DNA of 64,000 bases from Orbilia blumenaviensis. Lineage: Eukaryota > Ascomycota > Orbiliomycetes > Orbiliales > Orbiliaceae. The stretch spans positions 1,550,001 through 1,614,000 of the forward strand of contig JAVHNS010000009.1 in assembly GCA_036872755.1 (NCBI GenBank), written 5' to 3'. The translations under genes and the position numbers were made by a program. Under the pieces are notes generated by a model. It ran no database searches. It was given only the letters and a program-made list of their open reading frames with translations, and was not told where the DNA came from. Shown piece after piece: positions 1-64,000 of this stretch; position 1 is the stretch's first letter; each line of letters starts with the position of its first letter.

Positions 1-2131
1 TGCCCACCTGGTATTAATCGGTCCCACACTGCGCTGACCTTAGCTCAGTGTAAGATGGCTCACCGTAAGCTGCGGGTGTAGTCGTTAGGGTTATACCTAA
101 TTTCTGTACTGACTGCTTGGTCAATTTAATTATACCATATTGTAAAATTGGCAACTTTTAAAGAAATCCCGTCTTGATTGACTATAAATTAATCTTGTTT
201 GTACACTAGGATTAGATGGGATGGTGATTACACGCTTCGTCTGTGACAATTGTTCAGAGCCCTGCGCCTGATTACCACAACGCATTCGATTAATTGAGAG
301 CAGACCAGCCGAAAGCGAACTGTCCACCACGGATACAACGACAGGTTAACTACAGTGTGGGAATCCTGATACACGATATATGTACTTACAATAATCCATC
401 CTTTTTTAGCGATAATGCCATGCTAGGGCACTTCCCTAGATCCATCAAACTGAAGGGAATGCCATCACATTGACGGAATGCCACGCAACGAAATCAACAT
501 ATGATGCAACGCAACGAAGCTTCAAGTTTTACTGTGGGCGATGAATATCTATCATCCTGCTTCTACCCATCTTTCAGACTATGACCTACCAACAAATTCA
601 AAGCGATGGACACGCATAGGACTAACAATTGGCGGCCGGTTCTAGGAAAACGCAATGCGAACTTCCTGTCAAAAAAAGTGCAGCCGCTATGCAGACTGAA
701 ACCAGATGCGACTATATTCTCGGTCGTGACTAAATTCAACCTTATGGAAGCGGCCGCAATTCTCACCATCTTCGTTTCTTAATAAAAGGAATGGGGCCCG
801 TTGGTTACGATTGGCGACGCATGTGTCACGTTCTTGAGCCGCCTAGGCCATGCCACTAAGGGGTGTGCTTGGTCCAATTTACCGCTGTGCGATTAACCCT
901 GATAGTGCCGGAGCCGATCCAGTTTGCGGCGAAACCAAGGAGATGGAAAAAAGCGCCGAGGGGATTGGGATGGGTAGTAACATTCTTTCTGTCAGTTTGC
1001 CGGCATATTCATGTCTATTCACGTATAACAGTATTCCCGGCCAATCGAACATTAACTCACCCAGTCCTATAGCAGGTATTGGAATTGCGATACAGTACCT
1101 ACGAATAGGTATTCAACACTTGGTCTATAACAAATTAACAGTAACAAATGTAGAATTCGGTGCCATTGACCGCCGATCCACTATCTCGGTATCAGAGTTC
1201 GCCGACTTGGAATCTATACCAGTAGCCCTTCTTGCAAGCACTCCACGGATCCTACTATCAATGCGCTATATTACGTTTATCGGACTATTTGCATATTAGC
1301 TCCACATGAATGGGACAGCTACGCTGAGTGCTACAAACCTCCTCGGGTTACCGACCCTAAATGGCCGCAACGATCGACATACTATCTACAACCACCCTAT
1401 TATTCCGTTTCTTTAACGGTGGGCTCATTCATACTTCATCGGCTGTTTTCGCAAAGCACATTTGCAGCCAGCATCACGGCCTACTACAATTGAGCGGAAG
1501 AACAGGGCTCCCAGATCAATCAGGTTAGACTTTCGCCAATCCCAACTGCCTGTAGCTTGACAGCGTTGTTTTTAACCCTGTTGACTCCCCTGGTTGTGGG
1601 ACTTTTCAAGCATCTGAAAGGAGTAACGCCTTATCGAGAGGTAACAGCGCGGCCATTAGTGCCCCCCCGGCTGATACGAATGCAGTTTTATTTCTGGTTA
1701 AAAGGGGTTGTGTTAGGCCTCGTGGGGAGAGCACGACAGAGGAACATTGTAGTTTTTCTAGCTTTGGGGGTTATTGCGCTGCCGGTGACGGGAAGGTTGT
1801 ATGCATAACAATTGAGAAGTATACACGCAAATTAAATTGGCTCAGTTTGGAGATTTCCTGGCATATATGTGTTATTTATTAGATTCGCTTTCGCGTGTTA
1901 TCGCACGATAAGCAGGACAGCCAGAGGTCCCCCGCGATTTAGCCCCCCGCCCAATATACAACCCTTAAAGAGAAAATATTAATGATACAAAGAAGACTCA
2001 ACGCTGGCTAAAGTACTCTATGCATACCGAAGTATTTGATATATGCACAATTGTAGACGGTACACTAAAAGAAATTACAAGCCCCGAAACACCAGTTTGA
2101 AAACTGTGTTGAAATAATGCCACAAAAGGGA
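1..2131. other. Non-coding stretch, no gene recognised
   Basis: AT-rich spacer. The longest open frames (for example 850-1299 on the plus strand) have no signal peptide, no recognisable motif and no supporting splice structure, and their residue order looks random. No RNA gene or repeat shared with the rest of the window was seen here. Confidence 0.5.
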
Positions 2132-3626
2132 CTAACACTGATCTAGCATCTTAGTAGCAGTCGAAATATGCGACTTCGAAAAGATAGATCGTCTGCCAGG
2201 GTGTCTTCGGTCCCAGAGGTACCAAATTATGACCACTAACAAGGTTAATGGGATAGACACGACCCAGTAAATCCAGAAATCTCCGGAAACCTTTTCGCCA
2301 TCGTTCACCTTAAAATCAAAGAATGTTGTACTTAAGATAGCCTGGAGGATGGATTAGTAAGTCACGAAGGAACCGGGTGGCGTTTTTAGAGAACTTACGG
2401 AAACAGAGGTCGATGGTAAAAATATCATGGTGACTACAGCAATTGCTTTCATTGCATAGCTGTCAGCCTGCGCAGCTTGTCCTATTTCTGCTTGGACTTG
2501 ACTGTCCAGCTGAGCTACAGTACTGAAGGCCTACTCGAAGTTAGCTATACGTAGTTGCAACGCATTGGTTATGTCCTCTATGAATCTTCCCATACCAAGG
2601 TGATTTCGCTTCTTATTCGGGCCTCGTTTGCTTTAGCCCGAGCCTCAAGGCTTCTTACGATGGACTGTTGGAACGCCAAGTACCCAGCTATTTCGTTCTT
2701 GCAGCGCTTCACAGTCGCCAATTTGGCGGCACCTCCTTTCTGGGCTGCTTTTTCGGGGGCCAGGTTTTCGTCATCAAAGGTCTTTTGACGGCCGCATATA
2801 CTGCTCATGGTTTGGATCGCGACTCCCAGGATTTCCGTAGTGTGGAGTGCATGTCGAAGAATTTCATGGAGTTCGTTGAACCCGAAATTTTGACCCTTGG
2901 CCTGGGCGCCGACGTTGGGTTCAATGCCGGTGGGGGCTCTACTTATCGTCCTTCCATTGCGGCGGTGCTGTTAGATTCGGACGCAGACAGTTAACGTTGG
3001 CTGACATCATTTAAGGTGACACAAAGTGTATTTGGGATAATATGCTATACCTCTTCCAACGCCCGAACCCGATCGCGAAGGTTCCAAACCGCTGTGTTGT
3101 AACAAGCCACAATCGGTTCAAGTAGAAATTGGTGTGCCCAATAAGGATTCATCATAGCTGGGCTTGCTTTGATGTTTTCGCATCTATTTTTTAATTCATC
3201 TTGGACGCTCTTCGCGGCATCGAAGAAGATAATTGTGTGGTGGTTGGGTTCCGTCCATGTTGTTGTGACCCCCATCTTATACCACACATATCCGGACTCG
3301 AGTTCCTTGAAGGGAAATTTCACTTCGAAATGAAACCATGTAACTGTTCGAAAATGAATATTTTGAATAAGTCGTGGATTCTATATGCAATGGAAAAGGG
3401 GTTGACGTACCATGGCTTCTTATTGTGGTTTCATCTTCGCAAAAGATATCCTCGGACCCGAAATAGCCTTGGAGTCGCTTGCATACATCAGACCAGACGT
3501 ATTCTGGGATGGAACACCGCTGAAATAGCTTTTGGCGCAGGATAGGGTCCTCATTGAGCCGGGCTCTTGTGATAAAACTAATCGTGTGTGGCTTAGCTTC
3601 GTTGATAAGTTTTGTTGTCGGTAAGG
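2132..3626 (-). CDS. CorA-like Mg2+ transporter-type membrane protein, 5' end not located
   Basis: Fungal protein of the CorA-like family: a long soluble N-terminal region and a membrane pair at the C-terminus. Exons I can join in frame are 3626-3411, 3343-3051, 2967-2596, 2530-2399 and 2341-2132, with introns of 57-83 nt. The first exon carries the block RLQGYFGSEDIF, followed by TWFHFEVKFPFKELES. A helical region (HEILRHALHTTEILGVAIQTM) leads to the family signature MKAIAVVTMIFLP, which starts the first membrane segment. After the last intron FWIYWVVSIPLTLLVVIIW is the second segment, with a short basic tail. The canonical CorA GMN loop is not obvious, as is usual in this fungal group. No ATG opens the most upstream exon; its frame is blocked by a stop, so one or more 5' exons lie further up or are lost. 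Family call is good, ion transport is inferred. Confidence 0.75.
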
Positions 3627-5735
3627 CTTATATACTAGGAGTACCAACATGAGCGTTAAATTCTGTCTGTCTTTGCTCTTTGATGGAATTAGTTATATAT
3701 CGCACAAGCGATTAGTCCCTTCAAATATTTGAGGTTTATACATACAGTCAGAAATCTCTTGAGTACTTCATGAGATGCATCTATTGAAGGAATGAATTAG
3801 CATGTGTTCAGGTAGCTGAGATGTGCTCCAAACATCCGAAACCAACCCACCTTCTTCGATAATATTTACCAACGACATCGCTACCAGAAGGATAATTGAA
3901 AATGCCAAGAATATATAAAATATGTGAATATGGAAAATTATAGGTAAATCTAGCAGAAGACCTGGCGATTCGGTTATTTCGTTCGCGTTCTAGCTGAGGC
4001 CTGGATTCATCCGCGATCCAGTGGATCTATTACAGGTCCGGAAATTTAATGTGGTATTTAAACAGGCGGGGAAAATGAACCGATCCTGCAGCATCTGAAC
4101 TGACCGCGGGTTGCTTACAGTCACTCGGAAAACCTCATATCATTTGCCCAGCCTGTCCTACATGAGGACGGTCGGGAGTCAACCCAGCCTTCTGCCCCGC
4201 CACGTCACACACTTCACACGCTGTTCGACTTTCAGCCGCTTCGTTGCAGTAGATTCAGGCCCTCTTAAATCTTGGACCCCAGTTTGTGACCGCGGCTAGA
4301 TATAAAATATCACGAGTCCATGTATGCTCGATTATACTATCGCAGCTAGTTAGTGTACGTACGTTTAGAAAGAGAAAAAAAGATTAGTTAACAGGCAGAA
4401 TATTAGTGCTACCAGACGCCTAGTCTCCGTGGCAAGATACTAGCTAGGCTCATAATCTAGCTTAAGAAATCGGGATTTTCCCCTTTCTTAGCCTACTAAC
4501 CGCCCCGATATAGTTACTTAGGATTTGGCTGTTCTGGTTTCTGGGATGGCTCTCATTAAATTATGTAACTCAAGGGCTGTGTCGACCCGCCAAAGTCGAT
4601 GGATCGCGAAAACGAGGAAGGCTGCGTTGTCGGGCTTTAGGTCGACGAATTTCTCCGTGCACCGACCTTGCTCTCGCTGGCCGGCGCTCTGAAGTTTCTC
4701 AATGCAATGCAACATTGGTAGCCTCGAATCTAAGGCTACAATCGGGGCGCAATAAAAGAGAACTATATCATTTATGATTCGAATATTCGGTGGTTAGCAT
4801 CAATAATATTGTCTCTGCTGGTGGACGCGTACCGTCGATATACCCTGCATAACAACAATAGCCATCTGACCAGTCATCTTCGTCGGTGTCCTTCTGGTGT
4901 TGCAGTTGCGTCGAGTCGGTGTGGTGAAGGAGCCGGAAGGTGACGCTGCTTCTTGCGGCTAAGTCTTGACGGAGGCGCTCCAAAGCCCCGCTACGAATTC
5001 ATGCCTGTTTCCAACCACAGGTATTTCCTTTAAAGCTCGATTCCAGAATCTTCCCCCAGAGTTGAAACTTGCATAGCCACAATTGTGTCCAGATGAGGGA
5101 TATGGTTCCCGACTACTGAGGGCTTATGTCTTCTTTGGCAACACATTGGCTGTATCCCTCCACCGAATATCACAAAGAGGTGTCCTTGAGGTAAAGAGTC
5201 CGGCCAGGCTATGGTTTGACTTGGGGATATTATGGCCAGTAAATAGACAAACCAGTCCGGTGGAGATTTTAAATAGGGCACCGGCGGATTTTTTTTAAAA
5301 GGGAAGGCAGTACTATAACGCTTAGGGATCATGACGAGGAGTTTGATATGGGGTTTGACGGGATGACCCGACCATAATTAGTTAAGTATTAATATGTATA
5401 AGCGTTAGCAGCGATACTCGTTTGGAGTACTTAAATCAAGACCCAGATCCAGGTAGTACATGAGAACTAGTATACAGAAAAGGAAGATGAACGTATATAT
5501 ACATTCCTAGTTATAAATTTATTGCTCATAATGCCGCCCAATATGCTATTAAAGACTGTCCAAGTTTTTCACGACGAAATCTCCTAGTATTTGGTGGCTG
5601 TCGTGCAGTTTCAATCGCCGGGCATTGATTTTAGTTGAGGGAAGAGCGGACTGCCTGTCTCCACTAAAATCCCGGATTCAAGACAAACTTCATATCCTAA
5701 AAGAACGTTAACCGATGCTGCTCCGCCAGGATTAA
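3627..5735. other. Spacer with coding-like fragments on the minus strand
   Basis: Two minus-strand open stretches, 4983-4768 and about 4795-4518, have protein-like composition and could be exons split by an intron or a frameshift; another lies at 5332-5030. I recognise no family in them. They could be missing 5' exons of the CorA-like gene or relics of another gene. Elsewhere I see nothing beyond AT-rich spacer. Confidence 0.3.
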
Positions 5736-8700
5736 TTAAAAGTGAAGGTTTTGCAAATATACCTCAAGAGCACTGCTTAAATCACCATTCGCACTATCGT
5801 CTAGGGTGAATGTTGCAAGGCGACCCTTCCGCTCTTGTAATGCTGCGATATTCTGTAGCTCATATTAGCTAAAGGGAGGTTTGTACAGCCTTGAAAGTGA
5901 GGTACGAACCTGTTCAACAGATTTCTCTGTAATGTACCGAATGACGGTAACTGGCCTAGTTTGCCCCATCCTGTAGGCTCTCCCAATGGCTTGAGCCTCA
6001 ATCGCCGGGTTCCATTGGGGCTCAATAATATGAACTTGATCGGCGTTGGTTAATGTTAGGCTGATAATAGTTGATTAGTGATCGGGGACATTCGGGCAAT
6101 TTGGATTTAAGACTTGATCATACCCAACAGCACAAGAGTCAATGGTCATGATCAGTACGGCGACGCTTTGGTCTTCTTGAAACTTTGCTACGACCGAGCT
6201 TCGGCGTAATGCGTTGGTAGTCCCATCGATTTGTAAGAAGGAAACACCAGCTTGTGATAGCATGTCGCTAAGCATATTCGATGTCAGACGCCAGGATGTA
6301 AAAGCGATACTGTAGAAATTTTTAGCTGCGGAGTCCCAATTTTATAAATGGGGAGTATTCTTGTGGTTGCTACCTTTTAGACCCAGAACGTGATGCCTCA
6401 AGGATGTTTGAAACAACTGCGTTCAGTTTAGAAGAACATCCTGACCTTGTAGAGCCTTCTTCCGTAGTAGCAAACGACGGCCCGGAGTACAATGGCGACG
6501 ATATCCCGCGCTTATAACCCGTAGGAGGAACATCCAGAAATGTTTCGGATGTTGGCGTGCGCCCCATTTCAGCCAGAGCCAATGTCCCACCAACACCAAA
6601 CTGGCGACCACATTCTAGACATCCCTCAAGGCCATCTAACATTAATTGTGCATCTGGCCCACTATTGGCGCAAGATAGACACGGCTCTTGATCAGGGGTA
6701 TCCGATCTTGAAGATATAGCAGGGGAATGGCTACCGTTAATGACAGCCGACATGGTACCATGGTTGCAAAGTCTCCTAAGCTTCATCATCGTGGCGAACA
6801 ATAAACAATGTGTTTTCGGTTTTTGATTTAGGCAAGCTTGTCTATCGAATTCATTCTTGCATTCAACGAGGATACCCTCGTATGCCTCTTTCTCATCGGT
6901 GGAAAGTGCTACGGGAACCGTCTTCGTCTCCAACGGTGGGAGTTCCAGAAGCGAGCTCTGTCTGCGCAAGCAGAGAATCCGAAGCAGGTATTGCAGGTTT
7001 ACGTAAGAGTTTTCAGAGTCTGATCGAAGTGGGGCGATTATATACTTTTCGAAATCGCTTTTTTTGTCTATCGGGGTGAAGCGAAGGAATTTTAAGAGCG
7101 ACCTCAAGTCGTGTAGGCTATTTTGTATTGGGGTTCCAGTTAAACACCATCTCGTTTCCGCTTGAAGACTTGCGGCGGCTTTAAATAATTGAGTTGATTG
7201 GTTTCGTATCCAGTGTGCTATACGCCACTTGGGTTAGCTGGTCCTTTCTTTATTAGATCGCTTTAGAGCTAACTCGAGTGATCAACCTTCATCTAAAACC
7301 ACTCTTAGCCATCCCACTTTTGCGAGAATCTGCCCTCTTTTAAAGTCGGCGGCAAGGGTTTGGTAAGTGGTTAGAACAATGTCGCCGTTTTTCAAAGCTG
7401 TGTCCTCCTTGGCGCGATTGCACCCATGGAAATGGTGAACTTCGAACGTCCCTGGATGAAAACGCCTGCAGTAGTTAGATTTGTACCAGAGTATTTTTTA
7501 GAACAACTAAAGCTCCGCTACATACCTCGCAATCTCTGAGTCCCAGACATCTAAGACCTCTATATTTCACCGGCATTAGAAAATAAATAATTTACAAAAT
7601 AAGATAAGTCCTTACGTCTGGATGGGAGAACTATTAACGTTGGGCCTAAGTGCTCCCCAGCCGCTTCCTTCGAGCAAGCAATAGCAGTTAGCATGGTTAA
7701 AGTCTTGCCTAATCCCATGCTATCTGCTATGACTCCCCCGCGGGATGGTCCCGCATGCTGCGAAAAAAACCCTCTAAAGCAACCTATCAGCATGAACTAC
7801 ATGGTAATCTGAATACATGACCATCTTACCTAGGATTGAGCAGTTGCCGAAACTCACGGTCCACTTTCTCGGATATGAACGCATCTTCGCGGCTAAGGAT
7901 AAAACAGACGCCCTCGACCTGATGCCTATATACAGAGTCAGTTCAAATACAGTCGCCCCGGCTTATAAATGCCTATGTACTTACGGTCTCAACTTTGTTT
8001 CAACTAGACGAAGACTCTCTATGCGCTCTATGCCAAAGCCATGAGTCAAGGGTATTTGGACATGGTCTAATGACTCCAGGATACTCTGAATATCTCTAGA
8101 TATTTGTTGTGACTTGTTATCGGTAGGCATAGGACCGATCAGGTGCCTCAAGTCTGCTAAAGCTTCATCATCGTAGAAATAATGGGGGTTGGCATATTTT
8201 ATACCCTGTTCCAGGAACACGGGGTGTTGTAAGTACGTCTGCTCATCCTCAAGTTTCTCTCCCACCTTTTCGGCAATGTTTTCTGGCCCTAATATATTTA
8301 TCGTAACGTTGATTCGTGTTTTTTTGCTGCAAGCGTTCTTTGGGATCCTACTAAAGTTGGAGGAAGAAATGACAACACGAAAGGAAATTTCACCGAGCCC
8401 TTGAATAGACTTCAGTTGCAGGGTAGTGTTGTTGTCAAGAACACCAAAGGTAGATCCATCATCCTCTGCCAAACGATAAGCATAATCTTTATACTCCAAA
8501 TTAAAAACGTGAAACGACGTCCAAGGGTTGATCCAGGTATCTTTAGACTTCAAGTAGGTAACTTCTGCTTTGCTATCAGTTAGGGACCCATAGCAGATGA
8601 TTGTGGTTGAGCGTTCTTGAGGCGTATCATTCGAATATGTAGTCTCGGTTCCGATGGAGAGCTGTCCTGGACTGGGCGACCAGTCCATTTCTTCAGTCTC

Positions 8701-8796
8701 ATCTGTGTTGATTAGGTAGCATATTTGCTGCTTTCTGCAAGGACCCTCTGCTTCTTCTGAGGACTCTTCCCTTGATCTTTTGAGGGGACCCGTCAT
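5736..8796 (-). CDS. SNF2-family (Rad5/HLTF-type) DNA-dependent ATPase/helicase
   Basis: Nine exons join in frame to about 860 residues: 8796-7985, 7925-7830, 7773-7616, 7559-7526, 7465-7287, 7217-6374, 6309-6124, 6060-5910 and 5858-5736. The acidic, Ser-rich N-terminus is followed by KLRPHQVEGVCFIL at the start of the ATPase core. Motif I is DSMGLGKTLT near residue 320. Motif II is DEAH, its codons split by an intron at 7286-7218. Motif III region is CLTGTPIQN. The RecA2 lobe ends with motif VI QAIGRAYRMGQTRPV near residue 790. Between the lobes, CLSC and CLEC pairs form a reduced RING-like cysteine cluster. SNF2 proteins move or remodel nucleosomes and DNA; HLTF/Rad5 relatives act in DNA-damage tolerance. 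The core looks intact. Substrate and pathway cannot be read from sequence. It is divergent from the neighbouring NLR gene (opposite strand, 0.8 kb apart). Confidence 0.9.
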
Positions 8797-8973
8797 CCCG
8801 TTGCCGGCACCACATCAATCTGTCGGTGCCAACAGAATATGCTTATAGGTGCTACGTACCACCGGCCGACCTTGGGCTGAATATTGCAATTTTTTTGGGG
8901 GCACGTTAGTAGACTGAAAAAATAGGCCAGTTACCTAATTTCTCGGAGAGTTATATGGACTAAGTGTAGGGAG

Positions 8974-9282
8974 ATGCGTCTACTAAGAGCAAGAGGAAGG
9001 GAAAACCAGAGGGACATGTTTATCTTAGACCTCAGGCCTCGCCTTGAAGCTAGCGACTTGCCCCTGCCTCTCACTAAGTACCTCTGTAGGATCAGAATTT
9101 TGAAGCTCGACAATTCAGAACACCGCCCCGTTTCCCATTCACAAGTCTTAACGCAAGGCACTATCCTCCAACTCGCAAGGCGCCTTCCGAACTTGTTTCG
9201 AATCGTTAATCGGCCAATCGGGGCCGAAGCCACTTTATTCCTATCACCCAAAAGCTATCCAACGCGAGCTAGCAGGATGTAG
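8974..9282 (+). pseudogene. Possible remnant of an F-box/LRR-like fungal gene
   Basis: A 102-residue open frame contains the block DLPLPLTKYLCRIRILKL and, 35 residues on, QLARRLPNL. These resemble the spacing of blocks in a common uncharacterised fungal F-box-like family, where the strand LPLT..I..IR.L.L is followed by a helix ending LAARLP.L. The expected continuation after this helix is missing and no F-box precedes it, so if the match is real the gene is broken. Coding status is uncertain; chance resemblance is possible. Confidence 0.22.
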
Positions 9283-9575
9283 ACCACAGATGCGAGGTTT
9301 GTCACTGCATCAAAATACCTAGCCTTTTCGCCCAGCCCGGAAGAAGTGGAAACAACCTCTTAAGCCTACCCCTCCCCATTCTTTCGTTTTAAAGGCGGTG
9401 TCTTCGGCATTCAAATCCACAACAATATCCTATTGAATATTTAGGCTTCAAAGGACAAGAACTTTTAATTCTCAAACTCTATAGATTTATACTATCGATT
9501 ATCCCGCACTGATATAGGGAAGCGCTTATGCAATACAGTTCCTAGCTTTCAGACCACAGCAGCTGCGGCCAAAGT

Positions 9576-12500
9576 TTGTGCAAGATGAGCGGCCTTACCG
9601 CCCAAAGCTTCCAGGCATCTCTTGACAAATTCCAAAAGCGACTTTCCAAAGAAAATAAGCGACGATTCCCACAAACAAGCCTTGAGGGTGTTAAACTTGA
9701 AATGAAGGAGATCCAGAAACGTCTGGGGCCGGAGAAAAACTTACGGAATTTTAACAGGTTAAAGAAATTTCTGGAGGGAATGAAACAAGTGGAACAACTT
9801 GTTCAAGTATTTCTTAACTGCTCTGAAGTCGTGGCGTATGTCTGGGTAAGTAAAAACTTATAATACTCCTAAGCTCTAGATGATCACTACCATATTGATC
9901 TTACTAATAGCCGTATAGGGTCCTATAAAACTAGCATTGATGGTACATATCAAGCATTGATCCGAGAGAGACCCATGCACCATTTACGGGATACTAAATT
10001 ATATTTAGATGGTATCAACGAAAGTCGAGAACCTAGATCGGCTGCTCGGAGTCTACGAAGAAATTGGAGAGGTGATTCATGGTGTTGGCAAGTATGATAG
10101 ACTCTTTAGAAATTACCCGGACATTCGAAGGATTCTGGAAATGTACTTCTACGATATTCTTGAATTCCACCATGAAGTCTTGGAGCTGTTCTCAAAATCA
10201 AGTATGTCTTGATCCCTGGCTTTCCTTGTCAAAAGACTAATGGACTTGAAGATTGGACGCGAATGCTCAGCTATGCCTGGCCAACTTTCAAAACAAGATT
10301 CGACCCTATCATCGACAGTCTAAAACGGCATCGTGATCTGCTTTCCGACGAAAAGATAACAGCAATCCTAGAAGAATCGCAACAAAATAACCGAGTAATC
10401 GAGACAATTCCAACCGGGTTTCAAGAGATAATTACGAAACTAGATCAACTACAAAAGGATATAGATGACAAGAAGCTTCAAGCACACGAGCACAAAATAA
10501 AACGGAAAGAAATATTGAAAACAAAACTGCACCCACCAAACTACCATCAACACCAGCTTTTAGCTTCTAAAAAACGTTCGGCGCCATCTTCAGGTAATTG
10601 GGTGTTTCAAGACCCTAAGTTTAAAGCTTGGTTGGGTGGGGATTTAATCATGGATAGCATTCTCTATATCAACGGAATTCCTGGCTCAGGTAAGATAGAG
10701 CTAATAATTATGGTTCTGACTGGTCTCGTAATTCGGTCCTCATCTGTAACTTTTAATTCAGGGAAAACGACCTTGCTTTCGAAAATCATTACCTCGTTAT
10801 TGAGCGATAGCGCTACAAATGGTAGTATCGTCCTATATTTTTACTTCAAACATGACGATAAATTCGGCAAAACGAAAGATGCAATGCTACTTGCGATATT
10901 AATGCAGCTGGCAGAACAAGACGATGTACTACTAGAATATATCTATCAGAAATGTGCTGGCTTAGCAGAGTCTGAGATACTACAGGAGTTGTTCCTTCAA
11001 GGGATGTTGACACACTGCTTCGAAAAATGTGGAAAAGTACGGATAGTCTTAGATGCCTTAGATGAAGCAGAGGAAGCAGAAAAAGATATAGAAGACATGC
11101 GCCCGGTGATTGCATGGCTTAAGGAACAAGCCTCGCCGGCCGTTTCACGTGGTTATCAACTCAGGTTGTTAGTATCGGGCCAGAGGGATGGCCACATCGA
11201 CGAAGCTCTATCAGAATACCCAGCCATTAATCTCGACAAGGCCGCCCGGCACAAGACCGATATTATGGATTACGCGTATTCGAGAGCGCTTAACATTCAA
11301 GCCCGGTTTAAATTGGGGCCAGACGAGTACAGTGACATAATATGCAAAGTAGCGGAGTTCGCTAATGGTATGTCAGCCGGTAATCGCGTTTCTTATTTAC
11401 TTGTCCTACTACTAACCGTTATATATTAGGGATGTTCTTATACGTCAAGGTCGTTTTGGATAACCTTTTGGAACAACGATCTGTCGCAAAGTTTAGAAAA
11501 GAACTTAACCAGGAAAATTTCCCAAAGGGTCTCAACCAAGCGTATGTCGTCTGGCCAAACTTATAGTGTCTATTAACTATTCTAACCGCGATGATCAGAT
11601 ATGAGCGCGTAGCTCTGCGTATTTTTGATGAAGCCCACGAGTCGAAGAGCTCAGCAGCAGTCAACATCCTAGGATGGATAGTGACCTCGGGGAGGCCCCT
11701 GCGTTGGCGGGAGATACAAGCCAGGTTCTGCATAGACCCAGAAGATGCTATTTGTGACCCTGAGGAACGGCTAGAAGACTCGTGCAAGATCCTATGTAGT
11801 TCATTGGTCGATTTTGAGCCTTGTTGTGATCATAAGGACACCGAGTCTGAGCAGGTCGTTAGTATCGTTCACCCCACGGCTAGCAGGTGAGCCACCCTAA
11901 ATGGATATTCAATATTAGTGGTTTGAACATCCAATTGACAGGAAAGCAGCTATCTAATACAGACGGGACGCCTTAAAGTATTCAAGGAACATGCGCAAGC
12001 GGCTATTTATTTTTCGCAGTATTTACTATCACACCCCTTCGAAAGCCACTTAGTAGATACGGAAATTCGTGATCAGGCCGTAGGTGGCTACTACGCACTT
12101 CATGATTATGCTTGTGCCTTCTGGTATCATCACTTCCGATCGGCCCTTAGCACACCATCCGATATTTCAAACAACCTTATCGACAGTGTTATACGATATG
12201 CGGAACCTTTGATTTCTCTATTTCAGCCCGCATCGCAGCTGCCGAGCATTGAAGGTCAAGACAGAATTGGGACGTTTGCCCAAAATGATGTTCTATCGAA
12301 AGTCAACGAGTGCTGGGAACTTGGGGTCCAAGAATCTAAGCTCGCCCAACAAGTCACCCGCATTCGGGCTATAATTGAATCTATTGTCCAAAACGACTTG
12401 GATAACGCACAAGACGAGGTATTCTACGGCCTCCACGGTGTTTTGCGCTACAAATGCCCAAACCCGAAATGCATACTTTTCGCCAATGGATTCAGCAGCA

Positions 12501-13825
12501 GTGAGAAACGGGACCATCATATCCGAGAGCACGAGCGACCATTCAAGTGCCCTACTCCAGGATGCTATGCTCAGACTGTTGGATTTTCCTCTTCCAAGAT
12601 ATTGGATCATCATATTCGGCGCCTACACAGCCGTTCAGACAGGGTCTCACTATTCCCTAAGGGGAGGGAGCCCGGGCCATACGATATATATAAGGCCGCT
12701 ATGCGGGGCGATATCGAGGCCGTTAAAAGATTCCGTCGCAAAGGCGTTCCTTTGGAACGAGTCAAAAATAACAATAAAAACACCCCCTTATTGCTTGCTG
12801 CAAGACACAATCATCTACTCGTTTGCGAATACTTAGTGCGGGAGGGATCAAATCCTTACTATAGCATGGATTGTTTCCCGATAGGAGAAGCCATTAAAAA
12901 TAACGATATACCATTATTTGATCTATTGAGGTCCCTCTCAACCCACAAATGTCCGCCTTATAGCGAGAGTAGAATGATGGAAATAGCTATTGCCTATGAT
13001 GCAGAAGATATGGTTCAAGAAATATCAAAGCACTGGGGCCCTTTTGAAGTAAGAAATATCGAGGGAGCAGCACTACATACATTTTCTAGAAAGGCCCAAC
13101 TGCAACGCTTAGATACCGACATCTTTGCGAGGCAGAAACGTGCCCTGCATAAATTGATTGCAAAGTCAAACCCATATTTTTATGAGTCTGATCAAGAAAC
13201 TCTAAAGAAGTCTTTCCCATCGGATATGAGTTTATTCATAGAAACAATAACCAAGGACTGGGATCGTCTATCGCAATATTCCGCGGGGAAAGAGGTGTCT
13301 TATGCTATTACAGATGTTTTACTAGATATAACAGATACGCTTAGAAATTGTGGCTGTAATACGGTTTCTCTGGTCAACAGGGCTTTAGCCAGGCTGGCGG
13401 CTACTTGCGAAAAATCTAACGAGAAAATGAAGGCGTATAAACGAAACCTTGTATTCCGCGCAATCCCTAACGCTAATGCAAACGAGATGGTTGGCAGTAG
13501 TTTACTAATATATTTGGCTGCCCGCTCAGGGGAACTCATTCTCGTAGAGCCTTTGATCCCACTCACACAAGATATCGATCAGAAGGATCATAATAGCCCA
13601 TTTACACCACTATCCGCCGCAGCGGGCCAACTACATATCGAAGTAGTCAAAATACTTGTCGAAAGCGGCCGGGTTAACTTGGAACAAGAGTCAAGTAGGG
13701 ACACTACAGTTCTACTATTCAAAAACGGAAAGATTTATATCAATCCTGCGGTAGTACGATCTGACCGAAGAAAAGACATAAAAGATGAGCCGATATGTGA
13801 CGATCCGCGGAAATTGAGCCTCTAG
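9576..13825 (+). CDS. NLR-type protein: NACHT NTPase with C2H2 zinc fingers and ankyrin-like repeats
   Basis: Eight exons (9576-9845, 9919-9942, 10009-10201, 10252-10689, 10762-11367, 11430-11541, 11599-11886, 11947-13825) join in frame to 1269 residues, or 1266 from the better-placed second Met at 9585. The N-terminal helical region (VWGPIKLAL ... IGEVI) is the type found before fungal NACHT domains. Walker A is GIPGSGKTT near residue 305, split by the 72-nt intron 10690-10761, which is itself open and would be read through in a simple frame. Walker B is RIVLDALDEAEE. A winged-helix-like part (VNILGWIVTSGRPLRWREI) follows. Two C2H2 fingers lie at about residues 810-870 (CPNPKC...HIREH and CPTPGC...HIRRLH), then ankyrin-like repeats at about 890-960 and 1185-1230. 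Fungal NLRs are sensors that trigger programmed cell death in non-self recognition; that role is inferred here. The ankyrin region is short, perhaps eroded at its end. Confidence 0.9.
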
Positions 13826-15110
13826 CGTGCAAGGCTATTTGTACGGCGCCGAAGTGCGCCACTTAATGTGGAGAGGAGAATTTCCGTTGATAGCGAGAGC
13901 TGATCTTGTTCATTCATCTTATTTACTAGCTCTAATAATATTTTATGCCATAGTAGATATACGGTGTCTGTGCCGCTATTGCCATTTATTTCATTTTGGC
14001 GGCTTCCATGGATGCTATTCCTATTTAATGATTTAGTTGGCGCGATTGGGGGAATATGGTGAATGTATGAGAAGAGACCATATTAGCAGCGCATCTATCA
14101 AGTTGCATAAAGAGCTGTATCTAGACTAGTAATATAGGGTAAATGGGTGCAATTTTCGGGATGTCCATCAAATGCAAGTCAGTCTTAAATCAGACTTCAC
14201 AGCAGTAAAAAACATATTAAAAGACTTTAAGGTGTCTTCGAAGCACAAGAGGTCCCTAAAATTTAAAAGCGCACCAAAACCCTAATAGGAAACTCCCAAA
14301 ACCCCCACGGCAATTAGCTCTCAGTATTATATAGGTACCTTAATATCTACTTCCATCATTAAGTTTTAATTTTCTCGTACCTAAACCTTCCGCACAAAGT
14401 ATAGGCCCTAGGATTGCATTCTTACGCTTAAAGTTTGGCTTTGGCTTTGGCTTCTAACTCGACTAAACAAGTGTAAAGCAGCAGCATATACGTCCTATTT
14501 TTCATTGAGGGAGGCCAAATACGCTTTTTGGTTAGTATACACTATGATTACATGCTCACATATGCTATCTACAGTCACATCAGCACCAACAATGCTTCCA
14601 ATGTCTGATTCTGTTATTAAGAGGCTAGAAATTTGAATTTGCAATATGTCAGTACACTGTGAATACAGCCGAGCCCAAGAGAAATGTTTAAATTGGTATA
14701 TTGATAGAGCCAGTATACACACCCGCCAAAGGCTTTCATTTTATCATGATAGCCAGATTATCGGCCCGGTTACGGTGAGAATATCGGGCCGCAAAGGAGT
14801 CGAACTTGAGCCAAGGCAGTTTTCCATATTGAGTCTCGCCAACAAGCGAATCAATACCATTGGTCGGGGAAAAAACCACTGGAGAGTTGACCAATAGAAG
14901 AGCCCACTTATGATAGAGACCTTCGAATCATGAGATGTTGGCGCAACATCAAAATGATTAATTCCAAGCCAAGAAGGCTGAGGGTTTTACAAAATGTCTT
15001 AAATACCAGCAAGATTCGACCGTAATTGATCACCGAAACCACAAAAGTTTGGTGAAAACTATCATCCACGACTACTCTAACATATACAAAATAAAAAGAC
15101 TAATCGAATT
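13826..15110. other. Non-coding stretch, no gene recognised
   Basis: AT-rich spacer between the NLR gene and the CFEM gene. Short open frames only, none with a recognisable motif. A run reading CCCAAAACCCC-like near 14290 loosely recalls the end of the miniature element seen at 35.4 kb, but the match is too short to call. Confidence 0.45.
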
Positions 15111-16130
15111 ATGCGCACGCTGACAAGCCTGTCATTATTCCTTTGGGTGACCTTCGCGATCTTTCGTGTGTTGGGACAATTTGAAGAAGGCCAGATCCCA
15201 CAATGTGCAGTGAGTATCTTTCTTTACATATATATCAAGTCGCCGCGAGCTTTTGTACTTCTCACACCGTACGGTACTATTTGAATCCTTTGCATGTTAG
15301 GTGCGCGGTCAATAATATTTCCCCCCCTTCTTTCTTCTTTTCTCATTAGTTGCCATTTTTCGTTGTATGCGCGGGTCATAGAGACCCATGCTCTATGCCT
15401 CCCCGAAGTTCAAACTCCCCAATCAAATAATCTTTTTGTTCATACTACTATCTTTGAATTAAAATATTGGGGGCTTATTAGAAAATAGGGCAAAAAGTGA
15501 AAGGCTAATACCACAGAAAAATAGTCAACATGTACCTACGGCGCCCTCCAAAGCGAGGATTGCCAAGCGACAGACTACGCCTGTCTATGCAAGGACTCCA
15601 TGATGCTCGAATTCCTTGTACCCTGCACTGGAGCAATGTGTGAGGTCGCAGAAATCGAACAGACCATCCAAGCTATTGTGGATCTATGCGCCGGGGTAGG
15701 GGTTACCTTGTCTATTTCTACAACCTGGAGCGCGACCGCACTTACCTCAGCTGCGACAACCACAACACCTGCCAGCTCTAGGTCACCCCCTCGCCCCTCC
15801 GTCACTCAAACTTCTTCGGACGCTACATCGACAGCGGTATCATCTACTCAGTCACGATCGAGTCCCAGTACCACACCCAGCGAAACCCCAACTGATACCT
15901 CAAGATCAGGCGGGAGCTCCAAGCTAAGCACCGGTGCTATTGTAGGCATTGCGGTTGGGATCGCAGTGCCTGTCATATCGCTTTTTATCTCTTTATACAT
16001 CATATTTCGCCTCAGAAGTCGAAAACGCGATTTACCTATTTTACCAGTCAGCAAGGAATCGGCACCAGAGAATTGGGGAGGAATTGGACCTGATAATGAC
16101 GCGCCTGGGGTGCTCGAGACCGGAAGATAG
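15111..16130 (+). CDS. CFEM-domain single-pass membrane protein
   Basis: Exon 1 (15111-15209) encodes a signal peptide and the first domain cysteine (QIPQC); exon 2 (15525-16130) supplies the rest. The 315-nt intron with GTGAGT donor and ATAG acceptor joins in phase 0, giving 234 residues. The joined protein has the eight cysteines of a CFEM domain in order: QC, STC, EDC, the CLC pair, VPC, AMC, DLC. The Asp in TDYACLC is at the position that binds haem iron in characterised CFEM proteins. A Ser/Thr/Pro-rich stalk of about 90 residues follows, then one membrane segment (GAIVGIAVGIAVPVISLFIS) and a basic cytoplasmic stop (RLRSRKR) with a short tail. So the CFEM domain faces outside on a stalk. 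CFEM proteins act in haem or iron uptake, adhesion or virulence; which one applies here is not shown. It is not the multi-pass PTH11 receptor type. Confidence 0.88.
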
Positions 16131-19100
16131 GTCGTTTGGTGAGAGGTTGGCATTAATATTATTAATGGGGGGGTGGCATGAATATTTGGCACGGTGCATC
16201 AATTACGGATCGTTATACGACGTAGTTAGGGGTCATTTTACTTGGGCCAAACAATGGAGCCAGATATCTTTGGAATCTGTTTACGAGACTAGGATCTGTT
16301 TTTGTTTTCTATATTAATGTATAATTTCGGTCGGGCGCTATAATATTGCGACGCGAGTATAGGGTTTTGGATTGAACAGTCCAGTTTTGCACAGCTTTCA
16401 ACGCAAAGCCCATGCTACCGGGCATGTATATACACGGGGATATGTGCCTAAGAAGTTGAAAAAAACGAGTGAAGCCTCTAAATATATATTAAAGAGTTGT
16501 GTCGGGCGGCGTGCAACCTAGGCTTTCCGTAGTACCTTTCAAGAGATATTTTATTTGAGATGCGATCGCTTTAATACTTTCTTTAAGAAATAATGAAAAG
16601 GGCATTAAGCAAGCATCTATAGTTTCATCTGAAAAGTACTTAGTCGCTGCCGCATCCCTCCGGTGTACGCACACAGATTTTTCAGCAATCGCATTTCACT
16701 GGTTGAAACGCTGTTGGGTTACGTATATAGGTGTTGTGTCGCCTAATATATATCCGCTCTGCATGCCGACATGCCTATAGCCTGGGTACCTACCTGTAGG
16801 TAGTTTCTTTGCTTACCGTGCGGGGTTTATAGAAAAAAGGAACTTAAAACAGTATAAATGACAATTTGAAAGGAACTAAGACGGCGTACTTAGTTTTTAA
16901 AATTCTCTACGCTCGGAAGCAGTCCCAGGAAAGTACCCAAAGGTAGGGATTTACCCCGGCATCACTGCGTATATTGAGCAGAAATCCTTCGGCATACTAT
17001 GAGGCATCATATATCGCCGATGCTATGGAAACGGGGTTCAGTCTCTGGCCGCGGCTCCAGAAGGGAGTGGTTATAATTTAGCCATAAATATATGTTTAGG
17101 CGCACGTGCAACTTGTTTGTTCAAGCAAATCACTAATGATCTGAATAAATTATACTGTATTCCAGACCCTATGAGCAGCACGTGAGTAGGTTACCGGGAG
17201 AATTCTAGAACCTTGCAGCTTTGTGACGGCTTCTGTAATAATGTTGCGGCTGTGTTGTTTACGTTGTAGGTCTGCGGCCTCCTATTGGCTAGCCGGTTCG
17301 GTCTTTGTTAGCGATGCGGCAGGGCTCGATCCAGTGCCAGGCAACCGGACATCATGCCCATTTGTATATTGACTGCGATTTATTCTTCTCGAGATTTGGT
17401 TTATTTATTATTACTTTTATATGTCTTAGCATATTGCGCACACTTGTAATATTTATGAGATCGGCCAGCATGTGGCAGTACGTAGTTCATACACCACCCA
17501 GTTTTAAATTTTGGATACTGAACTCAGGCAATATGGCCATATCCTATCTAGCAATAAAGGCAGGAATTATTAACGAGTCAACTAGTATAACCCATGGCAA
17601 CGACTTCATGTAAGAATACGCTCCTCCGTAGGTGACACCCTTTTTCCTGCCGAAATATTTCAACAAGGTGCACTGTTCTATCACATATGCTTGCAGCTGC
17701 ACAAGCCGCCATGCGGAATATCGGAAGGTAACGTGCCGATCTACTCGTAGGTTCAAGGAAAACGACCACATATGACGAAAACAGTTCTAAGGTAATTAAA
17801 TTTCTAGCTATCGTTTCGTTTTCTTCCGGTTCATTTATCCCGGCCTAGGCGTTGTCGGAGCGGACTTCTATACTTATTCTATACAGAAATGTAGCAATAT
17901 TTGGCATGTATTTGCTCCATGGATCCGAGCGGAGGTAAAAAGATTTTTCAAAATTGTCTTGCACTGGAAAGAGTCATGGAGCGGACGCATCAAATCCGTA
18001 TGGCTTTTCTGAGGGCTGCATATGTGATCCTGCCCACCTTCCGTATGTCCCCCACGTGTGCACGGGAATATTATTTCATGTCATGCCTTATGATTTTTTC
18101 CTTAGTACGAGGGACTATTTAGTAAATATATCGGTGTATCGCTATATAATGTATGCCCGAGTTACTTTGAGGGGGTGTATGCCGCTGTAACCCACACGTC
18201 GCAGGCGCTTTCGGCTAAATTAAGGTGTTCAGAAAAAATGAAGTCGGTCAACTGTGCCGCGCTTGAGCGTCTAGCGATGATTCCCGCACTAGATACTGCG
18301 TCGAAATGCTCATCGGAGTTCATGGTGGGGTATCTTGTATCACGACTACTTGATGGAACCACCCTTCCGGCTCCTCCGAGCTTCGCAACCTTGCTCTCTC
18401 CTAAACATGTGTTTCGCAAGTTTGATTTCAACTAAGCTTCGGATTCTCACCTCCGATCCGAACTGCGCCCCCTCTATGTATGCGTAAATGCTTGTAACAT
18501 GCGATAGTGATCTTTTGTTAACATGTTTCGAGAATAAGCTTCGGTAGGAGACCTTGAAAAGATGGAGGAGGCTGAGCAGTCCGGACGAGTTAGTGAAGAA
18601 ACCTTCTACCTGCTGCACGTGCTAGTAGGTCTGCAGATATGAAACTATGACCTTCCGTCAGGTCTTTTCTATAGCTACGAGACAAGTTGAGTCCATTGAA
18701 TCGGCATTTCAATCTTCATTCTCGCGACTGAACTCTACAGAGATTTACAACTTGATCAAACCCCATAGTCAAAGCCTAGTAAAGTGTTGAGCTCTACGCC
18801 ACGCAGTAGGACCTACCTTGTGCCGAGACTGGTTCGGTATCGAGACCACTTCATCAGCTGATATATAGATCATGAATGTATTGATGTTGTTAGCATGCCA
18901 CTGTTAACGTTGCACATTGGGGCGGTGAATCCGCGCGTCGATGACCAAGATACGAATACGATCTTATTCCAATTAGCCATATATTCCCGCCAACTAGTTT
19001 CAGTCGGCCTCGGCCCGTTTCGAAATTGCTGCGCATCTAACTACATGTGTTTATCTTCCTGAGGTTTCATTGGTTCCGTGGGACCGACACATGGGATGTG

Positions 19101-19992
19101 GTTTGTTCTAGACTCAGAAAAGATGCTTGTGGTACATATTCATATGTATGCATGCAATTATTTAATCCTGCATCCCGCTCTGCAGAAACATCGCGCCGAG
19201 AATTGGGTTTCCGGCACTATAGCCAAGTAAATTACGTACTGATATACAGTTGCCCTACGTTCATCTAGAAAGCGAGCTCGTTTCCAGCTCTGCAAATCCA
19301 CTAACTAGCTATTTCTTCTACAAAAATCCTACTAGCTACATTGGGGTTTCATGGCGCGGTGTAGGTTTTGCTAAAATAGCTGTCGTTAGACTTTATTCTT
19401 AAAAACTATTCATCTTGATGAAATATCATAGTAGTCGATTCAAGGGTTTGAATTATATCTATGTTTACTAACTGTGCGCTTGATACCATGCCAGATGTCT
19501 AGGCTTGAGATGCTAGGGCCTGCTCCCTGTCGCTCTATACAAGAGTGCCACGTCTCCTAAAATAATTATTTGATTCTTTCCTTCGAGATAACTTCGGGTA
19601 TGTCCGGAGACATGCTAGCACACGTAATTAATTGTGACCTTATTATGGATGGAACGATAGGAGAGACCAAGATTATAACCAAAAGCGACTGCGATAGCAT
19701 GAGCTCCGGTGGTATACTTCTAGATTACCCGACTTGTGCATCCACGCGGTATTGATCGTACCAATATGCTGCCATATCATATCTCGATACTTCGATATTG
19801 AACCAGTCAAAAAGTCTATATAAAGAGGCCTCCATGCCCCTAAGAGATGATAATTCTACTCACTGGCATCCCATTCAGCATTCATAAGACACATCTTTCT
19901 GATAGCCAATACCCTAAACAGTCTCTGACATCTCGCTCTCATCGATTTTAGATATTTCTATATATATAGGCCAAAAGAAACCTATCGTCGAA
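16131..19992. other. Long non-coding stretch holding one miniature-element copy
   Basis: Nearly 4 kb without a convincing gene. A diverged copy of the repeat described at 35.4 kb lies at about 16814-16957. The frame at 18175-18435 and its antisense partner are both open but neither carries a known motif. No tRNA or other RNA gene was recognised by eye. Confidence 0.45.
16814..16957 (+). mobile_element. Diverged copy of the miniature inverted-repeat-type element
   Basis: Shares ordered blocks with the left unit at 35360-35530: GTTTATAGAAAAAAGG, AACTTAAAACAGTAT, a TTGAAAG block, AAGACGGC, TTTTTAAAAT, CGGAAGCAGTCCCAG and AAAGTACCCAAA, in the same order and spacing. It has no coding capacity. 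Boundaries are approximate because the terminal bases have drifted. Confidence 0.65.
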
Positions 19993-20925
19993 ATGAAGGT
20001 CTCTACTTCCGTCATCTTAGGCTTGGTTGCCCTGCTTTCTCCAGCCTCTGGTGCTCCAGCCGCGACTGATCCAAGCTCTGTGACGAACGTTTTGACAATC
20101 ACTGGATCTATTGTGCCAGGTGGACCAGAACTCAATCTGACTGGAACGCTTGAGGTATCTCTTATCCAAATATTATATTCCAATTTAAAAACAACTGTCA
20201 TGCTAATATATGTAACGATATGTAGGAATTGATTCCCAAAATCAAAGAGGTGTATCCCAACTGGGATCCCCTCGCGAATCCTGATACCGAGGTTTGTCTT
20301 GAGTTCCACCGCGTCCAAATACCCACAAGTTAAGATAGATGGGGCTAAATTTCGGAATAATATCGCTTAGAAACGCTCCATTGAGGCCCGCTACTTCCAG
20401 GGCAGCCCGACTTGCTGGCAGGCAGGGGACTGGGATGCTGCCTGGAAACAACTTCTTGCCTACAATGTCCCATACCTCCAGAATCTTGGAAATGCTGCGT
20501 AAGCCGTTCAATTTTGGAATTTCCGCTGATTCTAGAGCTGTTTAGCTCCCAGACGGAATAATACATTGATCGTCTAACACTTCACTTAATATATAACAGT
20601 TGCGGTCATTCAGCTGTGCAGGAATGCACTCGTGTTAGCTGCTCTTGGGGTAACGCTATTTACCTCTGTGGCAAGGTCAGTTGACGCTTTGTTGAAAAGT
20701 GTGCTATAAGAAAAGAAACTTTTGATCTATCATTGCTGATTGATGAATATATTCTCCAACCTGCAGAAGAGCGTTGGGGTCCCTTGCAAGAGGATCGGTG
20801 ATGCGGCAAAAACCATTGCTGAAAAGTGTTACTGGAGCGAACCTTTGGACATCAATAGGTGGACCAGAGGGTATTGGGCTGATACTACGGGTTATTACGT
20901 GAAAGTCGCGGGCGATAGGTGCTAG
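19993..20925 (+). CDS. Small secreted cysteine-rich protein
   Basis: Five exons (19993-20154, 20226-20291, 20371-20498, 20600-20675, 20767-20925) join in frame to 196 residues. The N-terminus MKVSTSVILGLVALLSPASG is a clear signal peptide. The mature part has eight cysteines: SPTCW, NAACGH, QECTR, VSCSW, IYLCG, VPCKR, EKCYW and the last residue before the stop. The block RVSCSWGNAIYLCG recalls a motif I associate with small secreted fungal proteins of unknown function. Such proteins are often effector candidates or act at the hyphal surface. The even number of cysteines, and one being C-terminal, fits disulfide bonding outside the cell. Four introns in under 1 kb is dense for so short a protein. 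No function is claimed. Confidence 0.85.
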
Positions 20926-21741
20926 TCGAAGTTTTCAAGTTTTTGATTATATCTATGGCAACTTCGAAAGCTAGTAGTGGGGTTAAGCTTCAAATCCGAA
21001 CAAAACCCACCCTTTGGCAAGCGACATATCAGACCCGACTCAAGCTGAATAATTTACTTCTTTCCTGTTGCTTCTAAATATCTCTTGGAACTTGTCATTT
21101 TTATTTTCTTCGTCGATTGTCGCGTTTCCCCTGGAGACCTTCGTTTTGAAATACTTGGTTTTCATTAAACCGAAACCTCAAAGTATTTAGCAATTACATG
21201 CGCTAAAGTGTTGCTGCGTTATATATCTCGCTCCCTCCTCGCTCTTTCTCTTAAAACTCTCGTTTTTATATATTCCTAGATATGTAGCTACCATTATTTC
21301 GCCCCAAACCTTTAAACAGAATGCTTAGACTGTTCTCTAACTGTAGTGGAAATCGAACTATTTCTATATTTGGTGGTAATCATGACTTTAGAGTATCCCC
21401 AGTATAGCGTGACAGTAGTCCAATGCTCTTGGTTGGTGAGACCGAGCCTTGAACGATTTGACCTCCTAAACCTTTCTAAGTATTGTCATTATATCACGAT
21501 CAATATTTGACCGTGTTCGATTAAAACACCATAATCAACATATATTGACAGATTACCCCTTATAAATGTTCACGATGAGGATGCATATGAATAGACAATA
21601 TATAGGGGTAGCGAAAGCTATGCGATGTGTATATATATTCAAAGGCCTTCAAGGCTCGGTTCCATTACTTATGTACAATCGTAAAAAGCGCAGCAAAATA
21701 TTAATATAGAAAATTTAGCGCTTCGTGATGAATAGTCATAT
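20926..21741. other. Non-coding spacer
   Basis: AT-rich stretch between the small secreted protein and the 3' end of the convergent tyrosinase gene. I see no gene, repeat or RNA in it. Confidence 0.5.
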
Positions 21742-23933
21742 TCACTGAGCCGCAGGGGTAAGTTTCCCAGCGCGGACGTCGATCCAGTCGATTTTGCTCT
21801 TATAGTCACCATATGTTGGTGCAGTCTGGATGTCTTTTGGTAAGGTCACCTCTCCTGCCACAATTTGTATTTTGAGATCTTTTACTTCCTTTAGGTCTTC
21901 AACGATTCCATTGACCGCGGTCCTGACCTTCAACTTCAAGTTCTTGAGAAGATAGGGGACAACAATCTCCGGGCGGAGGCTTTCCAGTTCCTTGGACTCG
22001 ACCCTTTTAAGCAGAGCTGCTGTTAGGGGAATAGTACCAGTAACAAGTTCATTAACCTTGTTGCTAAATTTAGTCAGAACACCATGGGAGCCAACTGAAT
22101 TCGGGTCCGTGATCCACTTTGCAGAGCTGTTTGCAGAAGGCTCTCCGAGGAAGGCGTTGATTCCAAAAGTTCCGTACTCAGCGCCGTTGTTAACTTCGAT
22201 GTTGATGATCCAGTCGGTATATTTGTTACCATTATCAACAACGGAAGCGACTGGATCAGCAGCCTGACGTTTCTGTCGGCGGGAAGAATCCTTGGCGTTT
22301 TTAATGGCAAATGCAGGTGTTCGAGCGCCATAAAGCTTGTTGATGGCAATCATCGTGTCTTTAGCGCTGCCGCTATCGGTTTCAGGATACGAGTACCCGA
22401 ATTTCTTCAGATCCTCAACGTCGGCTCCGGTGTAAAAGGTATCTGCAGATTTTCGAAAGGGATAAAGAGGGGTTTTCTCATCAACGAAAGTACCAGCAGG
22501 GAGAATCCAGGTTGACATCCTTGTGCTACCCGAGAACTTGTATGCATCTGGGTTAAGGGTCTGCCAAATCGAGAAGATGCGGTCGACGTTGACGTGGTGT
22601 AGCCACGAAATGGGATCGAAGGCAGAATATACGGGAGGATTCATGTGTCCCATCATTACAGGACCATCAGCGTTATCACCAGAGCCCTTGCCCATGCCGC
22701 TATCCTCTAAGTTCTGACCGACAGCGAAATGAACCGTCCCGTGAACACCTTCGAATGACTCGAATTGGAATCCGTTGGCCGGGTCGTACCCCGTAGAAGC
22801 CATGCTAGTGAACGTCTTATACCCCGTCAAAACCTGATAAATCCGGTCTCTCCATGCACCTTCGTTCGCTTTCATAACGCTATTGATTTCTCGGATATGC
22901 GTGGCTGGGGTTCCGAATTTTGCAGGGAAGCGAATGGTTTCCTTTACATCGCCCCAGGGGTAGTTCTTGAACTCCGACAGATCACTGAACCAGTACGAAA
23001 AGAGCGGATTCTGTATGCTCTCCTTATCGTACCGAACACTTTCAATTTGGATGAAATTCTGCTGGCAGATCTCCTCTGGGATGCTACCGTCAGCCGCCCA
23101 ATCCCAGTATGGGAGACGCAAACCAGGGAGAACAGCCTTAAATTTCTCTTTCTTGGGGCCGTCAGGAATCTCATCGACGATGTCGCTAGCGTGCTTCCAT
23201 ATCGTCTGCTCGAAAAGCGCCATGTATGGTCGATGCCATGGCAGAAACAAGACGTCATGATGAGGGCAGAAACCCCATTCTGGATTTCCGCCTTCAACGA
23301 GATCAATGCCACCCCTATATTATGGAATCAGAATTAATTGTAGTCCATTATAAATATCATTTAAAAACCTAATATATATACTTACCATGGTTTGAAAGGG
23401 GCGCCGTGGATGCCCGAGAGGCCATAATATGATGTTTCCATACTCTGCGGCTGTTTTTGCATCCTGTACAAAGCCATTATGAACAGACTGAACTCAGTAG
23501 GATTCTTGATCAAATCTCTGATTTCCTTTCGCACAGCAGTTTGTCCATTTTGCACGCCAGTTACAATAATGGGGCCCTTGGGATCACTGCCATATGACCC
23601 GCTAAAGCGTTTAAGACTTGTGGGGTCATATTCTCCGTCTTCTTTAGGTTTGGCAGTGCTGGTGCTTGTTGGAGAAGCAGCTGCTGCTCTCAAAGTTGGG
23701 GACCGCGTCGGCCTTGCACGCGTGGCAGAAGCTTTATGCTCATATTTGATGGTTGTGGGGGTTGGGCGTTCTGCGTCATTCTGGTAGGCGTAGTAGTTAT
23801 TGTTTTTAGCGTAGTAATATCTGTTTTGGAGCTTCTGCTCACCACGAAGCGGACCCTCTGCGGGGCGCGCATTCGTTATGCTAAAGATGCTCGATGCGAC
23901 CAAGACATATTTCAAGGAGGACCAGCCTGCCAT
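21742..23933 (-). CDS. Secreted tyrosinase (copper monooxygenase) with C-terminal shield domain
   Basis: Two exons (23933-23386 and 23314-21742, intron 71 nt) join to 706 residues. The chosen Met (MAGWSSLKYVLVASS) starts a signal peptide; an upstream in-frame Met at 24029 would bury it. The copper A site has His in GIHGAPFKPW, then CPHHDVLFLPWHRPYMALFEQ. The copper B site has HGTVHFAVG and WLHHVNVDRIFSIWQ. Known tyrosinases oxidise phenols to o-quinones, for instance in melanin formation. After the catalytic part lies RRQKR (about 22266-22283), a Kex2-type site, followed by the fungal C-terminal domain block YTDWIINIEVNNGAEYGTFG. In this family the C-terminal domain covers the active site and is cut off for activation. 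A long low-complexity insert (Tyr/Asn, then Thr/Pro/Ser) sits between the signal peptide and the catalytic domain. Confidence 0.93.
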
Positions 23934-25756
23934 ATTTGCGTTGAGAATTACAAGATAAAGGAAAGTTTTAAAGAGAGAGGTATGATATAATACAAGACTA
24001 TTAGCGAAAGTGAGAATACTGATATACACGGTAGCAATTGTGACGCTTTATATACCAGGTGAATATTTTAACTATCGCAAATTTTTGCCGCACGTAGCCC
24101 GCATGAAACCAATGCGCATATGCGTCGAGTTGACTGTCAAACAATGCTAATGGTTTTAGCTATAGTGTGTCGTGATTTATGAGCGATAGAAGCCACCGTC
24201 ACAGACTCACAGGCCAGGTTTCGTGCTAGTTAGCTGGTCTCTGACCTTCGTGATCTTGGTTACTTCCGTATCGGTAACTCAGGGCGGCGGCATGAAAGCC
24301 AGTGGTGGTTTCCACCAATGTTCTAGGTGTCTGAGGTCCACCCTGAGACCAAACACACATGCAGGGCGGGCTCTGCTAACCGAATCGGACTTAAACTTTG
24401 CCCCTGCGCATAAAAGCGACCCAGGACGCCGTGGCAGTCTAGCTAGAAAAGGTACCTGCTTGAACGGGACTAGCAATCCGAAGAAATGCGGCGCCGCTTC
24501 ATTGTGCTGAAAATTTGAAAAGCGCCGGGGTAGTTTAGACGGGGTTTTGAATTGAAGACGATGATTTGCGGGCTACGCCGTTGAAAGTTTACCGGGGCTA
24601 TGGCGAAGTTTATACGTACTCAGTATTCAACTATCGTGCTGAAACTGTCCCCAATGTAACATGCCTCTCTTCGGCTACTATGCCGTCTATAAAGTACCAA
24701 AAAAATTGTGCACAACCTTGCCAGTTAACAAAATTGCCAATGTCTCCCATACACGGATAAACGTGTTTGATGCAAGGAAATGTTTCTTCTGTATGCAATA
24801 ATTTGCAAGGCTAGACCAATTTGATGATATCAGTCCCAAGCTGGTCTCGTAAATCTAGAAATATTGTCCCAAGTCTACCTCGAGCCTCGACTCATGCTAT
24901 CAGCCTCGCATCCAGACTTGTGTTGTCCTCGATCAATCCGCCACAACACAAATCCTTTGTTGCATTTCTTGTGTTGCGCTCTTTGTATGAGTAAGCTGGA
25001 ATAGGGACAGCAGAATTCCTGAAGCGGGCAGCCCCCAAATCGGATAATGATCATCCTCTACTTCGATTTCGGTAAAATAAAATAGACGTCTAAACATTCC
25101 TAGACTAACTGGGGGCGCTGGTTATAGTCACGGTTTGGTTTTAACGAACTTCGTCAGTGAGTGGCCTCGGCCAGCTAGGGCTTCACAATACTACCTGGTC
25201 AGATCTGGATCCCTTTGCGATGAGGCGGCTGTGGACCGTTCATGCTTTAGGAATAGCGCTCAAGGACATCTTTCGGTATATGACATTAATTCTATTTAAT
25301 ATTATAAATGTTATGGTCAACTCATAACGTAGTGGAGTAACTACCTGGCTGTACGAACGTTTGAGCGGATTTTATTCAGTAAGAGATACAAAGATAAACG
25401 GTGTCAATATGCAGGTATGTTCAAGAGTTGCAAACGACAGGCCCGCTAATAGGTATACAATGCTTGACGTTGTGATTACGGAATTTACTCTACTTTACGT
25501 GATGCCGGAAATTTTTTATCTTGATGTCTATAGGGCGGGGTCGTGGTGGGAACTTAGATCGATTGTCTTGGCTAGGCACCTAACAATAATACTCTGGCTA
25601 TATTTAAGCACTGAAGTAGTTTGCCACTGGTAGGTTCTATAGTTCATTTCCCTCTCGCCCATCCTCGATATTTTCAATTCTGAAGTCCGTCAGAAATTTG
25701 GGCGCTTGATCCCGTAGAAAGCTAGAATGGCGTTATATCTCTGGTGAATTCCCACG
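23934..25756. other. Non-coding stretch, no gene recognised
   Basis: Upstream region of the tyrosinase gene and spacer towards the deaminase gene. It holds only short open frames without motifs, for example 24223-24510 and 25361-25633 on the plus strand. Confidence 0.45.
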
Positions 25757-27772
25757 TCATTGCTCCTGCTCCATTTGCCAGGCCCTTATGTCTTCAATGA
25801 CCTTTGCGGTTAAAATTTGTATCGAATCAACAGTTGACCGTCTATTCTTCATAGATATTCCGTCAGGAAGAGGCACAGGATAAACCTTGCCAGAGCCATC
25901 TCTGCAATCTATTTTCTTCTGTTGCAAAATGATGTACTCACAGATTGCGCAAGGGGGGCGAGATATGCCAATATAAGGACATGGTAGAGCTCGACACGAC
26001 CCGAAGCCTGCGAGAAGGATAACTTCGGCGTGGTAAACGGGTGTGATGACTGGATTGTTACTATTTAATGTTGACAGAAGGTGTTGACAGGCTTGCGGAT
26101 CCGGGATAACAGTGTGTAGGAGTCTCAGAAACTTCTGGACTCTTATCGAAATTTCGACGGGAGAGAGGTAGCCAAGGTAGAGGAACCTGTAAAGACTATA
26201 CTCGAGTTTTTCACCGCGGCAAGTGCTGGGGATGTTCCCGCCTAGCCGAATGACCTCTAGAGTGATCTGCTTTCTCACTGACCTTTCCTGCTTTACGACA
26301 CCATCGAGAAAATTTTCTGGGCTTTGGTACATTGCCGCTAGGAGGTAGCAACTCCAGAAAAAGCCATTTTGTGTCTTAAGCTTTTGACCTGCCTTCTCGG
26401 TACGGTGGCCTGATCTCGAGGGCTTTCGTTTTCCATCGGTATTTGCGTTCGCATGAACCCCAAGCTTTTGACTAAAGGTTGACAACATCAACTTTGGAGC
26501 AGAAAAGAACTTTCGTAAAACGTGTCGAGTTTTCGAACCGATGTTGCCCGCCTTTCCCTTCCGGCCGTCCCAGGTTTCATTCTTTCCTCGAGAGTTTGCG
26601 TCATCTAGAACATGTACACGCTCAAGAGTCGGAAATCCTGTCTGATGCTTCGTATACGCCTCACGCTTGGCAGCTAACTTGGTGATGAGCCCCACGTACT
26701 GACGGAATAGATTTGAGTTATGGGTGAATGCGACGATATACTCCAAGTATATGCAAAGTACACGCATTACGTCGTGGTAACGGGACTCATCACCTTCGCT
26801 CTTGATCTCATGACACCTTTTCAAACAAATTATGGCGTTTTCGAACGTGCACATAAAGAGTTCGTGCCAAATGTAGAGGTTTTCAGATGTGAGTTTCTCC
26901 AGTCCCAAATCGTTTCCAGACTCCAGTTTTTCTCGGACAAACTGGGACGTATACTCTGAGTTCAGATATATGTCACCTAGTTTGTGTGGGAGGCATTCAT
27001 CCTTTACGATATCCCATTCGTGTAGCTCGTCAACGAAGTACTCAACTTCCTCTTCAGACGGCTCTTCGAGATATTTAGGTGTGAAAAAGTGTTTTTCAAT
27101 GACGCGAAGGCCGTCTAAGATGACTCGGATACGATCAAAAAAGGCAGAAATCTTTGCCAGGCTATAATCCATTTGTGCGAAACGAAACTTCCGCAAGATT
27201 TCCTCTCGAGCATCCCCCTTCGGTGCTAGGAGATAGTCGCGCGAGAATTGGAGTATGGTATTGGCGTGCTTCTCCACGCGCTGACATTGCCATTCACGAA
27301 AGCTAAGGTTGTCAGATCACGGTTGATATATTCGGGATATTGTAATAGCCCCCCGTGAAAGCGAAGATATCATGACAACTCACTTTGGTGTTAGAATCTC
27401 CGGGTCAGCAGGAACTATGCAATCTGTGTCCTCCCCGGAGTTGATAGCCGCCACCAGCCAAATCTTCTCATTGGTTGTCCAAAAGACTGCGACTGCAACA
27501 GCCTCGTCGGGACGCGCGACAAGCAATCGAGCCAGCGTATCGAGCAAGCTAGCCGTTGCCACATCCCTCTGTCTGGCTAGATGGTATCTGTTCTCGTCCC
27601 GCATTCGATTCGCGTCGGCCGCGGCTGCAATCTGCCGTCGTATTTCGCCGCTGCCACGAGATAGTTGATTTAAGAAGGCACAGTTAGAGACGTAATGGCG
27701 TTGGTTTGGCTCGCCGTCGGTGTGGATGGTGATATCAGACATGGTGAAACTGGGGGCTGCCAGGGTGCTCAA
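25757..27772 (-). CDS. OTT_1508-like deaminase-fold protein
   Basis: Two exons (27772-27384 and 27302-25757, intron 81 nt) join in frame at NFREWQ to give 644 residues. Near the C-terminus is the zinc-binding pattern of the cytidine-deaminase fold: HAEVILLAGFGSC near residue 554 and RPPCAICEYI near residue 579, that is HAE then PCxxC. This spacing and the long helical region before it fit the fungal OTT_1508-like deaminase family. Members of that family are abundant in fungi and their substrates are largely unknown; suggested roles include nucleic-acid editing or conflict-type toxins, but none is shown here. No signal peptide, so probably intracellular. A basic Ser-rich linker lies mid-protein (around KRKPSRSGHR). 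All three zinc ligands and the catalytic Glu are present. Confidence 0.8.
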
Positions 27773-28679
27773 AAGAGATGATGATCGATGGCACAGATGA
27801 GGAGGAATTATCGTGATTGTATGGGCAATTAAATACTTTCCTCGCTGAAGGATAAAGCTAGGGTATTACTACAAGGGAAAAATGCTACAGCGAAGGCTAT
27901 CAGACGGCCCGCTGAATGTTGGGGCCCTGGCCGCTTCATATCGGGGAAATACTATCTCAGCTATGCTACACTAGCGCTAGCTATAGCTCTGTACCGTTCC
28001 AAAAGGCGGGAGGAAGATTATGTATTGCGATTGGGTTCAGAGATCGCCAGGTATACTTAACTATATTCAAGGCGACTACTTAAACATGCAGTTGTGTCAA
28101 AGACTAGGTATTTCTAAAAGTCCAAGGTTTGCCTTTATATGTGGCGGATTCATGTTGACCGTAGCCCAAAGATCGGTTTTTTTGAAATGAAGTTGGTTTT
28201 CAATTGAAATATAGGCAATGGTTAGCAGGGCCCGGGAGGCATGAGCATGGAATAAATTAGTCGTGCGGGGTACACAGATTCTTCTATCTACTAAAAAAGC
28301 TATCAGACTGGTCTCTTAAACCAGTCTCATATCAGACCGTTCATGTGTAAATAAATATTTAGACTTTACGGCTAAGAATCGCTTAATACAGTTGTATAGC
28401 CGCTGTAGTTTTCTTCACTGAATCATTTTACTTTATTATACGAAACCAATATGCCATTCACCGCTAGGTACCCATACTTTCCACTGATTAGACTGACCGG
28501 GCACAGAAAAATTGTGTTTGTAATGTTATATATATTATGTTAGTCTTTGCGGCTGTGGCGAATAGCATCCGGGAGCGGGGCCGTGGTGTAGCACGGTGGG
28601 TGGAACAGAGGCGAGTGGTTGGGCTATGAAACGATGCAAGAAGTGAGATGTTGGCAGAAGAGGACATGGACTTCATCAA
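27773..28679. other. Non-coding spacer with a small hairpin
   Basis: No gene seen. An 8-bp perfect inverted repeat (AGACTGGT / ACCAGTCT, loop of 7) lies at 28305-28327. Its meaning is unknown. Confidence 0.4.
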
Positions 28680-28729
28680 TTTCTCTCTCTACAACCGCTT
28701 CGATATAACGAAGCAACCCATGGAGAAAG
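28680..28729 (-). promoter_or_regulatory. Conserved 3'-flanking hairpin of U2 copy B
   Basis: On the minus strand, just past the U2 3' end, an inner perfect stem GCTTCG/CGAAGC closes a 6-nt loop at 28697-28714, inside an outer stem formed by TTTCTC-like and GAGAAA-like arms. The same two-tier layout follows the other two U2 genes with different arm sequences. In budding and fission yeasts a hairpin here is cut by RNase III (Rnt1 or Pac1) to form the U2 3' end; that role is inferred. Confidence 0.6.
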
Positions 28730-28736
28730 GAAACAA

Positions 28737-28995
28737 AGTTCGCATCACCTGGAGACAGTGCAAATACCAGGGACACAGTGAAACAGGCGCGTAAGCAAGC
28801 TTAGAGGCTCCTCGTAGCAAGAGACAAAAATAATTTTAATCTTAAATCCACCCAATGTTGGGCGTATTCCAGAGATTAAGCTGAAAAGAACAGATACTAC
28901 ACTTGATCTAAGCCTGTCCAGGAGGGGTGAGATGTCAGCGATAGTGGTTCCTGGGGGGGCTGTTGTGGGCGACTCACCAAAAGGCGAAGAGAGCT
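28737..28995 (-). ncRNA. U2 spliceosomal snRNA, copy B, with a 64-nt intron
   Basis: Read on the minus strand, CTCTTCGCCTTTTG is followed by an insertion and then GCTTAGATCAAGTGTAGTAT, which holds the branch-point recognition sequence GTAGTA, and then CTGTTCTTTTCAG. Removing 28977-28914 (donor GTGAGT, branch-like CTGAC, acceptor GACAG) restores the universal GCCTTTTGGCTTAGATC. Downstream are a stem IIb hairpin (CCCAACATTGGG), an Sm site ATTTTTG, and stem-loop IV with CCTGG, TATTTGCA and CCAGG, matching the U2B''/U2A' binding loop. Spliced length is about 195 nt, as expected (fission yeast U2 is about 186). Ends are estimated to within a few bases. U2 pairs with the intron branch site in the spliceosome. 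Confidence 0.92.
28914..28977 (-). other. Spliceosomal-type intron inside U2 copy B
   Basis: 64 nt with donor GTGAGTCG, branch-like GCTGACAT about 25 nt before the end, and acceptor CTGGACAG. It falls between the two G residues of the conserved GCCTTTTGGC. Position is identical to the intron of copy A, although the intron bodies are not alike. Confidence 0.88.
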
Positions 28996-29041
28996 AGGGA
29001 GGGAAGGAAGAAGGATGAGACAGGATTGGAGGAAAAGAGGC

Positions 29042-29077
29042 CCTTTTATAGTTGCAGAAACCCCAGGCGAGGGAAAC
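29042..29077 (-). promoter_or_regulatory. U2 copy B core promoter: TATA element and shared upstream box
   Basis: On the minus strand TATAAAAGG (29050-29042) lies about 47 nt before the U2 5' end, and AGTTTCCCTC (around 29077-29069) lies upstream of it. The TTTCCCTC box and a TATA element are found before all three U2 copies, so they are likely the snRNA promoter. A TGACGTCA palindrome occurs further up near 29100. Confidence 0.65.
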
Positions 29078-30208
29078 TACCTTTGGACACTTCGTAATGA
29101 CGTCAACACAGCCCTAAGTTGAAGCGCCGTCCGCGTCCTGGGTGTGCCCTTAACCTTCGGTCTATCGCACCGGACGCTAGTCTATCGATGCGTGGAGGAA
29201 CCGGGCCCCCAATGCCTCGGACTTAAAAGGCAGCTCTACAGGTCTACAGCCTGTAAACCTTTTTTTTTATGGAAGCTTTTTACAGAAGATCATTCAAATT
29301 GGCCCAGGGCTCGGAAATTTACGGGTGAATGGTGAAAGAGATCTGCAGCAGAACTCGAAGATAAGCTCCGTAGGATCACTTTCGATACGCTTGAAACTGC
29401 TGTCCCAGAACATAGATGCCACATAAAAATAGAGAAGGCGATGATGGAAGATAGAGTGGCTAATTATAACGTCGACGGAACAGTGCTTCACGAGGCGGCA
29501 GAAAGATAATACCAGCAACGAGGTTACCGTAGTAGTGGGCGGGGGAGATAACCTTTTATCGGCAAGGACAGGTGGTATGCCGTCTAGTATCGTAGGTCCC
29601 AGGACCAAACTGTACTACAATACTCAAGACAGGAACTATTGTGTGAATATTATCAATATAGAGCCTAAAGACTATAGGGCGCTATGCCCGACGGAAAGGA
29701 AGGTCTCTAAAGTACTTCCCTGCAGCAATGCGACCTCCCCCGGGTACAACTAAAAAAGCTGGGGATAGGAAGACGAGTCTTAGTATGAGACAGGGTATAT
29801 CCGCAGATAGTATACTATTAGGAACTTTCCTAGACTATTAAAGGCCATCCCAACAGCAGAATATTTGGATAACTTGTATTACTTAACCAATAAAAAACCG
29901 CATGACAATTCGTATTGTAGTTTCAGAAAACCGTCTCACGCCTCTGAAATACATCCTAACACAAGGTAGATCTAGACCATGATAAGGACTTAGCTGAGTG
30001 GATGTTCCACACAAGCCGAATTTCATTAGTATCCGACTATACCGTATCATCCCGAACGGCTATCAATCCCCTGCTTCTTCTTCCGAAGCCTGTTCTGAAT
30101 ACAACTGGATGGATATCGATACATCAATGAGTTTTAACAACAAATTCAAAGCGAAAAAGAAAGAGGGAAACAAATGGGAACTGGAATGTCCTAGACGAGG
30201 GCGTAGCT
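29078..30208. other. Non-coding spacer
   Basis: Upstream flank of U2 copy B and 3' flank of the kinase-like gene. Only short open frames, such as 29535-29753, and no motif or repeat recognised. Confidence 0.45.
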
Positions 30209-31009
30209 CTACACTGAAGCGCCCCCCTTTCTGAGAATTCTTCTTATCCATTCTCTTGTCGCATCATCTTTCACCTCCATCAAGTCCACCGTTTGACCCG
30301 TCTTATGATGTGATCGCATATCCTCTCCAGATTCAATTGTATCAAACGGCACTTTGCCAGTATACAACTCCCAGATAGATATGGCCAATGCGTACCAGTC
30401 ATCATCTTTCGTGGGTGGTACATAATGATAGCGTGTTTTGTTGTGATATCGATCAGTCGAGGTTGTGATTTCCGATTCGTGACACAAGAATTCCCAAACC
30501 TCGGTTTTTTCGTCTACCGGCCGCGCGCATTCAAAATCGCACAGGCGTATTTTTCCGTCTTTGCATATAACAAAATTGAGTGGTTTTACGTCTCCGTGAA
30601 CCATATTGTATCTCGTATGTAGCTCTTCCAGAACGGCGATCATTTCTTCTTTGATTCGGTGCTTTTCGGATTCATCCTTAATCGTCTTGATGTAGTCAAC
30701 GAGGGGCCGCGCAATCTCCATAACGAAACCCACTTCGCGAGGTTGGTTGTCGGGTGGGACGTCGAATCTCACGACATGCCCATGAACTTTAACTCCACAG
30801 TCCCCTGCGAGCTCCGCCATTTCTATTTCTCGAGGCCCAACGAAATATTTGATTGCAAACCCTTTGTACTCAAAAATAGGATCATTCCAAAATGCACGAG
30901 TACCTATGCCGGATAACCTTGGAAAATTGGGTTTCAGGACCCATCTACCAGACTTTAGCTCATAGAGGTCATCGTATAGAATGTCATTGGGCTTCATTGA
31001 TGTCGACAT
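30209..31009 (-). CDS. Small protein-kinase-like protein with DFE in place of DFG
   Basis: Single exon, 266 residues. Kinase landmarks are Lys54 in FAIKYF, the catalytic-loop HGDVKPLNF (residues 138-146, Asp140 and Asn145 present), and CDFE at 157-160 where most kinases have DFG. WYALAISIWELYTGKVPF gives the helix F region. HGDVKP-type loops are common in a group of small fungal kinase-like proteins. The glycine-rich loop is weak (RLSGIGTRAF), so the N-lobe may be reduced. The metal-binding Asp of DFE is kept, so activity is possible, but the protein could instead be a pseudokinase. No membrane segment or signal is seen, so it is probably cytosolic. Substrate unknown. Confidence 0.8.
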   Translation of the reverse strand: MSTSMKPNDILYDDLYELKSGRWVLKPNFPRLSGIGTRAFWNDPIFEYKGFAIKYFVGPREIEMAELAGDCGVKVHGHVVRFDVPPDNQPREVGFVMEIARPLVDYIKTIKDESEKHRIKEEMIAVLEELHTRYNMVHGDVKPLNFVICKDGKIRLCDFECARPVDEKTEVWEFLCHESEITTSTDRYHNKTRYHYVPPTKDDDWYALAISIWELYTGKVPFDTIESGEDMRSHHKTGQTVDLMEVKDDATREWIRRILRKGGASV

Positions 31010-32665
31010 CGTAGGCTTATTGCCAATTGGAGTTGGAGCAGAGACTGATGGAAGAGTGTAGTTTTGTGTTGCAGACTCGGAAGAGTGTTTCTAAAGAATT
31101 CAAGAGCAACATCATAACTAACCAGGGCGTACTTAGAGCTCCGCTATCGACTTAAGTATATATAATTACCTAGTTACAGGGTGTGATCTCCTCCCCGAAC
31201 GATAATATCCACACATGCACCTATTTGAGTACTTGAGAACTTAAACCCTTAGGGATATCGCGTAATTTAATTTATCATCTCACAGGTTGATCAGAAGATC
31301 TTTATCTCATAACTTAGTTGTCGAATAATGTGTGTTTATAGTGCCGAAAACTATGCTGAGTGCGAAGAACCCGCTGGCAAAAAACAACATTTTAAAAAAA
31401 CCGTCAGGTGCGCCTCTAAAGAGCGAAATCCTAGGGCATGTCAGTCCCGAACCGAGGGGTTCGGGGTCCACTCTGTTTCGAAAGAATCAAATATACATTG
31501 CCTTTTTTTCTGCGACGAATTGTCAAACTCGAGGACCAGGATCGAGACGGGAAGCAATTCCAGCGGGATCCTAGACCTCAGGTTATACGTAAAGCTGCCC
31601 GATCTCCCAACGCTACAATTGGCAATAGCTGACCTAGTTTTTCTCGCATAGATCCAAAAGCCGGTAACTTTGGACTCATTTTGCTTTTTCTGACGTTTGA
31701 AGTTCCGTGGTTTGAGCGAAGGGGGGTTATCAAGTTGGCGCTCAGCGCATATTAGAAGCCTAGATGGTTTTGGGGTATGTGGAGGAGGTGCAGACAGAAT
31801 ATGCGAGGGTGTAAGATCGAGTTTATCGGTATGTGGCGTAAGGAGGTGACATGCTTTTGAAGGGTTCTATACGTGGTTCTGGTGGGAGTGGCGACGTTGC
31901 AGTCTGATGTCGCGCCGTCAGTTTATTTGAAAATAAGAAGTCGGCCTAGCGAGTGAAGTTATTTGATATGATGGTATATTGGTTGTTGGATAACTAGATC
32001 CATTAATCCTTTTTTAAAATCCCGTAAAATATCTAGAGTATGATAAATTGGACGAATTTCGAATTGTGCGTGACAGAATTTCACAGATTTAGAACTTTGA
32101 AATAGATTCGACTTGAATGTTGCAGATGTCATTCCAGATGAGGGTTAAGAAATGGATAATCCTCGGACCTTCAGGAGCCCGATCTCTTGACTAGTATTCA
32201 AAGGGAAGGAAATCAACGCAGTGTATTCCATCTTTGAAATATCTTTGAATCGAACAAGCAAATTTAGCAACGGGCCTGAGATGAGGCTGATTTACCAATT
32301 GGAAATTTTTGATTTGCGAAGTTGATAGGAGAGGAGTCTGGAAGATGGGTGAAATGACTTGACTTGTGCCCCACCCCCTAGGGCCGTCTCACGTGATCAC
32401 CCGCTCTAAAATCTGTATAGCGGATTCAAAGACATTTCAAAGATGGAATGCATGCTTCAGCTTGTTCCACGATACATATTTCGGCACCTATTGAAGAAAT
32501 ATAATCATGACAGATTTACCGGGGTTCAGTTGGGCGTGCACGCACCTATTAAGCCGAGTTAGCCAAGAGCTAGCAAGAGTCACTTAACTTATAAGGAAGG
32601 GCTAAGATTTCAGATCTAGAGTCCCATACATCTCACAGCTGAGAAAGAAAGGGCTATGTTGGCTA
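31010..32665. other. Non-coding spacer
   Basis: Upstream region of the kinase-like gene and 3' flank of U2 copy C. Overlapping open frames at 31328-31651 carry no motif. I see nothing else. Confidence 0.45.
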
Positions 32666-32708
32666 TTTTCTATGAAAGCTTCGATAACACGAAGACAACC
32701 ATGGAAAA
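32666..32708 (-). promoter_or_regulatory. Conserved 3'-flanking hairpin of U2 copy C
   Basis: Minus-strand inner stem CTTCG/CGAAG around a 6-nt loop (32679-32694) lies within an outer stem TTTTC-ATG/CAT-GAAAA. Layout equals that after copies A and B while the bases differ, which suggests selection for structure. Probable 3'-end processing signal, by analogy with yeast U2. Confidence 0.6.
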
Positions 32709-32711
32709 GAG

Positions 32712-32900
32712 ATTTCGCATCATCCAGAGACAGTGCAATACCGGAGACACGGTGGAGAGAACATTGGCAAGCCAAGAGGATCTCATCCGAACTATAAAAA
32801 TAATATTAATAACCGATATCGTCGCGTGGACGATATTTCAGATATTAAACTGAAAAGAACAGATACTACACTTGATCTAAGCCAATTGGCGAAGAGAGCT
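32712..32900 (-). ncRNA. U2 spliceosomal snRNA, copy C, without intron and with altered stem I loop
   Basis: Minus strand reads CTCTTCGCCAATTGGCTTAG then ATCAAGTGTAGTATCTG, continuous with no insertion. Exon-2-equivalent sequence is nearly identical to copy A down to the 3' end; I see changes only in the stem IIb loop region (GTG to GCG, AAA to GGT) and at the last bases. The Sm site is ATTTTTA and the stem-loop IV motif GGTATTGCACTG is kept. In the 5' loop the usual TTTT is AATT. Total about 189 nt, matching spliced copy A. Either a working intronless gene or a recent copy derived from an A-like gene that lost the intron. Confidence 0.88.
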
Positions 32901-32931
32901 GATGAAGAAAGAGGGTGCTGGGGAGGCCCTC

Positions 32932-32965
32932 ATTATATACTCGTGCCAAGCAATACGAGGGAAAG
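32932..32965 (-). promoter_or_regulatory. U2 copy C core promoter: TATA element and shared upstream box
   Basis: Minus strand has TATATAATG about 35 nt before the U2 5' end and ACTTTCCCTC upstream, matching the box before copies A and B. The TATA element is less canonical and closer to the start than in the other two. Confidence 0.55.
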
Positions 32966-34067
32966 TTTGCGCTGTGTTGTTAGTCTTGCCGAAAGTGGAC
33001 ACAAATCTGAATCATCTGGTTACGCGATGTCATCTCCATGACCATCCACCCCCCATCAAACGTACAGGCCAGTTGGTGGGACAATACCAGCTAAACAAGA
33101 TGGTGCATTGCATATGCTATATCGCTGGCGTATGTACCTAGATAGGTAACTACAAAACTCTTTGGCACAGCCATTACCTAGGCTCGTGCCGGGGCTGGCG
33201 AATCCAAACAACACTAACACATATTCTGTGAATTATATGTTGTTTGTTGTATTTTTGCTTACGTACGAAGAATGCAAAATATATAATTGAGCAGAGAATG
33301 AAGGGTTACTCGGAGATCCGGAGGGGCATTTTGGCTCGATCCTTGCGTCGGGTAAATAGGATTATGAGTGGCCAATATATAAAAGTCAAAAGAAAGAATA
33401 ACCCCCACATACTGTTTTCCTAGATCGCAAGCGCGATGTAGTTGTCGCCAAGTGGTTCGGTGGCGCTTTCACCTCGTATATCTGCCGTGTCTACGACCCA
33501 AACTCTGTGATAAAGTTAAATATCTGCATTGCATAAATCCAATGCGGCGCTAGCATGCACCTATTTCCGCACAGCCCAACGCGTTAACGATTGCGTATAG
33601 AGGAACAGGAATCGGAAGCGACACAATTGGCTGATGATACATTTCAAAAAATTTCCCGTCTCCACAATCGTAGAACATCGATGCATCAGATCCCGTGCGC
33701 CGTCGTTTTCCCTCTTGATCGTGCAAAGGAGCTTTTCTGCAGTGTGCCGAAACGGTTTAGTGTTTTGCTTGACCAACTTTGGCTCTTTTACAATCTGCTT
33801 GGTTTCGAGATCCAGCGTATCGTATCAGACTGGTTTAAAATTTAGTCTAGGCTGATGTATGGACCTTCTATGGTTTTTGTGCATAAATACCGCTCTGAAC
33901 GTCCTTGGAAATTTCCTCTTTTCCAAATCATCACGCTCATGACCATATCTCGGGCAGATTCTGGGTACAATCGCACAATCGCGCAAAATATCCTCTGCTA
34001 GTCCCATTACCATTCAATATTCACCAAATCGGCGGTCACCTTGACCTGCATTCCCGCGGCATTGATC
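32966..34067. other. Non-coding spacer
   Basis: Divergent upstream region between U2 copy C and the secreted protein gene. Short open frames near 33591-33855 have no recognised motif. Confidence 0.45.
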
Positions 34068-34901
34068 ATGAAATTCACTCCCCTCTACTATTTTGTTCTA
34101 GTTTCCCGCGCACTCGCCGCCACTCTTCCACCACCCTCAGCTAGTCTAACGCAGACAGAGAATCTACCCACGGATACAGCTGAACCTATCCCATTCAATT
34201 ACGAAATCAAACCGGGAGATCTCAACAGATATCTTCATCCTGATGCTACATATACCGACGAACATATAGATTGCGCCGACGGACAACCAATTCTCTCCGG
34301 AGAAACGGTTATCGGCTGCTTTTTCATAAATGAAGAAGAAGACGTCGACAGAGCAATCGAGGCCATCACGATTGCTAAAAATTTAACGAATGAAAATCCC
34401 GAGGCTTTACCTCCTACCCCACAGTTGTATGGGCCTGAGAACCATTCCCAGTTACAAAAAAGGGGCCCATGGGCTTTGTACCCGCCTTATTGTTTTGGGG
34501 CCGGTGTTTACAGTAATCTTGAGCCTGACTTCCGCGAAACCTCTGATGCGGTTTGTGCCTCAATGCACGCATTCGGAGGTCGGAATATGGCGTCTGCTTC
34601 GTGGACAATTCGGAGACGCGGTGGTAATTTAGGTCTTATAATGTATGCGACTGGGACCTCGTGGCCAATTCAGCATGACTATTTCTTTCGCAATATTGGC
34701 AAAGACAATTGGGTATACACCAATTTTAGGACGGATCAAGCGTGTTTTATCTTTATTAACCACATCGTTCAAGGCGCATGTAGGGGGGGTAACCCCGACA
34801 GCCAAGGGGGTTGGGCTGATGGTTATGATTACTACTATGGAGCTAGTCGTACCTACAGGATCGGGGTTGATCCTAATCGGGATGGCCAGCCGAATAGTTA
34901 A
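34068..34901 (+). CDS. Secreted pre-pro protein of unknown function
   Basis: Single exon of 277 residues from the Met that starts a signal peptide (MKFTPLYYFVLVSRALAAT); a Met nine codons upstream would spoil it. Residues about 20-130 form an acidic pro-region with two cysteines, ending in QLQKR (131-132 being KR), a Kex2-type cleavage site. The mature part of about 145 residues starts GPWALYPPYC and has four cysteines, suggesting two disulfides. Its end (CFIFINHIVQGACRGGNPDSQGGW, shown here in two parts: CFIFINHIVQGAC and RGGNPDSQGGW) matches a block I recall from uncharacterised fungal secreted proteins. No enzyme motif was recognised. Role outside the cell only inferred. Confidence 0.82.
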   Translation: MKFTPLYYFVLVSRALAATLPPPSASLTQTENLPTDTAEPIPFNYEIKPGDLNRYLHPDATYTDEHIDCADGQPILSGETVIGCFFINEEEDVDRAIEAITIAKNLTNENPEALPPTPQLYGPENHSQLQKRGPWALYPPYCFGAGVYSNLEPDFRETSDAVCASMHAFGGRNMASASWTIRRRGGNLGLIMYATGTSWPIQHDYFFRNIGKDNWVYTNFRTDQACFIFINHIVQGACRGGNPDSQGGWADGYDYYYGASRTYRIGVDPNRDGQPNS

Positions 34902-35354
34902 ACTCTTATCTGACCTGTTTGTAGATACCTATTCTGAACATTCGTTCGTCAGGACGGCTTCATTCATGCATTCTTAATACTACGCAAGTAAGCCTGTATC
35001 TACATCTAAAACCAGGACCAGCCAGCCCTCCAATACTAGCCGTATATTCTCAGGAATACAACACCCCATTGCGTGTTACATATGCTTGACTGATAAGTCG
35101 GGTTCTAAGTAACCCTCGGTGCCCGTACCGCCTACATTAAAAAATGTTGGTGGAGGTTTAAAAGAAATGTGTTTTTCCTTAACGTTTTCAGAAAAATTCT
35201 CTTAAAAATCGTTCATAGGTATTAAAAGACTACTAATATATTAAATTGAGTTTGAATGTGAGCTAATTTTTGTTTATTGATTTAAAAATAAAGTTTAAAT
35301 TTGTTTAAAGCTCTCTTATGTTATGCAGTAAACGTATAAACACTATAATTTTAA
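34902..35354. other. AT-rich spacer
   Basis: Very AT-rich 3' flank of the secreted protein gene leading into the paired repeat element. No gene seen. Confidence 0.5.
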
Positions 35355-35865
35355 TATATAGTACCGTACGGGGTTTTGGCTGGTTTCTCAAGACGGTTTA
35401 TAGAAAAAAGGGAACTTAAAACAGTATCAATAACGACTTGAAAGACAACAAGACGGCTTGCTTTCTTTTTAAAATGTTTTATTATTCGGAAGCAGTCCCA
35501 GAAAAGTACCCAAAACCCCTATGGTATATACCTATATAGTATATTTTTTGTTCTTAGCTTAGTATCAGCCTGTACGGCGAAGCACAGCGGAGTTGTCCCA
35601 GTTTTAAAATTCTTCACAATCTTACAAGTAGCCTAGTCTCGTAGTTTACGACGCTTCGTTAGCAAGGTGCCTGGCCATAATTACCGTAGTTAGGGGTTCG
35701 GGTATTTTTCTAGGACTGCTTCCGGATATTAAAACATTTTAAAAAGGAAGAAAGCCGCCTAGTCCTCTTTCGAACGGTTATTTATGTTGTTTCAATTTCC
35801 TTTTTTTCTATAAATCGTCTTGAGAAACCAGCCGAAACCCCATACGGTAGGTTACCGATTTTAAA
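35355..35865. mobile_element. Pair of miniature elements in inverted orientation
   Basis: A unit of about 170 bp (35360-35530) opens GTACCGTACGGGGTTTTGG and closes CCAAAACCCCTATGGTATA, so its ends are imperfect inverted repeats. A second unit (about 35695-35860) is the same sequence on the other strand: its reverse complement reads CCGTATGGGGTTTCGGCTGG, then TTTATAGAAAAAAAGG and CGGAAGCAGTCCTAGAAAA. Together they form a large imperfect palindrome with about 165 bp between. No coding capacity. It is a MITE-like non-autonomous element, either two insertions or one composite. Target-site duplications could not be fixed. Confidence 0.75.
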
Positions 35866-36511
35866 GTATAATTCTCCATCTATCGGTTACGGGGGATGCA
35901 CCAAACTCATTGTGGCATATACGCCCGGATCCTCTGATCAACGGCTTGATCATCTCGATGTTGCCAAGAAGATGGAAGTGTCTGTTGGGGAAGATATGAG
36001 TGAGTATGAGAGAGTTACGGAGAGAATTATGAACACATTAGAAAATATGGAATAAATAGAATTCCATCATGTAAAGTAGCTTCCTCGAGGAGAGAGGACT
36101 TTGAAAGAATCATCGAACTTCCAAAACTTCTTCCGCATAGTAAATGTTAAATTTGTAGTTTTCCAGCCTCGGTTACTGTTAGAGATCATCCGCTTATCCT
36201 CTGATCTACATCTGTATATATTATATATTATCAGTTGAAAGCCAACTTAAGGTGTAATACCTAAATACCCAAGGTTTACAAATGCTGGAAGTACCTGAAA
36301 ACCTCCAACATCCTCAAAAATCACTCCTCCCACTTTCTTCTACTATATCGTCTCCAGATCCGAGACAATCGGGTACTCTCCAGCTCTTCTTCCCTGCTTT
36401 TGAATGTGTTCTCACTTCCTAGGATCCTGTTCCTGTTCCTGTTCCTCGCGTTTTTGCTTCACAACTGCGTTCCTCTGCTTTTTCTTGCCTGCCTCATAAG
36501 TAAGTATATAC

Positions 36512-36570
36512 TGATTTAATATTCGGAAGCAGTCTCAGAAAAGTACCCAAACCCCTACGGGATATACTGA
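36512..36570 (+). mobile_element. Truncated copy of the miniature element
   Basis: Only the 3' third of the unit is present: ATTCGGAAGCAGTCTCAG, AAAAGTACCCAAACCCC and TACGGGATATAC. It lies about 130 bp upstream of the protease start codon. A GTAAGTATATAC donor-like site at 36500 and a CGACAG acceptor-like site near 36591 would place the fragment inside a 5' leader intron; this is not proven. Confidence 0.65.
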
Positions 36571-36698
36571 ACATCTTGCTCCTGTCGACAGTGTTCTCAA
36601 TCCCGTCTCAATCTCACAACCTCAAAAAGAAGGCGTTCGCCAATGCTAGCCTCGCCATTCTAGAGTCAGGAATCCAATCTCCTACTTGCTCTAGCGAA

Positions 36699-38413
36699 AT
36701 GCCCGTCTCCCTGGCTCGAGACACCTCCAAGGTGGCCCGTCTCATCAGCAATTATCCCAACGCATACCACGACTTCTACCCCAGCCGCGCTCCCTGTGTC
36801 TTCAAATCTGGCCCTGGATGGCTAGTCAACGAGGGGTCTTATAGAATCTTGCGTGAGGCTCGCCAGATTTCCAGCACCAAATATCCACTTGGGTCTACTT
36901 GGCTGTCTATCGGCCAAAGCATCTACCAACGCCTCGACGAAATGGGCATCAAGTGGACATCCATCAACCCCCTCGCTTACGCCAACCAGGGGGAAGCTAA
37001 GCCCTTCTGCTCCTTCCTACTATATATCACTGTGACCCCCGATTCCCTCCTCTACAGCGACGCTGTTGTGGCTGCCGACGCTATCCAGCAGATTCTCACC
37101 GATGCCGGTCTCTCCACCGCCGAGGTTGCCTTTGTTGAGTCAGTACTCACTTATTCCGTCGCTGGTCCCAAACTTCTTCCGTTCGATCCCTTGCGCCATC
37201 CAGTCCCCGAGCTGCGAAAGCCCTTTACCCCCGCACTCGGACTCTCTATCGCGCCTCTCGGCTGCCCACAGTTCGAAGGCACAGCCTCGCTCTACTACCG
37301 CCTTAGTAAAGAAGACAAGCGTATCGCCATCTTGACTTGCGCCCATGTCGCGCGTCCCACCCCTGTGTATGGTAACACAGGTATGACATATAAAACAAAA
37401 AGTCAACGTCGTGAGGGGGTCGTCGCCCTCGGTAACGCTAGTTATAATAATGCTATCGAGGCAATGACAAAAAAGATCACAACTCTCACCACCTCCATTG
37501 AGATCTGGAACAATGTACTTGCTAGGTTGGGAGAGTTCATTAATGGAGAGGACATCACGATCACAGAAAATCGCGATGAAACCTTGCAGTTAATAGCGAA
37601 TACAACTCGGAAAATCAAGCATATCAAGATGCTCCAGGAAGAGGTTACCAAGGACCGTACCCCGCTTGAACAGCGTGTCATTGGCTTCGTGCTCCACTCA
37701 GAGATCATCAAAGTCTCCGCCGAGCCTCATGGCTTCACCCAAGATTGGGCGCTCGTCCAATTGTATGACGACAAGATTGACTGGTCTACATTCCAAGGAA
37801 ATAAAGTATATGTCGGTATGTGTATTTTGCATATCTTGGTTCCCATCTTTTCTTCTTTCTCTCGTCTCCTTGTCATCACTTTTAGCTAACTATCGCGTTT
37901 ACTTCCTTTGCAGGCGATAAACTCTCCGGAGCTGAGTTTGGAGAAGTTATGTTTCCTCAGCTTGTAGATCGAGCAGGCTACAGCTACCCTCCGGATGGTC
38001 TTCTTCAGGCCTATGGCGTTGTTGGGGATGCCGAAATCCGGAACCCCCAGCACCTCGACGTCGATGGCGACAAGTGCCTGCTGGTCGTTAAGAATGGTTT
38101 GGCCACTGGGACTACCATCGGTCGTGCTAACGGCCTTGAGTCCTTCACACGCACCTACAGCAATTGCGGCACCATCCAAACATCTATAGAGATCGCTGTC
38201 TTGCCCTACGACAGGGCACATGGAAGCTTCTCCGCTTGTGGTGACTCCGGCTCTATCGTCCTCGCTAGGGACGGCCGTATCGTTGGACTTATCACTGGTG
38301 GCATGGGCATAACTAATGAAACTGATATTACATATCTCACACCATACTGGTGGCTTGATGAGCAGATCAAGTTAAAATTCCCAGGCTGTTTTCTTTACGA
38401 AGCAGTCGAGTAG
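36699..38413 (+). CDS. Trypsin-fold serine protease-like protein, intracellular
   Basis: Two exons (36699-37815 and 37914-38413, intron 98 nt with GCTAAC branch) join to 538 residues. Start is the first ATG in frame; the frame is open upstream but from a TTG. The catalytic triad of a chymotrypsin-like fold is visible: His216 in LTCAHVARP, Asp349 in TQDWALVQL, Ser484 in CGDSGSIVL. Between His and Asp lie about 130 residues, much longer than in a digestive trypsin, including a helical, coiled-coil-like insert rich in Glu, Lys and Thr. The N-terminal 150 residues form a separate domain of unknown kind. There is no signal peptide, which fits a cytosolic protease and not a secreted one. Relatives occur in fungi without known substrates. 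Confidence 0.83.
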
Positions 38414-39535
38414 GGGTGTCGCGGACCCCGAGGTTACACCAAGGATACTGTATACATAGAGAGAAACTATGTAAATTTGGGCTCCTACAGAATTCAAGTT
38501 CAATGCCAAAGTTCTTACTATAATCCTAAAGCCAATAGACAATATAATCTTGACTTACAACTACATCTTTCAACAGTGTAAAATAGCTCTTACAAAATCT
38601 ACCCACAAACCCAATACCCTCATATACAATCTCAATAAAAACACCATCATCGAAGAACATTATGTTCAAGACTCTACACATATCATACTAATAAATTGTA
38701 TTAGATTTGGCATCCTTATTATTGGTACCAACATAGGTTTGCCAGATATAGCTGTTCCAAAGGGTAAAACGCGAGGAGAATCACTATACATAAAATGCCG
38801 TAGTTCCGAACGTACGTAGTATTTTGCGGAATGGCTGTTGAAGATCGCTCGTGCAGGTCAGTTCATCTACCTAGTGATGATAATGATATCAGCTTTGCGT
38901 TAGCTAATACGAAGAGGCGGATTAAATATAGTATCCATGAACGGCCGTTGACTCTAGAACCGACAAGCAGGGTGAGTATCAGCAGAATATAATGAATGTT
39001 GAAGGCTGAGAAGGCGCGAGACCTTCAGGGCGGCGTCCATAGCTAGTTTTTTATGCTGGCTAATGTTCATGAATGGCTGAGTTGGTAAGGGGATGGACGC
39101 CTGTTCCACATGAGAGAGAGGGGGGGAGGGAGGAAAGGGGGAGGGGGAGGGGGGAGGGGGGAGGGAGAAAACGGAAGATTTTGTGAGAATGATTGGGGCA
39201 GAGAATGATGGCCTGTTAACTTGGCAAGGCTCCTGGCCCTGTTCAGACTTGATATGTATGTGTATGGATTGATGGCTGACTGTTCTGGATGGATTCTTAG
39301 TGGGGTTCCCGGGTCGCGTCAAAATAATGCCAACACCTACTGTTATCGGTAGTCCAGACAAAGGTGGGAGTCATGCAATGCTTTGTGTGGATGAAGATAT
39401 GAATATCCCGACTTGATGATCGTATATAAATACCATCAAGATGATCTATCCACTGAGTATAGATATGTAAACGCTAAGTATTTTTAAGATGCAATGTTCC
39501 CTTTGGTTCTCATGGAGAGTCATGATAGATAGATG
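38414..39535. other. Spacer with a G-rich tract
   Basis: 3' flank of the protease gene running into the U2 copy A 3' region. Apart from the purine tract at 39111-39170 no gene or repeat was recognised. Confidence 0.45.
39111..39170 (+). repeat. G-rich purine tract, possible G-quadruplex
   Basis: About 60 bp of almost only G and A on the plus strand, with at least six runs of four or more G separated by one to five bases. Such spacing satisfies the usual G-quadruplex pattern several times over. It lies about 400 bp past the 3' end of U2 copy A. Confidence 0.75.
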
Positions 39536-39584
39536 ACCTTTTCAACGAAAGCTTCAATAGCATAAAGCTAGCCATTGAAAAGGT
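39536..39584 (-). promoter_or_regulatory. Conserved 3'-flanking hairpin of U2 copy A
   Basis: A perfect 10-bp outer stem (ACCTTTTCAA/TTGAAAAGGT) encloses an inner 7-bp stem AGCTTTA/TGAAGCT with one G-U pair and a short loop. It begins directly after the U2 3' end. Same layout as after copies B and C. Probable RNase III-type or other 3'-end processing signal. Confidence 0.68.
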
Positions 39585-39845
39585 TCGCATCATCCAGAGA
39601 CAGTGCAATACCGGAGACACGGTGGAGAGAACATTGGCAAGCCAAGAGGATCTCATCCGAACTATAAAAATAATATTAATATTTGATATCGTCACGTGGA
39701 CGATATTTCAGATATTAAACTGAAAAGAACAGATACTACACTTGATCTAAGCCTGTACGATTCAAAGACAGTGTTAGCATTCGATCCCATTGAGAACGAT
39801 TTGTGTTGTGATCAGATTGTGACTTACCAAAAGGCGAAGAGAGCT
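39584..39845 (-). ncRNA. U2 spliceosomal snRNA, copy A, with a 75-nt intron
   Basis: Minus strand reads CTCTTCGCCTTTTG, an insertion, then GCTTAGATCAAGTGTAGTAT and CTGTTCTTTTCAG. Removing 39827-39753 gives GCCTTTTGGCTTAGATC, the conserved U2 5' end. The intron has the fungal consensus throughout: GTAAGT, GCTAAC, TACAG. Downstream are stem IIb (ATATCGTC/GACGATAT), an Sm-type site ATTTTTA, and stem-loop IV with CCGG, TATTGCACTG and CTGG, the U2B'' binding loop. Spliced length about 187 nt. U2 is essential for recognising intron branch points, so this copy, if expressed, must itself be spliced to gain an intact stem-loop I. Confidence 0.93.
39753..39827 (-). other. Spliceosomal-type intron inside U2 copy A
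   Basis: 75 nt, donor GTAAGTCACA, perfect branch site GCTAACA about 21 nt before the acceptor TCGTACAG. It interrupts stem-loop I between the two G residues of GCCTTTTGGC, about 16 nt before the GTAGTA branch-recognition sequence. Confidence 0.9.
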
Positions 39846-39892
39846 GGAGAAGAAAGAAGGAAAAGAAATGAAAAGATTGTGGGGAAGTTGGT

Positions 39893-39927
39893 CCTTTTAT
39901 ACCTGGGCTCTCGGCAATGAGGGAAAC
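39893..39927 (-). promoter_or_regulatory. U2 copy A core promoter: TATA element and shared upstream box
   Basis: Minus strand has GTATAAAAGG about 50 nt before the U2 5' end and AAGTTTCCCTC about 20 nt further up, as in copy B. TGTCC lies just upstream of the box in copies A and B. A TGACGTCA palindrome near 40056 recalls the one upstream of copy B. Confidence 0.65.
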
Positions 39928-41799
39928 TTTACGGGGGACATTGCACATCATCCCAACGTAGTATAGGATGTTCGCTCGGCTCTTTTGGTGAAGCTGGAGG
40001 GTTATCACAACACACACGTCAAAGGAGTCACAGGAAGCACATGAGTATTCTAACGTGACGTCACCCGGAACCGCAGACAACTACGCTAACTGAATTAAAG
40101 GACTCAAATATTAATAGCATTGACCTATTTCTCTGATCCTACACTGGCCTAGGCACCGACGAGACGAGTCTAGGCACTTGATAGTGATTAAGTGGACGGA
40201 CGTGGTATCGTTGTATCGTGTTGTCTAGTTCCAATGAGACTACCTAGATAGACGGGGTTTATATGACTAACACACCTAACCCCATATCAACTCTACTACG
40301 AGAATATATCAACCCACCCCCATTTCCAGCATGGTATGTATACGGGTACGTATAGCCGTTGTACATACAGGCTCTATTCACAGTGAAGTCTTTATCTGAC
40401 CATCGCATGGGCTTTGGCACGTTTTTCAGAGCCGTCCCTGCTCCTCAAAGGCACCTTAATTCAAACCGCCCCGTCTATAACTAGTACAGGCTTTCAAGAG
40501 ATGAACTGTTTATTTTACAAGCAGTTCCCCTCCGTTAATGCGGTACGCGTCTTATGTGGGTGTATGTTGGCCCTTTGGATCCAACCTATGGATAGAAGGT
40601 ATATGGAGAACATTTCCGGTTGATTCGAATACAGACAAATTAGTGCGCCATGCAATCTTAGCTAGGGCCTTTGGCGAGGTTTTGGTCAAGCTTTCCCATC
40701 CCTGCCGATCTGTCAATCTATATCAACAGTCATTATACCTTCCAAGCTTCAAGAAGCAACACAGTTGTCCTGAATTGCCTTTAGTCAAAATGCAACGTTA
40801 GAATCGCGTTGCAAGCCAACTCCACTGCCGTGACACCAACCAGTAGCACTGCGCAGCATCCATGCTCTTTAACAGTGTCATAGCTCTGAGCGGTTGGGAA
40901 TATCCGAATCCGGATTCATGGAATCACAAAGCCATTTCACTGGTACATGCTCACGGCCAAGATATCTCTAGCTGGCAGCGCTCAGCCAATCAATAGATCG
41001 ATCAATATAGGAAGTCCAGGCCTGCCGATATGGGGTCTCACCACATAACAATTTACAGAAAAATTTCCTCCGTGATTGGACATAATTATACGGTTGAGTG
41101 GGTGGCCCTACTGGAGTGTTGAATGCGACTGCTTCTAATGTGCTCGTATCCCCACGATCGTACAGTCGTACGCCAGACTCGCGAGCTGCAGACCACGCCC
41201 ACAACAAGACCTGAAAAGACATGCGGCTATCGCCAAGATTACTGGTCGCGTTACAGGATACCATCTTCACAATTCAGATCATTCCTTACTCTAGATTTTT
41301 AAAGTTAAATGATACTAGTCTCGCGAAAAATGTCTGAAGTCACTCCTTGACATTGTGTGCCCTCTGGTGAATTCGAAGACTACCATGCGTACGAATAGAA
41401 TCGCAGTCTACCTATGTTTCGATTGTTATCATGAATTCGGGGTTCCGACGCGCTCGGCGTGCAAGAGCCGTCACTTCAATCTTTTCGCGCATCCGTCGCA
41501 AGCAAATGAAATCCTGTTGTAGTACACGTGCGTGGGTGGCGAAGTATTTCATCCTGCCTACGCGTTGAAACATAACCACGCGCGACCGAGCGAACATCGT
41601 TTGTGTAGCTTGCTTACAGGAATAAACTGCTTCAAATCTAATGTAATAATTTTAAATATTCATCGCTTACGGCGCTTTGTTAGGTGAAAGTTAATGGAAA
41701 TATATCTATTCATGATAAAAATTAAAATATTCTTAAGTAAAGCCTGATCTTATCGTACATGTAACGCGTAAAAACCGATACCCATACCCAAACAAATAT
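39928..41799. other. Non-coding stretch with weak coding-like frames
   Basis: Open frames at 40538-40801 (plus) and 41270-40968 (minus) are the least random but show no motif I can name. No convincing gene. Confidence 0.4.
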
Positions 41800-42588
41800 T
41801 TAACCTTCAATCCCGCCCATTGGCTCCTTCCCGTGTGCAAGTGCCCTCTTTCTCCGAGAAAGAAAGACGAGTACTGCCGCTGCGATCAACGCAATGGCAC
41901 CGACAGATACGCCAACCGCAATTCCGATCGTTGTGCCCTTGCTTAGCCCCCCACCTCCATTTCCGCCTTGGGATGCTGCTTCTGTCGGACTAGGAGAAGC
42001 CTTTTGCTCAGCGGTAGCACCCCCAGCTGAGACGCTCGAAGATCCAGTTGTGCCCCCCTGTGTCGGCTCGCTAGCTGGACCAGAGGTGGTTCCAGGCGCA
42101 CTGGTCTCGGAGGGCGTTGCGTCTGGGGATTCTGGTGTTGTGCTAGCAGCGATAGTGACGGGTACGGGTACCGGTTTTGTGGGATTCCCGTTTGCAGTAG
42201 CGCAATAGTCGTTATATAATGAAAGAGCAGATACCAAATCGTTTGGATCGGCGTCTTCTCCGCTGCCGCAGTAGTAGGGAATACAGGTGTTAAAGTAGGA
42301 GGTGGCACTTGAAGCGTATTTCGTATTGCAGTAGCAGCCATTAATTGGCGCGTATCCACATCCCAACTCTCCACCGACGTCGTCCCAATCGTGGTAGTAC
42401 GGTCCTCGGGGGTAGGGGCCGTTGTAATAGAGGCAGTGTTTAACGCAGCTGCGCTGGAGGGTATACTCTACGCCTTTAGAGATAGAAACGCCAGAAGTCT
42501 GTGGAAGTGTCGGCGGGACAGTAACCGAGGGCGCATCCTGGCCGGCGGCCAAACGGGCAATAAGAAGGAGAACGATTCCTCGATACAT
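41800..42588 (-). CDS. Cysteine-rich, stalked single-pass surface protein
   Basis: Single exon, 262 residues. N-terminal signal peptide (MYRGIVLLLIARLAAGQ). The outer domain, about residues 45-130, has nine or so cysteines within Tyr/Gly-rich sequence: SCVKHC, LGCGY, NGCYCN, NTCIPYYC, DYCAT. A long Ser/Thr/Pro/Gly stalk follows, likely O-glycosylated, then a membrane segment (TTIGIAVGVSVGAIALIAAA) and the basic stop SRRKR with a short tail. Build resembles the CFEM and WSC-type stalked surface proteins, as does the unrelated gene at 15.1 kb, but the cysteine pattern fits neither well. It may sense or shield the cell wall; function unknown. Confidence 0.82.
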   Translation of the reverse strand: MYRGIVLLLIARLAAGQDAPSVTVPPTLPQTSGVSISKGVEYTLQRSCVKHCLYYNGPYPRGPYYHDWDDVGGELGCGYAPINGCYCNTKYASSATSYFNTCIPYYCGSGEDADPNDLVSALSLYNDYCATANGNPTKPVPVPVTIAASTTPESPDATPSETSAPGTTSGPASEPTQGGTTGSSSVSAGGATAEQKASPSPTEAASQGGNGGGGLSKGTTIGIAVGVSVGAIALIAAAVLVFLSRRKRALAHGKEPMGGIEG

Positions 42589-44280
42589 TTTATCTTGATC
42601 TCGAAGCCTTTGAATTACTAATAGAATGCTGAGTCAAACAAATCTTCTTGACCGAAGGAACCCACAGATATTTATGTTTTCGCCTACTTCCTTCAGCCGC
42701 AGTCTAATCGTACTAACACTAGCCCTTTTTATCGGCTATCCCTTTCAAAGCCCAGGGAAAAAACAAAGCCCTTTAGCATCGCACCCACGATGGAGGGATC
42801 ATAAGCTTCGCTCGCCAAGATAATCCTTTGTTTTCAAGGCTGGGCTAGAAGCGTAGCGCCAAGCGAAGCCAAGTCAAGGTATCCCAAAAACATTGGTTGG
42901 CTTTCGCGAGATACTAGCTTGGCAGCAGGGATATCATTGTGTCACAGGTCTGAGTGACACCAGCCCCGACGCCATGTCGTTGGTTCGTGGTGGCAAATTG
43001 ACAATGCAAGATTCACTCAATTTGCAAGCTAAAGATAAGACAATCTTCCATTGGACATATGGCGTCTAGCGGGATTGTACAAGGCAGATCATGAGCACGG
43101 TGATAGCAGTCGTGCTAGTTACACAAACGACGGTAGTACCGATATGTAATATACATATATTATACATTCTATGAAATTGAATATAATCATGTGAAGATAT
43201 GAAGGATCACGTCAGCCTTGGTTTGAGAAGCGGTCTCTGGGCTATAGCTAGTTCAACCTCGGTCTTTCAATGTGTCATGGATCGTAACTATGTATCAGTG
43301 TTCACACCTTCAAGCTGGCTAGTTATCAGATACGTATACCGGACGCGCTATCGATGCAGTGTGCACGCAGTTACGCCTCGGGATATTGTGTACATTTTAG
43401 CATCTAGATAACGTAACTGCTAGTTATCCAACGCAATGGCGAGAACATAGTTAGTCGGCTGGCGCCATGGCTGGCCGGCCTTGGCATGCAATGTAGATGC
43501 ATACTTAGTAAGAATCTGAATTTCTGGACACCTGGATTATAATTTGATTATCTTAGCAGGGCCCCAACATCATACCTTCATTGGTAACTGGTAAATAGCT
43601 TTATAAAAAGACTTGGGTGTTCCTAGGTAGTGTGTATTCACGGTCCCTATACATACAAACCGGCTGGCTACGGCTTTTAAACTTACTCGTGAACAAAAAT
43701 ATCCGAATCCCGACGATAGCTAATTAGTCATGGTTAAATTTATGTAGCTTAAATGTTGATTTGACAAACTTATCCCACTGCAAGATAAACTGGAGCATAT
43801 ATACGATGGATAAAGAAGATATACCAAATACTGAAATTGACCATTAAGACAGTCAGTGTATCCGAATAGTTGAATTTGCAGATCATAGATACCCAAGCGA
43901 TTAGGAGTATATAGTGGACCGGTTCTAACGTTAACGGTAGGATTTATATTTGTTGGTTTAATCTTTAAATTGCATAGGCATTGTGGGCTTGCCAAATTTG
44001 TAAATTGCTATGAAATGTTGCTGTAATGATTTGGGCCTTGCATTCCCGGCAGACAATTATAATTATTCACAATCCCCGCAAAATCAATATCCACGAGACC
44101 TTTTTAAAAACTCAACCGCTGAAACAACAATATTTATGGGGGACCAGTGAACCACACCAGTTTGCTCCACTCACTCATACGGTCGCCTGCAGGAATATGG
44201 GTACCTTCTAAGTTATGGATACCTGGCTGAGCAGCATTGGTCTCCCATATCGGCTTGTCACTGCCTTTTAGTTGATCGTT
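42589..44280. other. Non-coding stretch, no gene recognised
   Basis: Upstream of the surface protein and downstream of the large secreted protein. Only short frames without motifs. Confidence 0.45.
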
Positions 44281-46719
44281 CTATGTGTCACCCCTGCCGG
44301 TGCCATCGTCCTTCGGTGGGTGTTTGGCATTTTCCTCTATGATTTCACCTTCCTCGGGCTCGTCTCCCCATACGAAATCGATTTCAGAAGGGTAAACGTT
44401 GCCCAGCCCAATGGAATCATCCCCAATTTTATCCTGCAATATGTACTCAGCATCAAACAGTGGGGCGGGTTTCGCGGGCTTGTTTCCCCAAAATGTCTCT
44501 TCCAATAAAATCTGGACCTGGGCGTCCATAAACTCAATATCTTCAGAGGTATCAACTTTTAAATAGTCGGCATAGTCATCAAGGAGTTTAAGGTCCAAGT
44601 TTGTCATGGCTCTCATTGATTGATCTTTAGAGGGGGATAGCTTGGTCTTCTTCTTGGGATGCTGATCCTCATTACTTTTGTCGCTAGGCTGATCCTCATT
44701 ACCTTTGTCGCTAGGCTGATCCTCATTACTCTCGTCGTCAGGCTGACCGGTAGCACTTCTCCATAATTTCACGATTTCCCTCACCCGCTTCTCTCCTTTT
44801 TCCGCGTCGAGTCCCTCGTGTGGGTTAAAGAACCGAAATAATATAGCATAGTCGTCGGCAGAGGTACCCTTTGGCCTTGGCTTAACTCCAATCTCGATAG
44901 CATCAAGATCAATAGCCCATCCCTGCTCCGCCATAAAGTCAGCGGATAGTAGTAGATGGAGGACGGAGCCATATTCTACAGTTTCGCGAAGACGTATAAT
45001 AATAGCCGAGTTAATTTTAGAAACTGTTTCCCAGTCATCTCCACCCGGGCGACCCATTCGTCTCCAGGTCTCTTCATTTGTTGCTAGGATTCGGTCGCTG
45101 GGCCTAGTTGTTGGGTTATCCTGGTACAGCTCGCGGAGTATTAGGATTGCAGCCGGGCTGAGTTCTAGAAATGCTAGGATTCTCACCAAGCCGAACCCGG
45201 CTTGTCTCCTCCAAGCTTCATATATACATCTCGAAAAGACCCCGGGGCGGAGATGTAAATCCTCTGGTGCCATTGATTCAATGACAATGGCTTTCAAAGT
45301 GAGGGAGCTTGAGATATCGAGGTGCATCGCCCTACTTTCGCCCGCCACCGTTAATCTGGCTGTCGACTGGCGGAAAACAGCTCGTGTTATAGATTCTCCA
45401 CTAAAGGAATCCACATAACTTCGGCCGCCCAAAGGGACCATCATGCCGAAATATTGAATTCCAGGAAAGAACACCAAATCGTTTGTTCGAGACCGCAACT
45501 CCGCCTCTACAACAACTTCTGTCTCGGGGACTATGAAACTTGTGTTTATGGGTTCTTCCAAAGTTGCGACATCAACTTCAGCTTCATACCGCTCTTTCTG
45601 AATTCCAATATAGATCGTAGCTTCCATAACACCAGACTCAGATTCTTGTAGGTAAAATGCAATCATGCTGATAACTTTAGACTCGAAAATATTTGGCCAT
45701 CGACTCAACAACTCCTGCACGGCACCAATTTCGGGCACCCCAAGCAAGGCAATAAAAAGTTCGCCGGGTTCTTCAGATAATGCATGTTCGGGTTTTAACA
45801 CGAATATATCGTCTCCTTCAAGGTCTTCTTCCTGTTTGACTCTTTCCAAGACCTTAATTGTGTTCGGGTTCTGTAGTTTGGTCACTACAATAGATTCCAA
45901 TGGGAAAAGTTTCATCGCTTCCATAAGTCGGAGGTTTTCTCCATTATTCTCCTGCAGCCCAGCTGCATTTCTCCAACCTATAAATAGGAGCCCTGCATAG
46001 TCAACCTCGATTTCGGCGTAACCTTTCCCCGCAGTATCCCATCCCTTCTCGGGGCCTTTCCAATTTACAATTATTTGTTTATTCAATACCGAGACCTGGA
46101 AAGCCATTCTGGACTTGGGTTGCTTTCTTGAAACTAACTCATAGTCATAGTATGATTTCTTGTCAGAGGTCTTCTTCCATTCGGGTAGCTGCTCCAAGAA
46201 TAAACCAACAGCCTCTGGCAGAGCAATTTGTTCTTGGGAATTTTTGTCCATTATATATCCGAGTTTCGGGTCTCCCGCGAGAATCTTTGTAGGGTCCCGA
46301 TCATCCTTTTTAACGGCTGCCCCATCAGGGCGAGGTTTATTTTCACCTGCAGCTAGTTTTTCTCCCCTCTTAAATGACGCAAATAAGGGATCCGAATCTG
46401 AGGCCGCTAAGAACCAGGCTTCTCTTGGGGGGCTGAGCCGGTCACTATCGTTAGGAAGCTCATTATCGCCCTCAACCTCGACATCTTCGTCGCCGTCGTC
46501 ATTTCGTTTTTTCAAAATGTATTTATATTGCCCTAATTCTTCACGTGGTTGGCAGTTACTCCCTTGTCGGTATTGTGAAGCCCCCGTGCAAGGGGGCAAT
46601 TTCTGGGGTAGGCAGTGTCCTAAAGTGGCTGTGAAGCTCACAAGAAATAGAAACACCTGAAATAACGTAAATAATCTTGGCTGAATTATGGCGCTCCGAT
46701 GGAGCACGAAGCCTTGCAT
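44281..46719 (-). CDS. Large intronless secreted protein of unknown family (812 aa), related to the 1298-aa protein at 56.9 kb
   Basis: One uninterrupted reading frame. The N-terminus (RLFTLFQVFLFLVSFTATLG) is a signal peptide or anchor, followed by KYILKKRNDD, whose KKR is a possible Kex2 site at about residue 72. The body alternates strands and helices with no known domain. LGVPEIGAVQELLSRWP near residue 325 and VRILAFLELSPAAILI further on match blocks in the 1298-residue protein, which also starts with a signal peptide and lacks introns. Close to the C-terminus are three 9-residue repeats of the type SNEDQPSDK, then HPKKKTKLSP near residue 688, which looks like a nuclear localisation signal. 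The very end is acidic. Could be a wall or host-directed secreted protein. No enzyme motif seen. Confidence 0.8.
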   Translation of the reverse strand: MQGFVLHRSAIIQPRLFTLFQVFLFLVSFTATLGHCLPQKLPPCTGASQYRQGSNCQPREELGQYKYILKKRNDDGDEDVEVEGDNELPNDSDRLSPPREAWFLAASDSDPLFASFKRGEKLAAGENKPRPDGAAVKKDDRDPTKILAGDPKLGYIMDKNSQEQIALPEAVGLFLEQLPEWKKTSDKKSYYDYELVSRKQPKSRMAFQVSVLNKQIIVNWKGPEKGWDTAGKGYAEIEVDYAGLLFIGWRNAAGLQENNGENLRLMEAMKLFPLESIVVTKLQNPNTIKVLERVKQEEDLEGDDIFVLKPEHALSEEPGELFIALLGVPEIGAVQELLSRWPNIFESKVISMIAFYLQESESGVMEATIYIGIQKERYEAEVDVATLEEPINTSFIVPETEVVVEAELRSRTNDLVFFPGIQYFGMMVPLGGRSYVDSFSGESITRAVFRQSTARLTVAGESRAMHLDISSSLTLKAIVIESMAPEDLHLRPGVFSRCIYEAWRRQAGFGLVRILAFLELSPAAILILRELYQDNPTTRPSDRILATNEETWRRMGRPGGDDWETVSKINSAIIIRLRETVEYGSVLHLLLSADFMAEQGWAIDLDAIEIGVKPRPKGTSADDYAILFRFFNPHEGLDAEKGEKRVREIVKLWRSATGQPDDESNEDQPSDKGNEDQPSDKSNEDQHPKKKTKLSPSKDQSMRAMTNLDLKLLDDYADYLKVDTSEDIEFMDAQVQILLEETFWGNKPAKPAPLFDAEYILQDKIGDDSIGLGNVYPSEIDFVWGDEPEEGEIIEENAKHPPKDDGTGRGDT
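44661..44741 (-). repeat. Three tandem 27-bp repeats within the 812-aa protein
   Basis: On the plus strand GCTGATCCTCATTAC starts at 44661, 44688 and 44715, so the period is 27 bp. It encodes the 9-residue repeats NEDQPSDK(S/G) in frame, and copy number could vary between strains without frameshift. Confidence 0.85.
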
Positions 46720-49700
46720 CTTTCCTACTTTCTATTTTGAATAATCTGATATGTGCTCAATTTATGGCTGATCTAATTATTTTTAGTGATGGGCTAGGTC
46801 AGGACGTCGGAACCATGAGACTGGCCACCCGGGTACCCAGTACATCAGTCTCAGGTTTAAGATAGTTTGGACGCTGGGGACGCTCTACCGAGATTTGGCC
46901 ACGTTGTCTCTAATTTTCTACTGTACTAGTGTTATTGGTGAGCTTCATGGCAGACGCTCCTTATAACCCTTAGGAGCCTAAAATACAGAACACTTACATT
47001 ATATGGCACTCCTTCCCTAGTGTATACGAGAACGGGTCTTGTCACTGCTCAATAATTTTGGTAACTGCTGATGCGCTGACACAGCCTTGGAAGCCCAATT
47101 AGCGAAATGCTCTTTAGTTACAGCTGCCTGTACAAACTTGTCGATATCAAGAATTAGAAACCCTTACCGTATCTAATCGCATTAAACCCTAGAAATACTA
47201 CTATTTCGTCTCGCTGCTTCCCTCAACACTTCATTCCAAGCATAAAAAAAGACCTTAGCATGAGCTCTGGGGTATAGCTAGTAATCTTAGCACCGATACG
47301 ACCTCAAATCTCAGAAACCGAAAGCTCAAAAGACTCGGATAGGCGCCTGCAGTGGGTTTCACACCGCAACTTACTATATTGCTAGAGGTCGTTATATCCG
47401 TTTTGGGATGGGACTTTGAAGTAGAACTGTTCGAAACTTGTGTCTAGCCTCTGATCACCATATGTACGGAGAGATCAAGAGCAGCACGATGAGTTGGTGA
47501 CTGCCTTTAGTATATCATCACAGTTGAACGAAACCTAACATTTATAAACCCCAGGAGGTGGCGTAAACTGATCGAGCCAGTGTCCTGAAACTTTGAAGGT
47601 TTTAAGGGAAAGTCTACGAGGCTTAGCGAAGGACATCTGAGCCACTAACTTTCAAAACTCGACGAGGGCATAGGAACGGGCTATACTTTTAGCAGCCTGG
47701 CCTCGGCTCTTAATCCCTGGTAATCATACAACGGGACATGAAACATATCTTGGTAGTTATCAATATCGCGCATTAGGTAGATTAACAACCAACCACATCT
47801 ATGGCATCGGCAGGGCATAAGCATATGTATCTTGCCTTCTCTAGTTTATATAAGCTTATCACGAGCCAGGTTGAGCCTTTAAGCGACTTGATGAGAACAT
47901 AGTACGGCAACGCACAATGACTAATTCATGTAACGTGAAAAAACTGAATGTGTAAATGTGTAAAAATCCGCAATTAAATTTACCAAATACCAAAAATTAT
48001 AAGTTTTATTATTATAAAAATATATAATATAGACGCTAACACCTCAACCGAACTTCGGGACTTTGGAACAATCTTTAACTGCCTGGTCTCGTTGGAACCA
48101 GACAACACAAAGTCGAAACATTGTGTGGTAACTGCCCCTTCACAAGACCAGGCCGCTCCGATGCAACAACGCAACAACACGGGGCAACAGGAGGCCTACC
48201 TCACCTCAAGGGATACTACACTAGCCTACCAAATCTCTTCGTTGCTAATATCGGAAACTGTAAATTAAAAGAGGGTAGTGACGTGATATTCCCGCAAGCT
48301 GATGATGTTTCTCCGATGCCGAGATCGCCCGAACAACCACCTGAATGCTGCAGTTCGAATCTATTTACAATTCTATCTGCTAGCAAAAGCCATCTAACCG
48401 GTTCACTGGCACCTGAGCATAGCAATGCCTACGCGAGTGCCATCACTATTAACGCTCTAGAATCAGCTTCCGGTTCAAAATTTGCCGTACATAGGGCATG
48501 CTCGGGTAGTCAACTGTCGGTAAATTCGGGTATATCGACATTCTCAACCAAAGCTCCCTCGCACTACGACAGAATATACATCGGCTACATCTCAGATAAA
48601 AATAACAACCAGCAAGACCTACTCAGAGCCTATGACAAGTGCACACAAAACAAGTGCCTCTGAAGCAGCGAACTCGCCTCCAAGCAAACCTTGCACTTGT
48701 GTAACCCAACTCTGATAGGCTGATGTACACTGCGCTGGTCTCGCGCCTTGGGTTCATGAACCTAGAATCATGGACTTAAAACTACTATGAAATGAATGTT
48801 AGATCCATAAGTTAAATTTTGATAGTCTCGAGATCTTTATATCCAGATATATACCAGCTGCAGTAGCTCCCTATTGCGATGAAATGTTACTCTTTCTTTT
48901 CAAAAGCCCCCTTCTAAAGTTGTAAATTTGATAATATCTAATACTCATAAAACATTCGGTGACCTTTTTCACAACAGCGACAACGCAAAGCTAATCCGGG
49001 TTCAACCGAAAACTAGAGAGAGTTGCAACCCAAACCCGGCTGTATTTAACCAGATAGCTACTGCGTAGCACAGACCCAATCTCCCGTATGGAGACGACCC
49101 AGGGGACTCGACCTGCAGTTGAGATTATCCGGCCTATGCTTTGAAAATTACGGCTTTCAGCCCTGACCCATCTATCATGCGCTGTATTGAGCCTCAATTT
49201 GTTGCCGTTTTTGTACGTTAAGGTTTGAAAGCCCTCGCCTGGGCCCTCGCCTTTATGTACTTTGGAGGCCCTAGGCTAGGAGACATGCTATAAACAAGCA
49301 GACCATGGACAAGCTCGCGTCCTGCTACTATGAGAGTATGACGACGGTAATGAAGCCTTCCCAGCCAAGTGTAAAGCTCGATCCCGTTGACAGCCGGCTT
49401 TATGCCGGTATAACAGTGAGACAAACTAAAATCATGAAAATTTCGTAGGTATCTCCTGGCTAACTTTACAGCGCAAGCTAGATTAGAGCACAAGTTTATA
49501 GTTCGGAAGTTTTCAAGATTTCATAGTACAGGATTTCTAACAGATATTCCCAGTATGGAGACCATGCCAACCCTCGGGAAAATTTTCTAGGGCTTCTAAA
49601 TCCGAACACTAACCCTTAAAACATGAATCTCTGCCGCTATTCGCCTTATATTCGAGTTTCTAACAGTCATAATCTAATAAACACAGTAAATTACCAGCTC

Positions 49701-52700
49701 CAACAACCGTTTTGGCATGGCCTTAGTGGTCCTTCAGTATTCCCAGCGGAATCATCGTCGTCTTGCGCTAAGCGTTGCTATAAATAACAGCTAACGGAAC
49801 GATTGAGCTTGCCCCACCTGACTGCTTCAAAGAAGGCTCCTGAAAATATAATTTAGGTCCACGTCTACTATCGAGACCAGCTCTACTTACTTGTTGAAGA
49901 TCCGTAAAAGCCGTCCAGACAGTATTCTTGATGAGCTGTTTTACATCTCCGCTCCATTCAGATTTTTGTGAGTCATAGCTCTAAAAAAATTGATTGTGGG
50001 CTCCATTCTATCCAACATGTGAAATACTAGCCTACCAATACCATTAAAAGATTGGCCCAATCCCAGCCAGCAATATTGTATGCCCCCTATACATTTTACT
50101 CATATTTCATTTAACATTGTGGTGAAGCTCCCATTGTGTGGGAAATGGAATCGGGTTATTCTACCTAGTTTGAAATGATCACAGTGATCCAGTAGGACAT
50201 TGGAAGCATGAACTTCAGTATCTTGCACACCTATATGAGATAGGAAGTTCAAGGCTTTCACAATCTAAACTACTGTTAATCAGCTATCGGAGCTCATATC
50301 GACACCAATATCCCCCAAAACGGTCATCTCTCCACAGATATATGCAGCCTGCGGCTCTGGAATCGAAATAACAGAACTAATTACTTCAACCAGGGAAACA
50401 TCTAAGGTTTCCGTTACGAAATAGAAGTTAAATTGATCCCTAAACACTTCAGCTACTGTTGTTGTATTCTCGTAATAATTTCGAAGCAATTTTAAGATAT
50501 GTAACATAGGAACTCTGTAGGCGATAAAAGCGACCAAATAGAAGAAAGCGAACCCCGATAGAAGATATTAACCTGTGCGGTACAAAAGAAATAAAAGTTG
50601 TTTCTGTATAATAAGTTCGAATATCACGTAAACAGCCTAAATGGGCCAAGGTACTGCTTTGTCTAGAGGTCTGACAATAGATCCGTGCCAAATACTAGTT
50701 GATCTCAGCCGTGTCGCCTGGTGGAGAATTGGAAAACCACCGAATGGGTGCGGACTTGAATATTTAGTTATCAAGCGAATTATATAAGACGATTGGTAAC
50801 CATAACGTTTTCAACCGTGCTGCGAGATTCCCTGGCAACCCAAGACGCCCAAATTGGTTATAAAACAGGAATTAATTGCCCTTCCAACCGCTTGCTCAAA
50901 TTAGTACCTAAATTAATGCTCACCGCTGCCCAACTGGGTGCCCAACTTTAAGCTGTAAACCACCCAACACTGCCATACTACCCACCAACCTGCCCGCCTA
51001 CCTGCTCACTTACTTGCCCGTCCACCTCTCGCTTATCAAATTCTAAAATAATACATATCTAAATTATAAATTAAAACCTAAATATTATACAGTTATCAAA
51101 ATTATATTTTGATAAATTTTTTTGATAAAATTATTATCATTATCGTAAAACCACTTTTTACCATACAAATTTTCGTATAATTCGGTAGCCATCTCGCTTA
51201 ACCAGGGAATCTCGTAGCACGTTGAAAACGTTAGCATATTCTCGGCTGCTCTGCCGATCCACTAACTTTGAATATGTGGATCCAGGATCTTTTGAGATGA
51301 TACGGATCCGTAAAGATGCATTAACGGCCCCCTGGCACGCGCCGTAATTTCTCGGCCGCTAATCATATCTTAGCGCGGCTTGCCCCTGTCTCTGTACGAC
51401 AATAGGCATTGGCTTTGACAACTTTAAAGTATTTTTTGACATAAAAGGTTTAACTCAGTGTGAAGTTGCGCAGCTTAGGCCCAGCTGTCTTGACGAAGAG
51501 CTGAGTGCTTTGGGAGGCTCGCCCAGTTAGTTTCTACTGCCATCGAAACCGAAGTCGGGCGTCATGAACCTTGGGATCTTATTAGGGTATACGCGGTCGC
51601 GGGCGAAAATTTAATATCCCTGTCAGGTACCTCATGAGCCACACTTGCTAGTGCCGTCACCCTCCCACTCAGCAACCGTAACAAAACATCATGTAAAGGC
51701 TCTCAGCAAAACAAATATTCTGCGGCCTGCTAGCGTGGATAAAAGCTGCATATTTAACTTACCCATCTTACTATGTAGGGAAAGGTTAATACCGCGCTCG
51801 GAATTCGAAATGCGAATGAACAGCATTTGGGTCGCACTCGGAAACAAAAATAGTGGAGCATTCGGATCGCACTCGGAAACAAAAATAGTGGAGCAATAGA
51901 ATTAGTGTAAAAGAAAAAGAGACACGAATCTGAAAAGTGAGACAAATGTATTCACCATTTTCCGAACTAAGTAATGATCACAAAATTCAGCCTCGAATTC
52001 AGGCCCACATTCCAGTTTATGTGGAATTCAAAGGTTTCGGATATTCCAGAAGATTATGTATGATATATATGGGAACGGTGTGGAGCATTGCAATGATGGT
52101 AGAATATAACATAACGGATTGCTCAAGTACTGGAGTACCTCTCTCGTCGAACTTCTAAATCAGCGTGAATCTGCTACATACATACATACATAACTTTACG
52201 TATTACAATAGTATATATAATCAATTTATAACGATCTGGTTCCATGTGCAAAGTCTTTAAATCATGTGCAAATATGTTACAATTAGCGACAGTCTGCATT
52301 GATATTCACTATTGGGTTCTCTGTTTTCCCAATTATGTAGGAGGACACCGGAAAAGCTGTTAAGTACGCCAGCGCCTAAGGGCGGGCATATAATGTGGGA
52401 CTTAAACTAGTTTCGTTGTTAGCTTGGCAGGAGAAGATTAAGAGGCGCATTAGATGGGCACTTTCTACTCTATACATACGATGTGATGCTAATCCTACAA
52501 TATTGCTCATGCACAGGTTCAACTTATCTCGTGCCCAGACTTCAGGTTCAACTAAAGTTGCTTTTGTGCAAAGTCTCTAGCAAGAATATCAACATAATCA
52601 CGCATACTATGAAGAAGCAAATTCTAATTGAGGAGAAGTCGTTGAAGTCGAAGTCTGGGTTTGAGGAGCTTCGAAAACATTGAAATTATAAAAGGCCGGC

Positions 52701-52825
52701 GGATTCCCTTGCCATTTACTCTTCTTCTTCTTCTTCTTCTTCAACCATCATTCCCTACTCCCTCGCTCATACAGACCAGCGAAGGTGAATGTATATTTGG
52801 TTAAATAAGCATCCAAAACGGCAAA
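46720..52825. other. Six-kilobase gene-poor stretch
   Basis: No convincing gene. The frame at 48121-48663 (plus, 180 codons) is the longest but shows no signal peptide, motif or splice support. A C/T-rich, degenerate ACCTGCC-like run lies at about 50935-51040, followed by very AT-rich sequence to 51180. A short tandem duplication is at 51832-51897, a CATA microsatellite near 52175-52192 and a CTT run near 52721-52742 in the leader of the next gene. Confidence 0.45.
51832..51897 (+). repeat. Tandem duplication, period 34 bp
   Basis: TCGCACTCGGAAACAAAAAT begins at 51832 and again at 51866, each followed by AGTGGAGCA. Two nearly identical units; non-coding. Confidence 0.8.
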
Positions 52826-55141
52826 ATGCTTTTCCCACAGGGTCTGTTTCAACTAGCTCTTCTTGCTGGTGCAGTCGCAGCTGGGAATTATAATTCTTGT
52901 CCCAAACCTGCTGCAAGTTGCAAGAATATTGACGCGTACAAGAGATCTTCTGTTTCCTCGTCTTGTTCCAAATACTTCTCTTCAAATAAGATCCCTTATG
53001 CAACTTGCACCAGCACTGTCACCAAGCCCACACCAACTACGACGAAATACATCAAGAAAGGGAAATCTACTTGCGTTCAATGGAAAACTAAAGTCTCTAC
53101 TAAGACTGTTCGAACGGCCTGCAAAACGGTGACTATCCCAAAAACCGTCACTAAATCATCTCGCTCGACGAAACGATTCACGAAGACGGTGATAGGCACT
53201 AAAACTGTGAAAACTACTTCGTAAGTGTTCAAGGCGTTAAAAAGTTTGACTTTTGTAAAAGCTTCATCCGTTAACATATATCTATCTACCGACAGCTGGT
53301 ACACTACAACCATAACTACTACTACCACCACTACCATGGTTAGCCCAGCTTCTACCCTGGACGGTCAGGAAAGTAGTTCAAATTCCCGTATGACCATGCT
53401 CAAACGTGGATACAATAGTCCCAAGTCCTGCGGTAAGTGTTTTAACAGCCCAGCTCAAGTGTTACGTTTTTTTTTACTGACCTGAAGAATCATAGACTGC
53501 TTCGCAACCCGGACCAAGATTTCCACAAAGGTGCCAGCACGAGTAACAAAGAGCATCATTGTCCCCACAGGCTACATAAATGTGTATAAGACCAAGACGC
53601 GGACTGTTATTAAAACAATTGGAACAGCAGCAACCACCAAGTGGAAGGTCACTACCACCTATATCACCAGCACCTATTATACAACATCTACCGTTTATGC
53701 CTATAACACAGTCATCAGCACAGTACGGTCCACGAAGACAGATGTCGTAACTTCGACGTACACAAAATATATCCCACACTCAACTACGCCCGCCACTCCT
53801 TCAACCACTCCTTCAACAACCCCTTCAACTACTCCATCTACCACCCCTTCAACAACCCCTTCAACTACTCCATCTACCACCCCTTCAACTACTCCATCTA
53901 CAACTTCATCTACCACCCCTTCAACTACTTCATCTACAACTCCTTCAACCACTCCTTCAACAACCCCTTCAACTACTCCATCTACCACCCCTTCAACTAC
54001 TCCATCTACAACTTCATCTACCACCCCTTCAACTACTCCATCTACAACTTCATCTACCACCCCTTCAACTACTCCATCTACAACTCCATCTACAACTCCA
54101 TCAACTACTCCTTCTACCACTCCATCAACTACTCCATCAACTACTTCATCTACATCTCCATCTACAACTCCATCAACTACTCCATCTACAACTCCATCAA
54201 CTACTCCTTCTACCACTCCTTCTACCACTCCACCGACAATCACCATCCCAACCGTAACATTCACGCGGCCCGGAACCGTCGAGTCCTCGACTACCATTCA
54301 GCCAACTGATAGTGCCGGAAGTACCCGTGTGGATGGCACAGCTACCGTCATAAAGTATCTGGTACCTCCTACCTTAGCTCCCGAGGCTGGTGAGCCCTTC
54401 GAATGCACCGACACTGGCTACTTGGCAATAGGATACGATTTATACAGTATAGACATCTATACAGGAGAAACGAATCTTATCAAGACCAACTTTGTCGGCG
54501 AGAAATTTGGGAAACCGGTTTACATCAGCGGTATCGGTTATAATTCTATGGATAATTATATCTATGGTCTCAACTATGATACCAATCGTCTGGTCCGTGT
54601 CGCCCGCGATGGCAATACTACTGAATTGGAAGTACCCGACAACTGGTCTTACTCCTACAAAGGCAATGATATTGATGCAAATGGTCAGTTATGGAGCGTG
54701 AGTCTAACTGGCAGTGGGCAGCAGGCATGGACGCAGATCAATCTCAACCCATTCAGCAGTAATTACGGTGAAGTCGTCCAGCGCGGTACCGTGAATACGT
54801 CTCTTTATGACGCCGCTGATTGGGCTTCCATTCCCGGTGGTGGAGATGTTCTGTATGCGTTGGTATCTGTAGATGACCACCTTCGTCTCATCTACTTTGA
54901 TCCTGTCACGTCTACCTATGAGCTAGTTAAGCAGTATAGCCCTGAAACTGGTGTTCCTTGCAAAATTTTTGGTGCTTTTTTTGCCAATGTTAATGGAGAT
55001 TTGTATGGCTTTTGTGGTGAAAATGGGGAGATGTGGAAAGTTAACATTTTCACTCCCGATGTTGAACCGGTGCTTGTGTCGGAGAGTAACCATGTTGATT
55101 ATCTTGATGGAGCCCATTGTGCCTGGCCAGCTTTTTCTTGA
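52826..55141 (+). CDS. Secreted Ser/Thr/Pro-repeat protein with C-terminal propeller-like domain
   Basis: Three exons (52826-53220, 53296-53432, 53496-55141) join in frame to 725 residues. Signal peptide MLFPQGLFQLALLAGAVAAG, then a Lys/Thr/Cys-rich region with repeated T.KTV steps across both introns. From about 53790 to 54234 is a long run of STTP-type units (about 37 tetrapeptides, mostly PSTT), certain to be heavily O-mannosylated if secreted. The last 270 residues start FECTDTGYLAIGYDLYSID and contain repeated blocks such as GIGYNSMDNYIYGLNYD and NGDLYGFCGENGEMWKV, as in the fungal DUF6923 family, which probably forms a beta-propeller-like fold. No membrane segment or GPI signal is seen at the end. 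Likely a wall-associated or extracellular protein. Repeat number may differ between strains. Confidence 0.88.
53790..54234 (+). repeat. In-frame 12-bp minisatellite coding for PSTT units
   Basis: Period 12 with higher-order periods: units alternate CCTTCAACTACT, CCATCTACAACT and CCTTCAACCACT-like variants, arranged in blocks that recur, which suggests block duplication. The minus strand is also open across it (53701-54297), a by-product of the composition. Confidence 0.9.
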
Positions 55142-56863
55142 GAGGTTCTAACTATTGGGCTGTTTAGGAGCCGACCTAAGACCCCCTTTTCATCTGTTTT
55201 CCTTCATTACCTACGTTCAGTTATAACTAGCTTAAAGTAGATATTAATTAATACCACCACTATAACAACGATAATAAAATACTCAGAATATATTAGTAAT
55301 ATATTTTAGTTCTACTAAAATAATAGAACCTATTTTCAGGATTTAACCATAAGTATTAATAAATCTATAATAATAAATATGTAAGTGATAACATAATAGG
55401 CATGCAGCCAGATCCGTCCGTATCATATTGTAAATAATGTAAGTGATAACATAATAGGTGTATGAGCTAGTTGTTAAGCCTATTTTGGCTGTGTATGCCT
55501 GCTACGGCGGTTCCAACTGAAAGATCCTGGTCGATTAGCTGTTGCAAATTGACCTAATAAATTTTTATAAAAGGGGTAGCTGGCTTGCAAACCTCACACT
55601 GCGCCTCAATCCTTAGACTGAACTATCATATTTTACACCTCGTATGATAACTAGCGATATAATGTGAGAAAATGATCTTGGCGCTATTCCAGGGATTAAT
55701 CCTGGAAGAGCAGTTGAACCAAGGATTCGATGAATGCCTAACTTCCAGCGCCAGCGCAAACAACGTCTAAAATCAACAACGTTACTCTTGGAATGTTTGG
55801 CTTATAGGGGCTAGGTCCAACTGCTATGCCCATCTAGTAAATCTATAAGTATTGTTCTGTGGTCTAAAATGTCCTGGAATTCTAGATATATCCTATGTGG
55901 GTAAGTTTGATACATATATATAGGGTGTAAAAGAATAAAGGAAAAAAGTCGATGGGACCATACTGATTAGTCAGGGCATGCCAATACGTGAATAATTACT
56001 TAAGTACTTAAATACTTGTTGTAAGAAATGGAGATTTTGAAGACTGTTATAATCCAATTGTATGGAAGTGGTGTATTTACCTACCTAGGCCGTAGGAGAA
56101 ATTGCGTGTTTTTGAGGACCTTAATGTGTCTCGAAGACGCTGTAAAGTCTCTTTAATATGTCTTTATAAGTTTACCGCCGTCAAGCCCAACGTAAGTCGA
56201 CTCTGACTTGGGTTTGACAGACGGCCGTTAGGACCCACCCTATCCCTGACAGATATTCCTAACCAAAAAGAAGGGCCTCTTACATTCCCCCTTCTGCGCG
56301 TACCATCTATTGCAAAAGCCTGGGGGGGGGCGACTTGGTCTCGTGAGAGCAGCCCAGAAATCGAAAAAATACATAATCTCATTTTGAACTCCAAAGTATT
56401 CTCGCGACCAAACTTACCAAAAACTCCAGCTGCAGTGTAAATTTGAGCTTAATTGACTTGAATTCAAACAAGTAAAACTTAATGTAAAATTCGGTCTAAG
56501 AAAAATCCTTTTATTCCTATTTTTGTACTTTTATTAACGATAATTTGTATTATTACCACTTAATTCTGCAGTATAAAAACAGGTAGTTGTGAATTGTATG
56601 TATTTAAAATTTTAGTTTATGGCGTTGCGATTACATATAATAAAGTCAAAAGGTACCGATGTGACTGTCAGCCTGACTAATGGGCAGTGTCCAGCGAGGT
56701 GTAGTGCTACAGAGCTTGTGGAACAGACCTCCTATGTGATCATGTGAGATGGTATCGTATCTATATTTGCATGTTGGCTGGTTTATAGGCCATGGGACCC
56801 GGTACTAGCCGCTGGCACTTTCTATGCTCTGTATTCTATAGCCTCGTAACTAAGCTTTGTATT
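55142..56863. other. Non-coding spacer between convergent genes
   Basis: AT-rich. The 20-bp sequence GTAAGTGATAACATAATAGG occurs twice, at 55381-55400 and 55439-55458. No gene recognised; the minus frame 56394-56164 has no motif. Confidence 0.45.
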
Positions 56864-59800
56864 CTAGACCACGTCTGTACATTCGGGTATCATGAGTTGC
56901 TCTGTTACCTTTAAACTACAAACCTGTCCATTGACTGAAGAATAATGATCTACCCACACCCCGATTCGGAATTTCGCTGCGTTATCTACATTAACTGGAC
57001 AGAATACAGTAATTACAGTGGGGGAAAACCAGCTGTCTCTTCTTTGTTCCAGCATGTACCATCCAACCTTAACGAATGCGGCGATCTCGGCGATGCTGAG
57101 CAAGGTAGCCCAGGCATCGTCTTGACCTGTAGAAAAGTCGTACTGATCATGATCAAAGCCCGAATCGAATGATGGTTTCACAAAATCGATCCTAGCATCA
57201 GGTGAACATAATCTACCATCAAGCGCTAAGGCTATATCGATCTTTTTAATTGCAGCAATATTAAGGCCTAAAATCCATAACATATGGATTGAGGATTTAG
57301 GCAGGTGAGAGGGAGGTAAAGCAGCGTCGTATATCGCTGCTATGTTCTCGGTAGTCTCTTTAAGGTCAGATGCTGTATCTACGTAGGTTGCAGTTGAATG
57401 TTGTAGTGCTAGCCAGCCACCTTGTAGAGATATATCAATAGCGCAGATATGCCCTAATATCCCTGTACGTCCCTCTGACTTAATTTCAACTTCTGTAGTG
57501 ACCTCTAAGACTTGCACCTCTCTCTGTGCCTGTAAATCGTTGTCTCTATAAATCCTTGATACATATCGTTCCAAGTTTTGAGAGGTGAGAAGATGAACCC
57601 CAATGTCGGTGGCCCACGTATTGTCTTCGAGATATTCTGTATGTCGCACTTGGACCGCAGCATTTCGCGGTTGTACGCTACCAAAGAAGCCGGAAGGCCG
57701 ATATTCAGCCCCCATGCTCAGGAGACGATCCGGTTTCATACGCATAGACAAAAACTGTGGTACTATAATATTTAATCGCCCTAGGATGGTTTTTCCAAGG
57801 GAGTATGCATCAGCTATACTCGCTGGCCCTTTGTCTGAAGCCGGGCTAGGCTGCTTCCTAGGGCCTGGAACTTCCCCAAAAACAATCAACATCTCGATAT
57901 TCTGCTGAGGCTGCAGGGATTTAGAGAATTCCGGGAGCTGGTAAGGCCTAAGGTATATCCCTCGTACAACTTGGTTGGCTACAAAGGGCTCGCCACGGAA
58001 GTTTGTAGAGATTGCTTGAGCGAGTAGTAACTCAGGGCTGCCTAAAATCGCATATAATAAACGTCTATATTGTGGGTCAGCTGCAGGAAAATCCCCTGTC
58101 ACGGAAAGAAACAATGGTTTGTCAAAAATTAAGCCCGCTATGGTAGTAGACGTCTGAATAATTTCGGTAGCAACAGGAGATAACTCCAGTATAACAATTG
58201 ATTGTATTGAGTCCAGAGGACTCGAAGAGAGTCCAGATTCGAAATTATCAGGCTTCAGATGTCCCGAGGACCGCGCCACGTTCCCGGCAACGAGCGTAAG
58301 ATACATTGCTTGAGCGAGATGCCCCAAGCTACCTTCCGGAGTCGAATAAGGTCCAAAATCTGAAAACTTTCGTATAACGAGTCGACGTTCCCGTTTTGAA
58401 TAGTATGCCGCACAAGTATCTTTTTCTCCAGAAAGTTTCATCTGCGAGCGAACGTACGGCTGTGAATTTTTATTTTTCGATGGCTTGGAAATTCTGAAGC
58501 CAGGTTGACCGTTCGAATCCACCCCAGAGTTGTAGAGCTCCACAAGTTCGTTTGCCTGCTGAATGCTATGCGCTTTAAAACTTCCAAAGCTCAAAGCGGA
58601 ATACCACCGACCCAGCTTGGTTTCAATTCCTTCACCTTCCTGGGGCCCATGGGGGGGGTCTTCCGCTTCTCCATGTCTCTGGATATTATTTTCGAGGACG
58701 TGTTCAAGGTCGCGTTTCGCATTGTATCCTTTCGTAATCGCTATAGAGATGGTGTTTGCATGGTCACTTGATAAAAAATCCATATCAAGGCCCGTATTCA
58801 GCTTTGGAATCTTAGCGGTCGGGCCAAGAGCCCATAGCATGTGTGGCAAGTTGGCGCTCGAACTTATCCCCACACTTACTATCCTAATCAGCATGAGAAA
58901 GCCGTCAACAACAGAGTGAAGACCAGAACCACCTTCACCCGCATTTCTAGGCATTGGCTTCCGGTTTGGAATAATCTCTAGAGTGCGGATTTTCGGAAAA
59001 GTTGCTGCTATCGTCTGGGCCTGGTGGGATACCATCTTCGAAACCGCACCAAACTCCAGAAGCTTTCCAAAATCTTTCAACAGTGTATCATGTAGCACTT
59101 TCAGCTTCTCATTGCCTTGTTCTGCCTCTTTATCTCCGAGATCCAACCCTTTCCAGTATACCTCGTCACCCCAAAAAATTAGCTTCTCGCCAGGAATTGT
59201 ATCCGTCACATCGTATGCCTTCTCGATGTGGGCGAAAGTGTCTAAAGATAATGTATTGAATATTATGTTTTGGAGAAAACGTGCGCCCTGCTGAAACGAC
59301 CATGCTTTTAAAATCAACTCTCCTAAGACCTCCTGCGTCAAGACGTCTTCATTGAGAATACTCCAGATTATAATGCATCCATTTTCTGCCGAAGTTGATA
59401 CCGCTATCGTTCCAGATTCAAAGTCCAAATCTCCAGTGCTAAATGTCCAGGAGAAAACGGCCTCGTTATAAACAGGCTTTGATGCACCTAATCTACCATG
59501 CTGAATCACTGGAATAGGAAAATCGAATCCGTCCATAAGCACGGTCTCTGCTTGGAATGCTTTAAATAGATCTAATTCAGCATCAACTTGACGTTCATAC
59601 TGGAAATCGAGTTGGACAGTATTTCTGATGTTTACGTCAGTATTATAAGTATTTTGAATACGAGGTCTTTTCGATGGCCCCTCTTGTGGGCTTGGTGGCT
59701 CGTGCCTTGGGGGCCACTTTTCTGTAACAGGTTTCGCTGTAGCGAGAGACCCGAGCTGTACTGTGATTATTGCTCCAATCTCGTTAAGATCAGGTTGCCC

Positions 59801-60760
59801 TTCAAATATTTTAAATTCGATGGTTTGAATATGACTATTGGGAAATTCGTAAGGCCAAGAGTTGAGTAGTTCCTGTACTGCTGAAATTTCCTCAATTCCA
59901 AGCAAGAAATGCCAGGCAATGTCATCTTTGTAATCCCTCGAACTTAGATCATAGGGTCTTGTCTTCTTGTAACGCCCCGAAAGTGTCTCTCCTTCTCGCT
60001 TTAAAATCAACGATAATAACTTTATGGTATCAGCTTTTTTGTCCGGTACTAAAAATGTAATGAACGATAGTGGAAACCCCGACAACGAAGACACTGGAAC
60101 CGGTGCAGTTGATAAATGTACAGCAAAGCCCCAAGCAGAGAATAATACTTTTGCTAAGATGCTCTCCGAAGCTGGGGTATGCTCTAACTCAGCAGATGTT
60201 CCCTTCCATGTCAAAATCAAGTGTCTGTCTACAATTGAGGATTGACAAGAGCCGCGAAGGTATTTCAAAGTCTGTCCCCGGGGTCCTAAGACAAGGTCAT
60301 AATACGATGGCTCTTGTGAAAGGATGGCTGGGGATCGGCTTTCAGAGAAAAGATTCTCTACAGTACTTGGGCATTTTATCTTTGCTTTGTTGACAAGATC
60401 GATGAAATACTTTCTCCTAAAATCAGCAAGGGGGATTACGGAAGCTGGATGAAACGTCCCAAACATTATATCCCGTTCCCGCATTACTAGTTCTTTGCCC
60501 TTCGTTAATGCTAAGATGATATCGGCTTCGCCATCTATTTTTTTTTCTGGGCTTAAATCACCACCTGCTCTTTTTACAGTCTTGATGAGGTTGTCCTGGT
60601 CGCCTCTGTCACCCACCGATCGCCAATTGTTGGATATTGCATCGTATTTTAGCTTCTTCTTGTAATTACCAGTGACAGAAGATGATGCAAATATTGGCAA
60701 CGATGATATGCTGAGATATGTTGAGAGAAACAATAAGAGATATCTCATTTGCTGACGCAT
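56864..60760 (-). CDS. Very large intronless secreted protein of unknown family (1298 aa)
   Basis: One frame of 1298 codons. Signal peptide: MRYLLLFLSTYLSISSLPIF. The protein appears modular, with three or four diverged units of 200-300 residues. Each holds a strand-rich part with a GRLVI/RHLILTWKG-like step, a helix with an aromatic residue (VLFSAWGFAV, ELILKAWSFQQG, FVKVGWYMLEQR), and a hydrophobic block near HMLWILG or HMLWALG. The block LGIEEISAVQELLNSWP near residue 283 matches the 812-residue protein at 44.3 kb, and ELSPVATEII matches its ELSPAAILIL. SKRPR near residue 361 is a possible nuclear localisation signal. No enzyme motif. No long cysteine pattern. Likely a paralogue or multi-unit expansion of the same family. 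Confidence 0.8.
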   Translation of the reverse strand: MRQQMRYLLLFLSTYLSISSLPIFASSSVTGNYKKKLKYDAISNNWRSVGDRGDQDNLIKTVKRAGGDLSPEKKIDGEADIILALTKGKELVMRERDIMFGTFHPASVIPLADFRRKYFIDLVNKAKIKCPSTVENLFSESRSPAILSQEPSYYDLVLGPRGQTLKYLRGSCQSSIVDRHLILTWKGTSAELEHTPASESILAKVLFSAWGFAVHLSTAPVPVSSLSGFPLSFITFLVPDKKADTIKLLSLILKREGETLSGRYKKTRPYDLSSRDYKDDIAWHFLLGIEEISAVQELLNSWPYEFPNSHIQTIEFKIFEGQPDLNEIGAIITVQLGSLATAKPVTEKWPPRHEPPSPQEGPSKRPRIQNTYNTDVNIRNTVQLDFQYERQVDAELDLFKAFQAETVLMDGFDFPIPVIQHGRLGASKPVYNEAVFSWTFSTGDLDFESGTIAVSTSAENGCIIIWSILNEDVLTQEVLGELILKAWSFQQGARFLQNIIFNTLSLDTFAHIEKAYDVTDTIPGEKLIFWGDEVYWKGLDLGDKEAEQGNEKLKVLHDTLLKDFGKLLEFGAVSKMVSHQAQTIAATFPKIRTLEIIPNRKPMPRNAGEGGSGLHSVVDGFLMLIRIVSVGISSSANLPHMLWALGPTAKIPKLNTGLDMDFLSSDHANTISIAITKGYNAKRDLEHVLENNIQRHGEAEDPPHGPQEGEGIETKLGRWYSALSFGSFKAHSIQQANELVELYNSGVDSNGQPGFRISKPSKNKNSQPYVRSQMKLSGEKDTCAAYYSKRERRLVIRKFSDFGPYSTPEGSLGHLAQAMYLTLVAGNVARSSGHLKPDNFESGLSSSPLDSIQSIVILELSPVATEIIQTSTTIAGLIFDKPLFLSVTGDFPAADPQYRRLLYAILGSPELLLAQAISTNFRGEPFVANQVVRGIYLRPYQLPEFSKSLQPQQNIEMLIVFGEVPGPRKQPSPASDKGPASIADAYSLGKTILGRLNIIVPQFLSMRMKPDRLLSMGAEYRPSGFFGSVQPRNAAVQVRHTEYLEDNTWATDIGVHLLTSQNLERYVSRIYRDNDLQAQREVQVLEVTTEVEIKSEGRTGILGHICAIDISLQGGWLALQHSTATYVDTASDLKETTENIAAIYDAALPPSHLPKSSIHMLWILGLNIAAIKKIDIALALDGRLCSPDARIDFVKPSFDSGFDHDQYDFSTGQDDAWATLLSIAEIAAFVKVGWYMLEQRRDSWFSPTVITVFCPVNVDNAAKFRIGVWVDHYSSVNGQVCSLKVTEQLMIPECTDVV

Positions 60761-62554
60761 GGTGGAGTATATAGGGGTGTAATCTGTGTGCAGTATGCCG
60801 TTAATTAACCCGTGATAACGTGAGACGATTTACGCGGGTTTATGGGCGGATGTGTTGAAAAGCAGACTCAAATTGAAGGAGCCCAACTTCTTTATTGTGC
60901 CGCGGTCCCAGCTACGCCGTAGGCCTGTGATATGGAGTAATCGCCTAGGTATAAACTACAATCAATGTGAAACCAGCTGCAATGTCGCAAAGATTCTAAG
61001 TTTAGGTCAACAGTGCCGACAGCTAGTACTTTAGGGATGGTTGAATCGTCGCGAAGCTGTAGCCTGATGTTATTAAGTTAGTAGTAGAGTGCGCATATGA
61101 ACAAATATCATTTCGCCTAGGCCGGTGTCTTAGTTGAATCCTGTGGAGAATATAATTCTAGTTGCGAAGATGACGATGAAGATATGCATGATATTAGAGC
61201 GACACCGTAGCAAAAATGGTTGGGTAGGTAAGCTAGGGCTCTTGCGCCAAAGCTACCTAGAGCCGGGCTGCGAGCTGGTGATTTATAGACTCAAAAGTAC
61301 GGCTTAATATATATATATGTGTTGCGTTTACTTGCACCCCATCGATCCTCAAGCGTTGACATTACAACGTTTACTATAACCCATTATAACACGTCATAAG
61401 TTTGATCCAAGAATAGTGAGTCTAATCTCTCCGGGCTTTAATTACAATCTAAGTTCCGTGGGTAGCTAAGCTGGAGGTTGACTGGCACACTTGTTTGCAT
61501 CCGAATTGTTACTCCACCAACGCCAACCCGAAACTACTGTCGACTAATCACTTCAGTGATATAATTCCAGCTTAATTTTTAGGAGGGCTGAGAGGAAAGA
61601 CCCCAAGCTCCACGACCTGGGCTAGAATATATATCGTCCAAAATCTGAATTCTAGGAAACACTTTGAACGGACTTCGATGTTCAGACGTGTCGATAATTC
61701 TTAAGATCTTCACATATTTATATATGTAACTAATGCATGCAAACTACATTTTATGCTCGTTGACAACCAGTACTACGCGTATGCGGTGATTGCATCCTTA
61801 ATAAGTGGATTGAGCTGCACGTACTCCACGTAGAAATGCTTTGCAATTTGTGTGGACATGACAATTAGCCTTAAGCATTGAGTTTGTTATGCTATTTCAT
61901 CTGTACATAAATATTAACATTATGTATCTGTATAATGTTATCAAAGAAGAAGAGGAATGAATAAAGAAAGAATAAAAAAGAAGAGGCTTCCACCCTAATT
62001 GTAGGAAAGATGTGGCACTCTACTTTGTCAGACTGAACAAACCAGTACCGTCTTTGTTTACCGGCTATTTAGCCATTAGCTGCATTTATTCTATTGATCT
62101 AGTTTCGCAGGCTTAGGCTGTCCCGATAGATCCAAAGAGCTCTCGAGTATGAGACGTATATGCGCTAATGTAATTCGGCGCGGGCGCCCTAAGACTTAAG
62201 TTAACAGATGCCGAGACCTGGCTCCGTCTATATGTTGCATATACCTGGTTAACCTTAAAATTTATGATTTAATTATGCAAAGGTTTAGAATACACAGGTT
62301 CGATTTTGGGGGTCCGAGAATGCTTTAATGCTACTGGAGCCTGGGTATGTGTACGTCTGGTTAATGAAACGTAGAGCGTTTAATTGATCCAAAGATGTAT
62401 GCATTCCAAGGGTATCATATGCAAGAGAATTGAGATAGCTAAATACAGGGTATCTGGTTCCTATGTACTCGAGGGGGTCTAAAACCTGCTAGTTACCAAC
62501 CATATATCTTGATAATACAGGCTGGCTTGGTATATTTTGGTAGCGCTGCTTAGC
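60761..62554. other. Non-coding spacer
   Basis: Upstream of the 1298-residue gene and downstream of the carboxypeptidase gene. AT-rich with a short AT dinucleotide run near 61308. No gene or RNA recognised. Confidence 0.45.
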
Positions 62555-64000
62555 TTACATAGTAGTAAGTAAGTGCAACATACCTTGCCACATCTCCTCA
62601 CCGGATGGCTTGATCTGGTTGGCAGGCAATACGAATCCACTTCCCCCAAACCCGCCAGAAGGTCGCAGCTCAATGCACCAACTGATCTCAGCCTTTCCAA
62701 CATCTTGCATCCAGTCTGTACTGCCACCAACAGCCTTATACAGACTTGGACATGTAGCACCAGGCTTGAATCTAGTCTTAGCAGAGCTTGCGCCAGCAAT
62801 AGCAGTTGCAACCCCTTGTGCCAACGACATTTGTTTCTCGTAGTTGTCAACCTGGCGGTTGCAGTCGTAGCCGTATGGGAGAAGAATCAACTGACTGAAG
62901 CTGTGCCAGTCAATATAGGCTTTGATGCCTTTGTTGGCTGCAAGGGCCTCGGCGTGCTTCGTAAGTGCAGTGTTTTCAGGAGTGTTCCCTGCGCCTAGAC
63001 CACGGAAAGTCTCATCGCATGGGTTTGTGGACGAGCCTCCAGGAGTGTCCCACTTGAAGTTCCAGTTTCGGTTTATGTCAGTCCCAACACAACTGTTGGA
63101 TGGGTGCTTTTGTCGGTTCTTGCGCCAAAGACGGTTGGTGGTTTGTGTGTAAACGAATCCTGAAACAACGTGTTAACTATGTTAGCTAGTTGTATAGGGG
63201 GTCTCAAAATCACGAAACGTAATAATTGGAGGCAAGGTGTACGCACCATCTGGGTTAACGACTGGTAGGATGTAAAAGTCGTAGCTATCGAGAATCTTTT
63301 GAACTTGGGTATTATTTGAGTTATATCCAGTTATCAAACCATATGTGAGGTACTCGACAACCTAATGTATTAATGAATTTTGTTAATATGATATGTTGTG
63401 AGATATATTATGTTAGGATGGTTTACGCTTACCATTGCGGAGATCCATTCACGAGCATGAACAGTGCCATGCCACAGAACTGCCGGCTTCGAATCCTTGC
63501 CCCCTTTACCCCAAAGGTGGATGCCATTAATTGGCTTGTCTTCGAATGATCGCCCGACCTCGAATAACTCGGAGTTCTGAGGTAGCCCGGTTTGGACATC
63601 CACCAACCATTGTTGATGCTCGGCAAATGTATGGTAGGCGTTGAACCAGGAAGAGTCAGGGAACCCGGTCGAAGTTAAGTCGTCCAATGCTTTGCATGAT
63701 ATGTAGTATTAGTGCCGATAGAAGGGTAGAGCTTATTTAGAGTAGCATATCAATATAGAAAGGGTGAATGGAGTAAACTCACAGGAGAATATCTGCCTAC
63801 TAGCTGAAATGGGAGAGAAGCCCCCTTCCTCAGCAATTGAGGCTCCGAGATCCTCGTCCAAGACCTCATATTCGAGATCCATCTTCTCGAATTTTCCAAG
63901 GTCTTCTGGTGCGATAGCAATTTCAATCCGCTCCTGCGTATCAAAGTTGTATTGCACAGCATTGAGCGTTTTTAGTCTTCTCTCAATGGCTTCACCGCGG
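62555..64000 (-). CDS. M14 zinc carboxypeptidase (carboxypeptidase A type), N-terminus beyond the window
   Basis: Four exons are visible: 64000-63783 (open at the edge), 63689-63433, 63361-63247 and 63159-62555; all junctions close in frame. The first is the propeptide (YNFDTQERIEIAIAPEDL), as in procarboxypeptidases. The catalytic domain has the zinc motif HGTVHAREWIS (His and Glu of HxxE), the substrate-binding region NRNWNFKWDTPGG, the third zinc ligand in YIDWHSFSQLILLPYGY, and the catalytic Glu in SWCIELRPSG. These match the M14A enzymes that remove C-terminal residues from peptides. The propeptide implies secretion as a zymogen; the signal peptide should lie just past 64000. The end MWQGMLHLLTTM is plausible for the family. 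Intact in what is visible. Confidence 0.93.

Follow-up and report, generated by a model that had tools for sequence, protein, structure and literature searches.

Spliceosomal-type introns in two of at least five U2 snRNA loci of the nematode-trapping fungus Orbilia blumenaviensis

A spliceosomal RNA gene whose own transcript has to be spliced creates a self-dependence that is expected to be selected against or made safe. Such a gene was proposed in the nematode-trapping fungus Orbilia blumenaviensis, an ascomycete of the class Orbiliomycetes (subphylum Pezizomycotina), where an initial annotation described a canonical spliceosomal intron within stem-loop I of a U2 snRNA gene. This locus raises the question of whether the insert is a genuine intron, whether the gene that carries it is a working one and how U2 would then be supplied. 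The analysis covered the window, i.e., the whole stretch of 64,000 nt in which the gene lies, as well as the genome (42.46 Mb, 23 contigs); positions refer to the window unless they are preceded by a contig handle (C1, C9, etc.).

The gene, here named copy C, was delimited by its sequence and by a match to the Rfam U2 family at positions 39585-39845 of the minus strand. Re-reading of that strand bore out both the sequence and the coordinates originally given for the insert. Exon 1 (39828..39845, AGCTCTCTTCGCCTTTTG; the RNA 5' end is inferred) is followed by an mRNA-type intron of 75 nt (39753..39827; GTAAGT...GCTAAC...TACAG), recognized from the sequence and a motif scan, in which GCTAAC ends 20 nt before the intron end. 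The insert comes after GCCTTTTG, and its removal restores stem-loop I. Exon 2 (39585..39752), which was defined by the Rfam match, the fold and the alignment and has an approximate 3' end, opens with GCTTAGATCAAGTGTAGTATCTG from 39752. In a scan of the window, the Rfam U2 model matched copy C at 39579-39775 (133.9 bits) with the insert present, and in this alignment letters of the intron stand in for exon 1.

A second interrupted U2 gene, absent from the initial annotation, was identified by sequence and Rfam at 28740-28995, also on the minus strand (copy D), with an Rfam match at 28734-28938 (103.7 bits) that was again obtained with the intron present. Its exon 1 (28978..28995) and exon 2 (28740..28913, from the Rfam match and the alignment; 3' end approximate) flank an mRNA-type intron of 64 nt (28914..28977; GTGAGT...GCTGAC...GACAG), likewise supported by sequence and motif scan. 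The introns of C and D interrupt U2 at the identical nucleotide, starting 18 nt from the inferred RNA 5' end in stem-loop I, and the bases that adjoin them are the same U2 letters. At the level of sequence, stem-loop I (GCC/GGC stem, TTTT loop) is restored in both copies when the intron is left out and then matches that of two intron-free copies, A and B, in which GCCAATTGGC stands in place of the GCCTTTTG^GC of C and D. An extra GCCTTTTG at window position 28000 was also inspected and does not belong to a U2 gene.

Both introns contain a GTRWGT 5' splice site, a CTRAY branch motif and a YAG 3' splice site. When the 255,722 segments of 64 or 75 nt on both strands of the window were scanned for this pattern (a GTRWGT start, CTRAY 6-35 nt before the end and a final YAG), only two fitted, namely the introns of C and D, which rules out chance or artefact as the origin of the intron-like inserts. 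Their lengths of 75 and 64 nt compare with 71 nt in the one mRNA intron of this genome used as a reference, that of the tyrosinase gene in the window (GTAAGT...TCTGAT...TAG). A self-splicing intron of group I or II was also rejected: the Rfam scan of the window gave three matches at gathering score, all of them U2, and no group I or II family appeared at E values up to 5 within 25000-42000, where only U2 and two weak unrelated matches were recorded. Altogether, the DNA evidence for introns in two U2 genes is good.

The interiors of the two introns were no more alike than shuffled sequences, their similarity score being reached by 315 of 2000 shuffles; since they are unrelated, neither intron is a recent copy of the other. 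A recent segmental duplication of the U2 loci was similarly rejected, as similarity was confined to the gene and its near flanks when 1.5 kb on each side were compared.

Regarding U2 supply, a genome-wide search with the U2 model (Rfam RF00004), in which the best 46 of 931 candidates were scored, found at least five U2 places, all on the minus strand of contig C9 and within about 83 kb. Since genome searches of this kind score only the best candidates, the snRNA gene counts given here are lower bounds. All five copies exceed the gathering score of 46 bits. Two of the four intact genes (C and D) contain the intron, which is absent from A (C9:1515433-1515626, minus strand, 149.3 bits) and from B (32715..32900, minus strand; Rfam match 32709-32902, 146.2 bits), and the branch-site recognition segment GTAGTA, an Sm-like T-rich site and the consensus stems are present in all four. 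That the case concerns an ascomycete with several U2 copies, as the initial annotation had it, was thus confirmed, and the suggested search for intron-free U2 elsewhere in the genome returned two intact copies. The fifth copy, E (C9:1507033-1507219, minus strand, 68.1 bits), is degenerate and has neither GTAGTA nor a normal 5' part; over 148 nt it differs from A at 21 sites, of which 13 are C to T and 8 are G to A changes, as repeat-induced point mutation would be expected to produce. Close to copy E is a tandem repeat whose unit measures about 126 nt. Outside this genome, the conserved U2 stretch was found at no place in viral contigs and as three stretches in two genome contigs, both from records labelled as bacterial; the two that were read are intron-free U2 of other eukaryotes.

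The existence of A and B bears directly on the self-dependence. It had been proposed that the RNA would depend on already mature U2 to be made; this stands for C and D but need not hold for U2 as a whole, since A and B are intron-free. The self-dependence of C and D would therefore be real but harmless, and would set no trap.

On the other hand, two intact intron-free copies could supply all U2, and, with a fifth copy already degenerate, C and D might themselves be silent or dying genes whose inserts are the remnants of former introns. We consider this very unlikely in view of what both copies have retained, i.e., all U2 core motifs, the promoter and the splice signals. Further, C and B do not differ anywhere in alignment columns 92-196, the fold of D is preserved with two-sided changes in 10 pairs, and the dead copy E, with differences from A that are exclusively C to T or G to A, looks different. 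Instead, C and D are very probably expressed Pol II U2 genes with an ordinary intron that is removed by the spliceosome, while A and B could supply U2 without that step.

The promoters were assigned by pattern and spacing and consist of a TTTCCCTC element plus TATAAAA, at 39895..39926 for copy C and 29044..29076 for copy D (minus strand in both cases). The distance from TTTCCCT to TATA is 26-27 nt in C and D and 25-27 nt in the intron-free U1 and U2 genes; overall, TTTCCCT is located 25-27 nt upstream of TATA in four of four U1 genes (in one as CTTCCCT), in all of U2 A-D and in U4a, and the distance is 36 in U4b. The U3 snoRNA gene has a promoter of the same kind as the snRNA genes (TTTCCCTC-TATAAAA), with an element at C17:553570 that is missed by a stricter spacing pattern. 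Genome-wide, the promoter pattern gave 53 matches vs. 40 for a reversed control, so that alone it is weak evidence; eight of the 53 matches are known genes (U1a, U1c, U2 A, C and D, U4a, U4b and U3).

Concerning the fold, C and D differ in 51 alignment columns (gaps counted) when the introns are left out. Among the 45 consensus pairs, 10 have changed on both sides yet remain paired, 3 have changed on one side and remain paired and 24 are the same; of the others, D has lost 3 and gained 3, and 2 are paired in neither copy. Two-sided changes in 10 of 45 pairs are as expected of working U2 RNAs. As the comparison of A with D likewise gives 10 pairs changed on both sides, some of these changes may have arisen on the branch to A, B and C, so that not all of them must have occurred in an intron-bearing gene; the unrelated intron interiors nevertheless make it likely, if unproved, that much of the constraint was in force with the introns already in place. 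In a five-row alignment that takes in one unrelated U2 (L021), 19 pairs with two-sided changes were counted against a shuffled mean of 7.1, a value that none of 500 shuffles reached, and slid structures gave 1 to 5.

Downstream of the genes, a hairpin was found at 39537..39583 for copy C (fold and conservation) and at 28683..28730 for copy D (fold; ends approximate), both on the minus strand. It is kept in all five copies, including beside the degenerate E, and is thus no proof of activity by itself. Across the five copies, 5 of its 17 pairs show two-sided changes, which 3 of 500 shuffles reach and for which slid versions give 0 to 2, in a test that favours C because the structure was taken from C's own fold. 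The hairpin is most stable in C and D, with energies of -23.8 (C), -19.9 (D), -17.6 (E), -12.2 (B) and -10.9 (A) kcal/mol. In yeasts, snRNA 3' processing takes place at a downstream hairpin, and by analogy the one described here is probably the 3'-processing site. Promoter, fold and downstream hairpin all point to C and D as working U2 genes. The initial reading, in which stem-loop I of a genuine U2 gene is interrupted by a canonical spliceosomal intron, is well supported: another copy has its intron at the identical position, and the promoter, the 3' hairpin and the compensatory changes agree with it.

The relationship between intron-free and intron-bearing genes was apparent from the 13 exon columns that differ between A and C. 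Copy B equals A at the first six (columns 15-91) and C at the last seven (108-165), its 5' half thus being like A and its 3' half like C; were the sites independent, a 6/7 split as clean as this would arise with a probability of about 0.001. This split argues that the two types of gene exchanged the 3' half of the exon, by a type of gene conversion through which the intron could be passed on or lost. Mixed paralogues and exon exchange hence bear on the gain and loss of snRNA introns.

If C and D are expressed as proposed, Pol II would transcribe both genes and each transcript would carry one mRNA-type intron. U1 could pair with the 5' splice site; the four U1 matches found in the genome start with ATACTTACCT, which is complementary to GGTAAGT. 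Existing U2, from any copy, could pair with the GCTRAC branch site. The spliceosome would then excise the intron and join the exons as GCCUUUUG-GCUUAG, U2 would fold normally, Sm assembly would follow, and the 3' end would probably be released at the hairpin just downstream. The intron itself would most likely have been carried along by the C/D lineage for a long time as a roughly neutral sequence, in a genome in which U4, U6 and U3 genes are also intron-bearing.

The start of these transcripts deserves separate consideration. The distance from TATA to the RNA 5' end is 56 nt in U2 C, 55 nt in U2 D and 60 nt in U3, compared to 38-41 nt in eight other snRNA genes, all RNA ends being inferred. 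In U2 C, U2 D and U3 an intron begins 12-18 nt after the RNA start, and the other eight have no intron near the 5' end; this perfect split, noticed post hoc, has a probability of about 0.02 when C and D are counted once. The extra stretch in the three genes is a pyrimidine tract: as counted by eye, a purine stands 32-34 nt after TATA, and nothing but pyrimidines follows until the RNA end is reached. Given the longer spacing, the start sites of C and D may differ. One reading of both features, the spacing split and the purine with its tract, is that pre-U2 of C and D starts 21-24 nt upstream and has a 5' leader, which would give an exon 1 of about 40 nt, make splicing easier and be trimmed later. 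This is unlikely, in our estimation: Pol II scanning to the next purine explains the spacing equally well, trimming would leave an RNA without a cap, and the pattern was recognized after the fact in few genes with inferred RNA ends.

Introns are not confined to U2 among the small RNA genes of this fungus. U4a (C1:1960103) is intron-free by sequence, while U4b (C1:1980312-1980499, minus strand), 20 kb apart from it, contains a 56-nt mRNA-type intron (GCCAATTG^GTAAGT...GCTAAT...TGTAG^AAAACTATAC). The better of two U6 places (C14:918080-918190, minus strand) has a 69-nt intron that follows AATTTGAAA, directly precedes CGATACAGAGA and contains a B-box-like GTTCGAACC; this place reads CTGCACTAAGG vs. 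CUGCGCAAGG in the Rfam consensus, that is, with one extra base. The other U6-like place (C7:1420791-1420893, plus strand) has a tRNA-like 5' part and looks like a tRNA-U6 chimaera or a pseudogene. One place was found for the U3 snoRNA by Rfam and sequence (C17:553725, plus strand, in the region C17:553400-554200), with 94.2 bits, just below the family cut-off of 95; 12 nt into the inferred RNA, it is interrupted by an intron of 68 nt. None of the four U1 genes contains an intron; all of them score below the cut-off (54-61 vs. 69.5 bits) and have an intact U1 5' end. The copies of snRNA families were loosely clustered, 7 to 83 kb across, and not in tandem (U2 on C9, U1 as two pairs on C4 and C15, and U4 on C1).

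With regard to U5, the Rfam genome search returned a single weak place (41.8 bits), which resembles a tRNA in its 3' part and at which no snRNA promoter element was seen. Of three patterns for U5 loop I, the first gave one match with one mismatch (four in the control), which on reading was not U5-like, the second gave two matches (one in the control), which were judged on the matched letters alone by a pattern blind to an Sm site with six T, and the third gave none. Neither was U5 seen among 42 of the 53 promoter-pattern matches (38 with the downstream DNA read and four snRNA genes read earlier). The U5 gene may be interrupted or divergent.

Since U4 likewise has one intron-bearing and one intron-free gene, and the self-dependence of C and D follows from their sequence, the intron might be regulatory. 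Falling U2 levels or splicing capacity would then lead to less, or more, mature U2 from C and D, and pre-U2 splicing would tune the spliceosome. However, conservation between C and D does not extend to the interiors of their introns, and the intron-free copies bypass the splicing step. Moreover, U3 paralogues in fungi are also mixed, and the authors of that work, in the part of it consulted, think it unlikely that the intron affects what the RNA does (PMC5832005). We therefore hold a regulatory intron to be very improbable. The feedback on U2 level suggested in the initial annotation is conceivable but unsupported, because intron-free U2 genes exist, and A and B weaken it.

A related and only slightly less doubtful idea is a two-tier snRNA set, in which U2 A, U2 B and U4a would be intron-free starters and U2 C, U2 D and U4b would have an output rising only with splicing capacity; promoters shifted upstream, which lie 15-20 nt further away in U2 C, U2 D and U3, would perhaps lengthen exon 1. 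If this were true, the spliceosome would feed forward on its own RNA supply. In any case, one genome with both kinds of U2 gene and both kinds of U4 gene offers a natural comparison. The letters differ between copies, so that reads can be assigned to U2 genes, and RNA reads could show the share of U2 that passes through splicing and its response to splicing capacity.

As for known systems, among the papers listed by a full-text literature search that covers few subscription papers, none has U2 or U4 introns in an ascomycete in its title or at the start of its abstract; a 2008 survey of spliceosomal RNA genes might report them. Rhodotorula hasegawae is a basidiomycete yeast, whereas O. blumenaviensis is an ascomycete in which two intron-bearing U2 genes accompany two intact intron-free ones. 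The mixed-paralogue setting and the U4 intron are the parts that may be new; the U2 intron itself is already known in the basidiomycete yeast. U6 is a Pol III gene, and fungal U6 introns differ in this respect from the present case, where U2 is a Pol II gene with intron-free sisters in O. blumenaviensis.

The precedent named in the initial annotation, an mRNA-type intron in the U2 gene of R. hasegawae, matches the title of Takahashi et al. (1993) as cited in an excerpt of PMC2586383; as in copies C and D, a spliceosomal-type intron is thus located inside a U2 gene. According to the portion of PMC5832005 consulted (citing Canzler et al. 2016), U6 introns are common in fungi, and the U6 snRNA gene of O. 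blumenaviensis is likewise interrupted by a short GT-AG intron. The same portion describes mRNA-type introns near the 5' end of TATA-driven fungal U3 genes, with intron-bearing and intron-free copies mixed in eight genomes, which resembles Orbilia U2 in the 5'-proximal mRNA-type intron and the mixed copies. U3 stands outside the spliceosome, so no self-dependence arises there, unlike for U2. The genome papers of A. oligospora and Duddingtonia (Arthrobotrys) flagrans, in the excerpts at hand, mention snRNA annotation only briefly (PMC3164635, PMC6453484).

Finally, the protein-coding surroundings were examined. The tyrosinase open reading frame (ORF) at 21742-23250 matches TWF730_011195 of Orbilia blumenaviensis with 100% identity along its entire length, and its next relatives are from Arthrobotrys flagrans, A. 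megalospora and O. javanica (79-80%). In a protein search, an ORF of 812 amino acids in the window matched only itself. ORFs at 10209-13825 of the window match NPHP3_N/NACHT and ankyrin, and in this they resemble fungal NLR-type proteins.
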